Shown one piece after another: positions 1 through 64,000 of a stretch of DNA of 64,000 bases (within the stretch, counting starts at the first letter, position 1; each line of letters opens with the position of its first letter). The notes below the pieces were generated by a model. It saw only the letters and a program-made list of their open reading frames with translations. It was not told the origin of the DNA and made no database searches. The position numbers and the translations under genes were made by a program. Origin of the DNA: Patiria pectinifera (lineage: Eukaryota > Echinodermata > Asteroidea > Valvatida > Asterinidae); assembly GCA_029964075.1 (NCBI GenBank), contig CM057149.1, positions 15,886,197 through 15,950,196 of the forward strand, in the 5' to 3' direction.

Positions 1-243
1 TGCCCGACACCCATGCAACATTTCATCAGTGGTGTTACCAATAACAAATCCAGATGATCATGTCTAAAAAAGCAAAAGAAAAAAAAGTAAGGAGACTATA
101 CCCAAAAAAGTAATCAAAACAAAGAAAACTGGTCAAATGTCATCGTATACGCAGTCCCTTCCTGCAAATGTCCTAGCAGCATTCCGAATCCATTAATATA
201 CTTACACAAGGTCTGACGATCCTTCCTTTCTGATTGCACACAG

Positions 244-530
244 GTGATTCACTCGGGCATCTTAGTTTTAGATACTTCTCGACTCCAGATAAAGACCGTG
301 ACGAGACTGACGGAGAAAATTGCGCTGAGAAATTCCACGGAGGCTGGTGGTACTACCAATGCGGTAGCGACATCAGCGACAACTTCAAGAGCAACCTGAA
401 CGGCTTGTACTACAACAACGCAACAGTCGATGATTACATGGGAATACAGTGGGTCACTTGGAAGGGTAAACAGGTCTCTCTTAAAGGGTCCGAAATGATG
501 ACACGACAACGCGGACCATACGACTTTTGA
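244..530 (+). CDS. Copy 0: terminal exon of a FReD-discoidin lectin-like gene (3' partial)
   Basis: This is the last coding exon of a gene whose other exons lie left of the window. It is preceded by a good 3' splice site (pyrimidine tract ending CACACAG) and enters in phase 1, like exon 7 of copies A and B. It encodes the C-terminal third of a fibrinogen-related domain: the FSTPDKDRD calcium-site segment, two cysteines around the GGWWY motif, the NGLYY segment and the WVTWKGKQVSLKGSEM end. Compared with copies A and B it lacks two codons at the exon start, differs in the segment before FST (HLSFRY) and around the second cysteine (YYQCGSDISDNFK), and has a longer tail (RGPYDF). Whether the upstream exons include a discoidin domain cannot be seen, but the phase-1 start is compatible with that. 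Confidence 0.85.
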
Positions 531-603
531 TCCGACGGGATCCGTATTAACAGACGACACAGAAACAGGGGGACAGAGGGATCGCACGACCGCAGTTCGG
601 AGC

Positions 604-1321
604 TAGTCTGGTTCCCAGACCTGACACTTATTTCCGACGCTCACGTCTAAATTGTAGGTCAGGCAGCTTCCTTGGCTAAAAATAAACATGACGACATTGA
701 TGGCCCTTTTCAAATTTCGGCTCTGTTTCCGATTTCGCTTTATCACTTATAGCTTTTAATGTACTGATCAAATGTTTGAATAAATCACTTGCTTTCTAAT
801 ATCATACAGTTAATATAATACAGTTTGATATTTCTGCAAGACAACATTGACTAATGTTGATCTGGAATCTTAAAAATTAGGCACCCAAAAAGCACTGTTA
901 GCAGGCGGAGCCGAATGAAGACCGAGTTTTGGAAAATCTCGGTAACGGTCGTCAAATTCAAAATAGTACATGTCGCAGCAAAAAATTCGCCCATACGATC
1001 CGAGTACACTTGATGCACAAAATCGTCGTTGAATTTCGAGTTTTCTAAATGAAAGCAATAAATATTAATTATGGACTCATTTTAAACAGTTTTAATAAGC
1101 AATTAGCAGTTAATTAAACCGATATTATACTAGGAAATACTCAGGCGCTATCCGATTGTCGACGAAATGAATCCGGCAAACTTCGGACATTTTAGGAAAA
1201 AAGAGGAATTCCTCCCATTTTAGTCACGTGACGTAAATTGTCATACAATGCATTACCGGAGGCTATCTGACCCGAGATTCATCAGGAATAGTCAGAATCT
1301 TTTGGTCTGGGAACCAGACTA
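604..1321. mobile_element. MITE-like inverted-repeat element in the 3' flank of copy 0
   Basis: The segment is bounded by a perfect 18-bp inverted repeat, TAGTCTGGTTCCCAGACC at the left end and its complement at the right. The 718-bp interior has no convincing ORF. Ends starting TA suggest a TA target site, but no clear target duplication was found. It lies 74 bp after the copy 0 stop codon and is absent behind copies A and B, so it is probably an insertion in the 3' UTR or flank. AATAAA at about 681 lies inside it. A degenerate pair of similar ends occurs at about 3,489-3,575. Confidence 0.6.
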
Positions 1322-3480
1322 GGTTTGGAGCAAGGGCGCCGTTAGAACTAATTGCTCGAATGACACATCACCTGGGCAGAAGAAAAAAATGGGAGTATAT
1401 TGTCCCTAGCCTTTCTCCCGGTTTTAGGTTAAGTGGGACATGATATGAGTATGAAGCTTTTTTTACTTAGGAACAATATGACACAAAAAGTTATGCTTGA
1501 TTAGGTGTAAAATCGTATTTTTTGGGTTATTTTGGGGCATATATATTTTGTGCATTTCATGTTTTAAAAGAATATAGGTTTCCCCGCACACTTTCGTCTT
1601 AAAAATTCATGATCTTGCATATCCAATGTTGAATTTCGTCTTTGGTAGATCATGTTCGCACTTTTGTAAAAACAATTTCATAGCTAAATTAGCCATACTT
1701 TTTTGTGAAAGACAATTCAATTTTGTCGTCTGCAATTGCCGAACGTACGATAGATGAATCTATTTCGTCATTGTGCAATTAATTTCAAATTAGTTTCATT
1801 CAAACTCGTCTCATGATTGCATGCTATCTTCGGTATTTTTACGTTTTCATCTGTTCATTTCTACTTAAAACATAGTAGTTTCCTTGTTAAACGTAGGCAT
1901 ATATCCTTGAATTAGCATTTTTTAATGTAATAATTGGTATGCAAAATTATATCTTTTACAAACCTTATTTGTGTATCCATTTATTTAGTTCTTCGACAAT
2001 GTTATGCGCAACTGGAAGAAATAACAGCATATGCACAGGCCAATGAAAATGTATTCTTCCCATTTCATACAAGAAATAAGTAGGCCTAAAAAGCACATTT
2101 TATTCATATTTTCAAATCTTTCAGAAACAGTCAATTCGGTTGTTCTTCATGTCCTTTGTATTGGTTGTTAACCTTCAATTTCTTGTCTTGCAATACACTG
2201 TGCCAAATACGTCTGTGCATGGTTGCACATAGTACTCCTCATTTGACAGAAGGTCCTTCTTTTCCCCTTATACAGGAGATGTGGCTGCACAGTAGGCTCA
2301 TCCTATAAAAGAAATGGAAAGGAAAAACAGAGTTCTGTCAACATAAATCAAACGACTCTATTGGTCACCGTCACAATCATTGACACAATTTCAAATTCCT
2401 GGTGAATTTCAAAGCAGAACATTTTGCTGTCAATGAGAAAAGGAAGCTGCTTCGAACATAATAATAGGGCGCTTTGGATTGAACTCTAAAGCACGAGTTA
2501 CATGAGTAGCCCACTGAATCAGTCATCACAACGACCAACGTCATACTTCATCATGAGATCAAAACAATTATACGTATAGTAACGTTTTCAATTGAGCAGC
2601 AGCAAAACATGGACGCAAAATTACGACTCAGGTTTAAGCTGTAGCTAGTGCTAAAATGGAGAGAGATAAACAAATAAACCCTTACCTCCAAATGATGGCA
2701 TCATGGCAGGGCCCAACTGTACTTTCTTTGCCGGTGAGGGGGTACTTGTGAACGGAGCGGATAGGCCTAATTCCCAAAAAATATTTTAGGCGACTCAAAA
2801 ATGGCATCATTTGGATGCGCTGCAGATACCATAAAAGTTAGTAGGCCCATTGCTGGTCAAATATAGTTTTCATGTGTTCATTCAAATGTTTTAAAATTGT
2901 GTAAATTAATACATGTACTTGCAACATTTATACATCTATTTAGCCAGCAACCGGCACTGAATTGTTGGGGCTCCAATTGCAAATTGATGGGAATATCTAT
3001 ACTAATTTGGTTTTCCTTATGCACGACTTGACAAACTATTGCCCAAAAGCAACAAAATCATGCAGAAAAAGAATGAAAATTAACCATAGCCTTTCGCGTA
3101 GATAGCGGCCACATTGTATTCCCAAATGCACCGCAGTTGATCACGTGGCCGAAAAAAGGCCAATGTGGCCCGGGTTCAGATAGGATTGAATTCATGATAG
3201 ATATGAAATTAAATAAATATCGTGTTAAATAGCTGTTTAAATACGACTGTAGTGAGATGTAAAATTGTTTCTGTTGTCGTGCATTTGAAGGTAATGTACA
3301 ACATTTGCAAACATCTAACGAATAAAAATCATTGCGCCTGGTATGCTGTCATTTCCAAAAAAGAGGAGAATTTTGTATCACTTTTCAACGATAGTTTGGC
3401 CAACCAGCGTTACAAAAAACGTTTTTTTTTCAAACACTTACCCAGTTGCAATCGGTAACATTACCCTTGCTTGGACATAT
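1322..3480. other. AT-rich noncoding stretch
   Basis: I see no supported gene here; the longest ORF (3,222-3,458) is low-complexity and has no recognisable domain. A short inverted repeat, GGCCACATTG near 3,108 with its complement near 3,163, brackets a CACGTG-type site. Several GACGAA/TTCGTC words at 1,630-1,770 resemble those in the 3.1-kb repeat at 58.4-58.6 kb, without clear alignment. Confidence 0.5.
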
Positions 3481-3488
3481 ATAAGCCA

Positions 3489-3576
3489 GCTAGTCAGGTT
3501 CTCTGACCTGATAATTCCCTGAGGTCCATGAAAACCCCGTTTCATTTGAAGCGAAGGGTCAGGGAACCAGACAACA
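3489..3576. repeat. Short degenerate relative of the 604-1,321 element ends
   Basis: TAGTCAGGTTCTCTGACCTGA at the left and GGGTCAGGGAACCAGACA at the right form an imperfect inverted repeat around about 50 bp. The words are close to the terminal repeats of the element at 604-1,321, suggesting an internally deleted relative. Confidence 0.35.
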
Positions 3577-4129
3577 AGAACATCATTTTTTTTTCAGGTC
3601 AGTGGAGCGATATTTGCTATAAAATACTTACCCCAAAATCCATCCATTTCTGAAATTACAGCAAAATCAAAAGTTGTAGATTACCTTAAACATTACATTT
3701 CATAATAAAATGTTAAAAATATAGTTAGCAAAAAGTCTTGCAAAAAGTAGTTAAGCCTTATACATTAATAGGTGTGACGTCGTAGAAATGTGAAATTTGT
3801 CGAGTAAATCAGGATATTTTAATTTGCTTTTACGCTTTATAATAACAATAATCATTAATCAGAGTGTAATAGCACTAAAAGTATTTGCTGTTGGCCTTTA
3901 AATTGCATGTTTAATTTAGAAATGATTTATATAGGCCTATGTAATTGCCTCATGGATAATGGATTCCTCACAAGTGCTTGATTTTGGTCAATACTAGTGA
4001 ACTTATTGTTTTTGAAGTTGTACTGCACTTTAGATGGCACTTGATGGTTATGAATATGAGGCCGCAGGCTTGTCATGCATTGTGAGTATTTAAAAGAAAC
4101 ATATTTTGGCTGTAAAAAGGGGCCGTATT

Positions 4130-4570
4130 ATAAGTCCGACGCCTCATAGGTCCGACGCCTCATAAGTCCGAATGAGGCGTCGGACTTACGAGGCATAAAT
4201 TCCGCCTCACAGGTCCGACGCCTCATTAGTCCGACGCCTCATATAAGTCCGACAATGGACAAACGCTGTTTTCAATCAATCAATCAATCAATCAATCTAG
4301 TTTTATTTCATAACTTCATAATGAAAACATATAAAGTACGTAACTTAATAGATAAACAAAACATAAAAGTAAATGACAAAGATAAGTAACAAAGATAAAT
4401 GAAAAGCAGAGAAGTTATAAAGAAGTTGTAAGAAGTCCAAGGACTTATGAGGCGTCGGAGCTATGAGGCGTCGGACTTATGCGGCGTCGGACCTATGAGG
4501 CGGAAGTATGCCTCATAAGTCTGACGCCTCATGAGGCGTCGGACCTATGAAGCGTCGGACTTATGAGCGG
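4130..4570. repeat. Foldback element built of 16-17-bp TCCGACGCCTCATAAG repeats
   Basis: The left arm (about 4,130-4,254) holds direct copies of AAGTCCGACGCCTCAT plus one inverted copy near 4,175. The right arm (about 4,441-4,570) holds mainly the opposite orientation, ATGAGGCGTCGGACTTAT. The spacer contains (ATCA)n at about 4,273-4,295 and an AT-rich unique part. The arms could form a long hairpin with several pairing registers. No coding sequence is present. It resembles a small foldback transposon; no target duplication was identified. Confidence 0.6.
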
Positions 4571-4876
4571 ACTTCCAAAAAACGCTGTTTTTCTGGCACC
4601 GGAACGCCAATTCGGAGGTCGCAGGTAAAGGTTCAAAGCTCGTTCTAATCAATTTTTTTGTTCAACTTAAAAAAATAATTAAATTGCACCCAACTAAATT
4701 GCATCTCTCTGAGCGATCCCCAATTGCTATTTCCTGTGTTTGCAGCATTGCTAATGTTGCTAGCATTATGACTTGGGGCATGATTCCTGGCCGGCTGCAT
4801 GGCATATACGGGTTTATGGCTTGTGACTATCGCCCATGAACAAGGAAAGTGACAAAAATGGGGAGCCGCCAGCATA

Positions 4877-4945
4877 GGGCTGGATAGCTCAGCGGGTAGA
4901 GCACCGGAACGGCAATCTGGAGGTCGCTGGCTGAAACCAAGCTCC
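4877..4945 (+). repeat. tRNA-like SINE remnant
   Basis: The segment begins with a tRNA-type 5' half. TAGCTCAGCGG matches the RNA polymerase III A box, followed by GTAGAGCA and an anticodon-arm-like stretch. The B box is degraded (GGCTGAAACC instead of GGTTCGAATCC). A related GGAACGCCAATTCGGAGGTCGC piece occurs near 4,601. This is a decayed tRNA-derived SINE or tRNA pseudogene, not an intact tRNA gene. Confidence 0.5.
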
Positions 4946-5384
4946 ACAAAGTTATTTTGTTCAAATATACAATATGTTTTATTTGCTTGAAAATTTCCCT
5001 AACTACGATACAGTGAAAATCATGATAGAAAATTGAATATTTTTTTCTCTCTCTCTCAAAAAGCACGACTGACCAGAAGCCTATACGGCAGGGTATTATC
5101 GTTCAGATTAGATATATTTATTGTGTGATTGGAAAAAAAATTGTGTGTGTTAATAAAATGTGTATGTGCTTGTTCATTCAATCATTTTAATCATTCTATT
5201 TAATCAATTCGATTTTGTTCAATTCTATTCATTAAATGTAAGGAAATCGTGCATATAGGATTTGTAACTTTGTATTTTGTTCCAGATGTCTATTAATTAA
5301 TGCCAGATAAAGTAGTTATCGTTTCAATGTCGGTGATATTACTTAACCATGCCTCTGTACCGCAGATGGCGTTAATCCCAGGAA

Positions 5385-5580
5385 GGGGGTGCGTGGGGAC
5401 AACCCCTGTCCCCCTCCCTCCCCCTTCTCCCTCGCTACTCGCAGGCCGTGTGAACAGCGCTCCTGGAGTCGTATGGCGTCCAACAACCCTCCCCCCAGCC
5501 CCCCGCCCATTCTGCTTTTCCAATTTTACAAGCTGCTAGTCCCCCGTCCCACCCCCGGCCCCTTCTCCCCAATGATGACA
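5385..5580. other. C-rich low-complexity tract
   Basis: Several runs of C (up to five or six) with TCC and CCCG words create overlapping ORFs on both strands that are compositional artefacts. No domain is visible. Confidence 0.5.
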
Positions 5581-5589
5581 TTATGATAA

Positions 5590-6410
5590 TTCGCCGTTCT
5601 TAGTGTATACAAATTCTTGGAAGTAGAACATAGTTTGTTTCTGCATTCAATAGGGGACGTTGATTAATAGAGGACAATTGGGTCCCCAATTACCGGAGGT
5701 CTCCAATTTACGATCGTGTACGAAACATATGAGAAGTCTTTTTAAGAACAAAAGAGGGACAGTTGCAGGTAAACACACACGTGTGTGGTTGCTGGGGTTG
5801 CTGTAAGTAGTTGAGGTAGACTTCCTGGTACACTTTGACCTTTGGCATAGAAATATGTAAAGGTCACATAAATATGGAAATGTGGAAATATAAATTTGAA
5901 TTAATGGGGTTATGAAATTCTGGGCACAGTTTGACCTATTGTATGGATGAGATGAATAGGGAATAGGTGTGGGTAAGGAACCGGGTACAGTTTGACCTAT
6001 TCTATGGGAAAGATTGCATAAGGTATGGAAAAATATATATTTTTATGGTACATTTGGATCTTAGCCCGAATATGAGTTTCATACGTTAGTCCCTGTGAAC
6101 GAACAGCTGGTCGGATCTTGACAATAGACGGGAGAGGGCGCGTGCCAAGTCAGCGCACTAGTATTGTTATGAAGTTAATCCGATCGATACAAAAAGTAAT
6201 TGGATTTCCGAATGCTCGAAAGCAGAAAGCAGTGATAGATGGCAAAAATGAACTGTGCGTTGATCAGACTGAAACGAGTACGATTGTCTATTTGAAGACT
6301 TATTTTAAAGTCATTTTTATTGGGTTTATGGGTATTGTGCACGTTGCGTTATAAACAAACACTCACCGCAGCATTCTTGCAGGGTACAGCCTGTGTCGGC
6401 CATGGGGGAA
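5590..6410. other. Noncoding stretch with imperfect TTTGACCTAT repeats
   Basis: Around 5,830-6,010 there are three loosely repeated segments with CACTTTGACC or ACAGTTTGACCTAT followed by TATGG and a purine-rich stretch. The 78-codon ORF at 6,118-6,354 has no recognisable domain. Confidence 0.35.
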
Positions 6411-6415
6411 TATGA

Positions 6416-6558
6416 TAAATCCACGATCCATAATCCATGCGTCTGTACGGAGACCGGTGGTCGATCACCCCCTCGATGATCGCACCGATCATGGAGCAAA
6501 TAACTCCGTCCGTGCGCCTATATTCCTCTTGTTAATCGATACAATACCAATGGCACTC
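6416..6558. repeat. Dispersed repeat segment, inverted relative at 17,370-17,531
   Basis: The stretch containing CGGAGACCGGTGGTCGATCA and ATGATCGCACCGATCATGGA is found again, in reverse complement, at about 17,453-17,531. The similarity continues into the ACAATACCAAT word that directly precedes the 21-bp minisatellite. It is a dispersed element or an inverted duplication; its ends are not defined. Confidence 0.5.
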
Positions 6559-7853
6559 TTCTATTCAGTGCTTATCCTACTCCATTCCGTGCTCATCCTA
6601 CTCCATTCCGTGCTCATCCTACTCTATCTGTGCTCGGCCTACTCTATTCCGTGCTCATCCTACTCCATTCCGTGTTCATCCTACTCCATTTCGTGCTTAT
6701 CCTACTCTATTCCGTGCTCATCCTACTCTATTCCATGCTTAACCTACTCTATTCTGTGCTCGGCCTACTCTATTCCGTGCTCATCCTACTCCATTCCGTG
6801 TTCATCCTACTCCATTTCGTGCTCATCCTACTCTATTCCGTGCTTATCCTACTCCATTCCATGCTCATCCTACTCTATTCCGTGCTCATCCTACTCTATT
6901 CCGTGCTCATCCTACTCTATTCCGTGCTCATCCTACTCTATTCCGTGCTCATCCTACTCTATTCTGTGCTTTTCCTACTCTATTCCGTGCTCATCCTACT
7001 CTATTCTGTGCTCATCCTACTCTATTCTGTGCTCGGCCTACTCTATTCCGTGCTCATCCTACTTCATTCTGTGCTCATCCTACTCCATTTTGTGCTCATC
7101 CTACTCTTTTCCGTGCTCATCCTACTCTATTCCGTGCTTAACCTACTCTATTCTGTGCTAGGCCTACTCTATTCCGTGCTTATCCTACTCCATTCCATGC
7201 TCATCCTACTCTATTCCGTGCTTATCCTACTCCATTCCGTGCTCATCCTACTCTATTCCGTGCTCATCCTACTCTATTCCGTGCTCGGCCTACTCTATTC
7301 CGTGCTCATCCTACTCCATTCCGTGTACATCCTACTCCATTTCGTGCTCATCCTACTCTATTCCGTGCTCATCCTACTCTATTTCGTGCTCGTCCTACTC
7401 TATTCCGTGCTCATCCTACTCTATTCCGTGCTCATCCTACTCTATTCCGTGCTCATCCTACTCTATTCCGTGCTTATCCTACTTCATTCCGTGCTCATCC
7501 TACTCTATTCCGTGCTCATCCTACTCTATTCCGTGCTCATCCTACTCTATTCCGTGCTCATCCTACTCTATTCCGTGCTCGTCCTACTCTATTCCGTGCT
7601 CATCCTACTCTATTCCGTGCTCATCCTACTCTATTCCGTGCTCATCCTACTCTATTCCGTGCTCATCCTACTCTATTCCGTGCTCATCCTACTCTATTCC
7701 GTGCTCATCCTACTCTATTTCGTGCTCGTCCTACTCTATTCCGTGCTCATCCTACTCTATTCCGTGCTCATCCTACTCTATTCCGTGCTCATCCTTCCTT
7801 ATTCCGTGCTCATCCTACTCTATGCCGTGCTCATCCTACTCTATTCCGTGCTT
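6559..7853. repeat. 21-bp minisatellite array 1 (about 61 copies)
   Basis: Twenty of the 21 bases of the unit read ATCCTACTCTATTCCGTGCT. Since 21 is a multiple of three, each + strand frame repeats one heptapeptide (LILLYSV, RAHPTLF or CSSYSIP types), giving long but meaningless ORFs. Variant units carrying CGGCC or AGGCC recur at 6,635, 6,761, 7,034, 7,160 and 7,286, mostly 126 bp apart, which points to a six-unit higher-order repeat. A one-base deletion near 6,628 shifts the frame. Confidence 0.9.
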
Positions 7854-8222
7854 CTCTACCACTTGCCGGCAACAGAATGCTGCGGACGCGTTGCAGGTTG
7901 ATTTCTTATGCATTTTTATACAATGTATATTAAAAGTGTCACAATTTAATTGCCTATAAATAAACACAGGATGACGTCATCATGACATCATCGTTACACA
8001 ATGTTGTTTGAATTAGGGTCTTTGCTTGGACAAAGAGTGGTGTAAATGAATTACTGGCAAAGAGTCGAAAATGCCCTTCGAATATCGACATTTTTTTTTA
8101 ATTTCTGTGTACAAAGTCTATAGGACAAATTAAATATTCAAAAATCTATAATAAATTAGTCGATGACATCATCATGACATCATTGTTCTAGTATCATCCT
8201 TGCATAGGGGCCCTTCATTGGT
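7854..8222. repeat. Spacer between minisatellite arrays, duplicated after array 2
   Basis: The segment starts with CCACTTGCCGGCAACAGAAT and includes GATGACGTCATCATGACATC and a run of T. It is repeated almost unchanged at about 8,980-9,346, an offset of about 1.13 kb. Array 2 plus this spacer therefore look like a tandem duplication of the end of array 1 plus its flank. Confidence 0.8.
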
Positions 8223-8225
8223 ATC

Positions 8226-8979
8226 ACTCTATTACGTGCTCATCCTACTCTATTCCGTGCTCATCCTACTCTATTCCGTGCTTCTCATCCTACTCTATTC
8301 CGTGCTCATCCTACTCTATTCTGTGCTTTTCCTACTCTATTCCGTGCTCATCCTACTCTATTCTGTGCTCATCCTACTCTATTCTGTGCTCGGCCTACTC
8401 TATTCCGTGCTCATCCTACTCTATTCCGTGCTTAACCTACTCTATTCTGTGCTCGGCCTACTCTATTCCGTGCTTATCCTACTCCATTCCATGCTCATCC
8501 TACTCTATTCCGTGCTTATCCTACTCCATTCCGTGCTCATCCTACTCTATTCCGTGCTCATCCTACTCTATTCCGTGCTCATCCTACTCTATTCCGTGCT
8601 CATCCTACTCTATTGCGTGCTCGTCCTACTCTATGCCGTGCTCATCCTACTCTATTCCGTGCTCATCCTACTCTATTCCGTGCTCATCCTACTCTATGCC
8701 GTGCTCATCCTACTCTATTCCGTGCTCATCCTACTCTATTCCGTGCTCATCCTACTCTATTCCGTGCTTATCCTACTCCATTCCGTGCTCATCCTACTCT
8801 ATTCCGTGCTCATCCTACTCTATTCCGTGCTCATCCTACTCTATTCCGTGCTCATCCTACTCTATTTCGTGCTCGTCCTACTCTATTCCGTGCTCATCCT
8901 ACTCTATTCCGTGCTCATCCTTCCTTATTCCGTGCTCATCCTACTCTATGCCGTGCTCATCCTACTCTATTCCGTGCTT
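8226..8979. repeat. 21-bp minisatellite array 2 (about 36 copies)
   Basis: Same unit as array 1, with a single 3-bp insertion near 8,281 that preserves frame. The order of variant units (CTTAACC, then CGGCC, then ATTCCATG) matches part of array 1, supporting origin by duplication rather than independent expansion. Confidence 0.9.
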
Positions 8980-9346
8980 CTCTACCACTTGCCGGCAACA
9001 GAATGCTGCGGACGCGTACGGTTGATTTCTTATGCATTTTTATACAATGTATATTAAAAAGTGTCATAATTTAATTGCCTATAAATAAACACAGGATGAC
9101 GTCATCATGACATCATCGTTACACAATGTTGTTTGAATTAGGGTCTTTGCTTGGACAAAGAGTGGTGTAAATGAATTACTGGCAAAGAGTCGAAAATGCC
9201 CTTCGAATATCGACATTTTTTTTTAATTTCTGTGTACAAAGTCTATAGGACAAATTAAATATTCAAAAATCTATAATAAATTAGTCGATGACATCATCAT
9301 GACATCATTGTTCTAGTATCATCCTTGCATAGGGGCCCTTCATTGG
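8980..9346. repeat. Second copy of the 7,854-8,222 spacer
   Basis: Nearly identical to 7,854-8,222 up to GGGGCCCTTCATTGGTAT, where the two diverge: the first copy continues into array 2, this one into unique sequence. Confidence 0.8.
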
Positions 9347-10320
9347 TATAAGTTTGTTGAATCCGAAGTTGCAAAAGCACTAAAGTCGTGTAGAGAAAAA
9401 AACGTTTATAAATTGAATGGGGTTTTTGGAGAAGAAGAGGAAGAAAAACTAGAGCTGTATGTCTGTTTGCAAACAGAACACAGGGCTTTTTCGCATTTTA
9501 CAAATATTTATGTTTCGTTGGTCCTTTTGCAATCAGTTTTCAGAGTGCATCATGCAGTTAAAGGTTGTTCAAAATGCTTAAAATAATTCCTAAAATATAA
9601 TTTTATCACATGACGTCACATGCCCTGCAATGACGTCATCTTTGAAACCCTTGTCAATGCACATCTTGTCATTGTGGTCTTGGTTTGAACCAAGTTTAAT
9701 GTCAATCCGATGAAAAAAGTGTGCAATTTGTGGAAGCAGAATAAAATTATAAATATTTTAACTACCTACCCACCAAGTTTCATGACAATCGAACCTTTCC
9801 TTATATGTATTTTGAAAAATCGCATTTTGATGACGTCATGATGATGTCACACATTTTTCAAAATGTTGTGCTAATACCTATTACCTAACAGACCAAATAC
9901 AAAAAAGAATTTTGAAATTTGCATGTTGCGTTCTTGAGATATGGCTAAAAGGTCAAAAATTCAAATATTCAAATAAAGTCTCAGGATGATGTCATTATAA
10001 CGTCAACTCATTTTTTTACCTACAACACATCCCGATCTAGCCACATACCAAGTTTCAACCCAATCGGACTAACAGTTCTGTAGATATAGGTTTTCAAAAT
10101 ATGCACGTAAATTTTCAAAAATCAATAAAAAATTAGGTGATGACGTCATCATGACCGTCAATGACGTCATAGTCTTTGCATAATTTTTGTATGAGGGTCT
10201 TCCTTGGCTGTAACTTTGATGACGATTCCAGATCGCCAAGTTGTAAAAATGGTGGCTTGAAAACGTGTACAAAGTCAATGGGCTAAAAATCCCACTGCAG
10301 AAAAACTGCACCTTTAAATA
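9347..10320. repeat. TGACGTCA-rich dispersed repeat DNA
   Basis: Noncoding sequence with repeated TGACGTCA palindromes (near 9,611, 9,631, 9,831, 10,141 and 10,162) and related TGATGTCA words. They alternate with phrases such as ACCAAGTTTCATGACAATCG and CCAAGTTTCAACCCAATCGG. The alternation looks like a degenerate tandem or dispersed repeat. The motif is the consensus CRE/ATF site, but its repetition argues for repeat ancestry rather than regulation. Confidence 0.5.
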
Positions 10321-10470
10321 CGTGATTTGCCTTTAAACTGAAACATTTTTGTAAAATATTACTTGATATTCTGACTCTTGGAAATATTTTCAATCAAATG
10401 AAAGAGAATAAAAATACAATTTTGTTTTCCTTTATGCTGAGTATGATCATCTCTTGCTCTATGGCATGGT

Positions 10471-10667
10471 TATAGACCCGTGAACGTGGCGGTATACACC
10501 GCCACGCGTTCATCTCACTGAACAGCTTTCGATCGGCAAACATCGGCGGGAATAGAATTTCCGTTTGAGTCCCCCAATTTAACGAGCACTTTTTTTGACC
10601 AGAACTTACATAAAACCTTATCCGCAAACTTTGAGCTGTGTTTTACCGCCACGTTCACGGGTCTATG
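10471..10667. mobile_element. Small inverted-repeat element (MITE-like)
   Basis: Perfect 23-bp terminal inverted repeats, beginning ATAGACCCGTGAACGTGGCG at 10,472 and complementary at 10,644-10,666, enclose about 150 bp of noncoding DNA. The left end contains a hairpin, GTGGCGGT-ATAC-ACCGCCAC. Flanking words TGGCATGGT and TGGTATGGT could be a 9-bp target duplication with one mismatch, which would suggest a Mutator-like element, but the element edges are ambiguous. Confidence 0.6.
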
Positions 10668-10699
10668 GTATGGTGTAATTAATTCACAGTGGTTTTAAG

Positions 10700-12580
10700 G
10701 ACAACTAGTAGAGCGCCCTCTTATTTGTGATTTTTTGACGACTGATGACGATATGGTCACGTCACCATGGTCACGTGGATAATGTATGCAGAGCTGCATG
10801 GTGTATCACGTGGATATGTATACAAGCCACGTTCCGGCCGGGTCTAGGTGTATCCATGGTGTATCGTGGCCCAGGACGGGTGTACCCCACATTAATGTGG
10901 CTCAAATACTCCACTTTTTGGGTGTTGTTAACTATACTGGGATGCTATGGGGGGCATGTGTTTCACGAAAAGTTGACAAAATTGAGGTAAAGTCATCACG
11001 ACATGAATATGATTGATGGGATCTTTGTGTTAACATCTTTTTATTGGAAGATATACACAAACTCACAGACTCACAGAGTGGTGTTTTGTAGGTCAAAAAA
11101 TAGTGAATGAAAAGAAATCGGAGTACTAGTGTAAGCATGGAGCTATAAAAGTGAAAATGTTCGGAGTATATGACCTGAGGCTGTCATGGCTGTTATAAGT
11201 GCAATCTTTTGGATGAACTGACTGACTTACATTTCCTGCATAATGATCTATGTTTCCTACTTCCATGTTGCATGCATGTTTGCTATGAACTGACATGATC
11301 TATTTTGAATTGGATGATGTAGTCAGTGAAAATTTATTAATTGAAATTTCATGGAAGTGATTTTGTTCAACATCTTTTCTCCAGATAGTTTGATCGCATT
11401 GTGTTATCTTTGAGGAATGTGGTTACTTGGTAGGCCCTTGTCTTTTGTGGCATTTCAGTTGACTCAATATGGTTACAGCGGCATACAACTGTATTGAAAT
11501 GCCCCAAAGAGTATAATGTGACTACAAAGTGGGCAGTATTGTTAAAGCAGTCTATGTTAATTATTAATTTTGTGGGTTGCTGTGGTCAATTTAAACATAT
11601 ATGATGTGTTGCATTAGATGATCAATTTACAAAGTGGTGTATTAAATTCTTTGGTACATCATTTGTCAGACGTCAGACCCCTATGCTTATTGACTTTCAA
11701 CATTTAGAAATAGGATGACAACTAAAGTGTTACTACTGCCATGGTATTTTTCACAAATTAAGGATTGACTATAAACAAAATAAAAGTGCCCTTTACAAAT
11801 ACAATAAAGTATTTACAATCTAAGCTCCTTTAGCATGATGTCAAAAGTCTGAAGATCTGTATGTTGTGTAAAGTGTGGCATGATCGCGTACGGATTCAGA
11901 TGTGTATGCTGTATGCATTTTTCAACCTGCTTGTGTGCGACACATGTTTGCATGTGATATTTACATGCAAGTGCATGTGATCATGTGGAAGATAACATCA
12001 ATACATAACTATGGTGGGGGAGGGTTGTGTATGCCCTCCACAGACAGATGTTCACGAGTCCTGAGTATGTTCTGGTACAAAATGGTTGAACAATACATAT
12101 ATGATTTGTATTCAGTACTTTCACCTCCTTTTCAAAAATGTACATACTCCTGAATCCCACATCGCCCTCCCCCCCAAGAGTGTGACTGTACATAATGTAG
12201 TTAAGTCACTTGAAAAAGGCAAATGTCTTTTGATTCTAGTTGATCATGTGTCTTTTAAAATCTTGAGTATTACACAAATCTGCATGTTGTGCAAGACAAA
12301 AGGCAATTTTGTGAAGAATTGTATTGCGGTTGTTACACACTAGTTGTTACCCTGTATGCATACTTCATTTACAAATGTATTTTTCTTCTTATTTTGTTTT
12401 CAGAAATGAAGAGTGTCGTGACACCATCCAAGACATCAAGTTCCTTCTGGTCTGTTTTTGTGCAGTTCGTCCAGTGTGTCTGTCCCATTAACCCTGCCCT
12501 GTCATCTCATTTCATTCCTTAGTGTGTTCAGTTCATTCCACATTCACTCCATCATTTCATCTCCTAAATATCATATGAAT
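10700..12580. other. Noncoding stretch, nothing recognised
   Basis: Several ORFs of 70-85 codons occur on both strands without domains or clean splice context. A loosely repeated CCATGGT...CACGTGG pattern occurs at 10,765-10,870. A plausible 3' splice site (TTTTGTTTTCAG) at about 12,402 precedes a short open stretch, possibly an upstream exon of the element gene beginning at 13,304; this is weak. Confidence 0.35.
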
Positions 12581-12662
12581 AAAAGTTGTTACATGTGAGC
12601 TGAAGTTGTTATATGTGAGCTGAAGTTGTTATATGTGAGCTGAAGTTGTTTTTTGTGAGCTA
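12580..12662. repeat. 20-bp tandem repeat (about 4 copies)
   Basis: The unit GCTGAAGTTGTTATATGTGA occurs about four times with small changes. Its GCTGAAGTTG core is shared with the following 38-bp repeat, so one may derive from the other. Confidence 0.8.
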
Positions 12663-12703
12663 AACGTGTTCTGTGTAAAAGATGTTTTGTTCTAAAGTTA
12701 CAT

Positions 12704-13140
12704 AGCTGAAGTTGATTGCCAATTCAAAGGCAAAGATTACATGCTGAAGTTGATTGCCAATTCAAAGGCAAAGATTACTTGCTGAAGTTGATTGCGAATT
12801 CAAAGGCAAAGATTACTTGCTGAAGTTGATTGCCAATTCAAAGACAAAGATTACTTGCTGAAGTTGATTGCGAATTCAAAGGCAAAGATTACTTGCTGAA
12901 GTTGATTGCCAATTCAAAGGCAGAGATAACTTGCTGAAGTTGATTGCCAATTCTAAGGCAAAGATTACTTGCTGAAGTTGATTGCCAGATCAAAGGCAAA
13001 GATTACTTGCTGAAGTTGATTGCGAATTCAAAGGCAAAGATTACTTGCTGAAGTTGATTGCGAATTCAAACGCAAAGATTACTTGCTGAAGTTGATTGCC
13101 AAGTCAAAGGCAACGATTACTTGCTGAAGCTGATTGTCAA
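12704..13140. repeat. 38-bp tandem repeat (about 11 copies)
   Basis: The unit starts GCTGAAGTTGATTGCCAATT and continues with CAAAGGCAAAGATTACTT. About 11 copies with scattered substitutions lie directly upstream of the PHD/protease ORF. Since 38 is not a multiple of three, the array is not a coding repeat. It could be a subterminal repeat of the adjacent element. Confidence 0.85.
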
Positions 13141-13303
13141 TATGTTGCCAAAGATGACAAAGTTGAAGTCAGTTAATGTTTTCAAGGTAAACTCAAGATT
13201 TATATCAGGGGATGTGTGGAAACCAAATTTCCAACAAGAATCAAAGTGTTGGCAAAATGCAATCCCATTGTGTATCATTGAGTTCATACAAGAACGTACA
13301 TGA

Positions 13304-15172
13304 ATGCTTGAGCCTAATGCTGTACATGTGTGTGAATCAGAACCTGTGTTCATGTTTGTTCCTGTGGCAGATGCTGAAAGACATGTGAATCGATGGAAGA
13401 AGTGGAGAATCAACAAAATGAACAAAAAGAGATTGAAACAGCAGAAAGCAGTGCGAAGGTTGAAGGCCAGTGGGCAAACATGCTGCAGAAGACAACAGGT
13501 ATTGGATTGTGTTGTAGAGTATATCAAAGAGACAAAGAGGGTGTCAAAACCGAACAGAAAGATAATCAGAAGATGTGAACGAAGACAAGCATTGCATAGG
13601 TTGAGGAATGGCAAGGTCATTGAACAGCGTGTGAGTAAGGAAGAGAGGAGGAACCATGAGAAAACACAAAAGAGTATGCAGAGTCACACAAAAAGAAGTC
13701 TGTCTTATGTTATCAAGAAAATGAAAAATAAAGAGCAAAGCCAAAAAAGGAAGTTGATCAAACATAAGAATGAACAGGTCTTGTTGAAGAGAAGTAAATG
13801 TTCAGATGGACTAAATGGGAATATAGGAAGGAAACTTCACAAGAGATGTAGTGTTGAGAAGTCAGCAGTTACGGATGTGAATCGTTCTATAAACGAATTA
13901 CAAGTCAAGCAATGTTGGTTGTGTGATCAAGTGGCTAGTGAACACGATCAAGTTGTGAAATGTGATACTTGTAAAATCTACTATCATGTCAATTGTATGG
14001 GATTTGCAAACATTCAGTCTGTGCTTGCAAGCAAATCCGTAGCATGGCTGTGACTAAAATGTGGGAGGTGTACCTACAATGACTCTTTGTTGTATGATCT
14101 TGGCATTCCAACAGATGAGAACAAATTTGAGATGCCATCATCTGAAGTGTACATGGAGGAAGCAGCTGTTGAGTCATGCACTGAATGTGTTTCTAGCACG
14201 CAAGAGCACATTGAAGTTTCAACTGTACATGGAAATAAAGGTGAGGAACAGGCAGGCAATGACAAAATTGAGCATGTAGATCACATGGACTGCAAACATG
14301 CATGTTTAAATACAGGTGAAAGATGTTGCATTGTTCAGCAGACTGGAGGTTATTTTTTACGCAGCAAGAAAAGTAATGCTGAGATTAGTTGTAGTAGTGG
14401 AAAGGATAAGAATGAGGAAAATCAAGACAATGTACAGAGGACAAGAGGTCAGTCTGCAAGGAAAAGTAGAGATGTTAATGGCAAAAGTAGAAGGAAAGAG
14501 CGAGTGTTCATACAGAATGAAAAGAACAGTGTTGAGAAAATTAAGTCCAAAAGAAAAGCTGGAGACAACATGGAAGATTTAGCACAAGATTGTGACAAGA
14601 AAAAACTCAGAGCCAAAATACATGTATGTACATGTAGTAGTAAACACAGTTGCTCTTGTAAAGACAATCAACAGATTAATGAGACTAAAGAAATCAGATG
14701 TATTCAAGGTAGCTTCCATCAAGGTGATCTCAGATTTGCGGAACTGGCTGGAAGACAATGTGTTTGTATGAGCCTGTGTGGAATCCTCTATAGCCGAATT
14801 AAGCCGTTAAATATGTGGAGTTGCAAAGACGTTGATTTTGTGTTGAATACTGGGAATGAATTGTACAGTTGTTTGTCTTGTAGCTCTACAATGATGAATG
14901 AATACTTGTTTATCAGTGAGTTGCCTGATAAGATCGATGCATTTGGTAAATGTTTCCACATGAAGATTGCTGAATCTGTTTCTGGCACTTTTGCAAAAGA
15001 AGGACATCTGACTGAGTTCAATATGATTCCGTTGAGTAGGGCAGTAGAGCAGACAATTCAGAAATACTGTGCCTGTTTCATTTACTCATTTAATTACTCA
15101 TTTACTCATTTCGTTACTCATTTACTCATTTCGTTACCCATTTACTCATTTGCTACTCATTTGATTAAATGA
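13304..15172 (+). pseudogene. Helitron-like element protein fragment: basic region, PHD finger, cysteine-protease-like domain
   Basis: One frame is open for about 621 codons, interrupted only by TGA at 14,051-14,053. The first ~190 residues are very Lys/Arg-rich. Then comes a PHD-type zinc finger: CWLC, CDTC, HVNC and, just after the TGA, CGRC. A Ser/Lys-rich linker follows, then a segment with FHQGDLRF, GRQCVCMSL and a DVDFVLNTG...LY block. This last segment resembles the peptidase C76/OTU-like cysteine protease that I recall in N-terminal parts of large eukaryotic transposon polyproteins; Cys in GRQC would be the nucleophile. The frame then runs into a minisatellite at about 15,075, so no Rep/helicase part is present. 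The TGA falls within the zinc finger between the conserved Trp and the last CxxC pair, consistent with CGA-to-TGA decay. The ATG at 13,304 directly follows a TGA, which makes it a natural start. Assignment to Helitron-like elements is moderate. Confidence 0.55.
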
Positions 15173-15450
15173 TGAGTAGTGATGAGTAACGAAATGAGTA
15201 AATGAGTAACAAAATGAGTAACCCAATGAGTGAATGAGTAACCAAATGAGTAACCAAATGAGTGAATGAGTAACCAAATGAGTAACCAAATGAGAGAATG
15301 AGTAACAAAATGAGTGAATGAGTAACAAAATGAGTGAATGAGTAGCAAATAAGTAGCAAGTGAGTAAATGAGTAATCAAATGAGTAGCAAATGAGTGAAT
15401 GGGTAACGAAATGAGTAAATGAGTATGGAATTGAGTAACGAAATGTGTAG
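15075..15450. repeat. Palindromic ATGAGTAAC minisatellite
   Basis: Short words ATGAGTAACAAA, ATGAGTGA and ATGAGTAA alternate for about 280 bp from 15,172. The preceding 95 bp (15,075-15,168) are the same words in reverse complement (TTACTCATTT). The whole can fold into one large hairpin centred near 15,168. It truncates the upstream ORF. Confidence 0.85.
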
Positions 15451-15512
15451 ATATATATTACATGATTTCATCCGTTCCTTACCATTAGGAGATTAACCTT
15501 CAAAGCTTCAAC

Positions 15513-16144
15513 ATGAATACTATTTCTGCAGTCAAACCCTATGCTTGTCACAGGTGTGACAAACGCTTTGGACGGAGATATAACCTCTTGAGACATACCG
15601 AAAATGCACATGCTGAAGATGAATCCGACATAGGCGAAGTTCAGGTGGATAATTCTGAACCTGAATTTAAAAGCAGTAGATTTGAAGATCCGGAAATGAA
15701 AACTATGAAATTGAATCTACGTATGATGAAGACGAAGATCTTGAGGAAAATGATTCCGAATCCGTCACGGAGGTGGAAGATGACGAATCATCTGATGAAG
15801 ATGAATCTAGTTCTGATTTGGAAGACAATGCAGCCGATTTAGACTGGTTTAAAGAGGCCATAGAAGCCACCAATGAGATATGGAGTGAAAAACATGAAAA
15901 GACCTTGTGGGCAGTCAAGCGAATCTTTTTCAACAAATACAAAGATTTTTTGTCAAGTTACATACATATGAAAGATAATGATACTCATCAAGAAATTGTG
16001 GACGAGATCGAAGACAGAGTCAATCATTCCGGTATTCTACTGCCCACGGCTGTCAGGAGGGTCATATCTAAACACAAGGCCAAATTCGACGGCCTGTTCC
16101 ATCAAGATGAAGATGACGTTAACGAGGAAGACAGTGACGATTAA
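15513..16144 (+). CDS. C2H2 zinc-finger plus acidic/helical protein, frame change in the middle
   Basis: From ATG at 15,513 the frame encodes a single C2H2 finger near residues 8-37, with the pattern C-x2-C-x12-H-x4-H (CHRCDKRF...LLRHTENAH), then acidic sequence. Between about 15,690 and 15,770 the coding-like signal moves to another frame. There it continues with a strongly acidic Asp/Glu/Ser stretch, then an ordered-looking helical region (DWFKEAIEATNEIW ... KYKDFL ... AVRRVISKHKAKF), ending in an acidic tail at TAA 16,142. AATAAA signals occur at 16,208 and 16,246. The frame change is a one-base indel, an unrecognised small intron or a sequencing error. I do not recognise the family; proteins with one finger and an acidic/helical tail occur in large DNA transposons, so it may be element-borne. 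Confidence 0.5.
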
Positions 16145-16337
16145 AGACTAGTCAACGTTACATTAAGATCACTGATGATTTAGTTGCAAAGAATACATTT
16201 TTAAAAAAATAAAAAAACACGAGTGTTTAAATGAGAAATGACGTCAATAAAGCAATAATGTTATCATGTATACATTTTCTGCAGTTGTATTTTTCTTTGT
16301 TGGTGTTGTCTTACAGTTAAACAATCGGGAAAGCCCT

Positions 16338-16636
16338 ACTGTCAACAAGGGCGGATCCAGAACACAATTTTTTTGGGGGGGACCCAAAAAAATACGGCGT
16401 GGGGTTCGGGGCTCGCTTAAGGGCCCCGAAAAAAATTTGGATTCTAGATGCTCTGTGGTGTGATCTGAGGCAATTTCTGACCACTTTAACCAATGTTTTT
16501 TTGAGGAAAAGATGTTGGTGTACTCATTGCCAGCCTTTATTGCGAAGTCACATAAAAAAAAATGGTTTCATTTTTTTGGGGTGGGGCATGGCCCGCTTTG
16601 GCCCCCCCCCCCCCTGGATCCGCCCTTGACTGTCAA
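16338..16636. mobile_element. hAT-type MITE with perfect TIRs and 8-bp target duplication
   Basis: The element spans 16,346-16,628 (283 bp) with perfect 15-bp ends CAAGGGCGGATCCAG and complement. It is flanked by an exact 8-bp duplication ACTGTCAA at 16,338-16,345 and 16,629-16,636, diagnostic of hAT-superfamily transposition. The interior has G and C runs near the ends and no ORF of its own. A family member lies at 41,737-42,042. Confidence 0.9.
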
Positions 16637-16830
16637 GCAGTCATATAATTAGTGTTTGGACACGCCCTGTCAATAATCCCCGAAATGTTTACGGTCTTTA
16701 ATGCTTCATGTATGGCTTTATCACGCACCGTGTCCAACTTTGGGACCTTGTTGGGGCTAAAAAGGTTAGTTGCCTTATGACACTCTAAATCCTCAATATA
16801 AAATAGAAGTAAATACCATTGCTTTAACAC
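16633..16830 (-). pseudogene. Unknown ORF fragment on the minus strand
   Basis: A 65-codon frame with normal-looking amino-acid composition (ECHKATNLF, VPKLDTVRDKAIHEAL, VNISGIIDRACPN). It converges on the zinc-finger ORF and starts within the MITE's right target duplication region. It might be a remnant of a larger gene. I do not recognise it and no splice context is convincing. Confidence 0.25.
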
Positions 16831-16849
16831 AAAAAGACCTAGTTACATA

Positions 16850-17370
16850 TATCTTTGATTTTGTAAACAAGTCCGGCACGGTCGTACAACTAGGGTTCGG
16901 TGCATTCCAGTACAGACAACGGTAAAGGGGTATTAAGGCTTGAAATCATGTTTAGTCAGTCAACTTCATTGACTTCTTACACGTACAGATTTTTGAAACT
17001 CCCGCACATGCCGCGCGCTGCCATTGTCTGAGGGAGCCTGTGGTCACTACTGTTGCGCAACTCCTGGCACGCGATATTTAGAACGCTCAATAATCCATCC
17101 CCCGCTGTACATGCAGGTAGGTTAAGTCGGTGAAAGATAATCGATATAATGAACACGTCTTGAAAGCATTACGTCTTTATGGATTAGAGAAACGGCGCTA
17201 TCTGATCGGACGGTGTAAATATACAATGTGTAGGATGCAGTCAGTCCCTTAATACAGATGTACGTGTACATACTGTACACACCGTACCGAGTGAGCCGAC
17301 GCTGAAAGCTTGTATTTTCTACGACCACCGCACACAGATATACGTACATAGATGATTCTGGTGGTAATGT
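16850..17370. other. Noncoding stretch, nothing recognised
   Basis: Mixed composition with a GC-richer part at 17,000-17,060. No coding, tRNA or repeat signature could be supported. Confidence 0.35.
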
Positions 17371-17531
17371 GGAAGAATATTGTTCAATTGGTATTGCACC
17401 TGGATAACATACACGATATGACAAGGCAAGTATCGGTGGAGAAGCACGGAGATATTTATTTGCTCCATGATCGGTGCGGTCATCGAGGGGTGATCGACCA
17501 TCGGTCTCCGTATAGAACGCATGGATTCATT
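17370..17531. repeat. Inverted relative of 6,416-6,558
   Basis: ATTTGCTCCATGATCGGTGC and the following GGGGTGATCGACCATCGGTC are the reverse complement of the sequence just before minisatellite array 1, with a few substitutions. Here no minisatellite adjoins it. Confidence 0.5.
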
Positions 17532-17853
17532 AGCTCTCTGATCTATTATTAACACAATTCCTCCCTGGTTAAACAATCATCGGACTATACCGTGCAAGTA
17601 CGCTGTTCACCGGTGAGTGTTTGTTTACTACAAATACATAAATTAATTTTTTCAAACTTTTTTAAAACTCGACCAGAAGAAACTCTTGCATGTTTGTACA
17701 CGTACACGAACTTGTCCGTGTGGATTGCACAATGGACTCCCGGGGTGAGTCATTCGCAACAAATCTTAAGGGTTATTCCATTCTAGACGATGTTCGCCGT
17801 ACTCGATAAAAAAATTACTAAAAGATAAATTCTTCAATTAGACAATCATAATT

Positions 17854-17880
17854 GTTTCTTTCTTTCTTTCTTTCTTTTTT
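17854..17880. repeat. (TTTC)n microsatellite
   Basis: Six uninterrupted TTTC-type units followed by a T run and a G-rich stretch. No gene is seen between here and 18,300. Confidence 0.8.
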
Positions 17881-18299
17881 GGAAGGGGGAAGGGTAATGG
17901 TTTACTGCAGCAAAAAAAATTGTAAGCGTTATGATCAATACCTCAAAATCGACAGGCATTCAATAATCGTTCAATCGTGGCATTTTTATATTCGTGTCGT
18001 TTCCACTCTATAAGCGCGTTAAAACATTGCCCCCATTCACAAAATGTGTTTTCCTCTACATGTCTATACATAGCGGCTCTTGATAGACCGAGAATCATCA
18101 TTAACTTCTTCCAAGGTCGTTCGCACTCTCCATTTGTACCAGAGTAAAAACATTTTTTTCACAAGATTTCCAGCGAGTTGGCTTAATTGGCGCTCTGTTG
18201 GTGTAGCCTGCATTTTGTTTTTATTATTCACTGCTAGCACACTGCTTTGAATGAATGCAAATGATAGTCTTGGTCATTTCAAACGTTTGACATTCATCT

Positions 18300-18545
18300 T
18301 TGTCCGATAATCCGGCTCAAGTCTTCTTCTGCCCTCTACTCCAGTTCAAGTCTCCCTTTGTCCGCTATTCCAGTTCAGGTCTTCCTCTGTCCGCTATTCC
18401 ATCTAGAGGGGTGGGCTGCCCCCCTTTGTCCAATATTCCAGTTCATGTTTCCCCCCTTGTCCACTATTCCAGTTCCAGTCTTCCTCTGTCCAATATTCCA
18501 TCTAGGGGATGGGTCCCCCCCCCCCCTTTGTCCAATACATTTTTT
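18300..18545. repeat. Degenerate ~30-bp tandem repeat
   Basis: Units resembling TTGTCCGCTATTCCAGTTCA followed by GTCTTCCTC repeat six or seven times with growing divergence and C-run insertions. The predicted peptides on either strand are by-products of the repeat. Confidence 0.7.
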
Positions 18546-18559
18546 AGACCAATCCCTTG

Positions 18560-18970
18560 TCCGGTAAAACTTACATACGCCCATGCGCTCTTTTATTATG
18601 CTAACATCATCCATCGATATGCTAATTGGTTTTATTGATATGCAAATCAGTCTATTGTCTTTGTGCATTATGCATAAAATTCTTTTGTCTTGTCCGATGA
18701 AGACCCAACACACGACTCCCCTAGATTGTGGCGCATTATAACGAACCTGACGTTCTGCTTTCTCGATGGCTTTTCTCAGACGAGACTTCGAAATGTTGAG
18801 CTTTGATCTTATGCTCGATAGTGATCGATTTAATCTATGGTTTTGGATTTGGCGATCACGTATATCATGACGAATTGCGTCGATCTTTACTACGTTTTTC
18901 GAAACCTGCTTTAACACTTTTTGAAGGGTTGAAAACGATGGAGTTTCTTCACTCAGTACACGTCTACCTT
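18560..18970 (-). pseudogene. Basic, coiled-coil-like ORF fragment on the minus strand
   Basis: Reading leftwards from about 18,970, a frame encodes a Lys/Arg/Ile/Ser-rich helical stretch (RVLSEETPSFSTLQKVLKQV, then RHDIRDRQIQNH and RSKLNISKSRLRKAIEKAER). It runs on past 18,700 and finally into the tandem repeat. The first ~80 residues have heptad-like spacing and look like real coding sequence; the rest does not. It may be an exon or a piece of a transposon ORF. No family is recognised. Confidence 0.3.
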
Positions 18971-19229
18971 TGCAGTAATTTCTCTTTATTTTAGTTTAAG
19001 TAGCGAGAATATCCTCCACAGCAGCCATTCCCTAACGAGGTATCGCTGCTATGAAGGGTGGAAACAGCGTCACTCTCATATTGGGGGGCCTAGGGCTTGG
19101 TGCGGTTAAGTACTGCTAGAAACTTGTCATCTTCCACTCACGCGAGAACAACGCAAGATAAGAGCGTGTTTAGTTTATTGGGAAAAACATGGGGGGGCGG
19201 GTGCGGGTATTTACCCCCCCCCCTCCCCG

Positions 19230-19545
19230 CTCGTATATTGTTGGGACTGCCCTATTTTATTCAAATGCCCCTTTTCACCAGCGTTTACCCCCACCCACCC
19301 CCAATTAATTTGAAACAGCGTTTATTTTGTAGCAAGTGCCCTTTTTGAAAAGTTTTTTTTTGTCTTACAAAAAGAATGAAGGTAGTGGCCTTTTTGTGTC
19401 AGCGGCTGTTACGGCTTGGTTAAAATTTTGTTAAAATCCCCCTTATGCGCCATATATTTTCTGTAGTGGGTGCATAATCGTCCGTTTTGAGAAGCGCCTC
19501 ATCTCAACATGGTACCAGCCCCACTCCTTTCCCCATCCCCCCAAT
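19230..19545. repeat. Dispersed repeat related to 60,380-60,620 and 63,480-63,700
   Basis: Shared phrases are TATTCAAATGCCCCTTTTC-like words, GCGCCATA followed by GTGCATAATCG, and ATGGTACCAGCCCC with C runs. The same order appears in both copies of the 3.1-kb repeat at the right end of the window. No coding capacity is seen. Confidence 0.5.
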
Positions 19546-19908
19546 AAAGTCCGAATTTCATTACGTTTGAATTCATTTCTGTTTTTCTAATTTTATATTT
19601 TTTTCTCATGTTTTTAAGAGAAGTTCAGTCTCAAACGCCATTTAACGTAAAACCCCATGCGGATATATTGGGGGGGGGGGGGGGAAATCGCGGCCGGCCC
19701 GGCCTACCACATTTCCACATTACGCGGAAAATGCCCAGTCTTTTCATTTTACGGTAAGACAGTGTAACAAAGGAAGTCGGGACCACAACCCACCTTCCAC
19801 ACCATATTTATATTTTTGAAGGGCAAGTCTAAATTTAGAAAAGAAAAAAAAAGAATCCCGAGGTGGACTTTTTTGTCGGCCTCAACCTCTGCCATTTCTG
19901 GAGACAGA

Positions 19909-20400
19909 GGAGTTAGAGTGATTTCAAGTTGGTACTTGGTTTAAATTTGTTCATTTGGCATCGCTGGTTGCGTTGCGCCGACGTAAGGATAAACCAAAGG
20001 CGTTTATTGACGTCAGAACAAGTCTATGCCAGCTTGTCGATTCATTTAGCACAAAATAGCTACACGCACCAGGAAACAAATCACAATAGACCAACTCTGC
20101 GATTCATTTACCATTCTTGGTAATATTTTCGTGATAGAACTACTGTATCGAAACCATGGAAACCATCAAAACAATATTTATATTACTGTAAAATTAACAG
20201 AGAGGTAATAACTGAAATCATACGAAGCGAGTCGCCGTAATAAAGGCCCAGCCTTCTTCTTCTTCAGTGTTTATCCGGGGAATTCAGACAGTGGGCGCTG
20301 GGCGGTACGTATCTCCGTTGCGAATTCAAGACAGTGAATAGTGCTAGATCTCTGCCGAACGAAAGCGGATTCAACCCGAGGAGGACTCGCTGGATTCTCG
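19909..20400 (+). promoter_or_regulatory. Promoter plus noncoding leader exon block (first copy)
   Basis: This block is conserved at 37,693-38,204 and 54,652-55,162, always upstream of, or in position for, a lectin gene. It starts at GAGTTAGAGTGAT, passes TTGCGTTGCGCCGAC and TTCAGTGTTTATCCGGGG, and ends CGCTGGATTCTCG directly before GTGAGTCAAAG, a strong 5' splice donor. No ATG-initiated frame continues through it. I infer a core promoter followed by a 5'-UTR exon with the donor at 20,401. No clear TATA box is present; a TGACGTCA site at about 19,999 is specific to this copy. It could serve the leader exon at 21,407 and/or copy A. Confidence 0.55.
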
Positions 20401-21406
20401 GTGAGTCAAAGAGGCTTTTATTCTGTCAGTCACTTTTGGTAAAGGCTGCTGATCAATTCCATAATTATTCTTATTAATTATAATTAACACATATTCCATT
20501 ATTATTTTGCAGGGTCTGATGGCAATCACATGTGATGAAGGAACTAACACCTTTTATAATGTATTTATTTCCGGGCAATAATGAAAACCACGACTGTGCA
20601 CAGACCACGGTCTACACACAATTGAATTTAATTGTGTTTTACCTCACTGAAATCACATCACCAGATTATGGCTAAATTAGCTCCTAAGTTGAGCAAAATT
20701 TGATAATGGTGCAGTTGGGTTGTTTTTAATCGAAATGATATAATTGTTTTATAGGTAAGGATCAGTTGATTTTGTTCTTATATATAACCCCAGACAAAAT
20801 CCAAAGAAGATTGTTTAAAACCTAACCTGTTGAGCTGTCATCTCGGTGGATATTACGCTGTACTAGAAAACAGTGAAAAACATGCACAGCCTTTTGATCA
20901 CGAAACAAGATTCCTTCTAAACAACTCATTATTTCGTTGGTAATCAGCTACATTTCATGATTTCTTCTAAATGACAGCAAGCTGGAATAATTTCACGGAG
21001 TGTTTAGTTCCGGTACGACCTTTAATTCTAGTCATTTGTTTGATAATAATTTGGTAGGATCCATAAACAGGCTTTTGGATTTGTCACATTTTTGAAATGT
21101 GTCATTGAAGTAGCGTTTTGATTAAAAACAAATAATAAATACGTTGATCATATTGAAGGTAATGAGCATGGTGGTTTTTTCGAGAAAATATGGTTTTGGG
21201 GAAAATCTAGGTTCTCAGAATAACAACGATAGCTGCATAATTATGTAGGTTTTCCCGGCCAATTTCATTATATATTGGTTATAATGACTGACGACTCCGA
21301 AGTAATTTCGGAAGATGGATAAATGATGCATTTATAATGTTTTGTTTGGTTGTCATGGTTACGGGGCATCACTGAATATCATTAACGGAACCTTCCCTTT
21401 TTACAG

Positions 21407-21503
21407 TTGAAGCTTTACTGGCTGATGAGAAGAGTTGATTTGTGTTTCAAGGCGCAGTTGCTGACAATTAGTGTAATTATACTGTTGTCTCTCAGTACAC
21501 ACG
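21407..21503 (+). CDS. Alternative signal-peptide exon (orphan first coding exon)
   Basis: The exon is bounded by a 3' splice site (CCCTTTTTACAG) and a donor (CACACG|GTAATT). It begins TTGAAG, like the AGTTGAAG/AGTTAAAG start of exon 1 in copies A and B. ATG at 21,425 opens a typical secretory leader: MRRVDLC, then hydrophobic LLTISVIILLSLS. The donor is in phase 1, which matches the acceptor phase of exon 2 in copies A and B, so splicing to exon 2 at 28,644 would keep frame. No exon 2 of its own follows within this duplicated region. It is either an alternative leader for copy A or the relic of another gene copy. Confidence 0.5.
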
Positions 21504-21805
21504 GTAATTGCCAAACAATGATAACGTTGGTAGTCTTTCTTCGGGTCTGCATTGCCAAGTTCCATGTCAATTCCAATGGTGGACTTTATAGAAGGTATAT
21601 CTTTTGTGGGTCAATTCAGTTTAAATGAATAATTTCCTTTTCTTATTAAACAAAGACAAAATAAAGAAAAACAAGCAAAACGGTCACCAGAATTTCAAAT
21701 TTATTCTGTTTTCGAGGGCTGATAGCACGACTGTTTAACCACACGTGTCATATTGACACAGTGTAATGTCTATACTACACTGTGTAATGTTTATATTACA
21801 TTTGT

Positions 21806-22205
21806 TGGGCACTGTGGTCCAATGGTTACGGTGTTCGACTCGTGTGCCGTGGTACACGGGTTCGAATCCTGACCGTGGGAACATGGTGCTTGTGCTCTTG
21901 AGCAAGGCACTTTACCATTATTGCTTCGTCCTTCGGATGGGACGTAAAGCCGTATAGGTCCCGTGTGTTGTGTAATGCAAGTTAAAGAACCCAGTATACA
22001 CTTGTCGCTAAGAGGAGGGGGTTTGTCCCGGTGTTTCTGGCAGTGGCAGCAATTATGCGCCGCAGCACCTAGCAAAAAGGTGCTACATAATGGATCTCAT
22101 AATGTTCATATACTTCATTTACCTGGCTTTGGTTGCATTCTCCCCAGCGCTTTGTATCCTCTGGCAAAAAGCGCTATATAAATACAGTTATTATTATTAT
22201 TATTA
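21806..22205 (+). mobile_element. tRNA-derived SINE
   Basis: A perfect A box, TGGTCCAATGG (21,815-21,825), and a perfect B box, GGTTCGAATCC (21,859-21,869), are correctly spaced. They are followed by CTTGAGCAAGGCACTTTA and a 3' tail, AGCGCTATATAAATACAG plus (TTA)n. The corresponding place in the tandem copy (about 24,375) lacks it, so it inserted after the 2.2-kb duplication or was lost from the other copy. Confidence 0.85.
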
Positions 22206-22577
22206 ATATTTCTTAACCATTGATTATCAGAAAAAAAGAAAATGTATGGAATCATTGGTTCTGGTGATTATCAAAATTGTCAATTTGAGAGGCAATTTTG
22301 ATGAAAGTCTTTTAAAGAGAGACGTTTTCGAAAAGAATCAGAAATATTTCATATGCATTCCTCTTGCATTTTTCAAGCTTTGTCCCGGAAGATTCCTTTT
22401 CTTAATGGTTTTTCTGCTAATAATAAAGTATTACAGGGACATTACGGCCTGAAATACGCCCAGTTGGGCTAAAAACGCGTTTTCAACGAAGTGATATTGA
22501 ATGGAAAGACCATTTAAAGGTAAAGTATAAACGTCATAACAACCGTCCTTAAAAAAGTGGGTGTGTTTGTATCTGCA

Positions 22578-22631
22578 GATCTCTGCCGAACGAACGCGGA
22601 TTCAACCCGAGGAGGACTCGCTGGATTCCCG
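22578..22631 (+). other. Truncated leader exon with a new upstream AG
   Basis: The last 54 bp of the leader exon, still followed by GGTGAGTCAAAG, are now preceded by TTTGTATCTGCAG because the duplication junction fell there. That looks like a usable 3' splice site, so this could act as an internal noncoding exon. This is an inference only. Confidence 0.3.
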
Positions 22632-24660
22632 GTGAGTCAAAGAGGTTTATATTTTGTCAGTCATTTTTGGTGAAGGCTGCTGATAAATTCCATAATTATT
22701 TATTATTAATTATAATTAACACATCTTCCATTATTATTTTGCAGGGTCAGTTGGCAATTACGTGTAATAAAGGAACTAACACCTGTTTTAATGGATTTAT
22801 TTCCGGGCAATAATGAAAACCACGACTGTGCACAGACCACGGTCTACACACAATTGAATTTAATTGTGTTTTACTTCACTGAAATCACATCATCAGATTA
22901 TGGCGAAATTGGCTCCCTATGTTGAGCAAAAATTGGTAATGGTGCAGTTGGGTTGTTTTTAATCGAAATGGCAGCAGTGTTTTATAGGTAAGGATCAGTT
23001 GATTTTGTTCTTTTTTTTAATATATAACACCAGACAAAAACCAAAGAAGAACGTTTGAAACCTAACCTGTTGAGCTTTCATCTCAGTGGATATTACGCTG
23101 TACTAGAAAACAGTGAAAATCATGCACAGCCTTTTGATCACGAAACAAGATTCCTTCTAAGCGGCTCTTTATTTCGTTGGTAATCAGCTACATTTCATGA
23201 TTTCCTCTAAATGACAGCAAGTTGGAATAATTTCACGGAGTGTTTAGTTCCGGTACGACCTTTAATCCTAGTCATTTGTTTGATAATAATTCGGTAGGTT
23301 CCTGTTAGGATAACATTTTGCAAAATGATCCGATCCATAAACAGGCTTTTTGATTTGTCTCATTTTTGAAGTGTGTCATTGAAGTAGCGTTTCGATTAAA
23401 AACAAATAATAAATACGTTGATCAATATTGAAGGTAATGAGCATGGTGGTTTTTCGAGAAAATATGGTTGGGGAAAAAATCTAGGGTATCGGAATAACAA
23501 CAAAAGCTGCATATGTAGGTTTTCCCGGCCAATTTCATTAAATATTGATTATAATAATTGACGGCTCCGAAGCAACTCGGAAGATGGATAAATAATGCAT
23601 TTATTATGTTTTGTTTGGTCGTCATGATTACGGGCCATCACGGTTGTCTCTCAGTATTCAACACGTGAATGGCCAAACAATGATAACGTTGATAGTCTTG
23701 TTTCGGGTCTGCATCGCCGAGTTGCATGTCAATTCCAATGATGGACTTTAAAGAAGGTATATCTTTTATGGGTCAATTCATTTTAAATGAATAATTTCAT
23801 ATTTTATTAAAGACAATATGAATTGAATTGAATGTTTGTGTTATTGTTCGTACCATTCTTGCAGTCCGAAGACTGAATTGCGATGGTTTACAATTTACAA
23901 TTAACAGAAATCATTGGGAAAAAAAACATTTTTACATATGTTCGACATTAAAGTATTCTAAAAAGACCATTATTTTTTTATGCATAATGTTAAAACATAG
24001 AAATATTCTAAAAAGACTCTTATACAAACATGTGCATTAAAGAAATGTTAAAATGCTACGCAGACTAGATAAAAAAAAGAACTGTGTTTTGTACATCTAC
24101 ACGCCTTTCAATCACATAGTGATAAAAAGAATGCATTTTGTTTTACATCCAGACATAACCATTTTATTACATTACATTAGGTGTTTATTAATGAGTCTGA
24201 CTAGGTAAGGCAGGGTACTGCTCCGCAGTCTCTCCGTTCTGCACCTAAAGTCTCTCAGTCGTTCACAATATGAAGAAAACAAGGAAAAAGGTCGCCAGAA
24301 TTTCAAATTTATTCTGTATTCGAGGGCTGATGGCACGACTGTTACACCATACGTGTCATATTACACAGTGTAATGTTTATATGTCTTGACCATTGAATAT
24401 CAGAAAAAGAAATATGTCGAATGAAGACGTTTCCGAAAAGAATCAGAAATATTTCTATGCATTCCCCTTGCAATTTTCAAGCTTCGTCCCGGAAGATTCC
24501 TTTTCTTAATGGCTTTTCTGGCAATAATAAAGTTATGACAGGGACATTACGGCCTGAAATACGCCCGGTTGGGCTAAAAACGCGTTTTAATCGAAGTTAT
24601 ATTGAATGAAAAGACCATTTAAAGGTACAGTATAAACGCCATCACAACCATCCTTTAAAA
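22578..24660. repeat. 2.2-kb tandem duplication, unit 2 (damaged)
   Basis: Corresponds to unit 1 without the SINE. A deletion of about 120 bp near 23,640 removes the splice acceptor, the ATG and most of the signal peptide, and the donor CGGTAATT has become CGTGAAT, so the leader exon is dead here. The interval 23,800-24,300 is AT-rich and otherwise featureless. Confidence 0.75.
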
Positions 24661-25672
24661 ACTGGGCGTTTTGTGTTATTCTTGTGAGAAACTTGCGAGA
24701 ACGATTTTTAGGGATCATAATTTTGTACCGCACAGTGGTCGACTTCTGCGGTCATGTAAAGAAACAACGTTTTATGCGTTGGTGCTGTGTTTAATTAACA
24801 TGACAAACACAACGTGTATTGTTCATTGAACGAAACCGACACGAAAAACATATGCGTTCTCCGTCGTGTCCGATATAAACACGTGTTTTATTGTAGGTTT
24901 TTTTTTTTTGGGGGGGGTTCGTCTTTTCTCCGGAGCAGTAAGACACAAGGTAAATTTCCTTTTAACTAGACGTTTAAAATTGTATAAGCAAACAATACAA
25001 AACATGACATTTTCGGGGATTTTAGGCTGTATAATGCCCCTTTTACTTTTGAATGAAACATCCACCGACAATTTGGGATGGGTTTGTTTATCACATAATC
25101 ACTTTCCAGCAACACCACTTACAGCAGGTTTGATACATGTCAGCAGATTTCCTGAGGAAAAAAAGAAGACAATTGCACGACTTAAAAGTGACTTTACAAG
25201 CCCATAGCAATAAAAGGGGATGGTGGTCAAACGACGAACCCCAAATTCGTCCACGGTACATTTCGTCATCGTCACCAACGAACTGACTCTCGCGCACAAG
25301 CGGGTGTCAGTTTGTGAAAACCACGTAATCAACAATTTCGGTTTTACGAACTGACACCCGTAGTGCACGCGCACATCGACACTGACGCAAAATACGAAGA
25401 TTTTCGTTTTAACGAACTGACACCAAGGCATGATGCGGCAATACTAAACGGAGGAAAAACGGTTGGAAAGGTTTCACATGAATTTAATTCATCCGCATAC
25501 GTGTGTGCTTACACACAAACAAAATTAAAAGGGTTGTGAAATTGAAGGGGCACTAGGCCCTGAAATCCCCGAAATTTTCATGTTTTGGATTGTTTACTTA
25601 TCCTATTTCAAACATCTGGTTGAAGGGAAACCAACCTAATGTCTTACCGTTCCCGAGAAAAGACGGGGAAAA
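24661..25672. other. Noncoding stretch with AACTGACACCC inverted words
   Basis: GGGTGTCAGTTTGTGAAA and its complement-like GAACTGACACCC occur repeatedly between 25,270 and 25,430, with relatives at 26,075 and 26,135. ORFs here overlap on opposite strands and show no domain. Confidence 0.4.
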
Positions 25673-26239
25673 ACAGGTTGTTTACATCGGACACGACGGA
25701 GTACGAATACTTTTTTTCTGTCGTTTTCATTTAATGTATAATAACACACCCACACAGCACCGGTCGCAAACAGCGGTGACCAATCACCAATGCACAAATT
25801 GTGGTTTCTTAAATGTCCGCAAAAGGTGATCACGGATGAAATCACAACTAGCACCCAAACAGCCCGAATTTTTGGGGTCGCAAAAGCGGTCCTTAAAAGT
25901 TGTTCTCGCACGCATAATACAGGAATAACACAAAACGCCCAGTTTTTAAAGGACAGTTGTGTGGATGTATATATCCTACTTTTAAATGTTCTCTTCCGAT
26001 TAACATTATTTCGTTCAAAGTGCGTTATTGTAGCCTAATTGGGCTGTTCCATGACGCAGTGTCCCTATAAGGTCGGTGACAGTTCTTGAAACAAAAAATC
26101 TACGGGTGCGCTCTAAAGGTGACGCACTGTGGAGGATGTCAGTTCGTGAAACCCAAAATAACCCGGTTCTGTAAATACAAGCGCGTGCAGCCCACTCACG
26201 CGCGAGTGAGTGTTAGGTCGTGGTGCCGATGACGATTTG

Positions 26240-27445
26240 CTAGGTGTTTGGCTTTAGCCCAACACCTATTGTTATTGTATGGGTTCAATGTTATTATTAT
26301 TCTCCAAGACACATTTCGTTTCCAGAACTGTCTGTCAAACTGAAAACAAATATGAACTTCAATTGTCAATACATGAATGCAAAACCTACCGCAGATGTGC
26401 TTTTTATAATTACATCATTATGACGTTATCACGGGTCACGTGACGTCACTCGAAAGTTTAATAGATTTAATATTTGAAATTCCATGTAAAATCAACCGTG
26501 AGAGACAGGAACCTGAAATTTGCGGGAATCGACATTGTAATACATGATCTTCATTTTATGTTGTGCGCGTAAAATCACGTGACCCTTCCTTTCGGTCGAA
26601 ACCGGAAGTGCCTAATAATTTAAAAGTGGAAAAAGATATGAACTTGCTTTTAACGATTTAAGTGTCTGCCTGGATTGACCTTTAAAAAAAAAACTAATGG
26701 GTGACGTCATGAAGTGTTGGAGCGCCCTTCTGCGGCAGGTTAAAACACGTCAAAAACGCATTTTCACTGGATGTCTGTGGCGATGTTTGCGGTAATCGCT
26801 TCAAAATTAATGTACATAATGACCATAATGCAGACAACACCTGTGCGCGAAAAAAAACAATTGATTACGTCATCAGACCGGAAGTTACAATAAAGAGATC
26901 TTTAGACCTTAAAAAATTGCTAGAAAATATACCGTGATACATATAATCAAGATTTTGCTGTATATAGCACATTTAAAATAGCTCTTGAACTTTCTGGTAA
27001 TGACGTCACAATGACGTCATCAAATGTCGTATTACAAGCAATCAAAGATTTCTACATTTAATCTTTGACAATCAATGTTAAATCAACTGCTACAGATTAG
27101 ATTTTGTTTTTATGGCAATCGATACAATATTGCAGGGTCTTCATTTTTGGTATTAAGTGCAAAATCACGTGACCCTTCCTACAGGTCGAAACCGGAAGTG
27201 TCTTATTATTTAAAATTGGCAGAAGATGCGAACTTGCTTTCAACGATGTGAGTGTCTGCCTGGGCAGTACTGTACAAACATTTTATAGGTGACGTCATCA
27301 AATGTTAGAGCGCCCTCTAGCGGCAGGCAAAAAAAAAGTCAAACATGGATTTAAACATGCATATTTTAAGTTGATGTGTGTGTATGTGGCAAAGTTTTCG
27401 GTAATCCATGGCCCTACACCGTGTGGTTGTTCCTACAACCTCTAG
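26240..27445. repeat. 1.2-kb segment present only in unit A
   Basis: Unit B joins GACAATTTG directly to TTTTTCGTTGTTC at about 41,034. Unit A has 1,206 bp between the corresponding points, starting CTAGGTGTTTGGCTTTAGCC and ending ACCTCTAG. Inside, AATCACGTGACCCTTCCT...GGTCGAAACCGGAAGTG through GTGACGTCAT and AGCGCCC is repeated at about 26,568 and 27,166, so it is a dimer of a ~600-bp unit. Probably an inserted repeat; the transposon class is unknown. Confidence 0.7.
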
Positions 27446-27679
27446 TTTTTCGTTGTTCTTGTTTTTCAGTGAAAAAAGAATCACGCTTAATGATTCTCTC
27501 ATTAAATTGGTACAGATTCAAATTTAATTTCAAAATAAAAAGGCCGACCCTCACGCCAGGCTGGGCGCAATTCAGCCTCGGGATGACGGTTGTCTTGGAG
27601 TTCACTTTTTCTAGCAGTAGACAGATTTGTTAATTAAAATAATAGTCCCTATTTACTTTATTTTTAATTTTCTTTTCAG

Positions 27680-27753
27680 AGTTGAAGTGGGCGCGATCAT
27701 TATGCCGCCTGGGTGGAATCCATCAACCTTAGCGTTAGCTGTTATCGTTGTGG
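27680..27753 (+). CDS. Copy A exon 1: 5'-UTR end, ATG, signal peptide
   Basis: Preceded by a pyrimidine-rich acceptor (TTTTCTTTTCAG), so a noncoding exon lies upstream. ATG at 27,702 opens MPPGWNPSTLALAVIVV; the last base starts a phase-1 codon completed by exon 2, which adds AFTLVSA, with predicted cleavage after residue 24. The donor is GTATGT. Confidence 0.8.
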
Positions 27754-30700
27754 GTATGTAGGCAGATTTTGTAATTGTTAGATGTACATCGTGACCCATT
27801 GTGAGCCGCTTTGATTGAGATCTTTGTACGCCAAGAACCATGCAATATACAATTTGAATGTAGAAAAATGGAAATGTGTTTCATCTGATACACATTTTGT
27901 CTCAAAGGGCTACGTAATTAACAGTAAACAAAAGACGTAAGAAGGTTTGTCACATTTTGTTCCCGGCAAAAGGTCGTTAGCGTGTAATTTTAATGTAACA
28001 AAATATGTTCCAAGTGCGCTAACGTTCCACTCAAGTGGGTACGCAAAGCTATTTTGTTCCCGGCAGAAGGAAGTTATAGGATTTAACATGCCGCTAAGGC
28101 GCACGTTTAAGGCAGATGGGGTTCCCAGTAAAAGGTCGTAAGCAAAAAAAATTTAAGTAATATTTTTAAATAAAAATGCACAATATTACATTAATTATTA
28201 ATGACTTTCATTAGTCCAAATTTCAGCCTGATGTAATTTTTAATTTAGCAATGGGAGCATCAAACCTTTCAACTCGATTTTCTCCAAAGGTGCTTTGTGC
28301 GTGCCTATGTAATGCTTACGACCTTTTCCTCGGCACACGACGAATTGGTCTTGATTTCGTATATGGGGAAATACGACTCTAAAAGCGAGTACCACTGGAA
28401 AAAAATATTAGAATTAGGAAATGTGCAAAATGTCTACAGACTAACGAAATGTAATTATTCAACAACTGTCGCTCTTTGCTTTGACAAATCTGAATGAAAT
28501 TAACGGCACATTGAAATTACATGACCTTATTTGTCGGAGTGGAAATTTTGATGATGAATTGGCGGAAAAACTAGTTTAATGTTTGTGATTTTTCATTTGT
28601 TAATATATGGGTCAATATATATTTGTCATTTCATGTCTTGCAGCATTCACCTTGGTGTCTGCCAGGGTCTGTGTTCTCGTCACGGAACCAGACCCAGCCG
28701 ATGGCGGCAGGATCAAGCTCGTCCTGCCGGCTATAGATCCCTGTACGTGCATGGAAGCCAGACTGGGCGGCCACAACTCCTATGCACCGCCGAGGCCAGA
28801 CGACCCGCTGTACATCGACATCAACCACCTGAAAGACATCATCGCGGACGGACTTGCCAGGTTCTACCATTGCGTGGCAACGAAGAAAGACGGAGTCTCG
28901 ATTGAAACTCCGAGGGGTGAGTAGGAGAACTGAATTTAACTCCCAAAGCATTTTTTAAAGTCACCCTTTTTGAATGGGCCATATCGTTTAACGAATTAAG
29001 GGTGTGACAAAGGTATATTGGGTACAAACATCATGAACCCCAGATCATTGAAGTGAATGTGAAGAGTTCATTTCCACAACGCAATACATCCATTTGAGAA
29101 ACCTGAAACATTCCACGATTATGATATTTTAATAAGATAATAAAACGGTATGGCAGTCTAATAAGCTTCATTGTTCGCTTGATGAATTTAGTGAAAATGT
29201 ATTTAACTACATTAAACTCTCGAAACTGATTTTGGGCAGCAAGGGGAGGGTGCGATTCTAAAAGGCCAAAAAAAAAAAAAAAAATCAAAAAATCCTCACT
29301 ACTGATATATATTTCTGGAGTGCACTTATGTCTTTTGTGAAGTCTTTGTTTACTATCATTATTACACTTTACATCCGTGTTCGTTTTACAAATTGTGAGC
29401 AATCTATGAAATTTGCAATTCTGTTCTTTAAGCACATTCTGCTGAACGGAGCATCAAAATCCAGCTTCTTCTTCTTTCTTTCTTTTTTAAGTCACCACGG
29501 ATGCCCAAGAGGTGACCCAAAAAGCAGTTGTCAGCATCACCCCAGAGCTGACGGAGCCTCGAGCAGATTGTCAAGAGATCTTGGATGCTGGTCAAACAAC
29601 GAGCGGTGTGTATACTATACAGCATGCTGGCCAAAAAATGCAGGTCTACTGCCGCATGGAATCGGGAAAAGGATACATAGTGAGTACATTTCTTATTTTC
29701 TCAAACTCATTTTGGAGTGTGTGTTTTAATATTAATTTAGCTCACAGAGGTAATAGGTATTTGAAGTCGAGAAACAAGTCTTGATGCATGTTTGTTTTCA
29801 ACTTCTGGTACCGGGAACTGTAACTGGTAGGTACTCTTGCATGAAACGCAGTGTAACCACTGTAAAATAATGGAACGTCCGTGCATACGCGATCTGAACC
29901 AGTATAAAATTAACATAATCGCCCCCGAGCGGGAAGTGGGAAATTGCAACATGCAAAGTGCCAATATTTCACCTGTCCCAGCCATTTGTAAATCAACTTG
30001 CTATTCCAACGATGAGCATTAGTTTTGCTTTACAGCTCTGTTTTCCCGCCAGCTTAGAAGCTCGTTACCGTCATGCCTGGTTAACATATTTGTCATGGAG
30101 ATCTCTAAAATGTAAAGTGTTCCCAGCGTCCTTTTCTAAGTCTTGGACTCGCCAATCACACCGTTTGATTTGCTATTCAACCTAAAACAAAATAAAGTTA
30201 AACCTGAACAAGGGTAGTAAAGCGGAGGTGAAAAATGTGTCCCAGTTTTATCGTCACTCATATCGTTTTTGACAGGTGTTTCAGAGACGTCTGGACGGCT
30301 CGGTGAGCTTCAACCGAACCTGGCAGGAATACGCCGAGGGATTTGGGAATCTGACCGGAGAGTTTTGGCTCGGCAACCAGAAGCTGCATAGTCTGACTGG
30401 TAACGGGGGTTGGGAGCTGGTCATCACTCTGAGGGCGTTCGATGGGGACGAGGCCCGTGTTCGTTATCAGAATTTCGAAATACACTCGCACAATTATTGG
30501 CTTGACGTCAGTGGCTTCAATGATGAGAGTGGAGATGCAGGTACGTAATACCCCTTTGCTTTCATTACCGTTCCCTTTCCTATCACACATCAGCATGTCT
30601 TCTCTCTAAACTCAAAATAATGAAACTAGGGACCAGACGACTTTAGAGTGAAACTCACCCTAATTGTGTGATTGCGAACGACCCGATCACTGTTATGAAA

Positions 30701-33700
30701 TGGTCGGAGCCCTTTGGTTTTGTCGCCTTTCTTTCGTCGTGTTCGTGTTCTTTGAATTGGTTTTGTTTTCTTCTGGACAATAATTCTCCGCGCCTTATCT
30801 TTAAAACGGAACAACGAACTTCAAAAGGGATATGAACATCAATCCTGATACCGAGGTAGGCATACAAGTGAGACGTCATGCTTACGTCATCAGGTGTCAA
30901 ATTACAATCAATTTTAATAACAAAAAAAGACCGCTTTGTTTCAATCATAACTCTTGACCAGAGCAGCAAATTAAGTTCACACTTTGCGATCTGATAGACC
31001 ATGTACATGAAGTCGCTTAATAAGCTTTACTTCCGGGGTTAGCGGAATGTCAAAGTTAGGTGAATTCAAAATACCGAAAGATGCTTGCATATTATAACAA
31101 ACGGAATTTCTGCTTAAAGATTCAAATGAAGAAGATGAAACTCTGTTCAAACATATCAACCATATCAAATATATGTCATAACATATCAAATTACAAGCGA
31201 CTCAGCGTTTGTAACTCAACAGACGCGAATCCCTATTTTGTTTTGATACTTCGGTACTAAAAAGAAGGAACTTCGCCGCAACTACGTAAATGACCTATGC
31301 GTTAAAAAAAACATAGTGGTATGTATGTGACTGGTACACCCGTGGTGCAAAAAAAAACAGCCTGTAGCTTTTGTCGCTCTGACTCCCCTGCATTTATAAA
31401 CCAGATCGAAAAAATATTTGAGAGAAGGTTGAATGATTTCTTTTGAAATTGGAAGCAAACTTTGTTCTCTATTTTGTGTAGAATGCGGTATAAGTCTCGG
31501 GATGGAAGACGGAAGCATCCCCGATTCCGCTATCTCGGCATCAAGCAGGTACACGAACACAGACTCCTCTCGCAGCACAGATAACTGCCAAGCGAGTCAC
31601 GGCCGGCTGAACTACCCGGGCACCAGCGGTGGTATCGTTGGGGGCTGGTGCCCATGTTCGAAACCCGACTCGTGGTTGCAGGTGGATTTGGGATGGCGGC
31701 TGCAGGTGGAAGGAGTCATCATCCAAGGCAGCTTCGACCCTAATGGGGACTGGTCTGAATGGGTGACGGAGTACCAGGTTCAGTACAGTGACGACCAATC
31801 CAATTGGCAGTATGTGATGCAGTCAACAGGGACTAGTCCACAGGTAAATAATCCATTGCATTTAGTAAAAGAAACGATGACGTCACTATGTGACGTCTTT
31901 GCATCTCGTGAATATTTTCCAAAACACTCAACCCATTGAGGAAACCACGGCACAAGCACAAGCAGAGTCCCAACCCTAGGACACAATTTCATGTGCATTA
32001 ATGCCTTTCCGCGACATATTCGCGTTTACCCATAAAAGATCAACATTCTATTCGAGTCCTAATAAAAATTGCCTAAAACAGTTAAGAATGGGACAGTGCA
32101 AGTAGTGGAGGAAAACAATAATTGGTGCAGTGAAAAGGACTTGATAATATTGTTGACTGCATTGTTTTTATTTACTTTATATGTATTTCATAGACATTCC
32201 CAGGCAACATAGATCAAACCACCCCGGTCACCAGCATGTTTGACCAGCCGATCCGAGCTCGCTTTATCCGCATCAGGCCGACTGCATACAACGATTGGCC
32301 GTCAATGCGTATGGAACTCATCGGCTGCAAAAGTACGTAACATTTTCTTCATCGCAGATCCTCTTATGGTCATATATGTATTCAAATGCAGAATGGCTGA
32401 ATACATTTCGTATTATTACGGAAGAAGACACATTCATCCGCCTTTCCACACTCTCCCCAACTGCCGTCTCTTTGACCATCCCCTCTAGATTTACACCGGC
32501 AACCACGCCACAGGGTGTGGTCTTTGAGATTTTAAAGGCTTGTGGGTGATTGGGCAAATCTGATCACCGTTTTAAAATGACCAACATTGGGTGATGGGGC
32601 TTCACAAAAATTTACCCTTCGGTTTTATCTTCTTTCTTTCATTCTTTCGTATTCTTGTGCGTATTTTTTTCTTGACAATAATTATCCGCGGCTTTACTTG
32701 CAAACGGAACAACGCTTGAATTTCAAAATTGGTATGAACATCAACCCTGGTACAGAAGTGTGCATACAAGTGTGGTGCTATGATGACTTCATTAGTTATT
32801 AAATTTCGAGCGAGTACTACAGACAAACATATTATGGGAGTGTTTAGTGGGGAATGTGAAACATAAAAAAGCAGGATGACATCATCATCCAAAAGGGCAC
32901 CCTCTAGCGGCACATCGAAGACGGTTGAACTTTTTGATTTAAAAACTAATGGTCAAAATTGTACCAAATTCTGGTTTAACATGTCTTTTCATCTTATTAC
33001 TAAAAAAAAAATGTTTAATCTGCAGGCAATAATCTATCTGTACCCAATACCGAATGAATGTTTTATTCGGCAGCTTGTCTAGCAAACAATGAAATCATTT
33101 TGTCCAAAATCAGTGTCGTCACAAAAACAGTTTTTGGGAGGTTTACGGGAAAATCGTCAAAAATGTCCGGTTGATGGGAAAATCATAAAGTGGGTCGAAT
33201 ACACTGTTGACAGTTATAGCAGTTAGTTGCATGCCCATGATGCATTTCATGAGGTAACTTTACCGTGAACGAATACCGATGGCCATGTTTACAAACGAAA
33301 AATAACGAAAGGAGACCGTGCCTAAAAGAAATAACAAAAGGAAAGGAATCTGTTTAAATGTCGTTTGATAAGTATTCCGTTCGTGCAAATGTCCATGCAG
33401 TATTCGTCATCCATTAATGTACTTATACAAGGTCTGACGATATTTCCTCTCTTATGCACACAGTTACACGTGATTCACTCTGGCGTCATAGTTCTGGAGA
33501 CTTCTCAACTCCAGACAAAGACCATGACCAGACCGACGGTGAAAAATGCGCTGAGAAATTTCAGGGAGGCTGGTGGTACAAGAGTTGCGATAGCGCCATC
33601 AGCGACTACTTCACTAGCAACCTGAACGGCTTGTACTACAACAACGCAACAGTCGATGATTACATGGGGATACAGTGGGTCACCTGGAAGGGTAAACAGG

Positions 33701-33744
33701 TTTCTCTTAAAGGGTCCGAAATGATGACACGACGCCGACCGTAA
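27680..33744 (+). CDS. Copy A: secreted FReD-discoidin nested lectin-like gene (spliced, 7 exons)
   Basis: Coding exons: 27,702-27,753, 28,644-28,916, 29,492-29,679, 30,276-30,540, 31,482-31,843, 32,194-32,332, 33,464-33,744; introns are GT-AG and the joined frame is open for 519 residues. Residues 1-24 are a signal peptide. Residues 25-108 are an unrecognised region with Cys 27, 51, 53 and 94. Residues 135-259 are the first part of a fibrinogen-related domain (Cys135/Cys162, FQRRLDGSVSFNRTW, GEFWLGNQKLHSLT). Residues 261-425 are a complete F5/8 type C domain (LGMEDGSIPD, WLQVDLG, VTEYQVQYSDD, FPGNIDQTTPV, RFIRIRPTAY, final GC). Residues 427-519 finish the FReD (DKDHD, Cys455/Cys468, WVTWKGKQVSLKGSEM). 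FReDs usually bind carbohydrate or acetylated ligands and discoidin domains bind lipids or glycans, so an extracellular recognition role is inferred. NRT, NLT and NAT sequons are present. ATTAAA at 33,783 is a possible poly(A) signal. Confidence 0.85.
28644..28916 (+). CDS. Copy A exon 2: orphan N-terminal region
   Basis: The acceptor is TTCATGTCTTGCAG; the donor GTGAGT is in phase 1. It encodes residues 18-108: the end of the signal peptide and a Cys-containing region with a CTC motif, a PPRPDDP turn and a predicted helix (INHLKDIIADGLARF). I recognise no domain. The position, before a FReD, often holds oligomerisation segments, but no collagen repeat or clear coiled coil is seen. Confidence 0.8.
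29492..29679 (+). CDS. Copy A exon 3: start of the fibrinogen-related domain
   Basis: Phase 1 in, phase 0 out (ATA|GTGAGT). After a ~26-residue linker it encodes ADCQEILDAG, SGVYTIQ and MQVYCRME, the standard beginning of a FReD with its first disulfide pair (residues 135 and 162). Confidence 0.85.
30276..30540 (+). CDS. Copy A exon 4: central fibrinogen-related domain
   Basis: Phase 0 in, phase 1 out (GATGCAG|GTACGT). It encodes VFQRRLDGSVSFNRTW, YAEGFGNLTGEFWLGN, LHSLT and the strand ending YWLDVSGFNDESGDA. In ordinary FReDs the next residues are DxLxxHNGxxFST; here the exon stops exactly at that loop and the discoidin exons follow. Confidence 0.9.
30640..30960. repeat. Intronic dispersed repeat (intron 4)
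   Basis: The TTTCTT-rich stretch, ACAATAATTCTCCGCG, AAACGGAACAACG, ATGAACATCAATCCTG and CATACAAGTG series recurs at 32,620-32,860 in intron 6, and in both introns of copy B. It is a repeat family resident in the gene's introns. Confidence 0.6.
31482..31843 (+). CDS. Copy A exon 5: F5/8 type C domain, main part
   Basis: The acceptor is TATTTTGTGTAG, phase 1 in, phase 0 out (CCACAG|GTAAAT). It encodes residues 260-380 with the opening cysteine, LGMEDGSIPDSAISASS, WLQVDLG, VEGVIIQG and WVTEYQVQYSDDQSNW. Thirteen residues differ from copy B, clustered at 283-286, 305-323 and 347-349. Confidence 0.9.
32194..32332 (+). CDS. Copy A exon 6: F5/8 type C domain, C-terminal part
   Basis: Phase 0 in, phase 1 out (CTGCAAAA|GTACGT). 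It encodes FPGNIDQTTPVTSMF, PIRARFIRIRPTAY and the closing MELIGCK. The last cysteine would pair with Cys261, bringing the domain's two ends together. Confidence 0.9.
32620..32860. repeat. Intronic dispersed repeat (intron 6)
   Basis: Relative of 30,640-30,960: TTGACAATAATTATCCGCGG, AAACGGAACAACG, TATGAACATCAACCCTGG and CATACAAGTG in the same order. Confidence 0.6.
33464..33744 (+). CDS. Copy A exon 7: C-terminal third of the fibrinogen-related domain
   Basis: The acceptor is CTCTTATGCACACAG, phase 1. It encodes TRDSLWRHSSGDFST, the DKDHDQ calcium-site segment, the second disulfide (Cys455/Cys468) around GGWWYKSC, NGLYYNN and the terminal strand, with TAA at 33,742. Confidence 0.9.
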
Positions 33745-36700
33745 CCGGTGATGGAAAGAACCTGTCATATTGAAAGACAACGATTAAATTCGGGGTGGGG
33801 GGGGGGCGCCAGGCCTCACTTTGGAGTATTGTCGATCGAGAAATGCACTTAAAATTAAACTTTTCTCGACAAAAGCAAAAATGACATAAAGTCTAAATCG
33901 TCAGGTGCGTGGAAGAAAGTCGTTAGGGCAGAAAATGGGTCAAAATGTCAAATTCGGATTTTCGGGTAATCAATAGAGCATGGAAATATCTTTCATTTGA
34001 TATAGGCCTACATTTTGTCTCGAAGGGCTACGTCATACTGACGTAATTAACAATAACAGTTAAAGTTAAAAAGAAAACAATGGTTACAAATGAAAAGTCA
34101 GCGGAGGGGAAGCGAAAGTTTCTCATTTCGTCAGTGACACCGCGAAGTAGCACTCATATATACCAGTAAAAACTAGCTATCGGAGAAAACGGCATTTAAA
34201 GTTGAACGCCTTCATCCTTTTGAATCAGTTGTGGGTCAGAAAAACATGTAATGTATTCTAATCCGTAACCAAATGGTATTTGATGTTGTGAGCAACAGTA
34301 GTGATATCACTTTAATATACATTGTGTTTAATGTTTAACTGTATATTTAAGTATCTATTTATTAATAGGGTAATTATTTTACATTATACGGGATCCGACT
34401 CAGTAAAGCCAGTCACGTGAGGAATCACAAAAGCTACTTAAAAATGTTAAACTGGGTGATCTATTAAAAACTACATATACTTTCATATCATAAACGTGCG
34501 TTCTGCTGAATCAGGTGTGTAAAAATATTGATTAAGAAAGTTTGTTGCAATTTGGTGAATGTTTTGGATATTTTGAATAATAGTACTGTTGGAAATTGTA
34601 CTGCATAATGGACAGCGTGTTTAATTTTTCCTAGTAATTTTTTTCTAGTTCCTTTTACTGTCGATGTGAACAAATCCATTAAAAACAGTCTGAAGTTGCC
34701 AGTGGTAATTTTGAGTTATAGGCACGTAATTAAACATACAATTTTACATTATCACTGAGATGTTGTTATATATATATAAAGGTAGTGCTGCGCGTTCGCA
34801 TTTATAGTGGAAAAGTAAAAATGAGTGGATAACTGTCAAAAAAATTCTTGTTATTTAAGGTTTTGGTCACATGTTACGTATTCTAATTGTCAAGACATCA
34901 ATGGACGTTAGTAGGTCTACTATGGTACTTTGTAGCAATAATCTACAAAATTTTGCAAATGGGCGATAGATTTTTTTTAAGTCGCGTCTGGATTAGGGCG
35001 ACACGCCTTATTGGGGTGACAATTTGGTGTCACCCTATTGTTAAAACGACTCTTAGGGCAAGGAATTCTCGATCGATTCCTCGTGGTCCAATTAGTAAAA
35101 ATACCGAATTTCGCGGAGAAAGAAATTAAGGTAAACTTGGGTTAGGTGACTTTTTAGGTTTGTGCACAAGTCTATGGGAAGTCGCCCTATTGTAGAAATT
35201 ATTATATTAAATGTTACTTGGTATTGTGGATAATAAAATTGGTGGTTATTACAAAAATAGCAGACAGCGTGTTTGATATATGCATAGCATAATATATTCC
35301 ATTTACATTTAATATGTTTAGAACAAAACAAATGAGTTTTCAAAGCTCATTTTGAGTTTCATCCCCCTGTAAGACATTTTGCCCTTTCAAAATTGTGACG
35401 GATGTTTTACTCTCATTATTATGACAAGTGTGTCGAGTTGTGAAAAGCCTAGCTACATATGCCGGTTCTTTTACATACGAAAAACTAAAACATTTAAAAA
35501 CAAAAGGGCCCGAAACTTCGTCTTTTTCTTTTAATCTGTCAGGAGCTTCTACAAGTCACTTGGTTGTCGGTCGGTCGGTCGGTCGGTCGGTCTGTCGGTC
35601 CCCAAAAATTGACCAAAAATATTTTACCAAAATTAAGCAAATGCCATGCCGTCGTCAGTAAATGCACTCTAACAATAATGTTTGTGACAATTCGTAAAGA
35701 CGTTTACGAAAATTGTGGAAACGGAGGCAAGATAATGTGCAGCAATGTTATAGCCACGTGGTGTTTTCTGTATTGGTTGGACGTATTTACAAGGAGGAAA
35801 TGAAACTTGGCCAAATAAGGTGTTCCATATGTGACATCAGCGTCGCACTGCTTCGAAATTTCCGTAGGCTTCTGCCGACTTTCCTAAACATTGTCAGGAA
35901 TGTTGTTGGGTTGGTAATTTATAATATAACATCAGGTGGTTGCGCTGCGTTAGGCACAAGACCTTTCGATATATCACAACTCGTGGGGACATTCGATGTG
36001 CACAATATGGGCTGGTAACTCCAAAATATATTTGGTGACTTTGAATTCATTGAGTCCGATCTTATTGCATGGACATGTAATGTAATTATAACATTGATAT
36101 GTATAGAATATTTTATGGCTTTTAGGGAGATACAAGAATATAAGAAAGCGCTAGAGGAGTGCAATATTGTTATAGCGAGCATGGGCGTCGCCAGTGGGGG
36201 GAAAGGGGGGACCCCCCCCCCCCCAAATGAAGAACAACAAAAAAGGAAAAAGGAAAAAAAAGGGGAGGAACGCTCGGAAATATGATCAACTAAGAATATA
36301 ATGAAAAATTTAAAAATGTTGGGGAAAAATTTGCTTTGCCCCCCCACCATCCGGATAAAAATCCTGGCGACGCCAATGATAGCGCTTTTATTTCAAGGCG
36401 TGGGAAAAGAAGAAAAACGAATGTTTAATACAGTTTTTCTAAGTTGTTATTCCTTTCACCCCTTTTATTTAAAATAAAGCTCCCCCACCAATTCGGCAAG
36501 ATTGAAGGTGGGTCCACCTCTTAAAATGATTCTCAGACCGGTTTGGCTCTGCAAGCCGAATTGCATGCTCTTATCAAAAATTTGGGCAAAAGTGAGGGGC
36601 ATAAGCAGCTCTTTTATTGACCAGGATATATACGTGTACAAATATATATAAACACAATCTTTAAATCATTCTTAGTCAACTTTATCCGACTTTTTCCAGT

Positions 36701-37692
36701 TCTTAAGTAGCATTTTGGTATCATTGGGTCTATCTCAACACTTTAATAGAAAAACGGCACTTGTGCGCCAGATGTCAATTAAACTCGAAATTGTTGACAG
36801 TAATTTGACCTTGGTCCCCTGACCCCCATCCGACCTAAGGCAACTTAAGAATGGCCATTTCAGAACTACCCCCCCCCCCCCCCCGACGGACAATGGCCTG
36901 GTAGCATCAAACCTTTTGAGCTCCAATTTTTAATTAAACTCCAGCTAGCTCCTGGTCTACATGTCTCCCGGTCCTATTTATTGCTGTTAGGGTAACTGTG
37001 TCTAGCTCGTCCACACTGACATTAGGCGAGACAACTTGATAATCATTAGGCCCAAAAAAAGTCTCCGGTTTCTGGTATGGAGCTTGCCCAAAAAGTGGTG
37101 CGGCGACGCAGCTTCTTTTTTTTTACCTGATTGTTTTGCTTCAAATGTCGGCTGATGACTGCAAATGGTGCCCGAATAAACTTAGTGCAAATATATGGGA
37201 GTCCAGAGAGGCCACACAAAACTTATTCTCGACCATAATCCAATCTAAAAACACGTTAAAATTGTGCAGCAGCAGGATTCCAGTCAAACCAATGAGTTTG
37301 GCGGATTTGAGACATCATCTTTCATTGAAAAAAAAACTTTTTCATTTTGCCGACGCGCATGGCTACGGCGACGCGCGCGCATACCAGAAACCGGAGACTT
37401 TGTTTTTGGCCTTATGAGAAAAAGGTTAATGCGCGCAACTTGAGGGTATAATGGAAGCCGTTTTGGATCTTTATTATGTCCTCATAATCATCCGGTCTAT
37501 ACCCAAATATGGGAGCATAACACGGCAGGTATTAACGATTTATACAAATTTGGCATATTTCCACCACTTGGATTGTTCGGGACTTTTAGTATTTTATTCT
37601 AAGGATCTTAAAAAATGTACTGTAGTGAAAACAAGTCTGTTGCAATTTGTGTGAGGTTCACTTTAAACAATGAAGTACTTGCCTGGACTAAG
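33745..37692. other. Copy A 3' flank, noncoding
   Basis: No gene is seen. The flank holds a G run at 33,797, a copy of the ATTTTGTCTC-AAGGGCTACGTCAT repeat also found in intron 1 (33,985-34,060), a short hairpin GGGTGACA/TGTCACCC at 35,014-35,035, a (GGTC)n tract at 35,568-35,600 and the MITE at 36,180. It is nearly identical in unit B apart from the foldback insertion. Confidence 0.5.
36180..36378. mobile_element. hAT-like MITE with GGCGTCGCCAG ends (unit A)
   Basis: Ends CATGGGCGTCGCCAG and the complement of CATTGGCGTCGCCAG, about 200 bp, with long G/C and A runs inside. Flanks ATAGCGAG and ATAGCGCT fit a decayed 8-bp duplication; unit B preserves it better. It was present before the segmental duplication because both units carry it. 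Confidence 0.7.
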
Positions 37693-38204
37693 GGGAGTTA
37701 GAGTGATTCCAAGTCGGTACTTGGTTTAAGTTTGTTCATTTGGCCTTTCTGGTTGCGTTGCGCCGACTTATACGGACAAACTCTAGACGTTTATCGACTT
37801 CAGAACAAGTCTGTGCGAGCTTGTTGTTAATTAAGCACAAAATAGCTGCGTCGCAACAGGAAACCAATCACAATAGGACCACCACGCGATTCACTTACCA
37901 TTATTAATATTATTGTGGTGATAGAACCCTTGCTTCGAAACCATGGAAACTGTCCAAAACACTGTAAATTGAAGAAAGAGGTCAATATGAAGCAAGTCGC
38001 CGTAATTAAGGCCCAGCCTCCTTCTTCAGTGTTTATCCGGGGTATCTAAACAGTGGGCGCTGGTCGGTATCTATCTCCTTTGCTAATTCGAGGACGGATC
38101 TTGTATATCTACGCAGCTTTGTGGCTTGTGTCAGCAAACTGTCTGCCGGGAGAACGCGGATTCAACCCAGGGAGGGCTCGCTGGATTCTCGGCGACCAAA
38201 AAGG
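37693..38204 (+). promoter_or_regulatory. Promoter plus noncoding leader exon block for copy B
   Basis: Homologous to 19,909-20,400 and nearly identical to 54,652-55,162. It contains a CCAAT-type box (AACCAATCAC at 37,863) and TTCAGTGTTTATCCGGGG, and ends CGACCAAAAAGG|GTGAGTC. It lies about 3.06 kb upstream of copy B exon 1, which has a 3' splice site but no promoter of its own. The inferred role is transcription start and 5'-UTR exon of copy B. Confidence 0.55.
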
Positions 38205-39701
38205 GTGAGTCAAAGAAGCTTATATTTTGTTAGTCACTTTTGGTAGAGGCTGCTGCTGAATCTATCATTATTTTGGACTTTTTCCAGTGTCAGGTGACAA
38301 TAACATTTAATAAACGACTAGTTCGTATTTTTTTTCGAAGATATTTTCGGGCAATTATGAAAACCACAATAGATTTAGGGACATGATTCTGGACATGAAG
38401 ATGTACTGTCCGTACGCCACCTCCATTACGGTTTGTTCAGAATTCCGGAATTGGTTTTTCATTCCTTCTTAACAATTTCAAATAACTATTTTTCTCGCCA
38501 AAAAATGGTGTTCGCTTTTGAAGACATCGAAAGAAAGAAACCAAATGTTTTGTGACACAAATATGATGTTACACATTTCTAGCCCTGAGCCCTGTAAAAA
38601 ATATTGTTCTCGCTGTGAGGACTGCCCCCATACAAGATGCTAAGGGAGAGGTAATGGAGGGGGAGGGGATCGCATTGGGTATAATCTTACTTTGCAAATC
38701 TCGGTTCATTGCCTTGGCCTTCATTTCTGAATGCGTTGACTGCAACAACCTATCCCTGCCCGCAAACCCCCCCCCCCCCGACGTAACTACGCCCCAGCTA
38801 ATGCCCGTGGCATCTGTGTGCACCTACATTTGAAATCTTCAATTGAACACAATTATACCGCATTGTTGAAATGTAATTGTGGATAGACCACGATCATTTC
38901 AAGCTTATTTTACTTCAATAACATTAAATCAACAGATTAAGCCTATATTACCTTACCATGCTGAGCAAGAATGAAAGTGGTGCAGCTGTGGGTTTTTTTT
39001 AGCAGCGGTGTTTTAAAGGCGCATATATGATTAGTTTTTCGTCTTGTTCTTCCTTTTTTTAAATTATAACAATAGACGAAATCCAAAGAAGAACGTTTGC
39101 TTCCTAGCCGATTGAATTTTCATCTTAGTCGACAGTACAGTACACTGTAACAGAAAACAGTGAAAACCATGAACACCCTTTTCATCACGAAACACGATTC
39201 TGTCCTTTATTTCGTTGGTAATCAAATACATTTCTTGATGTCTTCAATGACAGCAAAATAAATGCAGTGGCATGCCACTGTTGAACTTCATCATACTTCA
39301 ATCTTAATCAAACTTGGCACAGACTCAAAACCCACCATGAACTCTTGCATGGACAAGTGCTGTCATTTTGACGTGATGCATTTATTTTGCTGTCATAAAG
39401 AATCATGTACAAAGTCTGACTGATTTGGGGGAACAAGGAGAAGAAGAAATAGCAGAAGAAGGAGAAAAAAAATCTGAACAAAAACAATGGCTTTTCTGGT
39501 CATGGAAAAAAAGCCAATAAATTCTAATGGAGGAAATGTAATATACGCGACAATTTACTGACTGAGTTTTCATTATGTGTGTGTTAATCCCCGTGCTCTT
39601 AGGGCTCTCTGCTGGGCCTCGACCGGTGCGTACCTGGAGGGCTAGATCTATTATGTCGGTAGCAATTGCCGGTAATTTTACATGTTTGGAGAACTGGCAG
39701 G

Positions 39702-39765
39702 AGCGGATCCAGGATTTTTTTTTTTTGCAAGGGGGGGGGGGGTTCATCAGCAAAAGAATTTGAAA
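39702..39765. mobile_element. Single-ended hAT MITE fragment
   Basis: CAGGAGCGGATCCAGGAT followed by T and G runs resembles the left end of the GGGCGGATCCAG MITE family, but no matching right end was found. Confidence 0.45.
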
Positions 39766-39904
39766 TGGGGACAGGTTATTTTTTCTCCTGCCATTTTGAT
39801 TCGTAAATGTCTAACACACAAATATGACTGGCATTTTGTATCTATTAGCCAATCTACCACCGTGACGGAAAATGATCGCGTAACATGAGCTGCCACAAAA
39901 GATA

Positions 39905-40203
39905 AAGGTAAAGGTAAAGGGGACGAACCCGTGTTCACAGGAACGGAGTGCCCATCCATCTTTCATTAGCGATTGGGCCAGACTCATTTGCTGCTGTGGG
40001 GGATCGCCACACCTCCTCCACAGCGAGTCTGTTACCTTCCCAGCATTGAATAATGCCGGTACACATTTACCACCTGGGTTGAGAGGAGTAATTGAGGTAA
40101 AGCGCTTTACTCAAGGGCACAACACGCATGACAAAGGCGTGGCTCGAACCCACAACCTCACGATCATGAATCATGTGCTCTACCGCTAAACCACACGTGT
40201 CCC
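39905..40203 (-). mobile_element. tRNA-derived SINE on the minus strand
   Basis: Read on the minus strand it begins GGGACACGTGTGGTTTAGCG and GGTAGAGCA (A-box region), then GGGTTCGAGCC (B box), CCCTTGAGTAAAGCGCTTTA and a body including CTCAACCCAGGTGGTAAATG. It is a different SINE family from the one at 21.8 kb but shares the CTTGAG..A.GC.CTTTA block. Confidence 0.8.
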
Positions 40204-40415
40204 AATGAAAAAAATCCTTGGGGTTTACGCGTCAATCATCCTTAAACGAACCACTGAAAAGGCACCCATTGGTTGAGCCTCGAGGGTTTTCATAGACCGG
40301 CTTCGCATTCGGACGAAACAGGGGTGCATGTAAATGAAGACTCGTGTAGGTACGGAAGCGTAGAAGGGCCAAGAAAAATTAAGAAAGATTTATTTATTAT
40401 TTCCCGCGCGGCGCG

Positions 40416-40443
40416 TTACTATCTCGCCGCGGCGAGATAGTAA
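40416..40443. repeat. Perfect 28-bp palindrome beside a duplication boundary
   Basis: TTACTATCTCGCCG is followed immediately by its exact complement. It is 43 bp left of the first base of duplication unit B. Confidence 0.85.
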
Positions 40444-41260
40444 TTATGCTATGTAGGTAGTAATTAGCTATGTTGGTGAAATGCTTACAGGTTGTTTACA
40501 TCGGACATGACGGAGTACGAATACGTTTTTCTGTCGTTTTTATTTAATGTAAAATAACACACGCACACAACACCGGTTGCAAACAGCGGTGACCAATCAC
40601 CAATGCACACATTGTGGTTTCTTAAACGTCCGCAAAAAAACTAGCACCCAAACAGCCCGACTTTTTGGGGTCGCAAGAGCGGTCCCCGAAAGTTGTTCTC
40701 GCACCCATAATACAGGAATAACACAAAACGCCCAGTTTTAAAGGATAGATGTGTAAATGTACGTATGCTACTTTTAACTGTTCTTTCCGATTAACATTAT
40801 TTCGTACGAAGCGCGTTTTGTAGCCCAATTAGGCTGTTCCAGGACGCAGTGTCCCTTTAAGGTCGGTGTCAGTTCTCGAAACAGAAAATGTACGGGTGCG
40901 CTCTAAGGGTGCCGCACTGGGGAGGGGAGGACGTCACTTTATGAAACCCAAAATAACCCGGTTCTGTAAATACGCGCGCGTGCAGCGCACTCACTCGCAA
41001 CTGAGGGTCAGGTCGTGGTGCCGATGACAATTTGTTTTTCGTTGTTCACGTTTTTCAGTGAAAAAAACTCACGCTTAATTATTCCGTCATATTAAAATTG
41101 GTACAGATTTCAAAATAAAAAGGCCGACCCTCACGCCAGACTGGGCGCAATACAGCCCCGGGATGACGGCTGTCTTCGAGTTCACTTTTTCTAGCAGTAG
41201 ACAGATTGGTTAATTAAAGTAATGGTCCCTATTTTACTTTATTTTTAATTTTCTTTTCAG

Positions 41261-41334
41261 AGTTAAAGTGGGCGCGATCATTATGCCGCCTGGGTGGAGT
41301 CCAACAACCTTAGCGTTAGCTGTCATCGTTGTGG
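41261..41334 (+). CDS. Copy B exon 1: ATG and signal peptide
   Basis: ATG at 41,283; encodes MPPGWSPTTLALAVIVV, two residues different from copy A; phase-1 donor GTATGT. Confidence 0.8.
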
Positions 41335-44300
41335 GTATGTAGGTAGATTTTGTAATTGTTAGATGTACATCGTGACCCATTGTGAGCCGCTTTGATTGAG
41401 ATCTTTGTACGCCAAGAACCATGCAATATACAATTTGAATGTAGAAAAATGAAAATGTTTCCCAACTAACGAAATGCAATTTTCGATCAAACGAATGCTA
41501 CTCTCTCTGACGAAACTAAATATAATAACTTGTAATTGCAATTGGAATTTTGAATGAACTTAAATGGATTTGAAATTGAAGATGGGGTTCGTTTATCCCC
41601 GAATGAGCAACCTTTATATCTGGATTTACGAGACTCTATCATACATGTACATCTCCTGAATGCACGGACCACATACCGTGTCCGTCTTTGAAGCTACTGT
41701 GCCGTGAGAAACGTGGGCTTTTGGGTCGATGGGTGGCAAGGGCGGATCCTGAACACAATTTGGGGGAGGGGCAAAAAGAATTGTGGTTCCCCCAAAAGTG
41801 GGTCCAAATAATTACGGCGTGGGTTTCGGGCCCGTTCAAAGGCCACGAAATTGTTTGGATTGTAGATGCTATAACCATTTTAACCATTTTGTTTTGAGAA
41901 AAAGATGGTGGTCTACGCAGTGCCTGCCTTTATTGCGACGTCACTTTAAAAAAAATAATTCGCTTCTTGGGGGGGGTGGGGAATTTTTTTTGGGGGGGAG
42001 GCATGGCCCCCGTTGACACCCCCCCCCCCCGATCCGCCCTTGATGGGTGGGGTCGGTGTTCACACGCTGCGCCGTGCTGTAGTTTGACGTTGATATGGAA
42101 ACCAGGCTTTTTCGTAAATCGTCACTCTTCCTGAGCGGCCTTGATGGAGAACTAATAGCTGGTTTATACTTTACGCGAAGTTTAATGCGAAGCGAATTCG
42201 TTAAAGTAACGGTGAGCATTAAAATATCGATTATTGATGTCGTAAATTTTCGGGTGCATGGAAGGAGGTCGTTATGTCAAAAAAAATGGGTCAAAAGGTG
42301 CAGTTCGGATTTTTCGGATAATCGGCAGAGCATGGAAATATGTTTCATTTGATATACATTTTGTCTCAAAGGGCTACGTCATACTGTCCTAATTAACAGT
42401 AAACAAAACACGTCAGGAGGTTTTTCACATTGTTCACAAACAAGTTTAATGTTTGTGATTTTTCATTTGTTGATATATGGGTCAATATATATTTGTCATT
42501 TCATGTCTTGTAGCATTCACCTTGGTGTCTGCCAGGGTCTGTGTTCTCGTCACGGAACCAGACCCAGCCGATGGCGGCAGGATCAAGCTCGTCCTGCCAG
42601 CTATAGATCCCTGTACGTGCACGGAAGCCAGACTGGGCGGTCACAACGCCTATGCGCCGCCGAGGCCAGACGACCCACTGTACATCGACATCAACCACCT
42701 AAAAGACATCATCGCGGACGGACTTGCCAGGTTCTACCATTGCGTGGCAACGAAGAAAGACGGAGTCTCGACTGAAACTCCGAGGGGTGAGTATATAGGA
42801 GAACTGAATTTAACTCCCAAAGCATTTTTTAAAGTCACTCTTTTTGAATGGGCCATATCGTTCAACGAATTAAGGGTGTGACAAAGGTATATTGGGTACA
42901 AACATCATGAACCCCAGATCATTGACGTGAATGTGAAGAGTTCATTTCCACAACGCAATACATCCATTCGAGAAACCTGAAACATTCCACAATTATGACA
43001 TTTTAATAAAAGAATAAAAACGGTCTAACAAGTCTAATAAGCTTCATTATTCCCTTGATGAATTTATGAAAATGTATTTAACTACATTAAATTCTAGAAA
43101 CTGATTTTGGGCAGCAAGGTGAGGTTGGGATTTTAAAATCTAACAAAGTTGATCGCTTTTTTTTAGTGGAAATAACACTTCATTTATATGTTGCTTGGAC
43201 TGCAAATATGTACAATTTTAATTTTCGGATGGAAGTTATGCTGCGAAATTGCTGGGACAGGAACAAAATAGTGTCCAGCAACTGAAACTCCTGTAAGACT
43301 GGAACTAAGCGTTCGATTTTAGAGGATACGGGCTGCGCAAGTTTAGGGTTGGCGAGTGGTGGGAATTTATCTGGCCCCAAAAAAAGCATTAAAAAAATCC
43401 TCACTACTGATATATATTTCTGGAGTGCACTTATGTCTTTTGTCAAGTCTTTGTTTACTATCATTATTACACTTTACATCCGTGTTCCTTTTACAAATTG
43501 TGAGCAATCTATGAAATTTGAAATTCTGTTCTTTAAGCACATTCTGCTGAACGGGGCATCAAAATCCAGCTTTTTCTTCTTCTTTTTTTTTAAGACACCA
43601 CGGATGCCCAAGAGGCGACCCAAAAAGCAGTTGTCAGCATCACCCCAGAGCTGACGGAGCCTCGAGCAGATTGTCAAGAGATCTTGGATGCTGGTCAAAC
43701 AACGAGCGGTGTGTATACTATACAGCATTCTGGCCAAAAAATGCAGGTCTACTGCCGCATGGAGTCGGGGAAAGGATACATAGTGAGTCCATTTCTTATT
43801 TTCTCAAACTCATTTTGGAGTGTGTGTTTTAATATTAATTTAGCTCACAGAGGTACTAGCTATTTGAAGTCGAGAAACAAGTCTTGATGCATGTTTGTTT
43901 TCAACTTCTGGTACCGGGTACTGTAACTTGTAGGTACTCTTGCATAAACGCAGTGTAACCACTGTAAAATAATGGAACGTCCGTGCATACGCGATCTGAA
44001 CCAGTATAACATTAACATAATCGCCCCCAAGCAGGAAGTGGGAAATTGCAACATGCAAAGTGCCAATATTTCACCTGTCCCAGCCATTTGTAAATCAACT
44101 TGCGATTCCAACGATGAGTATTAGTTGTGCTTTACAGCTCTGTATTCCCGCCAGCTAAAAAGCTCGTTACCGAGGTAACGTGATGCCTGGTTAACTTAGT
44201 TTTCAGGTATAGATCTCTAAAATGTAAAGTGTTCCCAAAGTCCTTTTCTAGGTCTTGAACTTCGCAAATCCCACCGTTTGATTCGCTATTCTATCTAAAA

Positions 44301-47300
44301 CAAAATGAAGTTAAACCTTAACAAGGGTAGTAAAGCGGAAGTGAAAAAAGTGTCCCAGTTTTATCGTCACTCATATCGTTTTTTGACAGGTGTTTCAGAG
44401 ACGCCTGGACGGCTCGGTGAGCTTCAACCGAACCTGGCAGGAGTACGCCGAGGGATTCGGGAATCTGACCGGAGAGTTTTGGCTCGGTAACCAGAAGCTG
44501 CATAGTCTGACTGGTAACGGGGGTTGGGAGCTGAACATCACTCTGAGGGCGTTCGATGGGGACGAGGCCCGTGTTCGTTATCAGAATTTCGAAATACACT
44601 TGCACAATTACTGGCTTGACGTCAGTGGCTTCAATGATGAGAGTGGAGATGCAGGTATCGTTCCCTTCCTATCACACATCAGCATGTCTTCTCTCTTAAT
44701 TCAAAATAAAGAAACTAGGGACTAGACGACTTTAGAGTGAAACTCACCCTAATTGTGTGATTGCGAACGACCCGATGACTGTTATGAAATGGTCGGAGCC
44801 ATTTGGTTTTGTCTCCCTTCTTTCCTCGTGTTCGTGTTCTTTGAATTGGTTTTGTTTTCTTCTGGAAAATAATTCTCCGCGGCTTGTCTTTAAAACGGAA
44901 CAACGCATGGACTTCAAAAGGGGTATGAACATCAATCCTGATACCGAGGTAGACATACAAGTGAGACGTCATGCTTACGTCATCAGGTGTCAAATTACAA
45001 TCAATTTTAGTAACAAAAAAGACCGCTTTGTTTCAATCATAACTCTTGACCAGAGCAGCAAAGTAAGTTCACACTTTGCGATCTGATAGACCATGTACAT
45101 GAAGTCGCTTGAGCTTTACTTCCGGGGTTAGCGGAATGTCAAAGTTAGGTGAATTCAAAAGACCGAAAGATGCTTGCATATTATAACAAACGGAATTTCT
45201 GCTTAAAGATTCAAAGGAAGAAGATGAAACTCTGTTCAAACATATCAACCATATCAAATATATGTCATAACAAATCAAATTACAAGCGACCACTCAGCGT
45301 TTGTAACTCAACAGACGCGAATCCCTATTTTATTTTGAAGCTTCGCTGCAAAAAAAGAAGGAACTTCGCCGCAACTACGTAAATGACCTATGTGTAAAAA
45401 AAAAATACTGGTATGTATGTGACTGGTATGTGACCAGTGGTGCAAAAAAAAAACAGCCTGAAGCTTTTGTCACTCTGACTCCCCTGCATTTATAAACCAG
45501 ATCGAAAATTTATTTGAGAGAAGATTGAATGATTTCTTTTGAAATTGGAAGCAAACTTTGTTCTCTATTTTGTGTAGAATGCGGTATAAGTCTCGGGATG
45601 GAAGACGGAAACATCCCCGATTCCGCTATCTCGGCATCAAGCCGGTTCACGGCAGCGGACTCCTCTCGCAGCACAGATAACTGCCAAGCGAGTCACGGTC
45701 GGCTGAACTACCGCGGCACCAGCGGTGGTGTCGTTGGGGGCTGGTGCCCAAGTTCCCGCAACGACTTGTGGTTGCAGGTGGATTTGGGATGGCGGCTGCA
45801 GGTGGAAGGAGTCATCATCCAAGGCAGCTTTGACCCCCTGGAGAGATGGTCTGAGTGGGTGACAGAGTACCAGGTTCAGTACAGTGATGACCAATCCAAT
45901 TGGCAGTATGTGATGCAGTCAACAGGGACTAGTCCACAGGTAAATGATCCATTGCATTTAGTAAAAGAAACGATGACGTCACTCTGTGACGTCTATGCAT
46001 CTTGGGAATATTTTCCACAGCACTCAACCCATTGAGGAAACCACGGCACAAGCACCAGCAGAGTCCTAACCCTGGGGCACAACTTCATGTGCGTTAATGC
46101 CTTTCCGCGACATTTTCTCGTTTACCCATAAATTATCAACACTCTATTCGTGTCCTAATAAAAATTGCCTAAAACAGTTAAGAATGGGACAGTGCAAGTA
46201 GTGGAGGAAAACAATAATTGGTGCAGTGAAAAGGACTTGGTAATATTGTTGACTGCATTGTTTTTATTTACTTTATATGTATTTCACAGACATTCCCAGG
46301 CAACATAGATCAAACCACCCCGGTCGCCAGCATGTTTGACCAGCCGATCCGAGCTCGCTTTATCCGCATCAGGCCGACTGCATACAACGTTTGGCCGTCA
46401 ATGCGTATGGAACTCATCGGCTGCAAAAGTACGTAACATTTTCTTCATCGCAGATCCTCTTATGGTCATATATGTATTCAAATGCAGAATGGCTGAATAC
46501 ATTTCGTATTATTACGGAAGAAGACACATTCATCCGCCTTTCCACACTCTCCCCAACTGCAGTCTCTTTGACCATCCCCTCTAGGTCTACACCGGCAACC
46601 ACGCCACAAGGTGTGGTCTTTGAGATTTTAAAGGCTTGTGGGTGATTGGGCAAATCTGATCACCGTTTTAAAATGGCCAACATTGGGTGATGGGGCTTCA
46701 CAAAAATTTACCCTTCGGTTTTATCTTCTTTCTTTCATTCTTTCGTATTCTTGTGCGTATTTTTTTCTTGACAATAATTATCCGCGGCTTTACTTGCAAA
46801 CGGAACAACGCTTGAATTTCAAAATTGGTATGAACATCAACCCTGGTACAGAAGTGTGCATACAAGTGTGGTGCTATGATGACTTCATTAGTTATTAAAT
46901 TTCGAGCGAGTACTACAGACAAACATATTATGGGAGTGTTTAGTGGGGAATGTGAAACATAAAAAAGCAGGATGACATCATCATCCAAAAGGGCACCCTC
47001 TAGCGGCACATCGAAGACGGTTGAACTTTTTGATTTAAAAACTAATGGTCAAAATTGTACCAAATTCTGGTTTAACATGTCTTTTCATCTTATTACTAAA
47101 AAAAAAATGTTTAATCTGCAGGCAATAATCTATCTGTACCCAATACCGAATGAATGTTTTATTCGGCAGTTTGTCTAGCATAAATGAAATCATTATGTCC
47201 AAAATCAGTGTCGTCACAAAAACAGTTTTTGGGAAGTTTACGGGAAAATCGTCAAAAATTTCCGGTTGATGGGAAAATCATAAAGTGGGTCGAATACACT

Positions 47301-47821
47301 GTTGACAGTTATAGCAGTTAGTTTCATGCCCATTTTGCATTTCATGAGGTAACTTTACTGTGAACGAATACCGATGGCCATGTTTACAACGAAAAATAAC
47401 GAAAGGAGACCGTGCCTAAAAGATATAACAAAAGGAAAGGAATCTGTTTAAATGTCGTTCGGGCAAATGGCCATGCAATTTCGTCATCCATTAATGTACT
47501 TATACAAGGTCTGACGATATTTCCTCTCTTATGCACACAGTTACAGGGGATTCACTCGGGCGTCATAGTTCTGGAGAATTCTCAACTCCAGACAAAGACC
47601 ATGACCAGACCGACGGTGAAAAATGCGCTGAGAAATTTCAGGGAGGCTGGTGGTACAAGAGTTGCGATAGCGCCATCAGCGACTACTTCACTAGCAACCT
47701 GAACGGCTTGTACTACAACAACGCAACAGTCGATGATTACATGGGGATACAGTGGGTCACCTGGAAGGGTAAACAGGTCTCTCTTAAAGGGTCCGAAATG
47801 ATGACACGACGCCGACCGTAA
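41261..47821 (+). CDS. Copy B: secreted FReD-discoidin nested lectin-like gene (spliced, 7 exons)
   Basis: Coding exons: 41,283-41,334, 42,514-42,786, 43,595-43,782, 44,390-44,654, 45,578-45,939, 46,290-46,428, 47,541-47,821. Each has exactly the same length and phase as in copy A, giving 519 residues with the same architecture. All catalogued motifs, both FReD disulfides, the calcium-site segment and the discoidin disulfide pair are intact, with no stop or frameshift, so both genes appear functional. Relative to copy A, changes are few in exons 1-4, 6 and 7 but dense in exon 5. The donor of exon 4 is GTATCG rather than GTACGT, weaker but still GT. Exon 1 is preceded by an acceptor (TTTTCTTTTCAG); the leader block at 37,693-38,204 is its likely source of 5' UTR. 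ATTAAA at 47,860 is a possible poly(A) signal. Confidence 0.85.
41729..42050. mobile_element. hAT-type MITE with 8-bp target duplication (intron 1 of copy B)
   Basis: The element 41,737-42,042 has ends CAAGGGCGGATC and complement and is flanked by the exact duplication ATGGGTGG (41,729-41,736 and 42,043-42,050). The interior is similar to the MITE at 16,346-16,628 (GGCGTGGG, GGCC-CGAAA, TTTTGAGAAAAAGATG). Confidence 0.9.
42514..42786 (+). CDS. Copy B exon 2: orphan N-terminal region
   Basis: The acceptor is CATGTCTTGTAG and the donor GTGAGT is phase 1. Three amino-acid changes from copy A (Met54Thr, Ser63Ala, Ile104Thr); the four cysteines of the mature region are kept. Confidence 0.8.
43595..43782 (+). 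CDS. Copy B exon 3: start of the fibrinogen-related domain
   Basis: Acceptor TTTTTTTTTAAG; same phases as copy A. Three changes (first residue Val to Asp, Val116Ala, Ala154Ser); Cys135 and Cys162 are conserved. Confidence 0.85.
44390..44654 (+). CDS. Copy B exon 4: central fibrinogen-related domain
   Basis: Two amino-acid changes from copy A (Val to Asn in the WELxITL strand, Ser to Leu in EIHxHNYW) against about five silent ones. Ends at the same SGDA loop. Confidence 0.9.
45578..45939 (+). CDS. Copy B exon 5: F5/8 type C domain, main part
   Basis: By my manual comparison, 32 of 362 bases differ from copy A, giving 13 amino-acid replacements and about 8 silent codon changes. Several codons differ at two or three positions (for example Asn347 to Leu and Asp349 to Arg). 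The extra cysteine of copy A at 318 is Ser here, so copy A may have an unpaired Cys. Confidence 0.9.
46290..46428 (+). CDS. Copy B exon 6: F5/8 type C domain, C-terminal part
   Basis: Two replacements from copy A (Thr393Ala, Asp414Val) and no silent change. Closing GCK conserved; phase-1 donor GTACGT. Confidence 0.9.
47541..47821 (+). CDS. Copy B exon 7: C-terminal third of the fibrinogen-related domain
   Basis: Same as copy A except Arg429Gly, Trp433Gly and Asp439Glu, all beside the junction with the discoidin domain. Copy B matches the usual FReD consensus GDSL better. Confidence 0.9.
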
Positions 47822-49870
47822 CCGGTGATGGAAAGAATCTGTCATATTGAAAGACAACGATTAAATTTGGGGATATGGGGGGGGGGGCGCCAGGCCTCAC
47901 TTTGGAGTATTGTCGATCGAGAAATGCACTTAAAATTAAACTTTTCTCGACAAGAGCAAAAATTACATAAAGTCTAAATCGTCAGGTGCGTGGAAGAAAG
48001 TCGTTAGGCAGAAAATGGGTCAAAATGTCAAATTCGGATTTTTCGGGTAATCAATAGAGCATGGAAATATCTTTTATTTGATATAGGCCTACATTTTGTC
48101 TCAAAGGGCTACGTCATACTGACGTAATTAACAATAACAGTTACAGTTAAAAAAGAATACAATGGTTACAAATGAAAAGTCAGCGGAGGGGAAGCGAAAG
48201 TTTCTCATTTCGTCAGTGACACCGCGAAGTAGCACTCATATATACCAGTAAAAACTAGCTATCGGAGAAAACGGCATCAAAAGTTGAACGCCTTCATCCT
48301 TTTGAAACAGTTGTGGGTCAGAAAAAAACATGTAATGTATTCTAATCAGTAACCAAATGGTATTTGATGTTGTGAGCAACAGTAGTGATATTACTTTAAT
48401 ATACATTGTGTTTAATGTTTAACTGTATATTTAAGTATATATTTATTAATAGGGTAGTTATTTTACATTATACGGGATCCGACTCAGTAAAGCCAGTCAC
48501 GTGAGGAATCACAAAAGCTACTTAAAAAATGTTAAACTGGGTGATGTATTAAAAACTACACATACTTTCATATTATAAACGTGCGTTCTGCTGAATCAGG
48601 TGTGTAAAACTATTGATTAAGAAAGTTTGTTGCAATTTGGTGAATGTGTTGGATATTTTAATTAATAGTACTGTTGGAAATTGTACTGCATAATGGACAG
48701 CGTGTTTAATTTGTCCTAGTAACTTTTACTGTCAATGTGAACAAATCCATTAAAAACAGTCTGAAGTTGCCAATGGTAACTTTGAGTTATAGGCACGTAA
48801 ATAAACATACAATTTTACATTATCACTGAGATGTTGTTATATATCAAAATGTAGTGCTGCGCGTTCGCATTTATAGTGGAAAAGTAAAAATGAGTGGATA
48901 ACTATCAAAAAAATCTTGTTATTTAAGGTTTTGGTCACATTTTACGTATTCTAATTGTCAAGACATCAATGGACGTTAGAACTATGGTACTTTGTAGCAA
49001 TAATCTACAAAATTTCGCAAATGGGCGACAGATATTTTTTTTAAAGTCGCATCTGGATTAGGGCGACACGCCTTATTGGGGTGACAATTTGGTGTCACCC
49101 TATTGTTAAAACGACCCTTAGGGCAAGGAATTCTAGATCGATTCCTCGTGGTCCAATTAGTAAAAATACCGAATTTCGTGGAGAAAGGAATTAAGGTAAA
49201 CTTGGGTTAGGTGACTTTTTAGGTTTGTGCACAAGTCTATGGGAAGTCGCCCTATTGTAGAAATTATTATATTAAATGTTACTTGGTATTGTGGATAATA
49301 AAATTGGTGGTTATTACAAAAATAGCAGACAGCGTGTTTGATATATTCATAGCATAATATATTCCATTTACATTTAATATGTTTAGAACAAAACAAATGA
49401 GTTTTCAAAGCTCATTTTGAGTTTCATCCCCCTGTAAGACATTTTGCCCTTTCAAAATTGTGACGGATGTTTTACTGTCATGATTATGACAAGTATGTCG
49501 AGTTGTGAAAGCCTAGCTACATATGCCGGTTCTTTTACATACGAAACACTAAAACATTTGAAAACAAAAGTGGCCCGAAAACTCTTTTTTTTTTCTTTTT
49601 TCTTTTTTTTTACTCTGGCAGGAGCTTCTACAAGTCACTTGGGTGTCTGTCGGTCGGTCGGTCGGTCGGTCCCCGAAATTTGACCAAAAATATTTTACCA
49701 AAATTGAGCAAACGCTATGCCGTCGTCAGTAGGCTAAATGCACTCTAAAAATTGTTTGTGACAATTCGTAAAGACGTTTACGAAAATGGTGGAAACAGAG
49801 GCAAGATAATGTGCAGCAATGTTATAGCCAAGTGGTATTTTCTGTATCAATAGGTTGGACGTATCCACAA
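47822..49870. other. Copy B 3' flank, noncoding
   Basis: Near-identical to the copy A flank, including the G run, the AGGGCTACGTCAT repeat, the GGGTGACA hairpin and a (GGTC)n tract at about 49,652-49,672. No gene is seen. Confidence 0.5.
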
Positions 49871-52730
49871 TAGTCCAGCGGATATGTGACAAAATATCGA
49901 TGAATTGTGCACTTTTGCATAAAAGCGTGAAACTTGGCACAGATGTTTATATTCATGCGAGAAAATGTTTTAGATGTGGAGCCATCGCAAATTTACCCTT
50001 TTAGGGGCGTGGCATCCATTTAAAAAAAAGGGGGCGGGACTTGTCGTGCCCGCAGTGAAAATGGTTTTTCCCACTTGTTACTAAAGCAGGAAACTTCACA
50101 AAGACATAATTATATAGATTATTAGTGTTTTCCAGATTCGGAGCCACCACAAAAGTACCTTTTGGGGGCGTGGCAGCCATTAAAAGAAAAGGGGGGGTTT
50201 AATAATTATGCCCACTTTGGAAAACATTGTGCCCATATTTCATGAACGAATAAAACGTCCCACAGACGTTTATATTCTTGAGAAAAAGAATTCCAGATGT
50301 GGAGCCATCTCGAACACACCCTTTTAGGGGCGTGGCAACCATATAAGAAAAAAAGGGGGCGGGGTTTTCATTATGCCCACCCTGGAAATATTGTTCCCAC
50401 ATTCATAGAGAAATAAAACGTCCCAAAGACGTTTATATTCATGAGAAAAAAAATTCCAGATGTGGAGCCATCTCGAACACACCCTTTTAGGGGCGTGGCA
50501 ACCATATAAGAAAAAAAAGGGGCGGGGTTTTCATTATGCCCACCCTGGAAATATTGTTCCCACATTCATAGAGAAATGGAACTTTCCACAGACATTGACA
50601 TTCATGAGAAAAACAATTCCAGATGTGGAGCCATCGCAAACACACCCTTTTAGGGGCGTGGCAGCCACATTGAAAAAAAAGGGGGCGGGGTTCTCATTAT
50701 GCCCAACAATTTGAAGCCATCAGAAACTTATCCTTTTAGATGCATGGCATCTATTTTTAAAAAAATGGGGGGGGGGTGCTACTAATCATTTGCCCACCAT
50801 CGAACTTTCTTAAATGACTAAACTTCACACAAACTTGGTGCATGATAATAAATTCATATGTAGAGCCACAGCAAACTCATCCTTTTAGAGGTGTGAGGGG
50901 CCTACTCACTGTGCCCACAATTGCAATTTTTATATTTTGTTGTTGATTTCTTATAATGTTGATTGGCCCATAACCTATATTATTTGGTAATACAATGACT
51001 TACACCAAAGAGCATGGGTAAGTACCGGTAGGCTAACCCGTGTTATAGTGTTCAATGTGTGTACTTTCACCTATATTATCATGCACATCTAAATTCCAGA
51101 GTGATTTCATGATTACAAATACACAGCACACAATGGCAGCCCTAAACTCTAACATTTTAACATTTAACAGCCATTGAAATCCTTTTTTTTTTAGGGGGGG
51201 GGGGGGGTTTGTATAATCCCCCTACCCCCTACCCGTTGCGCCGCATTGACAGCAGATTTGGTAACAACACGATGTACTCGCCTCACAAAGTGGTGGACAC
51301 CCCTTTTGGTCTGTCAGAAAAAAAGGCAGGGGAAACAATGTATTAGTCTTTCCAGGACTAACTGAGGCACCCCAGTTTATACACCAATTCAGATATTGCT
51401 GCAGTTGAAAGGTTAACAGTAACTAGGTTAATATAGATGAGGCAAGAATGCATAGTGAAAGAAAACAAAGGGTTTGCCAACAGTAACTTCCAACTATAAA
51501 GGCGGCCTCCAACACATTAAACAGCTATATGGGGTGGATTTTATTATATAAAAAGGGGTCAAAATTTTCCACGTTGTGCATATTGAATACCCCCCCACAT
51601 TTTAAAAATGGACGCCGCGCCTCTAAAAGGGTAGGTTTGTGATGGCTTCACATTTATAAAAAAAGAAGATTTTTATGAATATATTGTCCTAGTGGAATTT
51701 AATTCATTTATGAAAGGTAGGCACAACTTTCTTTTATAGGGGCATCATGACTCCCCCCCCCCCCCCCCCCATTTTATTATGGCTGCCACACTCCTAAAAG
51801 GGTGTGTTTACGATGGCTCCACGTGTGATTTTTTTCTCGTGAGTATTAATGTCTGTGGGAATAGCTTCATTCGTTTATGAGATGTGGGCACATTTTTCCC
51901 ATGTTGGGCATAATGAGAACCCCGCCCCCCTTTTTTCAATATGGCTGCCACGCCCCTAAAAGGGTGTGTTCGCGATGGCTCCACATCTGGATTTTTTTTC
52001 CTCATGAATATAAACGTCTTTGGGACGTTTTATTTCTCTATGAATGTGGAACAATATTTCCAGGGTGGGCAAAATGAAAACCCCGCCCCCCCCTTTTCTC
52101 TTATATGGTTGCCACGCCCCTAAAAGGGTGTGTTCGAGATGGCTCCACATCTGGAAATTTTTTACTCACGAATGTCAATGTTTCTGGAAAGTTCAATTTC
52201 TCTATGAGTGTGGGAACAATATTTCCAGGGTGGGCATAATGAAAACCCCGCCCCCCTTTTTTTTCTTATATGGTTGCCACGCCCCTAAAAGGGTGTGTTC
52301 GAGATGGCTCCACATCTGGAATTCTTTTTCTCAAGAATATAAATGTCTGTGGGACGTTTTATTCGTTCATGAAATATGGGCACAATGTTTTCCAAAGTGG
52401 GCATAATTATTAAACCCCCCTTTTCTTTTAATGGCTGCCACGCCCCCAAAAAGGTACTTTTGTGGTGGCTCCGAATCTGGAAAACACTAATAATCTATAT
52501 AATTATGTCTTTGTGAAGTTTCCTGCTTTTGTAACAAGTGGGAAAAACCATTTTCACTGCGGGCACGACAAGTCCCGCCCCCTTTTTTTAAATGGATGCC
52601 ACGCCCCTAAAAGGGTAAATTTGCGATGGCTCCACATCTAAAACATTTTCTCGCATGAATATAAACATCTGTGCCAAGTTTCACGCTTTTATGCAAAAGT
52701 GCACAATTTTTTCACATATCCGCTGGACTA
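49871..52730. mobile_element. 2.86-kb foldback element with arms of ~170-bp tandem repeats
   Basis: Perfect terminal inverted repeat TAGTCCAGCGGATATGTGA at both ends. The inverted arms are over 1 kb each (about 49,871-50,900 and 51,600-52,730) and are made of ~170-bp repeats. Each repeat contains GATGTGGAGCCATC, ACCCTTTTAGGGGCGTGGC, AAAAGGGGGCGGG and AATATTGTTCCCAC-type words. The centre (about 50,960-51,560) is unique and has no ORF. Unit A shows the empty site (TTTACAAGGAGG), and a CAA or ACAA duplication is visible, so it inserted after the segmental duplication. It resembles Foldback/Galileo-type elements in structure; the superfamily is not established. Confidence 0.85.
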
Positions 52731-53126
52731 CAAGGAGGAAATGAAACTTGACCAAAAGTATGGTGTTCTATATGTGACATCAGCGTCGCATTGCTTTGAA
52801 ATTTCCGTGTGCTTCTGCCGACTTTCCTAAACATTGTCAAGAATGTTGTTGGGTTGTTTGTTTTTTATAATATAACATCAGGTGGTTGCGCTGCGTTAGG
52901 CACAAGACCTTTCGATATATCACAACTCGTGGTGACAATCGATGTGCACAATATGGGCTTGTAACTCCAAAATATATTTGGTGACTTTGAATTCATTGAG
53001 TCCGATCATATTGCATGGACATGTAATATAATTATAACATTGATATGTATAGAATATTGGATGGCTTTGAGGGAGATACAAGAATATAAGAAAGAGCAAC
53101 GAGGAGTGCACTATTGTTATAGCGAG

Positions 53127-53336
53127 CATGGGCGTTGCCAGTGGGGGAAAGGGGGGCACTCCCCCCCCCCAAAAAAAAAAAAACCCGAAAAACAAAAAAA
53201 AAGGAAAAAGGAAAAAAAAAGGAGTGGGGGAACGCTCGGAAAAATGATCAATCTAAGAATATCATGAAAAATATAAGGAATTTTGGGGGAAAATTTGCTT
53301 TGCCTTCCCCCGGGAAATATCCTGGCGACGCCATTG
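53127..53336. mobile_element. hAT-like MITE with GGCGTTGCCAG ends (unit B)
   Basis: Counterpart of 36,180-36,378, about 210 bp, with flanks ATAGCGAG and ATAGCGAT (7 of 8). A long C run followed by an A run generates spurious Lys-rich ORFs. Confidence 0.75.
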
Positions 53337-54651
53337 ATAGCGATTTTATTTCAGGGCGTGGCAAAAAGAAGGAAATTGAATGTTTAATACAGTTTTTCTG
53401 AGTTTGTATTCCTTTCACCCCTTTTATCTAAAATCAAGCTCCCCCACCAAATCGGCAAGAGTGAAGGTGGATCCACCTCTTAAAATGATTCTCAGACCGG
53501 TTTGGCTCTGCACGCCGAATTGCATGCTCTTATCAAAAATTTGGGCAAAAGTGAGGGGCATAAGCAGCTCTTTTATTGACCAGGATATATACGTGTACAA
53601 ATAGATATAAACACAATCTTTAAATCATTCTTAGTCAACTTTATCCGACTTTTTCCAGTTCTTAAGTAGCATTTTTGGTATCAATGGGTCTATCTTAACA
53701 CTTTAATAGAAAAACGGCACTTGTGCGCCAGATGTTAATTAAACTCAAAATTGTTGACAGTAATTTGACCTTGGTCCCCTGACCCCCATCCGATCTAAGG
53801 CAACTTAAGAATGGCCATTTCAGAACTCCCCCCCCCCCCCCGACGGACAATGGCCTGGTAGCATCAAACCTTTTGAGCTCCAATTTTTAATTAAAACTCC
53901 AGCTAGCTCCTGGTCTACATGTCTCCCGGTCCTATTTATTGCTGTTAGGGTAACTGTGTCTAGCTCGTCAATACTGACCTTAGGCGAGACAACTTGATAA
54001 TCATTAGGCCAAAAAAAAAAGTCTCCGGTTTCTGGTATGGATCTTGCCCAAAAAGTGGTGCGGCGACGCGGCTTTTTTTTTTTACCTGATTGTTTTGCTT
54101 CAAATGTCGGCTGATGACTGCAAATGGTGCCCGAATAAACTTAGTGCAAATATATGGGAGTCCAGAGAGGCCACACAAAACTTATTCTCGAACATAACCC
54201 AATCTAAAAACACGTTAAAATTGTGCAGCAGCAGGATTCCAGTCAAACCAATGAGTTTGGCGGATTTGAGACAGCATCTTTCATTGAAAAAAAATCTTTT
54301 TCATTTTGCCGACGCGCATGGCTACGGCGACGCGCGCGCATACCAGAAACCGGAGACTTTTTTTTGGCCTTATGAGAAGAAGGTTAATGCGCGCAACTTG
54401 AGGGTATAATGGTAGCCGTTTTGGATCTTTATTATGTCCTCATAATCATCCGGTCTATACCCAAATATGGGAGCATAACACGGCAGGTATTAACGATTTA
54501 TACAAATTTGGCATATTTCCACCACTTGGATTGTTCGGGACTTTTAGTATTTTATTCTAAGGATCTTAAAAAATGTACTGTAGTGAAAACAAGTCTGTTG
54601 CAATTTGTGTGAGGTTCACTTTAAACAATGAAGTACTTGCCTGGACTAAGG
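53337..54651. other. Noncoding flank of unit B
   Basis: Matches 36,379-37,692. It includes a C run near 53,827 and an imperfect inverted pair, AAAAGTCTCCGGTTTCTGGTAT (about 54,018) and ATACCAGAAACCGGAGACTTT (about 54,340). That pair frames a ~340-bp segment which is also present in unit A (37,060-37,400) and may be another MITE. Confidence 0.5.
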
Positions 54652-55162
54652 GGAGTTAGAGTGATTCCAAGTCGGTACTTGGTTTAAGTTTGTTCATTTG
54701 GCATTTCTGGTTGCGTTGCGCCGACTTATACGGACAAACTCTAGACGTTTATCGACTTCAGATCAAGTCTGTGCGAGCTTGTTGTTAATTAAGCACAAAA
54801 TAGCTGCGTCGCAACAGGAAACCAATCACAATAGGACCACCACGCGATTCACTTACCATTATTAATATTATTGTGGTGATAGAACCCTTGCTTCGAAACC
54901 ATGGAAACTGTCCAAAACACTGTAAATTGAAGAAAGAGGTCAATATGAAGCAAGTCGCCGTAATTAAGGCCCAGCCTCCTTCTTCAGTGTTTATCCGGGG
55001 TATCTAAACAGTGGGCGCTGGTCGGTATCTATCTCCTTTGCTAATTCGAGGACGGATCTTGTATATCTACGCAGCTTTGTGGCTTGTGTCAGCAAACTGT
55101 CTGCCGGGAGAACGCGGATTCAACCCAGGGAGGGCTCGCTGGATTCTCGGCGACCAAAAAGG
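54652..55162 (+). promoter_or_regulatory. Promoter plus noncoding leader exon block (last copy)
   Basis: Nearly identical to 37,693-38,204 and ends at the same GG|GTGAGTC donor. By position it would start the next lectin gene, but no signal-peptide exon is found between here and 64,000. Either the gene starts beyond the window or this promoter is stranded by the hAT insertion and the repeats behind it. Confidence 0.5.
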
Positions 55163-55779
55163 GTGAGTCAAAGAAGCTTATATTTTGTTAGTCACTTTTG
55201 GTAGAGGCTGCTGCTGAATCTATCATTATTTTGGACTTTTTCCAGTGTCAGGTGACAATAACATTTAATAAACGACTAGTTCGTATTTTTTTTCGAAGAT
55301 ATTTTCGGGCAATTATGAAAACAACAATAGATTTAGGGACATGATTCTGGATATAAAGATGTACTGTCTGTACGCCTACCTCCATTACGGTTTGTTCAGA
55401 ATTCCGGAATTGGTTTTTCATTCCTTCTTAACAATTTCAAATAACTATTTTTCTCGCCAAAAAAGGTGTTCGCTTTTGAATACATCGAACGAAAGAAACT
55501 AAATGTTTTGTGACACAAATATGATGTTACACATTTCTAGCCCTGAGCCCTGAACAAATATTGTTCTCACCGTGAGGACTGCCCCCATAAAAGATGCTAA
55601 GGGAGAGGTAATGGAGGGGATGGGGATGGCATAGGGTATAATCTTACTTTGCAAATCTCGGTTCATTGCCTGGTCCTTCATTTCTGAATGCGTTGACTGC
55701 AACAAACTATCCCTGCCCACGAACCCCCCCCCCCCCGGACGTAACTACGCCCCAGCTAATGCCCGTGGCACCTGTGTGC

Positions 55780-57907
55780 CAGTGTTGTAGGTCTCGAGAC
55801 CGGTCTCGGTCTCGGTCTCGGTCTCGAGACCACTTTTTGCCGGTCTCGGTCTCGGTCTCGGTCTCGGGAGCTGTGGTCTCGGTCTTGGTCTCGGTCTCGG
55901 TCCCCTTTGGTCTCGATATTTTGGCTAGTCTTGAGTCGAGACCAGCCAAAAAGTGAGGGGGGTGGATTCCGCCCCCGGCCCTTTTAGGGTTAAGTAAAGA
56001 ATCAGTTTAGGTAAATGTGACTGCAGTGTGATGCTAATGGACATGTCTCTCTTCACTTTCTAGTGAGTGAGGCATAGTCCAATAACCATTGCTCCTCTTC
56101 TTATATTTCTCGTTTTTATTGTGGGATGATCTGTTGAAACAAGCACTTTATAGCCATCCTCATTGATTCCAAATACAACTGAGATTTAAATCTTATGAAT
56201 CAAGACTGAGACATTATTTTTACCGTCAGATTTTGTTTTTTAAATATGGGGAACAATTCAACTCTTTTTCCCTAGAAATATTGGTGATTTTTTTCTATTT
56301 TCCTTTTCAATCTTTCCTTTATTCGTGGAGGCGGGAAAACGTGTTTTTTTTTCCATTATATTTATTAATGGATATTCATCAATTCGTAGACCGTTAAATT
56401 GGTGGTGGACAGCTGAATTTTGTGATCTCTTTATTAAAATAGACACGACTTAGAGTATGCAAATTACGTGAAATGTTCACAGTTACTACTCAATAACATT
56501 TTCTTTATCCCAATTATATTTTTTACAAAATGGAGCGTGCCATTTTTTTTATCATACGGTCACTTTCTTTTTGACTCGCCATGTATTCATCTTTTCATCT
56601 GTGATAAACACAAATTGAGCTACTGCCATGTACACACAAAAATAGAGTCTAATTGCCTGCCTCGTCTCCTTCCTAAATGTCCATTGCATTTGCATGAGTC
56701 GAGAAGAATTGTGTTCCATTAATCGCTATATGCTGTTTACGGCCATCACAATAAACTATTAATAAATTGGCAACATGTCGTACTTGTTAATCACTAAAAT
56801 ATTCAAGTAAATTGCCCAGCAAAGTACGATGGCACGGTTCAAAACACAGAGAGGCGTGCACATTGAGCCATGAATCCTAAAAGTACATCTCACCCACCAC
56901 ATTCAGTTTGTAACAGCGCCCTTCTATTGTGTCGGCCATATTCTCAAATAGGCTAATGGCGATGATGGCGGCGGGCAGATAAACAGAAGATAGATCAGGC
57001 AAATATAGTTCATCGATCTTCTATAGTATATGTAACGTTATTGACATTAAACAAGAAACAAACATGTAGGAGACACACAAACATGCAGGGTTGGAAGGAG
57101 AATCACAAAGAGGGATGGGGGGGGGGCAGACCAATCCATATCTGGCTACCATCTCTCAATTTTTGGTCTACATGTACAAATCTATATTCCATGACTGAAA
57201 TTTTGAAAAAAATAAATCAATATTTTCTTGCTCCAATTTTTTTTCCGAATGAGGTTTACAAGGAGGTCCAATGTAAAATTAAAGTTGCATTAAAATATCC
57301 GTTAGTGGTCATTGCTGAAACCAAGGGATGCCTGTGGAGTTTAGGTTCCGAGTTTCTATAACATATGAAACATCCACCTTTAACTTTTTTCTTTTGTCAA
57401 GTTTCAACATGTTCAAGTTTTGCAAAAACTAGTACAAATTGTCGTACTCCTAAGTTAGAGTTTCTTCATCAGATTTACACTTTATAGTAGTTACACAATA
57501 TTAAAAAAAAAAAAAGTGGCAAAAATATATGGAGTTCGTCAAATAAGGTTTCCCCTTCTTTAAATTAGGTTGTTTCCGATTTTTTTAAATTGATTGTGAC
57601 AATAACAAATACTGTTGCCTTGTTGTAATTTATGGCATAAAGCAAACACGAAGAACACTCGCATGACACAATTAAGCAGGTACAAGTGATTCCTAACTTT
57701 CAATCACTTCCTTCACATCCCCATGAACATCAACATCTCAAGGACAGACTGTTCAGCTGTAATTAGTGTCTTGTTGCTTATTTAGATCTCGGTCTCGGAC
57801 CATTTCGGTCTAGGTCCGCCTTGAAGGGGCTGGTCTCGGTCTCATCTTCGGTCTCGGTCTCGCAACTTCAGGTCTCGGTCTTGGTCTCGGTCCCGACTAC
57901 AACACTG
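55780..57907. mobile_element. hAT-like non-autonomous element with GGTCTC subterminal repeats
   Basis: Ends CAGTGTTGTAG and CTACAACACTG are exact inverses. Just inside each end are long runs of GGTCTCGGTCTC. No transposase ORF is present in 2.13 kb. The flanking octamers CTGTGTGC and CTGTACAC match at only five positions, so the right flank may have been rearranged. The interior is AT-rich, with no recognisable gene. Confidence 0.7.
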
Positions 57908-60900
57908 CTGTACACCCCGTTTTTTGACACTTACGATTATTTCTAAAGGGAGTCCAATTTTTCAAACAGTTTAAAGGACTCCCGGCACAACTGTACTAGG
58001 ACTCCCGGCACAACTATACTAGTGATCATTTTTTAAAACGTCGGGTTTGAAATACCATCGAAAGTCAAAGGTAGTGATTGACGATAATTTTGCGAATTGT
58101 TGCGGCAGCGTGATTTTCCGCGTGGCGCCCGCCTGGCCTAAACGCCCAGTACCCGGTCGACGTCTCCCGTCCGTGCCCGGTAACATCGATTGTGTCGGCG
58201 CTGGATCGTAAAGGTTTTTCCAGGCTATTTAAAAACATTTTTTATTCAAATTCATCAATTCTAACATTCGTTTCGTCCGAAGAAAAAATCAAACGCTTAA
58301 AAAAAACCAATTTAGTCATTTACCCTTCAATTTTTAAGTTTGGTCGCCCTCTTCAGTCACCGGGTCTAGACTTTTCGCCATTACAGATCAAATTCGTCTA
58401 AGCTGTTGCTGCATGGCAGCATTCAGAGATCGAATTTGTCTGATATAATTCAATTAGACGAATATGATTTCTGAATAAAAAGGTTTGGCGCAGACGAGAC
58501 GAAATCGAATACTCCGGGACGAAAACGTGTGCTCATTGTTTGAATTTGCTTGAACTGAAGTTGAAATTGTCCCACAAAAGACGAAATTAAACATTGGAAG
58601 TGCACCAAATCCACGTTGATGGACGAATTTGAATATTAGAAACGGTGAACTCCAATGATAAACGTTTTAAAATAGCCGGGAAAACCTATGTTACCTGTGA
58701 CGATTTTGGAGGCTTCTCTCAAGAAATAAAGCGATAAATCCTGGAGAACTGAGAAAAAAAATGAGCAGAATTAATGTTTGTATTTCCGTATATTTTCAAT
58801 GGACCGCTTTCGCTTCTTGCCTCAAGACCCTTTATGCGCATGCGCACATTATAATTATCATGTATTAGTCAAAAGGCCTATTACTTTACAAATTTGGAAT
58901 TACTTGCAGTCCGACAATAATTCCATTCTCTCGGAACAGGCTAGTTCCCGCCCCGCTGTCATTTAGGCCTACCAGTCTGCTCGTCAAGACGGTCAGTTTG
59001 TTTCAGAGGGTTAAAGACGCCCCAAAAAGGAAGAAGGATTTTTTTTGGGGGGGGGGGGGGGGGTGGGGGTGGTTTTGAATAAAACACACATGCAGAACTA
59101 TATTTAGAAAAACGAACCTGTTAAAGAGTACGGGTTATGCAAATTGTGCTGGGTATGGAATCATCACAGCATATCTGACCGAAACGTCACGGGCAAGAAA
59201 TAAAAACAAACAAAAAAACAAACAAACATCTCCTTTTGTTTCTCCAAATATTCATTGTATTAGCGATGTTTCAACTTCTCATTAATTTCAGTAACATAAA
59301 CAACACCCGTGTGGGTGACATTTCTTAGGAAAAAGCACACCTTGCACAACTTGAAATTGACTTGACAAGCCCGCATAGCAAGAGGGAGATGGGTATCGGA
59401 CTAATAATTATTTTCAACTTTTAAATTAGGAGCGTCTCGCTCCTAATTCAACTCTGAAGCCAGTGGGACCTAGTTACGCATGTGTGTGTGTTTTTTATAT
59501 ATTTTTTTACGACAGTGCAGTTTATGAATAAAAATCAACACCACACATTACAAGTATACGTACATGTACATGCAAAGAGCTAGCTATGGTGGGTGCATGT
59601 ACATGTACACGTGAGTGTACATTGTGTGTATCGTACTGAACATAACGGGTTTTGCAATCCTCTGAGATGAAAAGACGCAAAAGTAGCAGAGATTCTGATA
59701 GAACATAGGATCTGTGATGCAGCCAGGCCGGCCTGGCTGGTCGCGCAGCAGTGTCTCAAACCGGCCGCGATCATCACGAAGCTAGGATCGGGCCAGGCGA
59801 ATACAAAACGCGTGAAACATGGTACGTCACTAAATATGAACGTTTCTGAAATGGAGCGCGCTATTTAAAGCCACTTTTTGAAACAGTAGAAAGGCCTGCA
59901 AATGCAAACAAGCTAATTTATTTGTTATGGGGCATTATATTCATTTTAAGTTCGCTCTCAAATGAAATTTGAACTTTTGAAAAAGAGTATAAAACCAGCT
60001 GTAATAAAGCGAAAATAGAGAAAGACATAGAAACTAATTTCGAGAAAATGGTGATTAAATTTCAAATTCATTATGTATTCAAGGGCTGACAACACGGCTG
60101 TAACACCACATGTGTCGTGTTTAACAGTATAATGTTTGTATTTCTTACCCATTGAATATAAGAACAGGAAATGAGTGCAATGAAATGAGTGCAATGAATC
60201 GCCTTATCGGCCTTTTACTAATAAATAATAATGTATACATAAGTGGGCACTGAGGCAAGAAACGAAAACGGCTCATTGAAATTGTACAGGGTTACAAACT
60301 TTCAGGTCATTTTCTCTAAATTGCTCCAGGATTTCCGGCTTTTCCCCACGGCGGGTGTGAAACCCAAGGGGTGTATTAACCCCCCCCCCCATCCATATTT
60401 TGTAAAGACCGCCCTTTTCCATTCAAATGCCCTTACCCCTCCAATATCTTTAAAAAAAATCGCGCATGTATCGCCCTGAAAAGCGCCATACATTGTCCGA
60501 GAGTGTGCATAATCGGCGGTTTTGAACAGTGCCCCCATCGACAGATGGTACCAGCCCCCCCCCCCCCCAGTATTTGATTTTACGGAGTCCAAGTGTCCCG
60601 AGAAAAAAGTGTCTACATTTCAGCACGGATACAAGTGCCCTATCAAGACATCCCCCCCCCCCCCAAATAATAAATAAATAAAAAAAAAAAAAAAAAATAA
60701 ATAAAACTGACCTTGCTACGCCCTGTACTTTTCATGTTTTCAAAAGGTAAGTATTCTTTCAGCAAAACGAAAACAATTCACGATTCACATGCATCTCTAT
60801 GAGAATTGTTTTCGTTTTGCTGAAAGAACACTTACTTTTTTGTGATCTGTGGACAGAACTTGAAAACAGTGTTTGTGTTCAAAATTCCGTAACTGAAAAA

Positions 60901-61037
60901 GTATATGAGCGATTTGTATGGTTCTTGTAAGCTTAATGACTGGGCTTTCATATTCTAGATCTTGAAATTGCTACAGGCAAAACTTCTTTCAAATATTAGT
61001 CCTGCCATTTTGTGTTTCGTTTTTGTTTTTACTCACC
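57908..61037. repeat. 3.1-kb tandem repeat, unit 1
   Basis: Begins CTGTACACCCCGTTTTTTGA and is repeated from 61,038 with an offset of 3.10-3.13 kb. It holds GACGAA/TTCGTC-rich sequence (58,380-58,640), a hairpin AATTAGGAGCG/CGCTCCTAATT (59,424-59,448), an 18-bp palindrome AGCCAGGCCGGCCTGGCT (59,721-59,738), the dispersed C-rich repeat (60,380-60,620) and a long hairpin (60,742-60,839). No credible ORF. Confidence 0.85.
60742..60839. repeat. Long hairpin, about 37-bp arms
   Basis: AAAGGTAAGTATTCTTTCAG with CAAAACGAAAACAATTC pairs with GAATTGTTTTCG, TTTTGCTGAAAGAACACTT and ACTTTT across a 23-base loop. It has the size of a microRNA precursor but is also what a small MITE or element end would look like. 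Confidence 0.7.
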
Positions 61038-64000
61038 CTGTACACCCCGTTTTTTGACACTTACGAATATTCCTAAAGGGAGTCCAATTTTGTAAACAGT
61101 TTAAAGGATTCCCGGCACAACTATGCTAGGGATCATTTTTTAAAACGTCGGGTTTGAAATACCATCGAAAGTCAAAGGTAGTGATTGACGATAATTTTGC
61201 AAATTCTTGCGGCAGCGTGATTTTCCGCGTGGCGCCCGCCGGGCCTGTACGCCGAGTACCCGGTCGACGTCTACCGTCCGTGCCCGGTAAAATCGATTGT
61301 GTCGGTGCTGGATCATATAGGTTTTCCCGGCGATTTAAAAAAAAAATTCATACAAATTCATCAATTCTAACATTCGTTTCGTCCGAGAAAAAAAATCACA
61401 CGCTTATAAAAAAAACCCAATATAGTCATTTACCCTTCAATGTTTAAGTTTGGTCGCCCTCTTCAGTCACTGGGTCTAGACTATTCGCCATTACAGATCA
61501 AATTCGTCTAATCTGTTGCTGAATGGCAGCATTCAGAGATCGAATTTGTCTGATATAATTCAATTAGACGAATATGATTTCTGGATAACAAGGTTTGGCG
61601 CAGACGAGACGAAATCGAATACTCCGGGACGAAAACGTGTGCTCATTGTTTGAATTTGCTTGAACTGAAGTTGAAATTGTCCCACAAAAGACGAAATTAA
61701 ACATTGGAAGTGCACCAAATCCGTGTTGATGGACGAATTTGAATATTAGAAACGGTGATTTCGAATGATATACGTTTTAAAATAGCCGGGAAAACCTATG
61801 TTACCTGTGACGATTTTAGAGGCTTCTCTCAAAAAAAAAGGGACAAATCCTGGAGATCTGAGAAAAAAATGAGCAGAATTAATGTTTGTATTTCCGTATA
61901 TTTTCAATGGACCGCTTTCGCTTCTTGCCTCAAGACCCTTTATGCGTATGTGCACACTATAATTATCATGTATTAGTCAAAAGGCCTATTACTTTACAAA
62001 TTTGGAATTACTTGCAGCCCGACAATAATTCCATTCTCTCGGAACAGGCTAGTTCCCGCCCCGCTGTCATTTAGGCCTACCAGTCTGCTCGTCAGGCCGG
62101 TCAGTTTGTTTCAGAGGGTTAAAGACGCCCCAAAAAGGAAGAAGGAATTTTTTTTGTTGGGGTGGGGGGATGTTGGGTGGTGTGGAATAAAACACACATG
62201 TAGAATATATTTAGTAAAACGAACCTGTTAAAGAGTACGGGTTATGCAAATTGTGCTGGGTATGGAATCATCACAGCATATCTGATCGAAACGTCACGGG
62301 CAAGAAATAAAAAAAAGAAAAGAAAAAAAAACATCTCCTTTTGTTTCTCCAAATATTCATTGTATTAGCGATGTTTCGACTTCTCATTAATTTCAGTAAC
62401 ATAAACAACACCCGTGTGGGTGACATTTCTTAGGAAAAAGCACACCTTGCACAACTTGAAATTGACTTGACAAGCCCGCATAGCAAGAGGGGGATGGGTA
62501 TCGGACTAATAATTATGTTCAACTTTTAAATTAGGAGCGTCTCGCTCCTAATTCAACTCTGAAGCCAGTGGGATCTAGTTACGCATGCGTGTGTGTTTTT
62601 TATATATTTTTTACGACAGTGCAGTTTATGAATAAAAATCAACACCACACATTACAAGTATACGTACATGTACATGCAAAGAGCTAGCTATGGTGGGTGC
62701 ATGTACATGTACACGTGAGTGTACATTGTGTGTATCGTACTGAACATAACGGGGTTTGCAATCCTCTGAGATTAAAAGACGCAAAAGTAGCAGAGATTCT
62801 GATAGAACATAGGATCTGTGATGCAGCCAGGCCGGCCTGGCTGGTCGCGTAGCAGTGTCTCAAACCGGCCGCGATCATCACGAAGCTAGGATCGGGCCAG
62901 GCGAATACAAAACGCGTAAAACATGGTACGTCACTAGATATGAAAGTTTCTGAAAAAGAGCGCGCTATTTAAAGCCACTTTTTGAAACAGTAGAAAGGCC
63001 TGCAAATGCAAACAAGCTAATTTATTTGTTATGGGGCATTATATTCATTTTAAGTTCGCTCTCAAATGAAATTAGAAATTTTGAAAAAGAGTATAAACCA
63101 GCTGTAATAAAGCGAAAATAGAGAAAGACATAGAAACTAATTTCGAGAAAATGGTGATTAAATTTCAAATTCATTATGTATTCAAGGGCTGACAACACGG
63201 CTGTAACACCACACGTGTCGTGTTTAACAGTATAATGTTTGTATTTCTTACCCATTGACTATAAGAACAGGAAATGAATGCAATGAATCGCCTTATCGGT
63301 CTTTTTACTAATAAATGATAATGTATACATACCTGGGCACTGAGGCAAGAAACGAAAACGGTCCATTGAAATTGTACAGGGTTACAAACTTTCAGGTCAT
63401 TTTCTTTAAATTGCTCCAGGATTTCTGGCTTTTCCCCACGGCGGGTGTGAAACCCAAGGGGTGTATTAACCCCCCCCCCCTCCATATTTTGTAAAGACCG
63501 CCCTTTTCTATTCAAATGCCCTTACCCCTCCAATATCTAAAAAAAAAAATCGCGCATGTTTCGCCCGGAAAGCGCCATACATTGTCCGTTAGTGTGCATA
63601 ATCGGCGGTTTTGAACAGTGCCCCATCGACAGATGGTACCAGTCCCCCCCCCCCCTCCCCCAGTATTCGATTTTACGGAGGCCAAGTGTCCCGAGAAAAA
63701 AGTGTCTACATTTTAGCACGGATGTGCAAGTGCCCTATCGAGACATTTCCCCCTCCCCCCCCCCCCCCCCTAAAAAAAAAAATAAATAAATAAAATAAAT
63801 TAAAAAAATTAAAATAAAAATAAAAAATAAATAAATAAAAATAAAAATAAAAATTAAACTGACCTTGCTACGACCTGTACTTTTCATGTTTTTAAAAGGT
63901 AAGTGTTCATTCAGCAAAACGAAAACAATTCACGATTCACGTGCATCTCTATGAGAATTGTTTTCGTTTCGCTGAAAGAACACTTACTTTTTTTGTGATC
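61038..64000. repeat. 3.1-kb tandem repeat, unit 2 (cut by window end)
   Basis: Same order of features as unit 1, including the palindrome at 62,825-62,842 and the hairpin at 63,894-63,990. Differences are mainly in homopolymer and A/T-rich runs (63,770-63,860). Confidence 0.85.
63894..63990. repeat. Second copy of the long hairpin
   Basis: Same structure as 60,742-60,839. Arm changes (GTGTTCA, TTTCGC) are partly non-compensatory, and the loop differs by one base. Confidence 0.7.

Follow-up and report, generated by a model that had tools for sequence, protein, structure and literature searches.

A complete discoidin (F5/8C) domain lies inside an interrupted fibrinogen-related domain (FReD) in gene A, and this nested architecture is real at the gene level. 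We give a probability of roughly 0.7 to the reading that the FReD acts as a scaffold displaying a fast-changing discoidin head, in a protein that would include the cassette in its mRNA, fold, be secreted and bind a ligand.

A discoidin domain nested in a fibrinogen-related domain

Gene A was spliced by hand from the window, that is, the whole 64-kb stretch of DNA analysed. The model gave a 519-aa protein with GT-AG borders, compatible phases and zero internal stops (Table 1). Pfam detected Fibrinogen_C (PF00147, 4.7e-55) in two stretches, the best at residues 133-269, and F5_F8_type_C (PF00754, 1.1e-25) at residues 294-422. No further Pfam family was found in the full-length protein, including its N-terminal ~85 aa, and Pfam placed no Ig domain ahead of the FReD in the nested copies. 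When exons 5-6 were removed, the frame remained intact and Fibrinogen_C matched as one continuous stretch (residues 133-349, profile positions 3-219 of 221, 2.5e-59). The best solved matches of the FReD were angiopoietin-2, FIBCD1 and ficolins, and a DxDxD-like segment found by eye, DKDHDQTDGEKC, is a putative FReD calcium site. The inserted domain was complete: it scored 90.7, 87.9 and 85.1 bits in copies A, B and D against a curated cut-off of 28.2 bits, and residues 2 to 167 of the gene A cassette aligned end to end with whole factor VIII F5/8C domains. The factor VIII light chain matched the cassette with an E of 1.5e-36, a value for the whole chain with its two F5/8C domains, the better of which gave 67 bits.

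Copy B (41283-47821) is a second intact nested gene in the window, and copy D, at 16.18 Mb on contig C21, is a third beyond it. The fourth, copy E at 16.20 Mb, is a pseudogene broken by a frameshift in exon 3 and a stop in exon 4. In A, B and D, 167 F5/8C residues separated the two FReD parts. All four copies retain the splice sites, and A, B and D also retain the reading frame. The exon 4 donor was GTACGT in A and GTATCG in B, D and E, the latter weaker-looking by eye. Both cysteines that would close the F5/8C domain were present in A, B and E, and the last one was replaced in D (C425Y). Because the nesting recurs in copy B and in two copies beyond the window, one of them broken, a chance arrangement is very unlikely; a chance open reading frame was ruled out by the same repeated copies.

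The preliminary description had placed a complete F5/8C domain inside an interrupted FReD, and the Pfam matches on the spliced model and the three intact copies agree with it at the gene level. Copy B was absent from that description; the donor-like genes and the paralogues lacking the cassette are for the most part located beyond the window.

Table 1. Coordinates of the nested genes and associated features in the window
Feature	Position	Strand	Remark
Last exon of cassette-less paralogue C	244..530	+	Its exon 4 just beyond window, L036:8424-8687
Gene A exon 1: initiation codon, beginning of signal peptide	27702..27753	+	ATG, GT donor, phase 1 end
Gene A exon 2: residues 18-108, covering the remaining hydrophobic part of the leader and an N-terminal region without Pfam family	28644..28916	+	
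Gene A exon 3: linker, then FReD start with first FReD cysteines	29492..29679	+	Pfam
Gene A exon 4: N-terminal FReD part, last residues ...DESGDA, phase-1 donor	30276..30540	+	Pfam
Direct repeat copy 1, intron 4, left of cassette	30710..30903	+	74% identity with copy 2
Cassette exons with intron 5 and flanks, homologous to F5/8C genes on C22/C4	31239..32535	+	Approximate outer limits
Gene A exon 5: first 121 residues of F5/8C domain	31482..31843	+	Pfam, factor VIII alignment
Gene A exon 6: F5/8C remainder up to final Cys, phase-1 donor	32194..32332	+	Pfam, factor VIII alignment
Direct repeat copy 2, intron 6, right of cassette	32615..32805	+	
Gene A exon 7: remaining FReD and stop codon	33464..33744	+	Pfam
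Gene B exon 1	41283..41334	+	
Gene B exon 2	42514..42786	+	
Gene B exon 3	43595..43782	+	
Gene B exon 4: N-terminal FReD part	44390..44654	+	Pfam on gene B
Gene B exon 5: F5/8C	45578..45939	+	Pfam on gene B
Gene B exon 6: F5/8C	46290..46428	+	Pfam on gene B
Gene B exon 7: C-terminal FReD part with stop codon	47541..47821	+	Pfam on gene B

Origin of the inserted cassette

The FReD is split by a phase-1 intron, and exons 5-6 sit in it as a phase 1-1 cassette. A search of the 613.5-Mb assembly (1020 contigs) returned at least 150 FReD matches. A bindin match (PF02084, 1.0e-33) indicates that the genome is probably that of an echinoderm; a COX1 search gave no match. The matching phase-1 intron was empty in all nine cassette-less paralogues read, out of 30 listed, and in a comparison with such paralogues the nested copies clustered in one group (support 96/93). 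A phase 1-1 exon set, a phase-1 intron and relatives with that intron empty are the marks of an exon-shuffled symmetric module, and the sequences fit exon shuffling into a domain-splitting intron.

Exon 5 had eight genome matches of at least 75% identity, the next best reaching 43%, among the best 150 of 713 candidates scored. Among these candidates, genes on C22 and C4 were the closest relatives of the cassette (75-77% identity) and are candidates for its source. In a model made by eye, for which the stretch 10078410-10078916 lies outside the sequence read, the C22 gene (~10.076-10.083 Mb) combines two copies of F5/8C with a signal-peptide-like exon and with an LDLa exon that joins in phase 1. 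Its layout looks like signal peptide-F5/8C-F5/8C-LDLa, with the cassette exons apparently serving as an internal phase-1 module. Homology to the C22 and C4 relatives began ~110-240 bp upstream of exon 5. Direct repeats flank the cassette and were not found in the C22 and C4 pieces read.

Multidomain animal proteins have grown mostly by end-to-end addition of domains. In the nested genes, a pair of shuffled exons would have entered an intron that splits a folded domain, and the coding evidence indicates that the pair was retained. The insertion step is traceable because one genome contains the intron both empty and filled, together with source-like genes.

Variation on the predicted binding face

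The cassette was aligned end to end with a factor VIII F5/8C domain, and the C2 binding-face residues were taken from passages of PMC4361576 and PMC11808648. Ten of the 23 variable cassette residues fell within the 23 of 167 positions aligned to that face (p=1.3e-4, by a test chosen after the pattern was seen). The enrichment persisted when two unaligned loop residues were dropped (p=3.9e-4), when only the two hairpins were counted (p=0.003) and when broken copy E was left out (p=8e-5). Windows around the spike tips gave p values of 6e-6 to 2e-4, with tip residue numbers chosen before they were traced to papers; the argument relies instead on the binding-face test, whose residues are named in two papers. 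Two tests for generic clustering of the 23 variable sites were non-significant (p=0.19 and 0.10). Between A and B, nucleotide divergence was 27.5% on the binding face, compared with 3.5% over the remaining cassette and 4.3% for intron 4, and in both A-B and A-D the face changed several-fold faster than intron 4. The youngest pair, D-E, showed no excess on the face (1.4% vs 2.1% in the rest).

Cassette dN/dS was 0.34-0.42 in five pairs of nested copy and relative. Among A, B and D it was 0.53-0.72, compared with 0.26-0.37 for the remaining gene. With spike windows drawn by hand after the variable sites had been seen, the A-B cassette was conserved outside the spikes (dN 0.012, dS 0.069). A-B dS was also elevated within the spikes (0.38 vs 0.07), and therefore gene conversion or local mutation may have acted in addition to selection. 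Across the five pairs compared for indels, exons 5-6 carried none and intron 4 carried 3-10; intron 5 had 0-2 per pair, so that its contrast with the exons is weak. The preliminary description had proposed a bivalent recognition protein, and the variable predicted binding loops of the inserted domain lend this idea some further support.

A proposed grafted binding head and its alternatives

Both ends of the F5/8C fold lie adjacent to each other, opposite its binding spikes, and an F5/8C insert can therefore be suspended from the FReD while its spikes point outward. We propose that an FReD lectin subfamily gained a two-exon phase 1-1 module of the C22/C4 kind, apparently once, and that this module was inserted into the phase-1 intron splitting the FReD. 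In the mature protein a single FReD would carry the F5/8C domain as a loop between its ...SGDA and DSL... segments, and this position of the FReD may tolerate an entire foreign domain. The FReD, near-constant between copies, would serve as scaffold or common arm and the strongly differing spikes as variable binding head, directed at microbial or other surface ligands. A bolder form, in which the loops of an antigen-like head are under diversifying selection between tandem copies, the FReD is a fixed arm and optional splicing is an on/off switch, is tentative, and we would not favour it over its negation.

A splicing switch of this kind is compatible with the scaffold reading and, taken by itself, has a sizeable minority chance of being right: the cassette would be optional, yielding a plain FReD of 352 aa or the discoidin-bearing 519 aa according to tissue or immune state. 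Without exons 5-6 the model stays in frame and encodes a continuous FReD with a higher Pfam score (201 vs 187 bits), and all four copies retain the donor of exon 4 and the acceptor of exon 7. The plain FReD could even be the main product, since the cassette is skippable in frame; however, with variation concentrated on its predicted binding face, the cassette is likely to matter in its inserted form, although skipping would be compatible with this too. It is unlikely that the cassette is a once-expressed graft now drifting under relaxed constraint. The pseudogene E, the lost closing Cys of D and the higher dN/dS of the cassette would agree with decay, but A and B are open throughout, the cassette is conserved outside the spikes, and relaxation alone is insufficient for face changes several-fold over the intron 4 rate.

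Still less likely is a separate secreted F5/8C gene made of exons 5-6 inside the intron between exons 4 and 7 of a plain FReD gene. Unspliced exon 6 meets a stop codon at once (GCKST-stop), and relatives on C22, and perhaps C4, have their own signal-peptide-like exon. However, a heuristic scan of intron 4 in A, B and D found no signal-peptide-like first exon with a phase-1 donor, although it found the C22 and C4 candidates. In C22 the GT after GCKA can join the LDLa exon in frame and looks like a used donor, and the homology to relatives starts before exon 5. The alternative raised earlier, that exons 5-6 belong to a separate mRNA, has thus lost ground to the scan, the internal C22 module and the kept splice sites, and retains a small chance. 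An assembly or gene-model artefact is the least credible of all: tandem arrays are prone to misassembly and the model was made by hand, but the same structure stands at four places on one 40-Mb contig with differing copy divergences.

These results suggest, under the scaffold reading, an invertebrate recognition family with its diversity seated on a grafted domain. Among the matches listed from the open-licence literature (for example, the best 25 of 1,999), no title or abstract opening described an FReD interrupted by F5/8C. Ficolins, FIBCD1, angiopoietins, tenascins and the invertebrate FReD/FREP families share the first FReD cysteines and the full profile with the nested genes, whereas the FReD of the latter is interrupted by another domain and preceded by ~85 aa without a Pfam family. 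The F5/8C domains of factor V/VIII, neuropilin and lactadherin are likewise complete, and their closing cysteines have counterparts in A, B and E; but they stand in a row, whereas here the domain is an internal insert of a globular domain with spikes that vary between copies. The C22 gene shares the internal intron, and the outer phases are equal where read; in contrast, its domains, as modelled by eye, stand in a row, and no FReD match was among those listed there. Snail FREPs, as presented in the part of PMC8878817 consulted, are FReD recognition proteins in which one or two Ig domains precede the FReD in linear order, whereas the extra domain of the nested genes sits inside it.

Domain structure of gene A

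Gene A was spliced by hand into a model of seven exons, all GT-AG, encoding 519 residues. A preliminary description had held that exon 4 ends within a fibrinogen-related domain (FReD), and in the spliced model it does end at ...DESGDA. The same description was borne out in its complete F5/8C (discoidin) domain in exons 5-6, which was recovered by Pfam, and in the FReD that resumes in exon 7 with ...RDSLWRHSSGDFST. Across the whole protein, Pfam placed F5_F8_type_C between two Fibrinogen_C stretches. When exons 5-6, the cassette, were removed in silico, the reading frame remained intact and Fibrinogen_C became continuous with a higher Pfam score. The best solved structures for the FReD were angiopoietins, FIBCD1 and ficolins. 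For the cassette they were factor VIII, factor V and neuropilin, followed by lactadherin and others, and the listed alignments with solved F5/8C chains spanned the domain from one end to the other. The FReD matches (best 60 of 68) and the cassette matches (best 60 of 66) had no chain in common.

A separate gene in exons 5-6 would be expected to have a signal-peptide first exon within intron 4, to the left of the cassette. A heuristic scan found none in intron 4 of A or of the nested copies B and D, whereas the same scan gave candidates for such an exon at related loci on contigs C22 and C4. From the genomic sequence, the cassette is predicted to be included in the mRNA of gene A.

Features of the window and of related loci
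Feature	Position	Remarks
Paralogue C, last exon	window 244-530	cassette-less; left edge
Tandem-repeat region	window 6355-9054	long; two blocks, ~6560-7852 and 8226-8982; several frames open, LLYSVLI-like repeats
ORFs with PHD finger	window 13304-16141	PF00628, 1.9e-5, 25.1 bits (cut-off 24); C2H2-like finger under cut-off (PF00096, 22.0 vs 25.2 bits); either mobile element or host gene
Gene A	window 27702-33744	
Exon 7 start, six additional bases	window 33464-33469	TTACAC or TTACAG in nested copies; absent from 9/9 cassette-less paralogues read
tRNA-Met gene	window 40129-40201 (-)	between the two FReD-F5/8C genes of the window
Copy B	window 41283-47821	FReD with nested cassette
Inverted repeats	window 49871-50708 and 51902-52730	94%; resembling mobile element
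Duplicated block	window 35788-38821 = 52729-55779	begins at right edge of inverted-repeat element
Copy E	C21:16.1945-16.1956 Mb	broken nested copy: exon 3 frameshift, exon 4 stop; cassette exons remain open
Similar F5/8C cassettes	C4:5556995 (+) and C4:5746935 (-)	~190 kb apart, opposite orientation

Nested copies and the intron at the cassette site

The assembly (613.5 Mb) was searched for cassettes and FReD exons. It contains a bindin match (PF02084, 1.0e-33), which points to an echinoderm, as bindin is not known from other groups; its roughly 22 large contigs would be compatible with a sea star, and a search for COX1 gave no match. Cassettes adjoined the same FReD exons in four places, namely A, B, D (16.18 Mb) and E (16.20 Mb). 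A, B and D were open throughout, and B and D showed the same split FReD by Pfam; D has lost the final cysteine of the F5/8C domain.

On contig C21, which carries the window (C21:15886197-15950196), the last exon had 34 matches at an identity of at least 54%, including one partial, and four of these adjoin a cassette. Nine of the 30 cassette-less matches were read with their exon 4. The same phase-1 intron, GCAG|GTA ... |GTGATTCACT, was present in all nine (536-1781 bp), with a 3' border of GTAATTCACT in one, and no cassette match was found within it in any of the nine. In a tree of nested and cassette-less copies (13 rows, midpoint root), the nested four formed one side of a branch with support of 96/93. 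A single origin of the nested copies is likely; this falls short of proof because the tree is midpoint-rooted with 13 rows, 7 of its 10 inner branches are open, and near-copies tend to group.

Cassette relatives on C22 and C4

With 150 of 713 candidates scored, exon 5 had genome matches of at least 75% in only eight places (the four nested ones, plus a pair each on C22 and C4), and the next best was 43%. The C22/C4 homology extended beyond the exons alone, over ~31239-32535 of the window. In A, B and D, direct repeats of ~190 bp, 74% alike, bracketed this homologous block; in E the repeat was clear on one side only. Between nested and C22/C4 cassettes, the synonymous distance was 0.34-0.39 and dN/dS 0.34-0.42 (five pairs).

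The C22 locus was modelled by eye from genomic sequence alone. It contains a signal-peptide-like exon (donor G|GTGAGT), a tandem pair of F5/8C copies, and an LDLa exon (PF00057, 3.5e-7) joining in phase 1. The sequence behind this model breaks at 10078410-10078916, so the two F5/8C copies could come from two separate genes. Should the model hold, the C22 cassette would be an internal 1-1 module, and the GT that follows its final Cys would already have served as a donor before the cassette moved.

Divergence of the cassette and its predicted placement

A and B differed by 8.8% in exon 5 and 1.4% in exon 6, and by 4.3%, 6.0% and 1.7% in introns 4, 5 and 6. In the five pairs compared (A-B, A-D, A-E, B-D and D-E), exons 5 and 6 had no indels; the same pairs had 3 to 10 in intron 4 and 0 to 2 in intron 5. 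Across all four nested copies, 23 of the 167 cassette residues varied; among A, B and D, there were 22/167 variable sites in the cassette versus 21/352 in the remaining protein. Two generic tests for clustering of the cassette sites were not significant.

Binding-face residues of factor VIII C2, as given in excerpts of PMC4361576 and PMC11808648, were transferred by hand to the cassette on the structure-match alignment, giving 23 positions, including two loop residues that fall outside the alignment. This excerpt-based face accounted for 10 of the 23 variable sites (p=1.3e-4, in a test chosen after the sites were seen). The count was 9/23 in 21 positions without the unaligned residues (p=3.9e-4), 6/23 in the 13 positions of the two hairpins alone (p=0.003), and 10/22 on the full face with E left out (p=8e-5). 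Divergence on this face versus the rest was 27.5% vs 3.5% for A-B, 30.4% vs 4.4% for A-D and 11.6% vs 4.2% for B-D. The pattern fails in the young pair D-E, at 1.4% vs 2.1%. Synonymous changes in the cassette loops were raised too, which leaves room for conversion between copies.

Among the open-access literature matches listed, none described a FReD split by an F5/8C domain; a record may exist in closed-access papers or general protein databases. An F5/8C domain has its two termini close together. The best account is a secreted FReD from which the F5/8C insert would hang at the SGDA-DSL loop, with its spikes facing outward. Fibrinogen gamma has extra residues in this FReD loop, near a calcium site. 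In the structure match, a gamma chain was 20 residues longer than the query over the matched range as a whole (query 133-346, 3fib chain 8-241).
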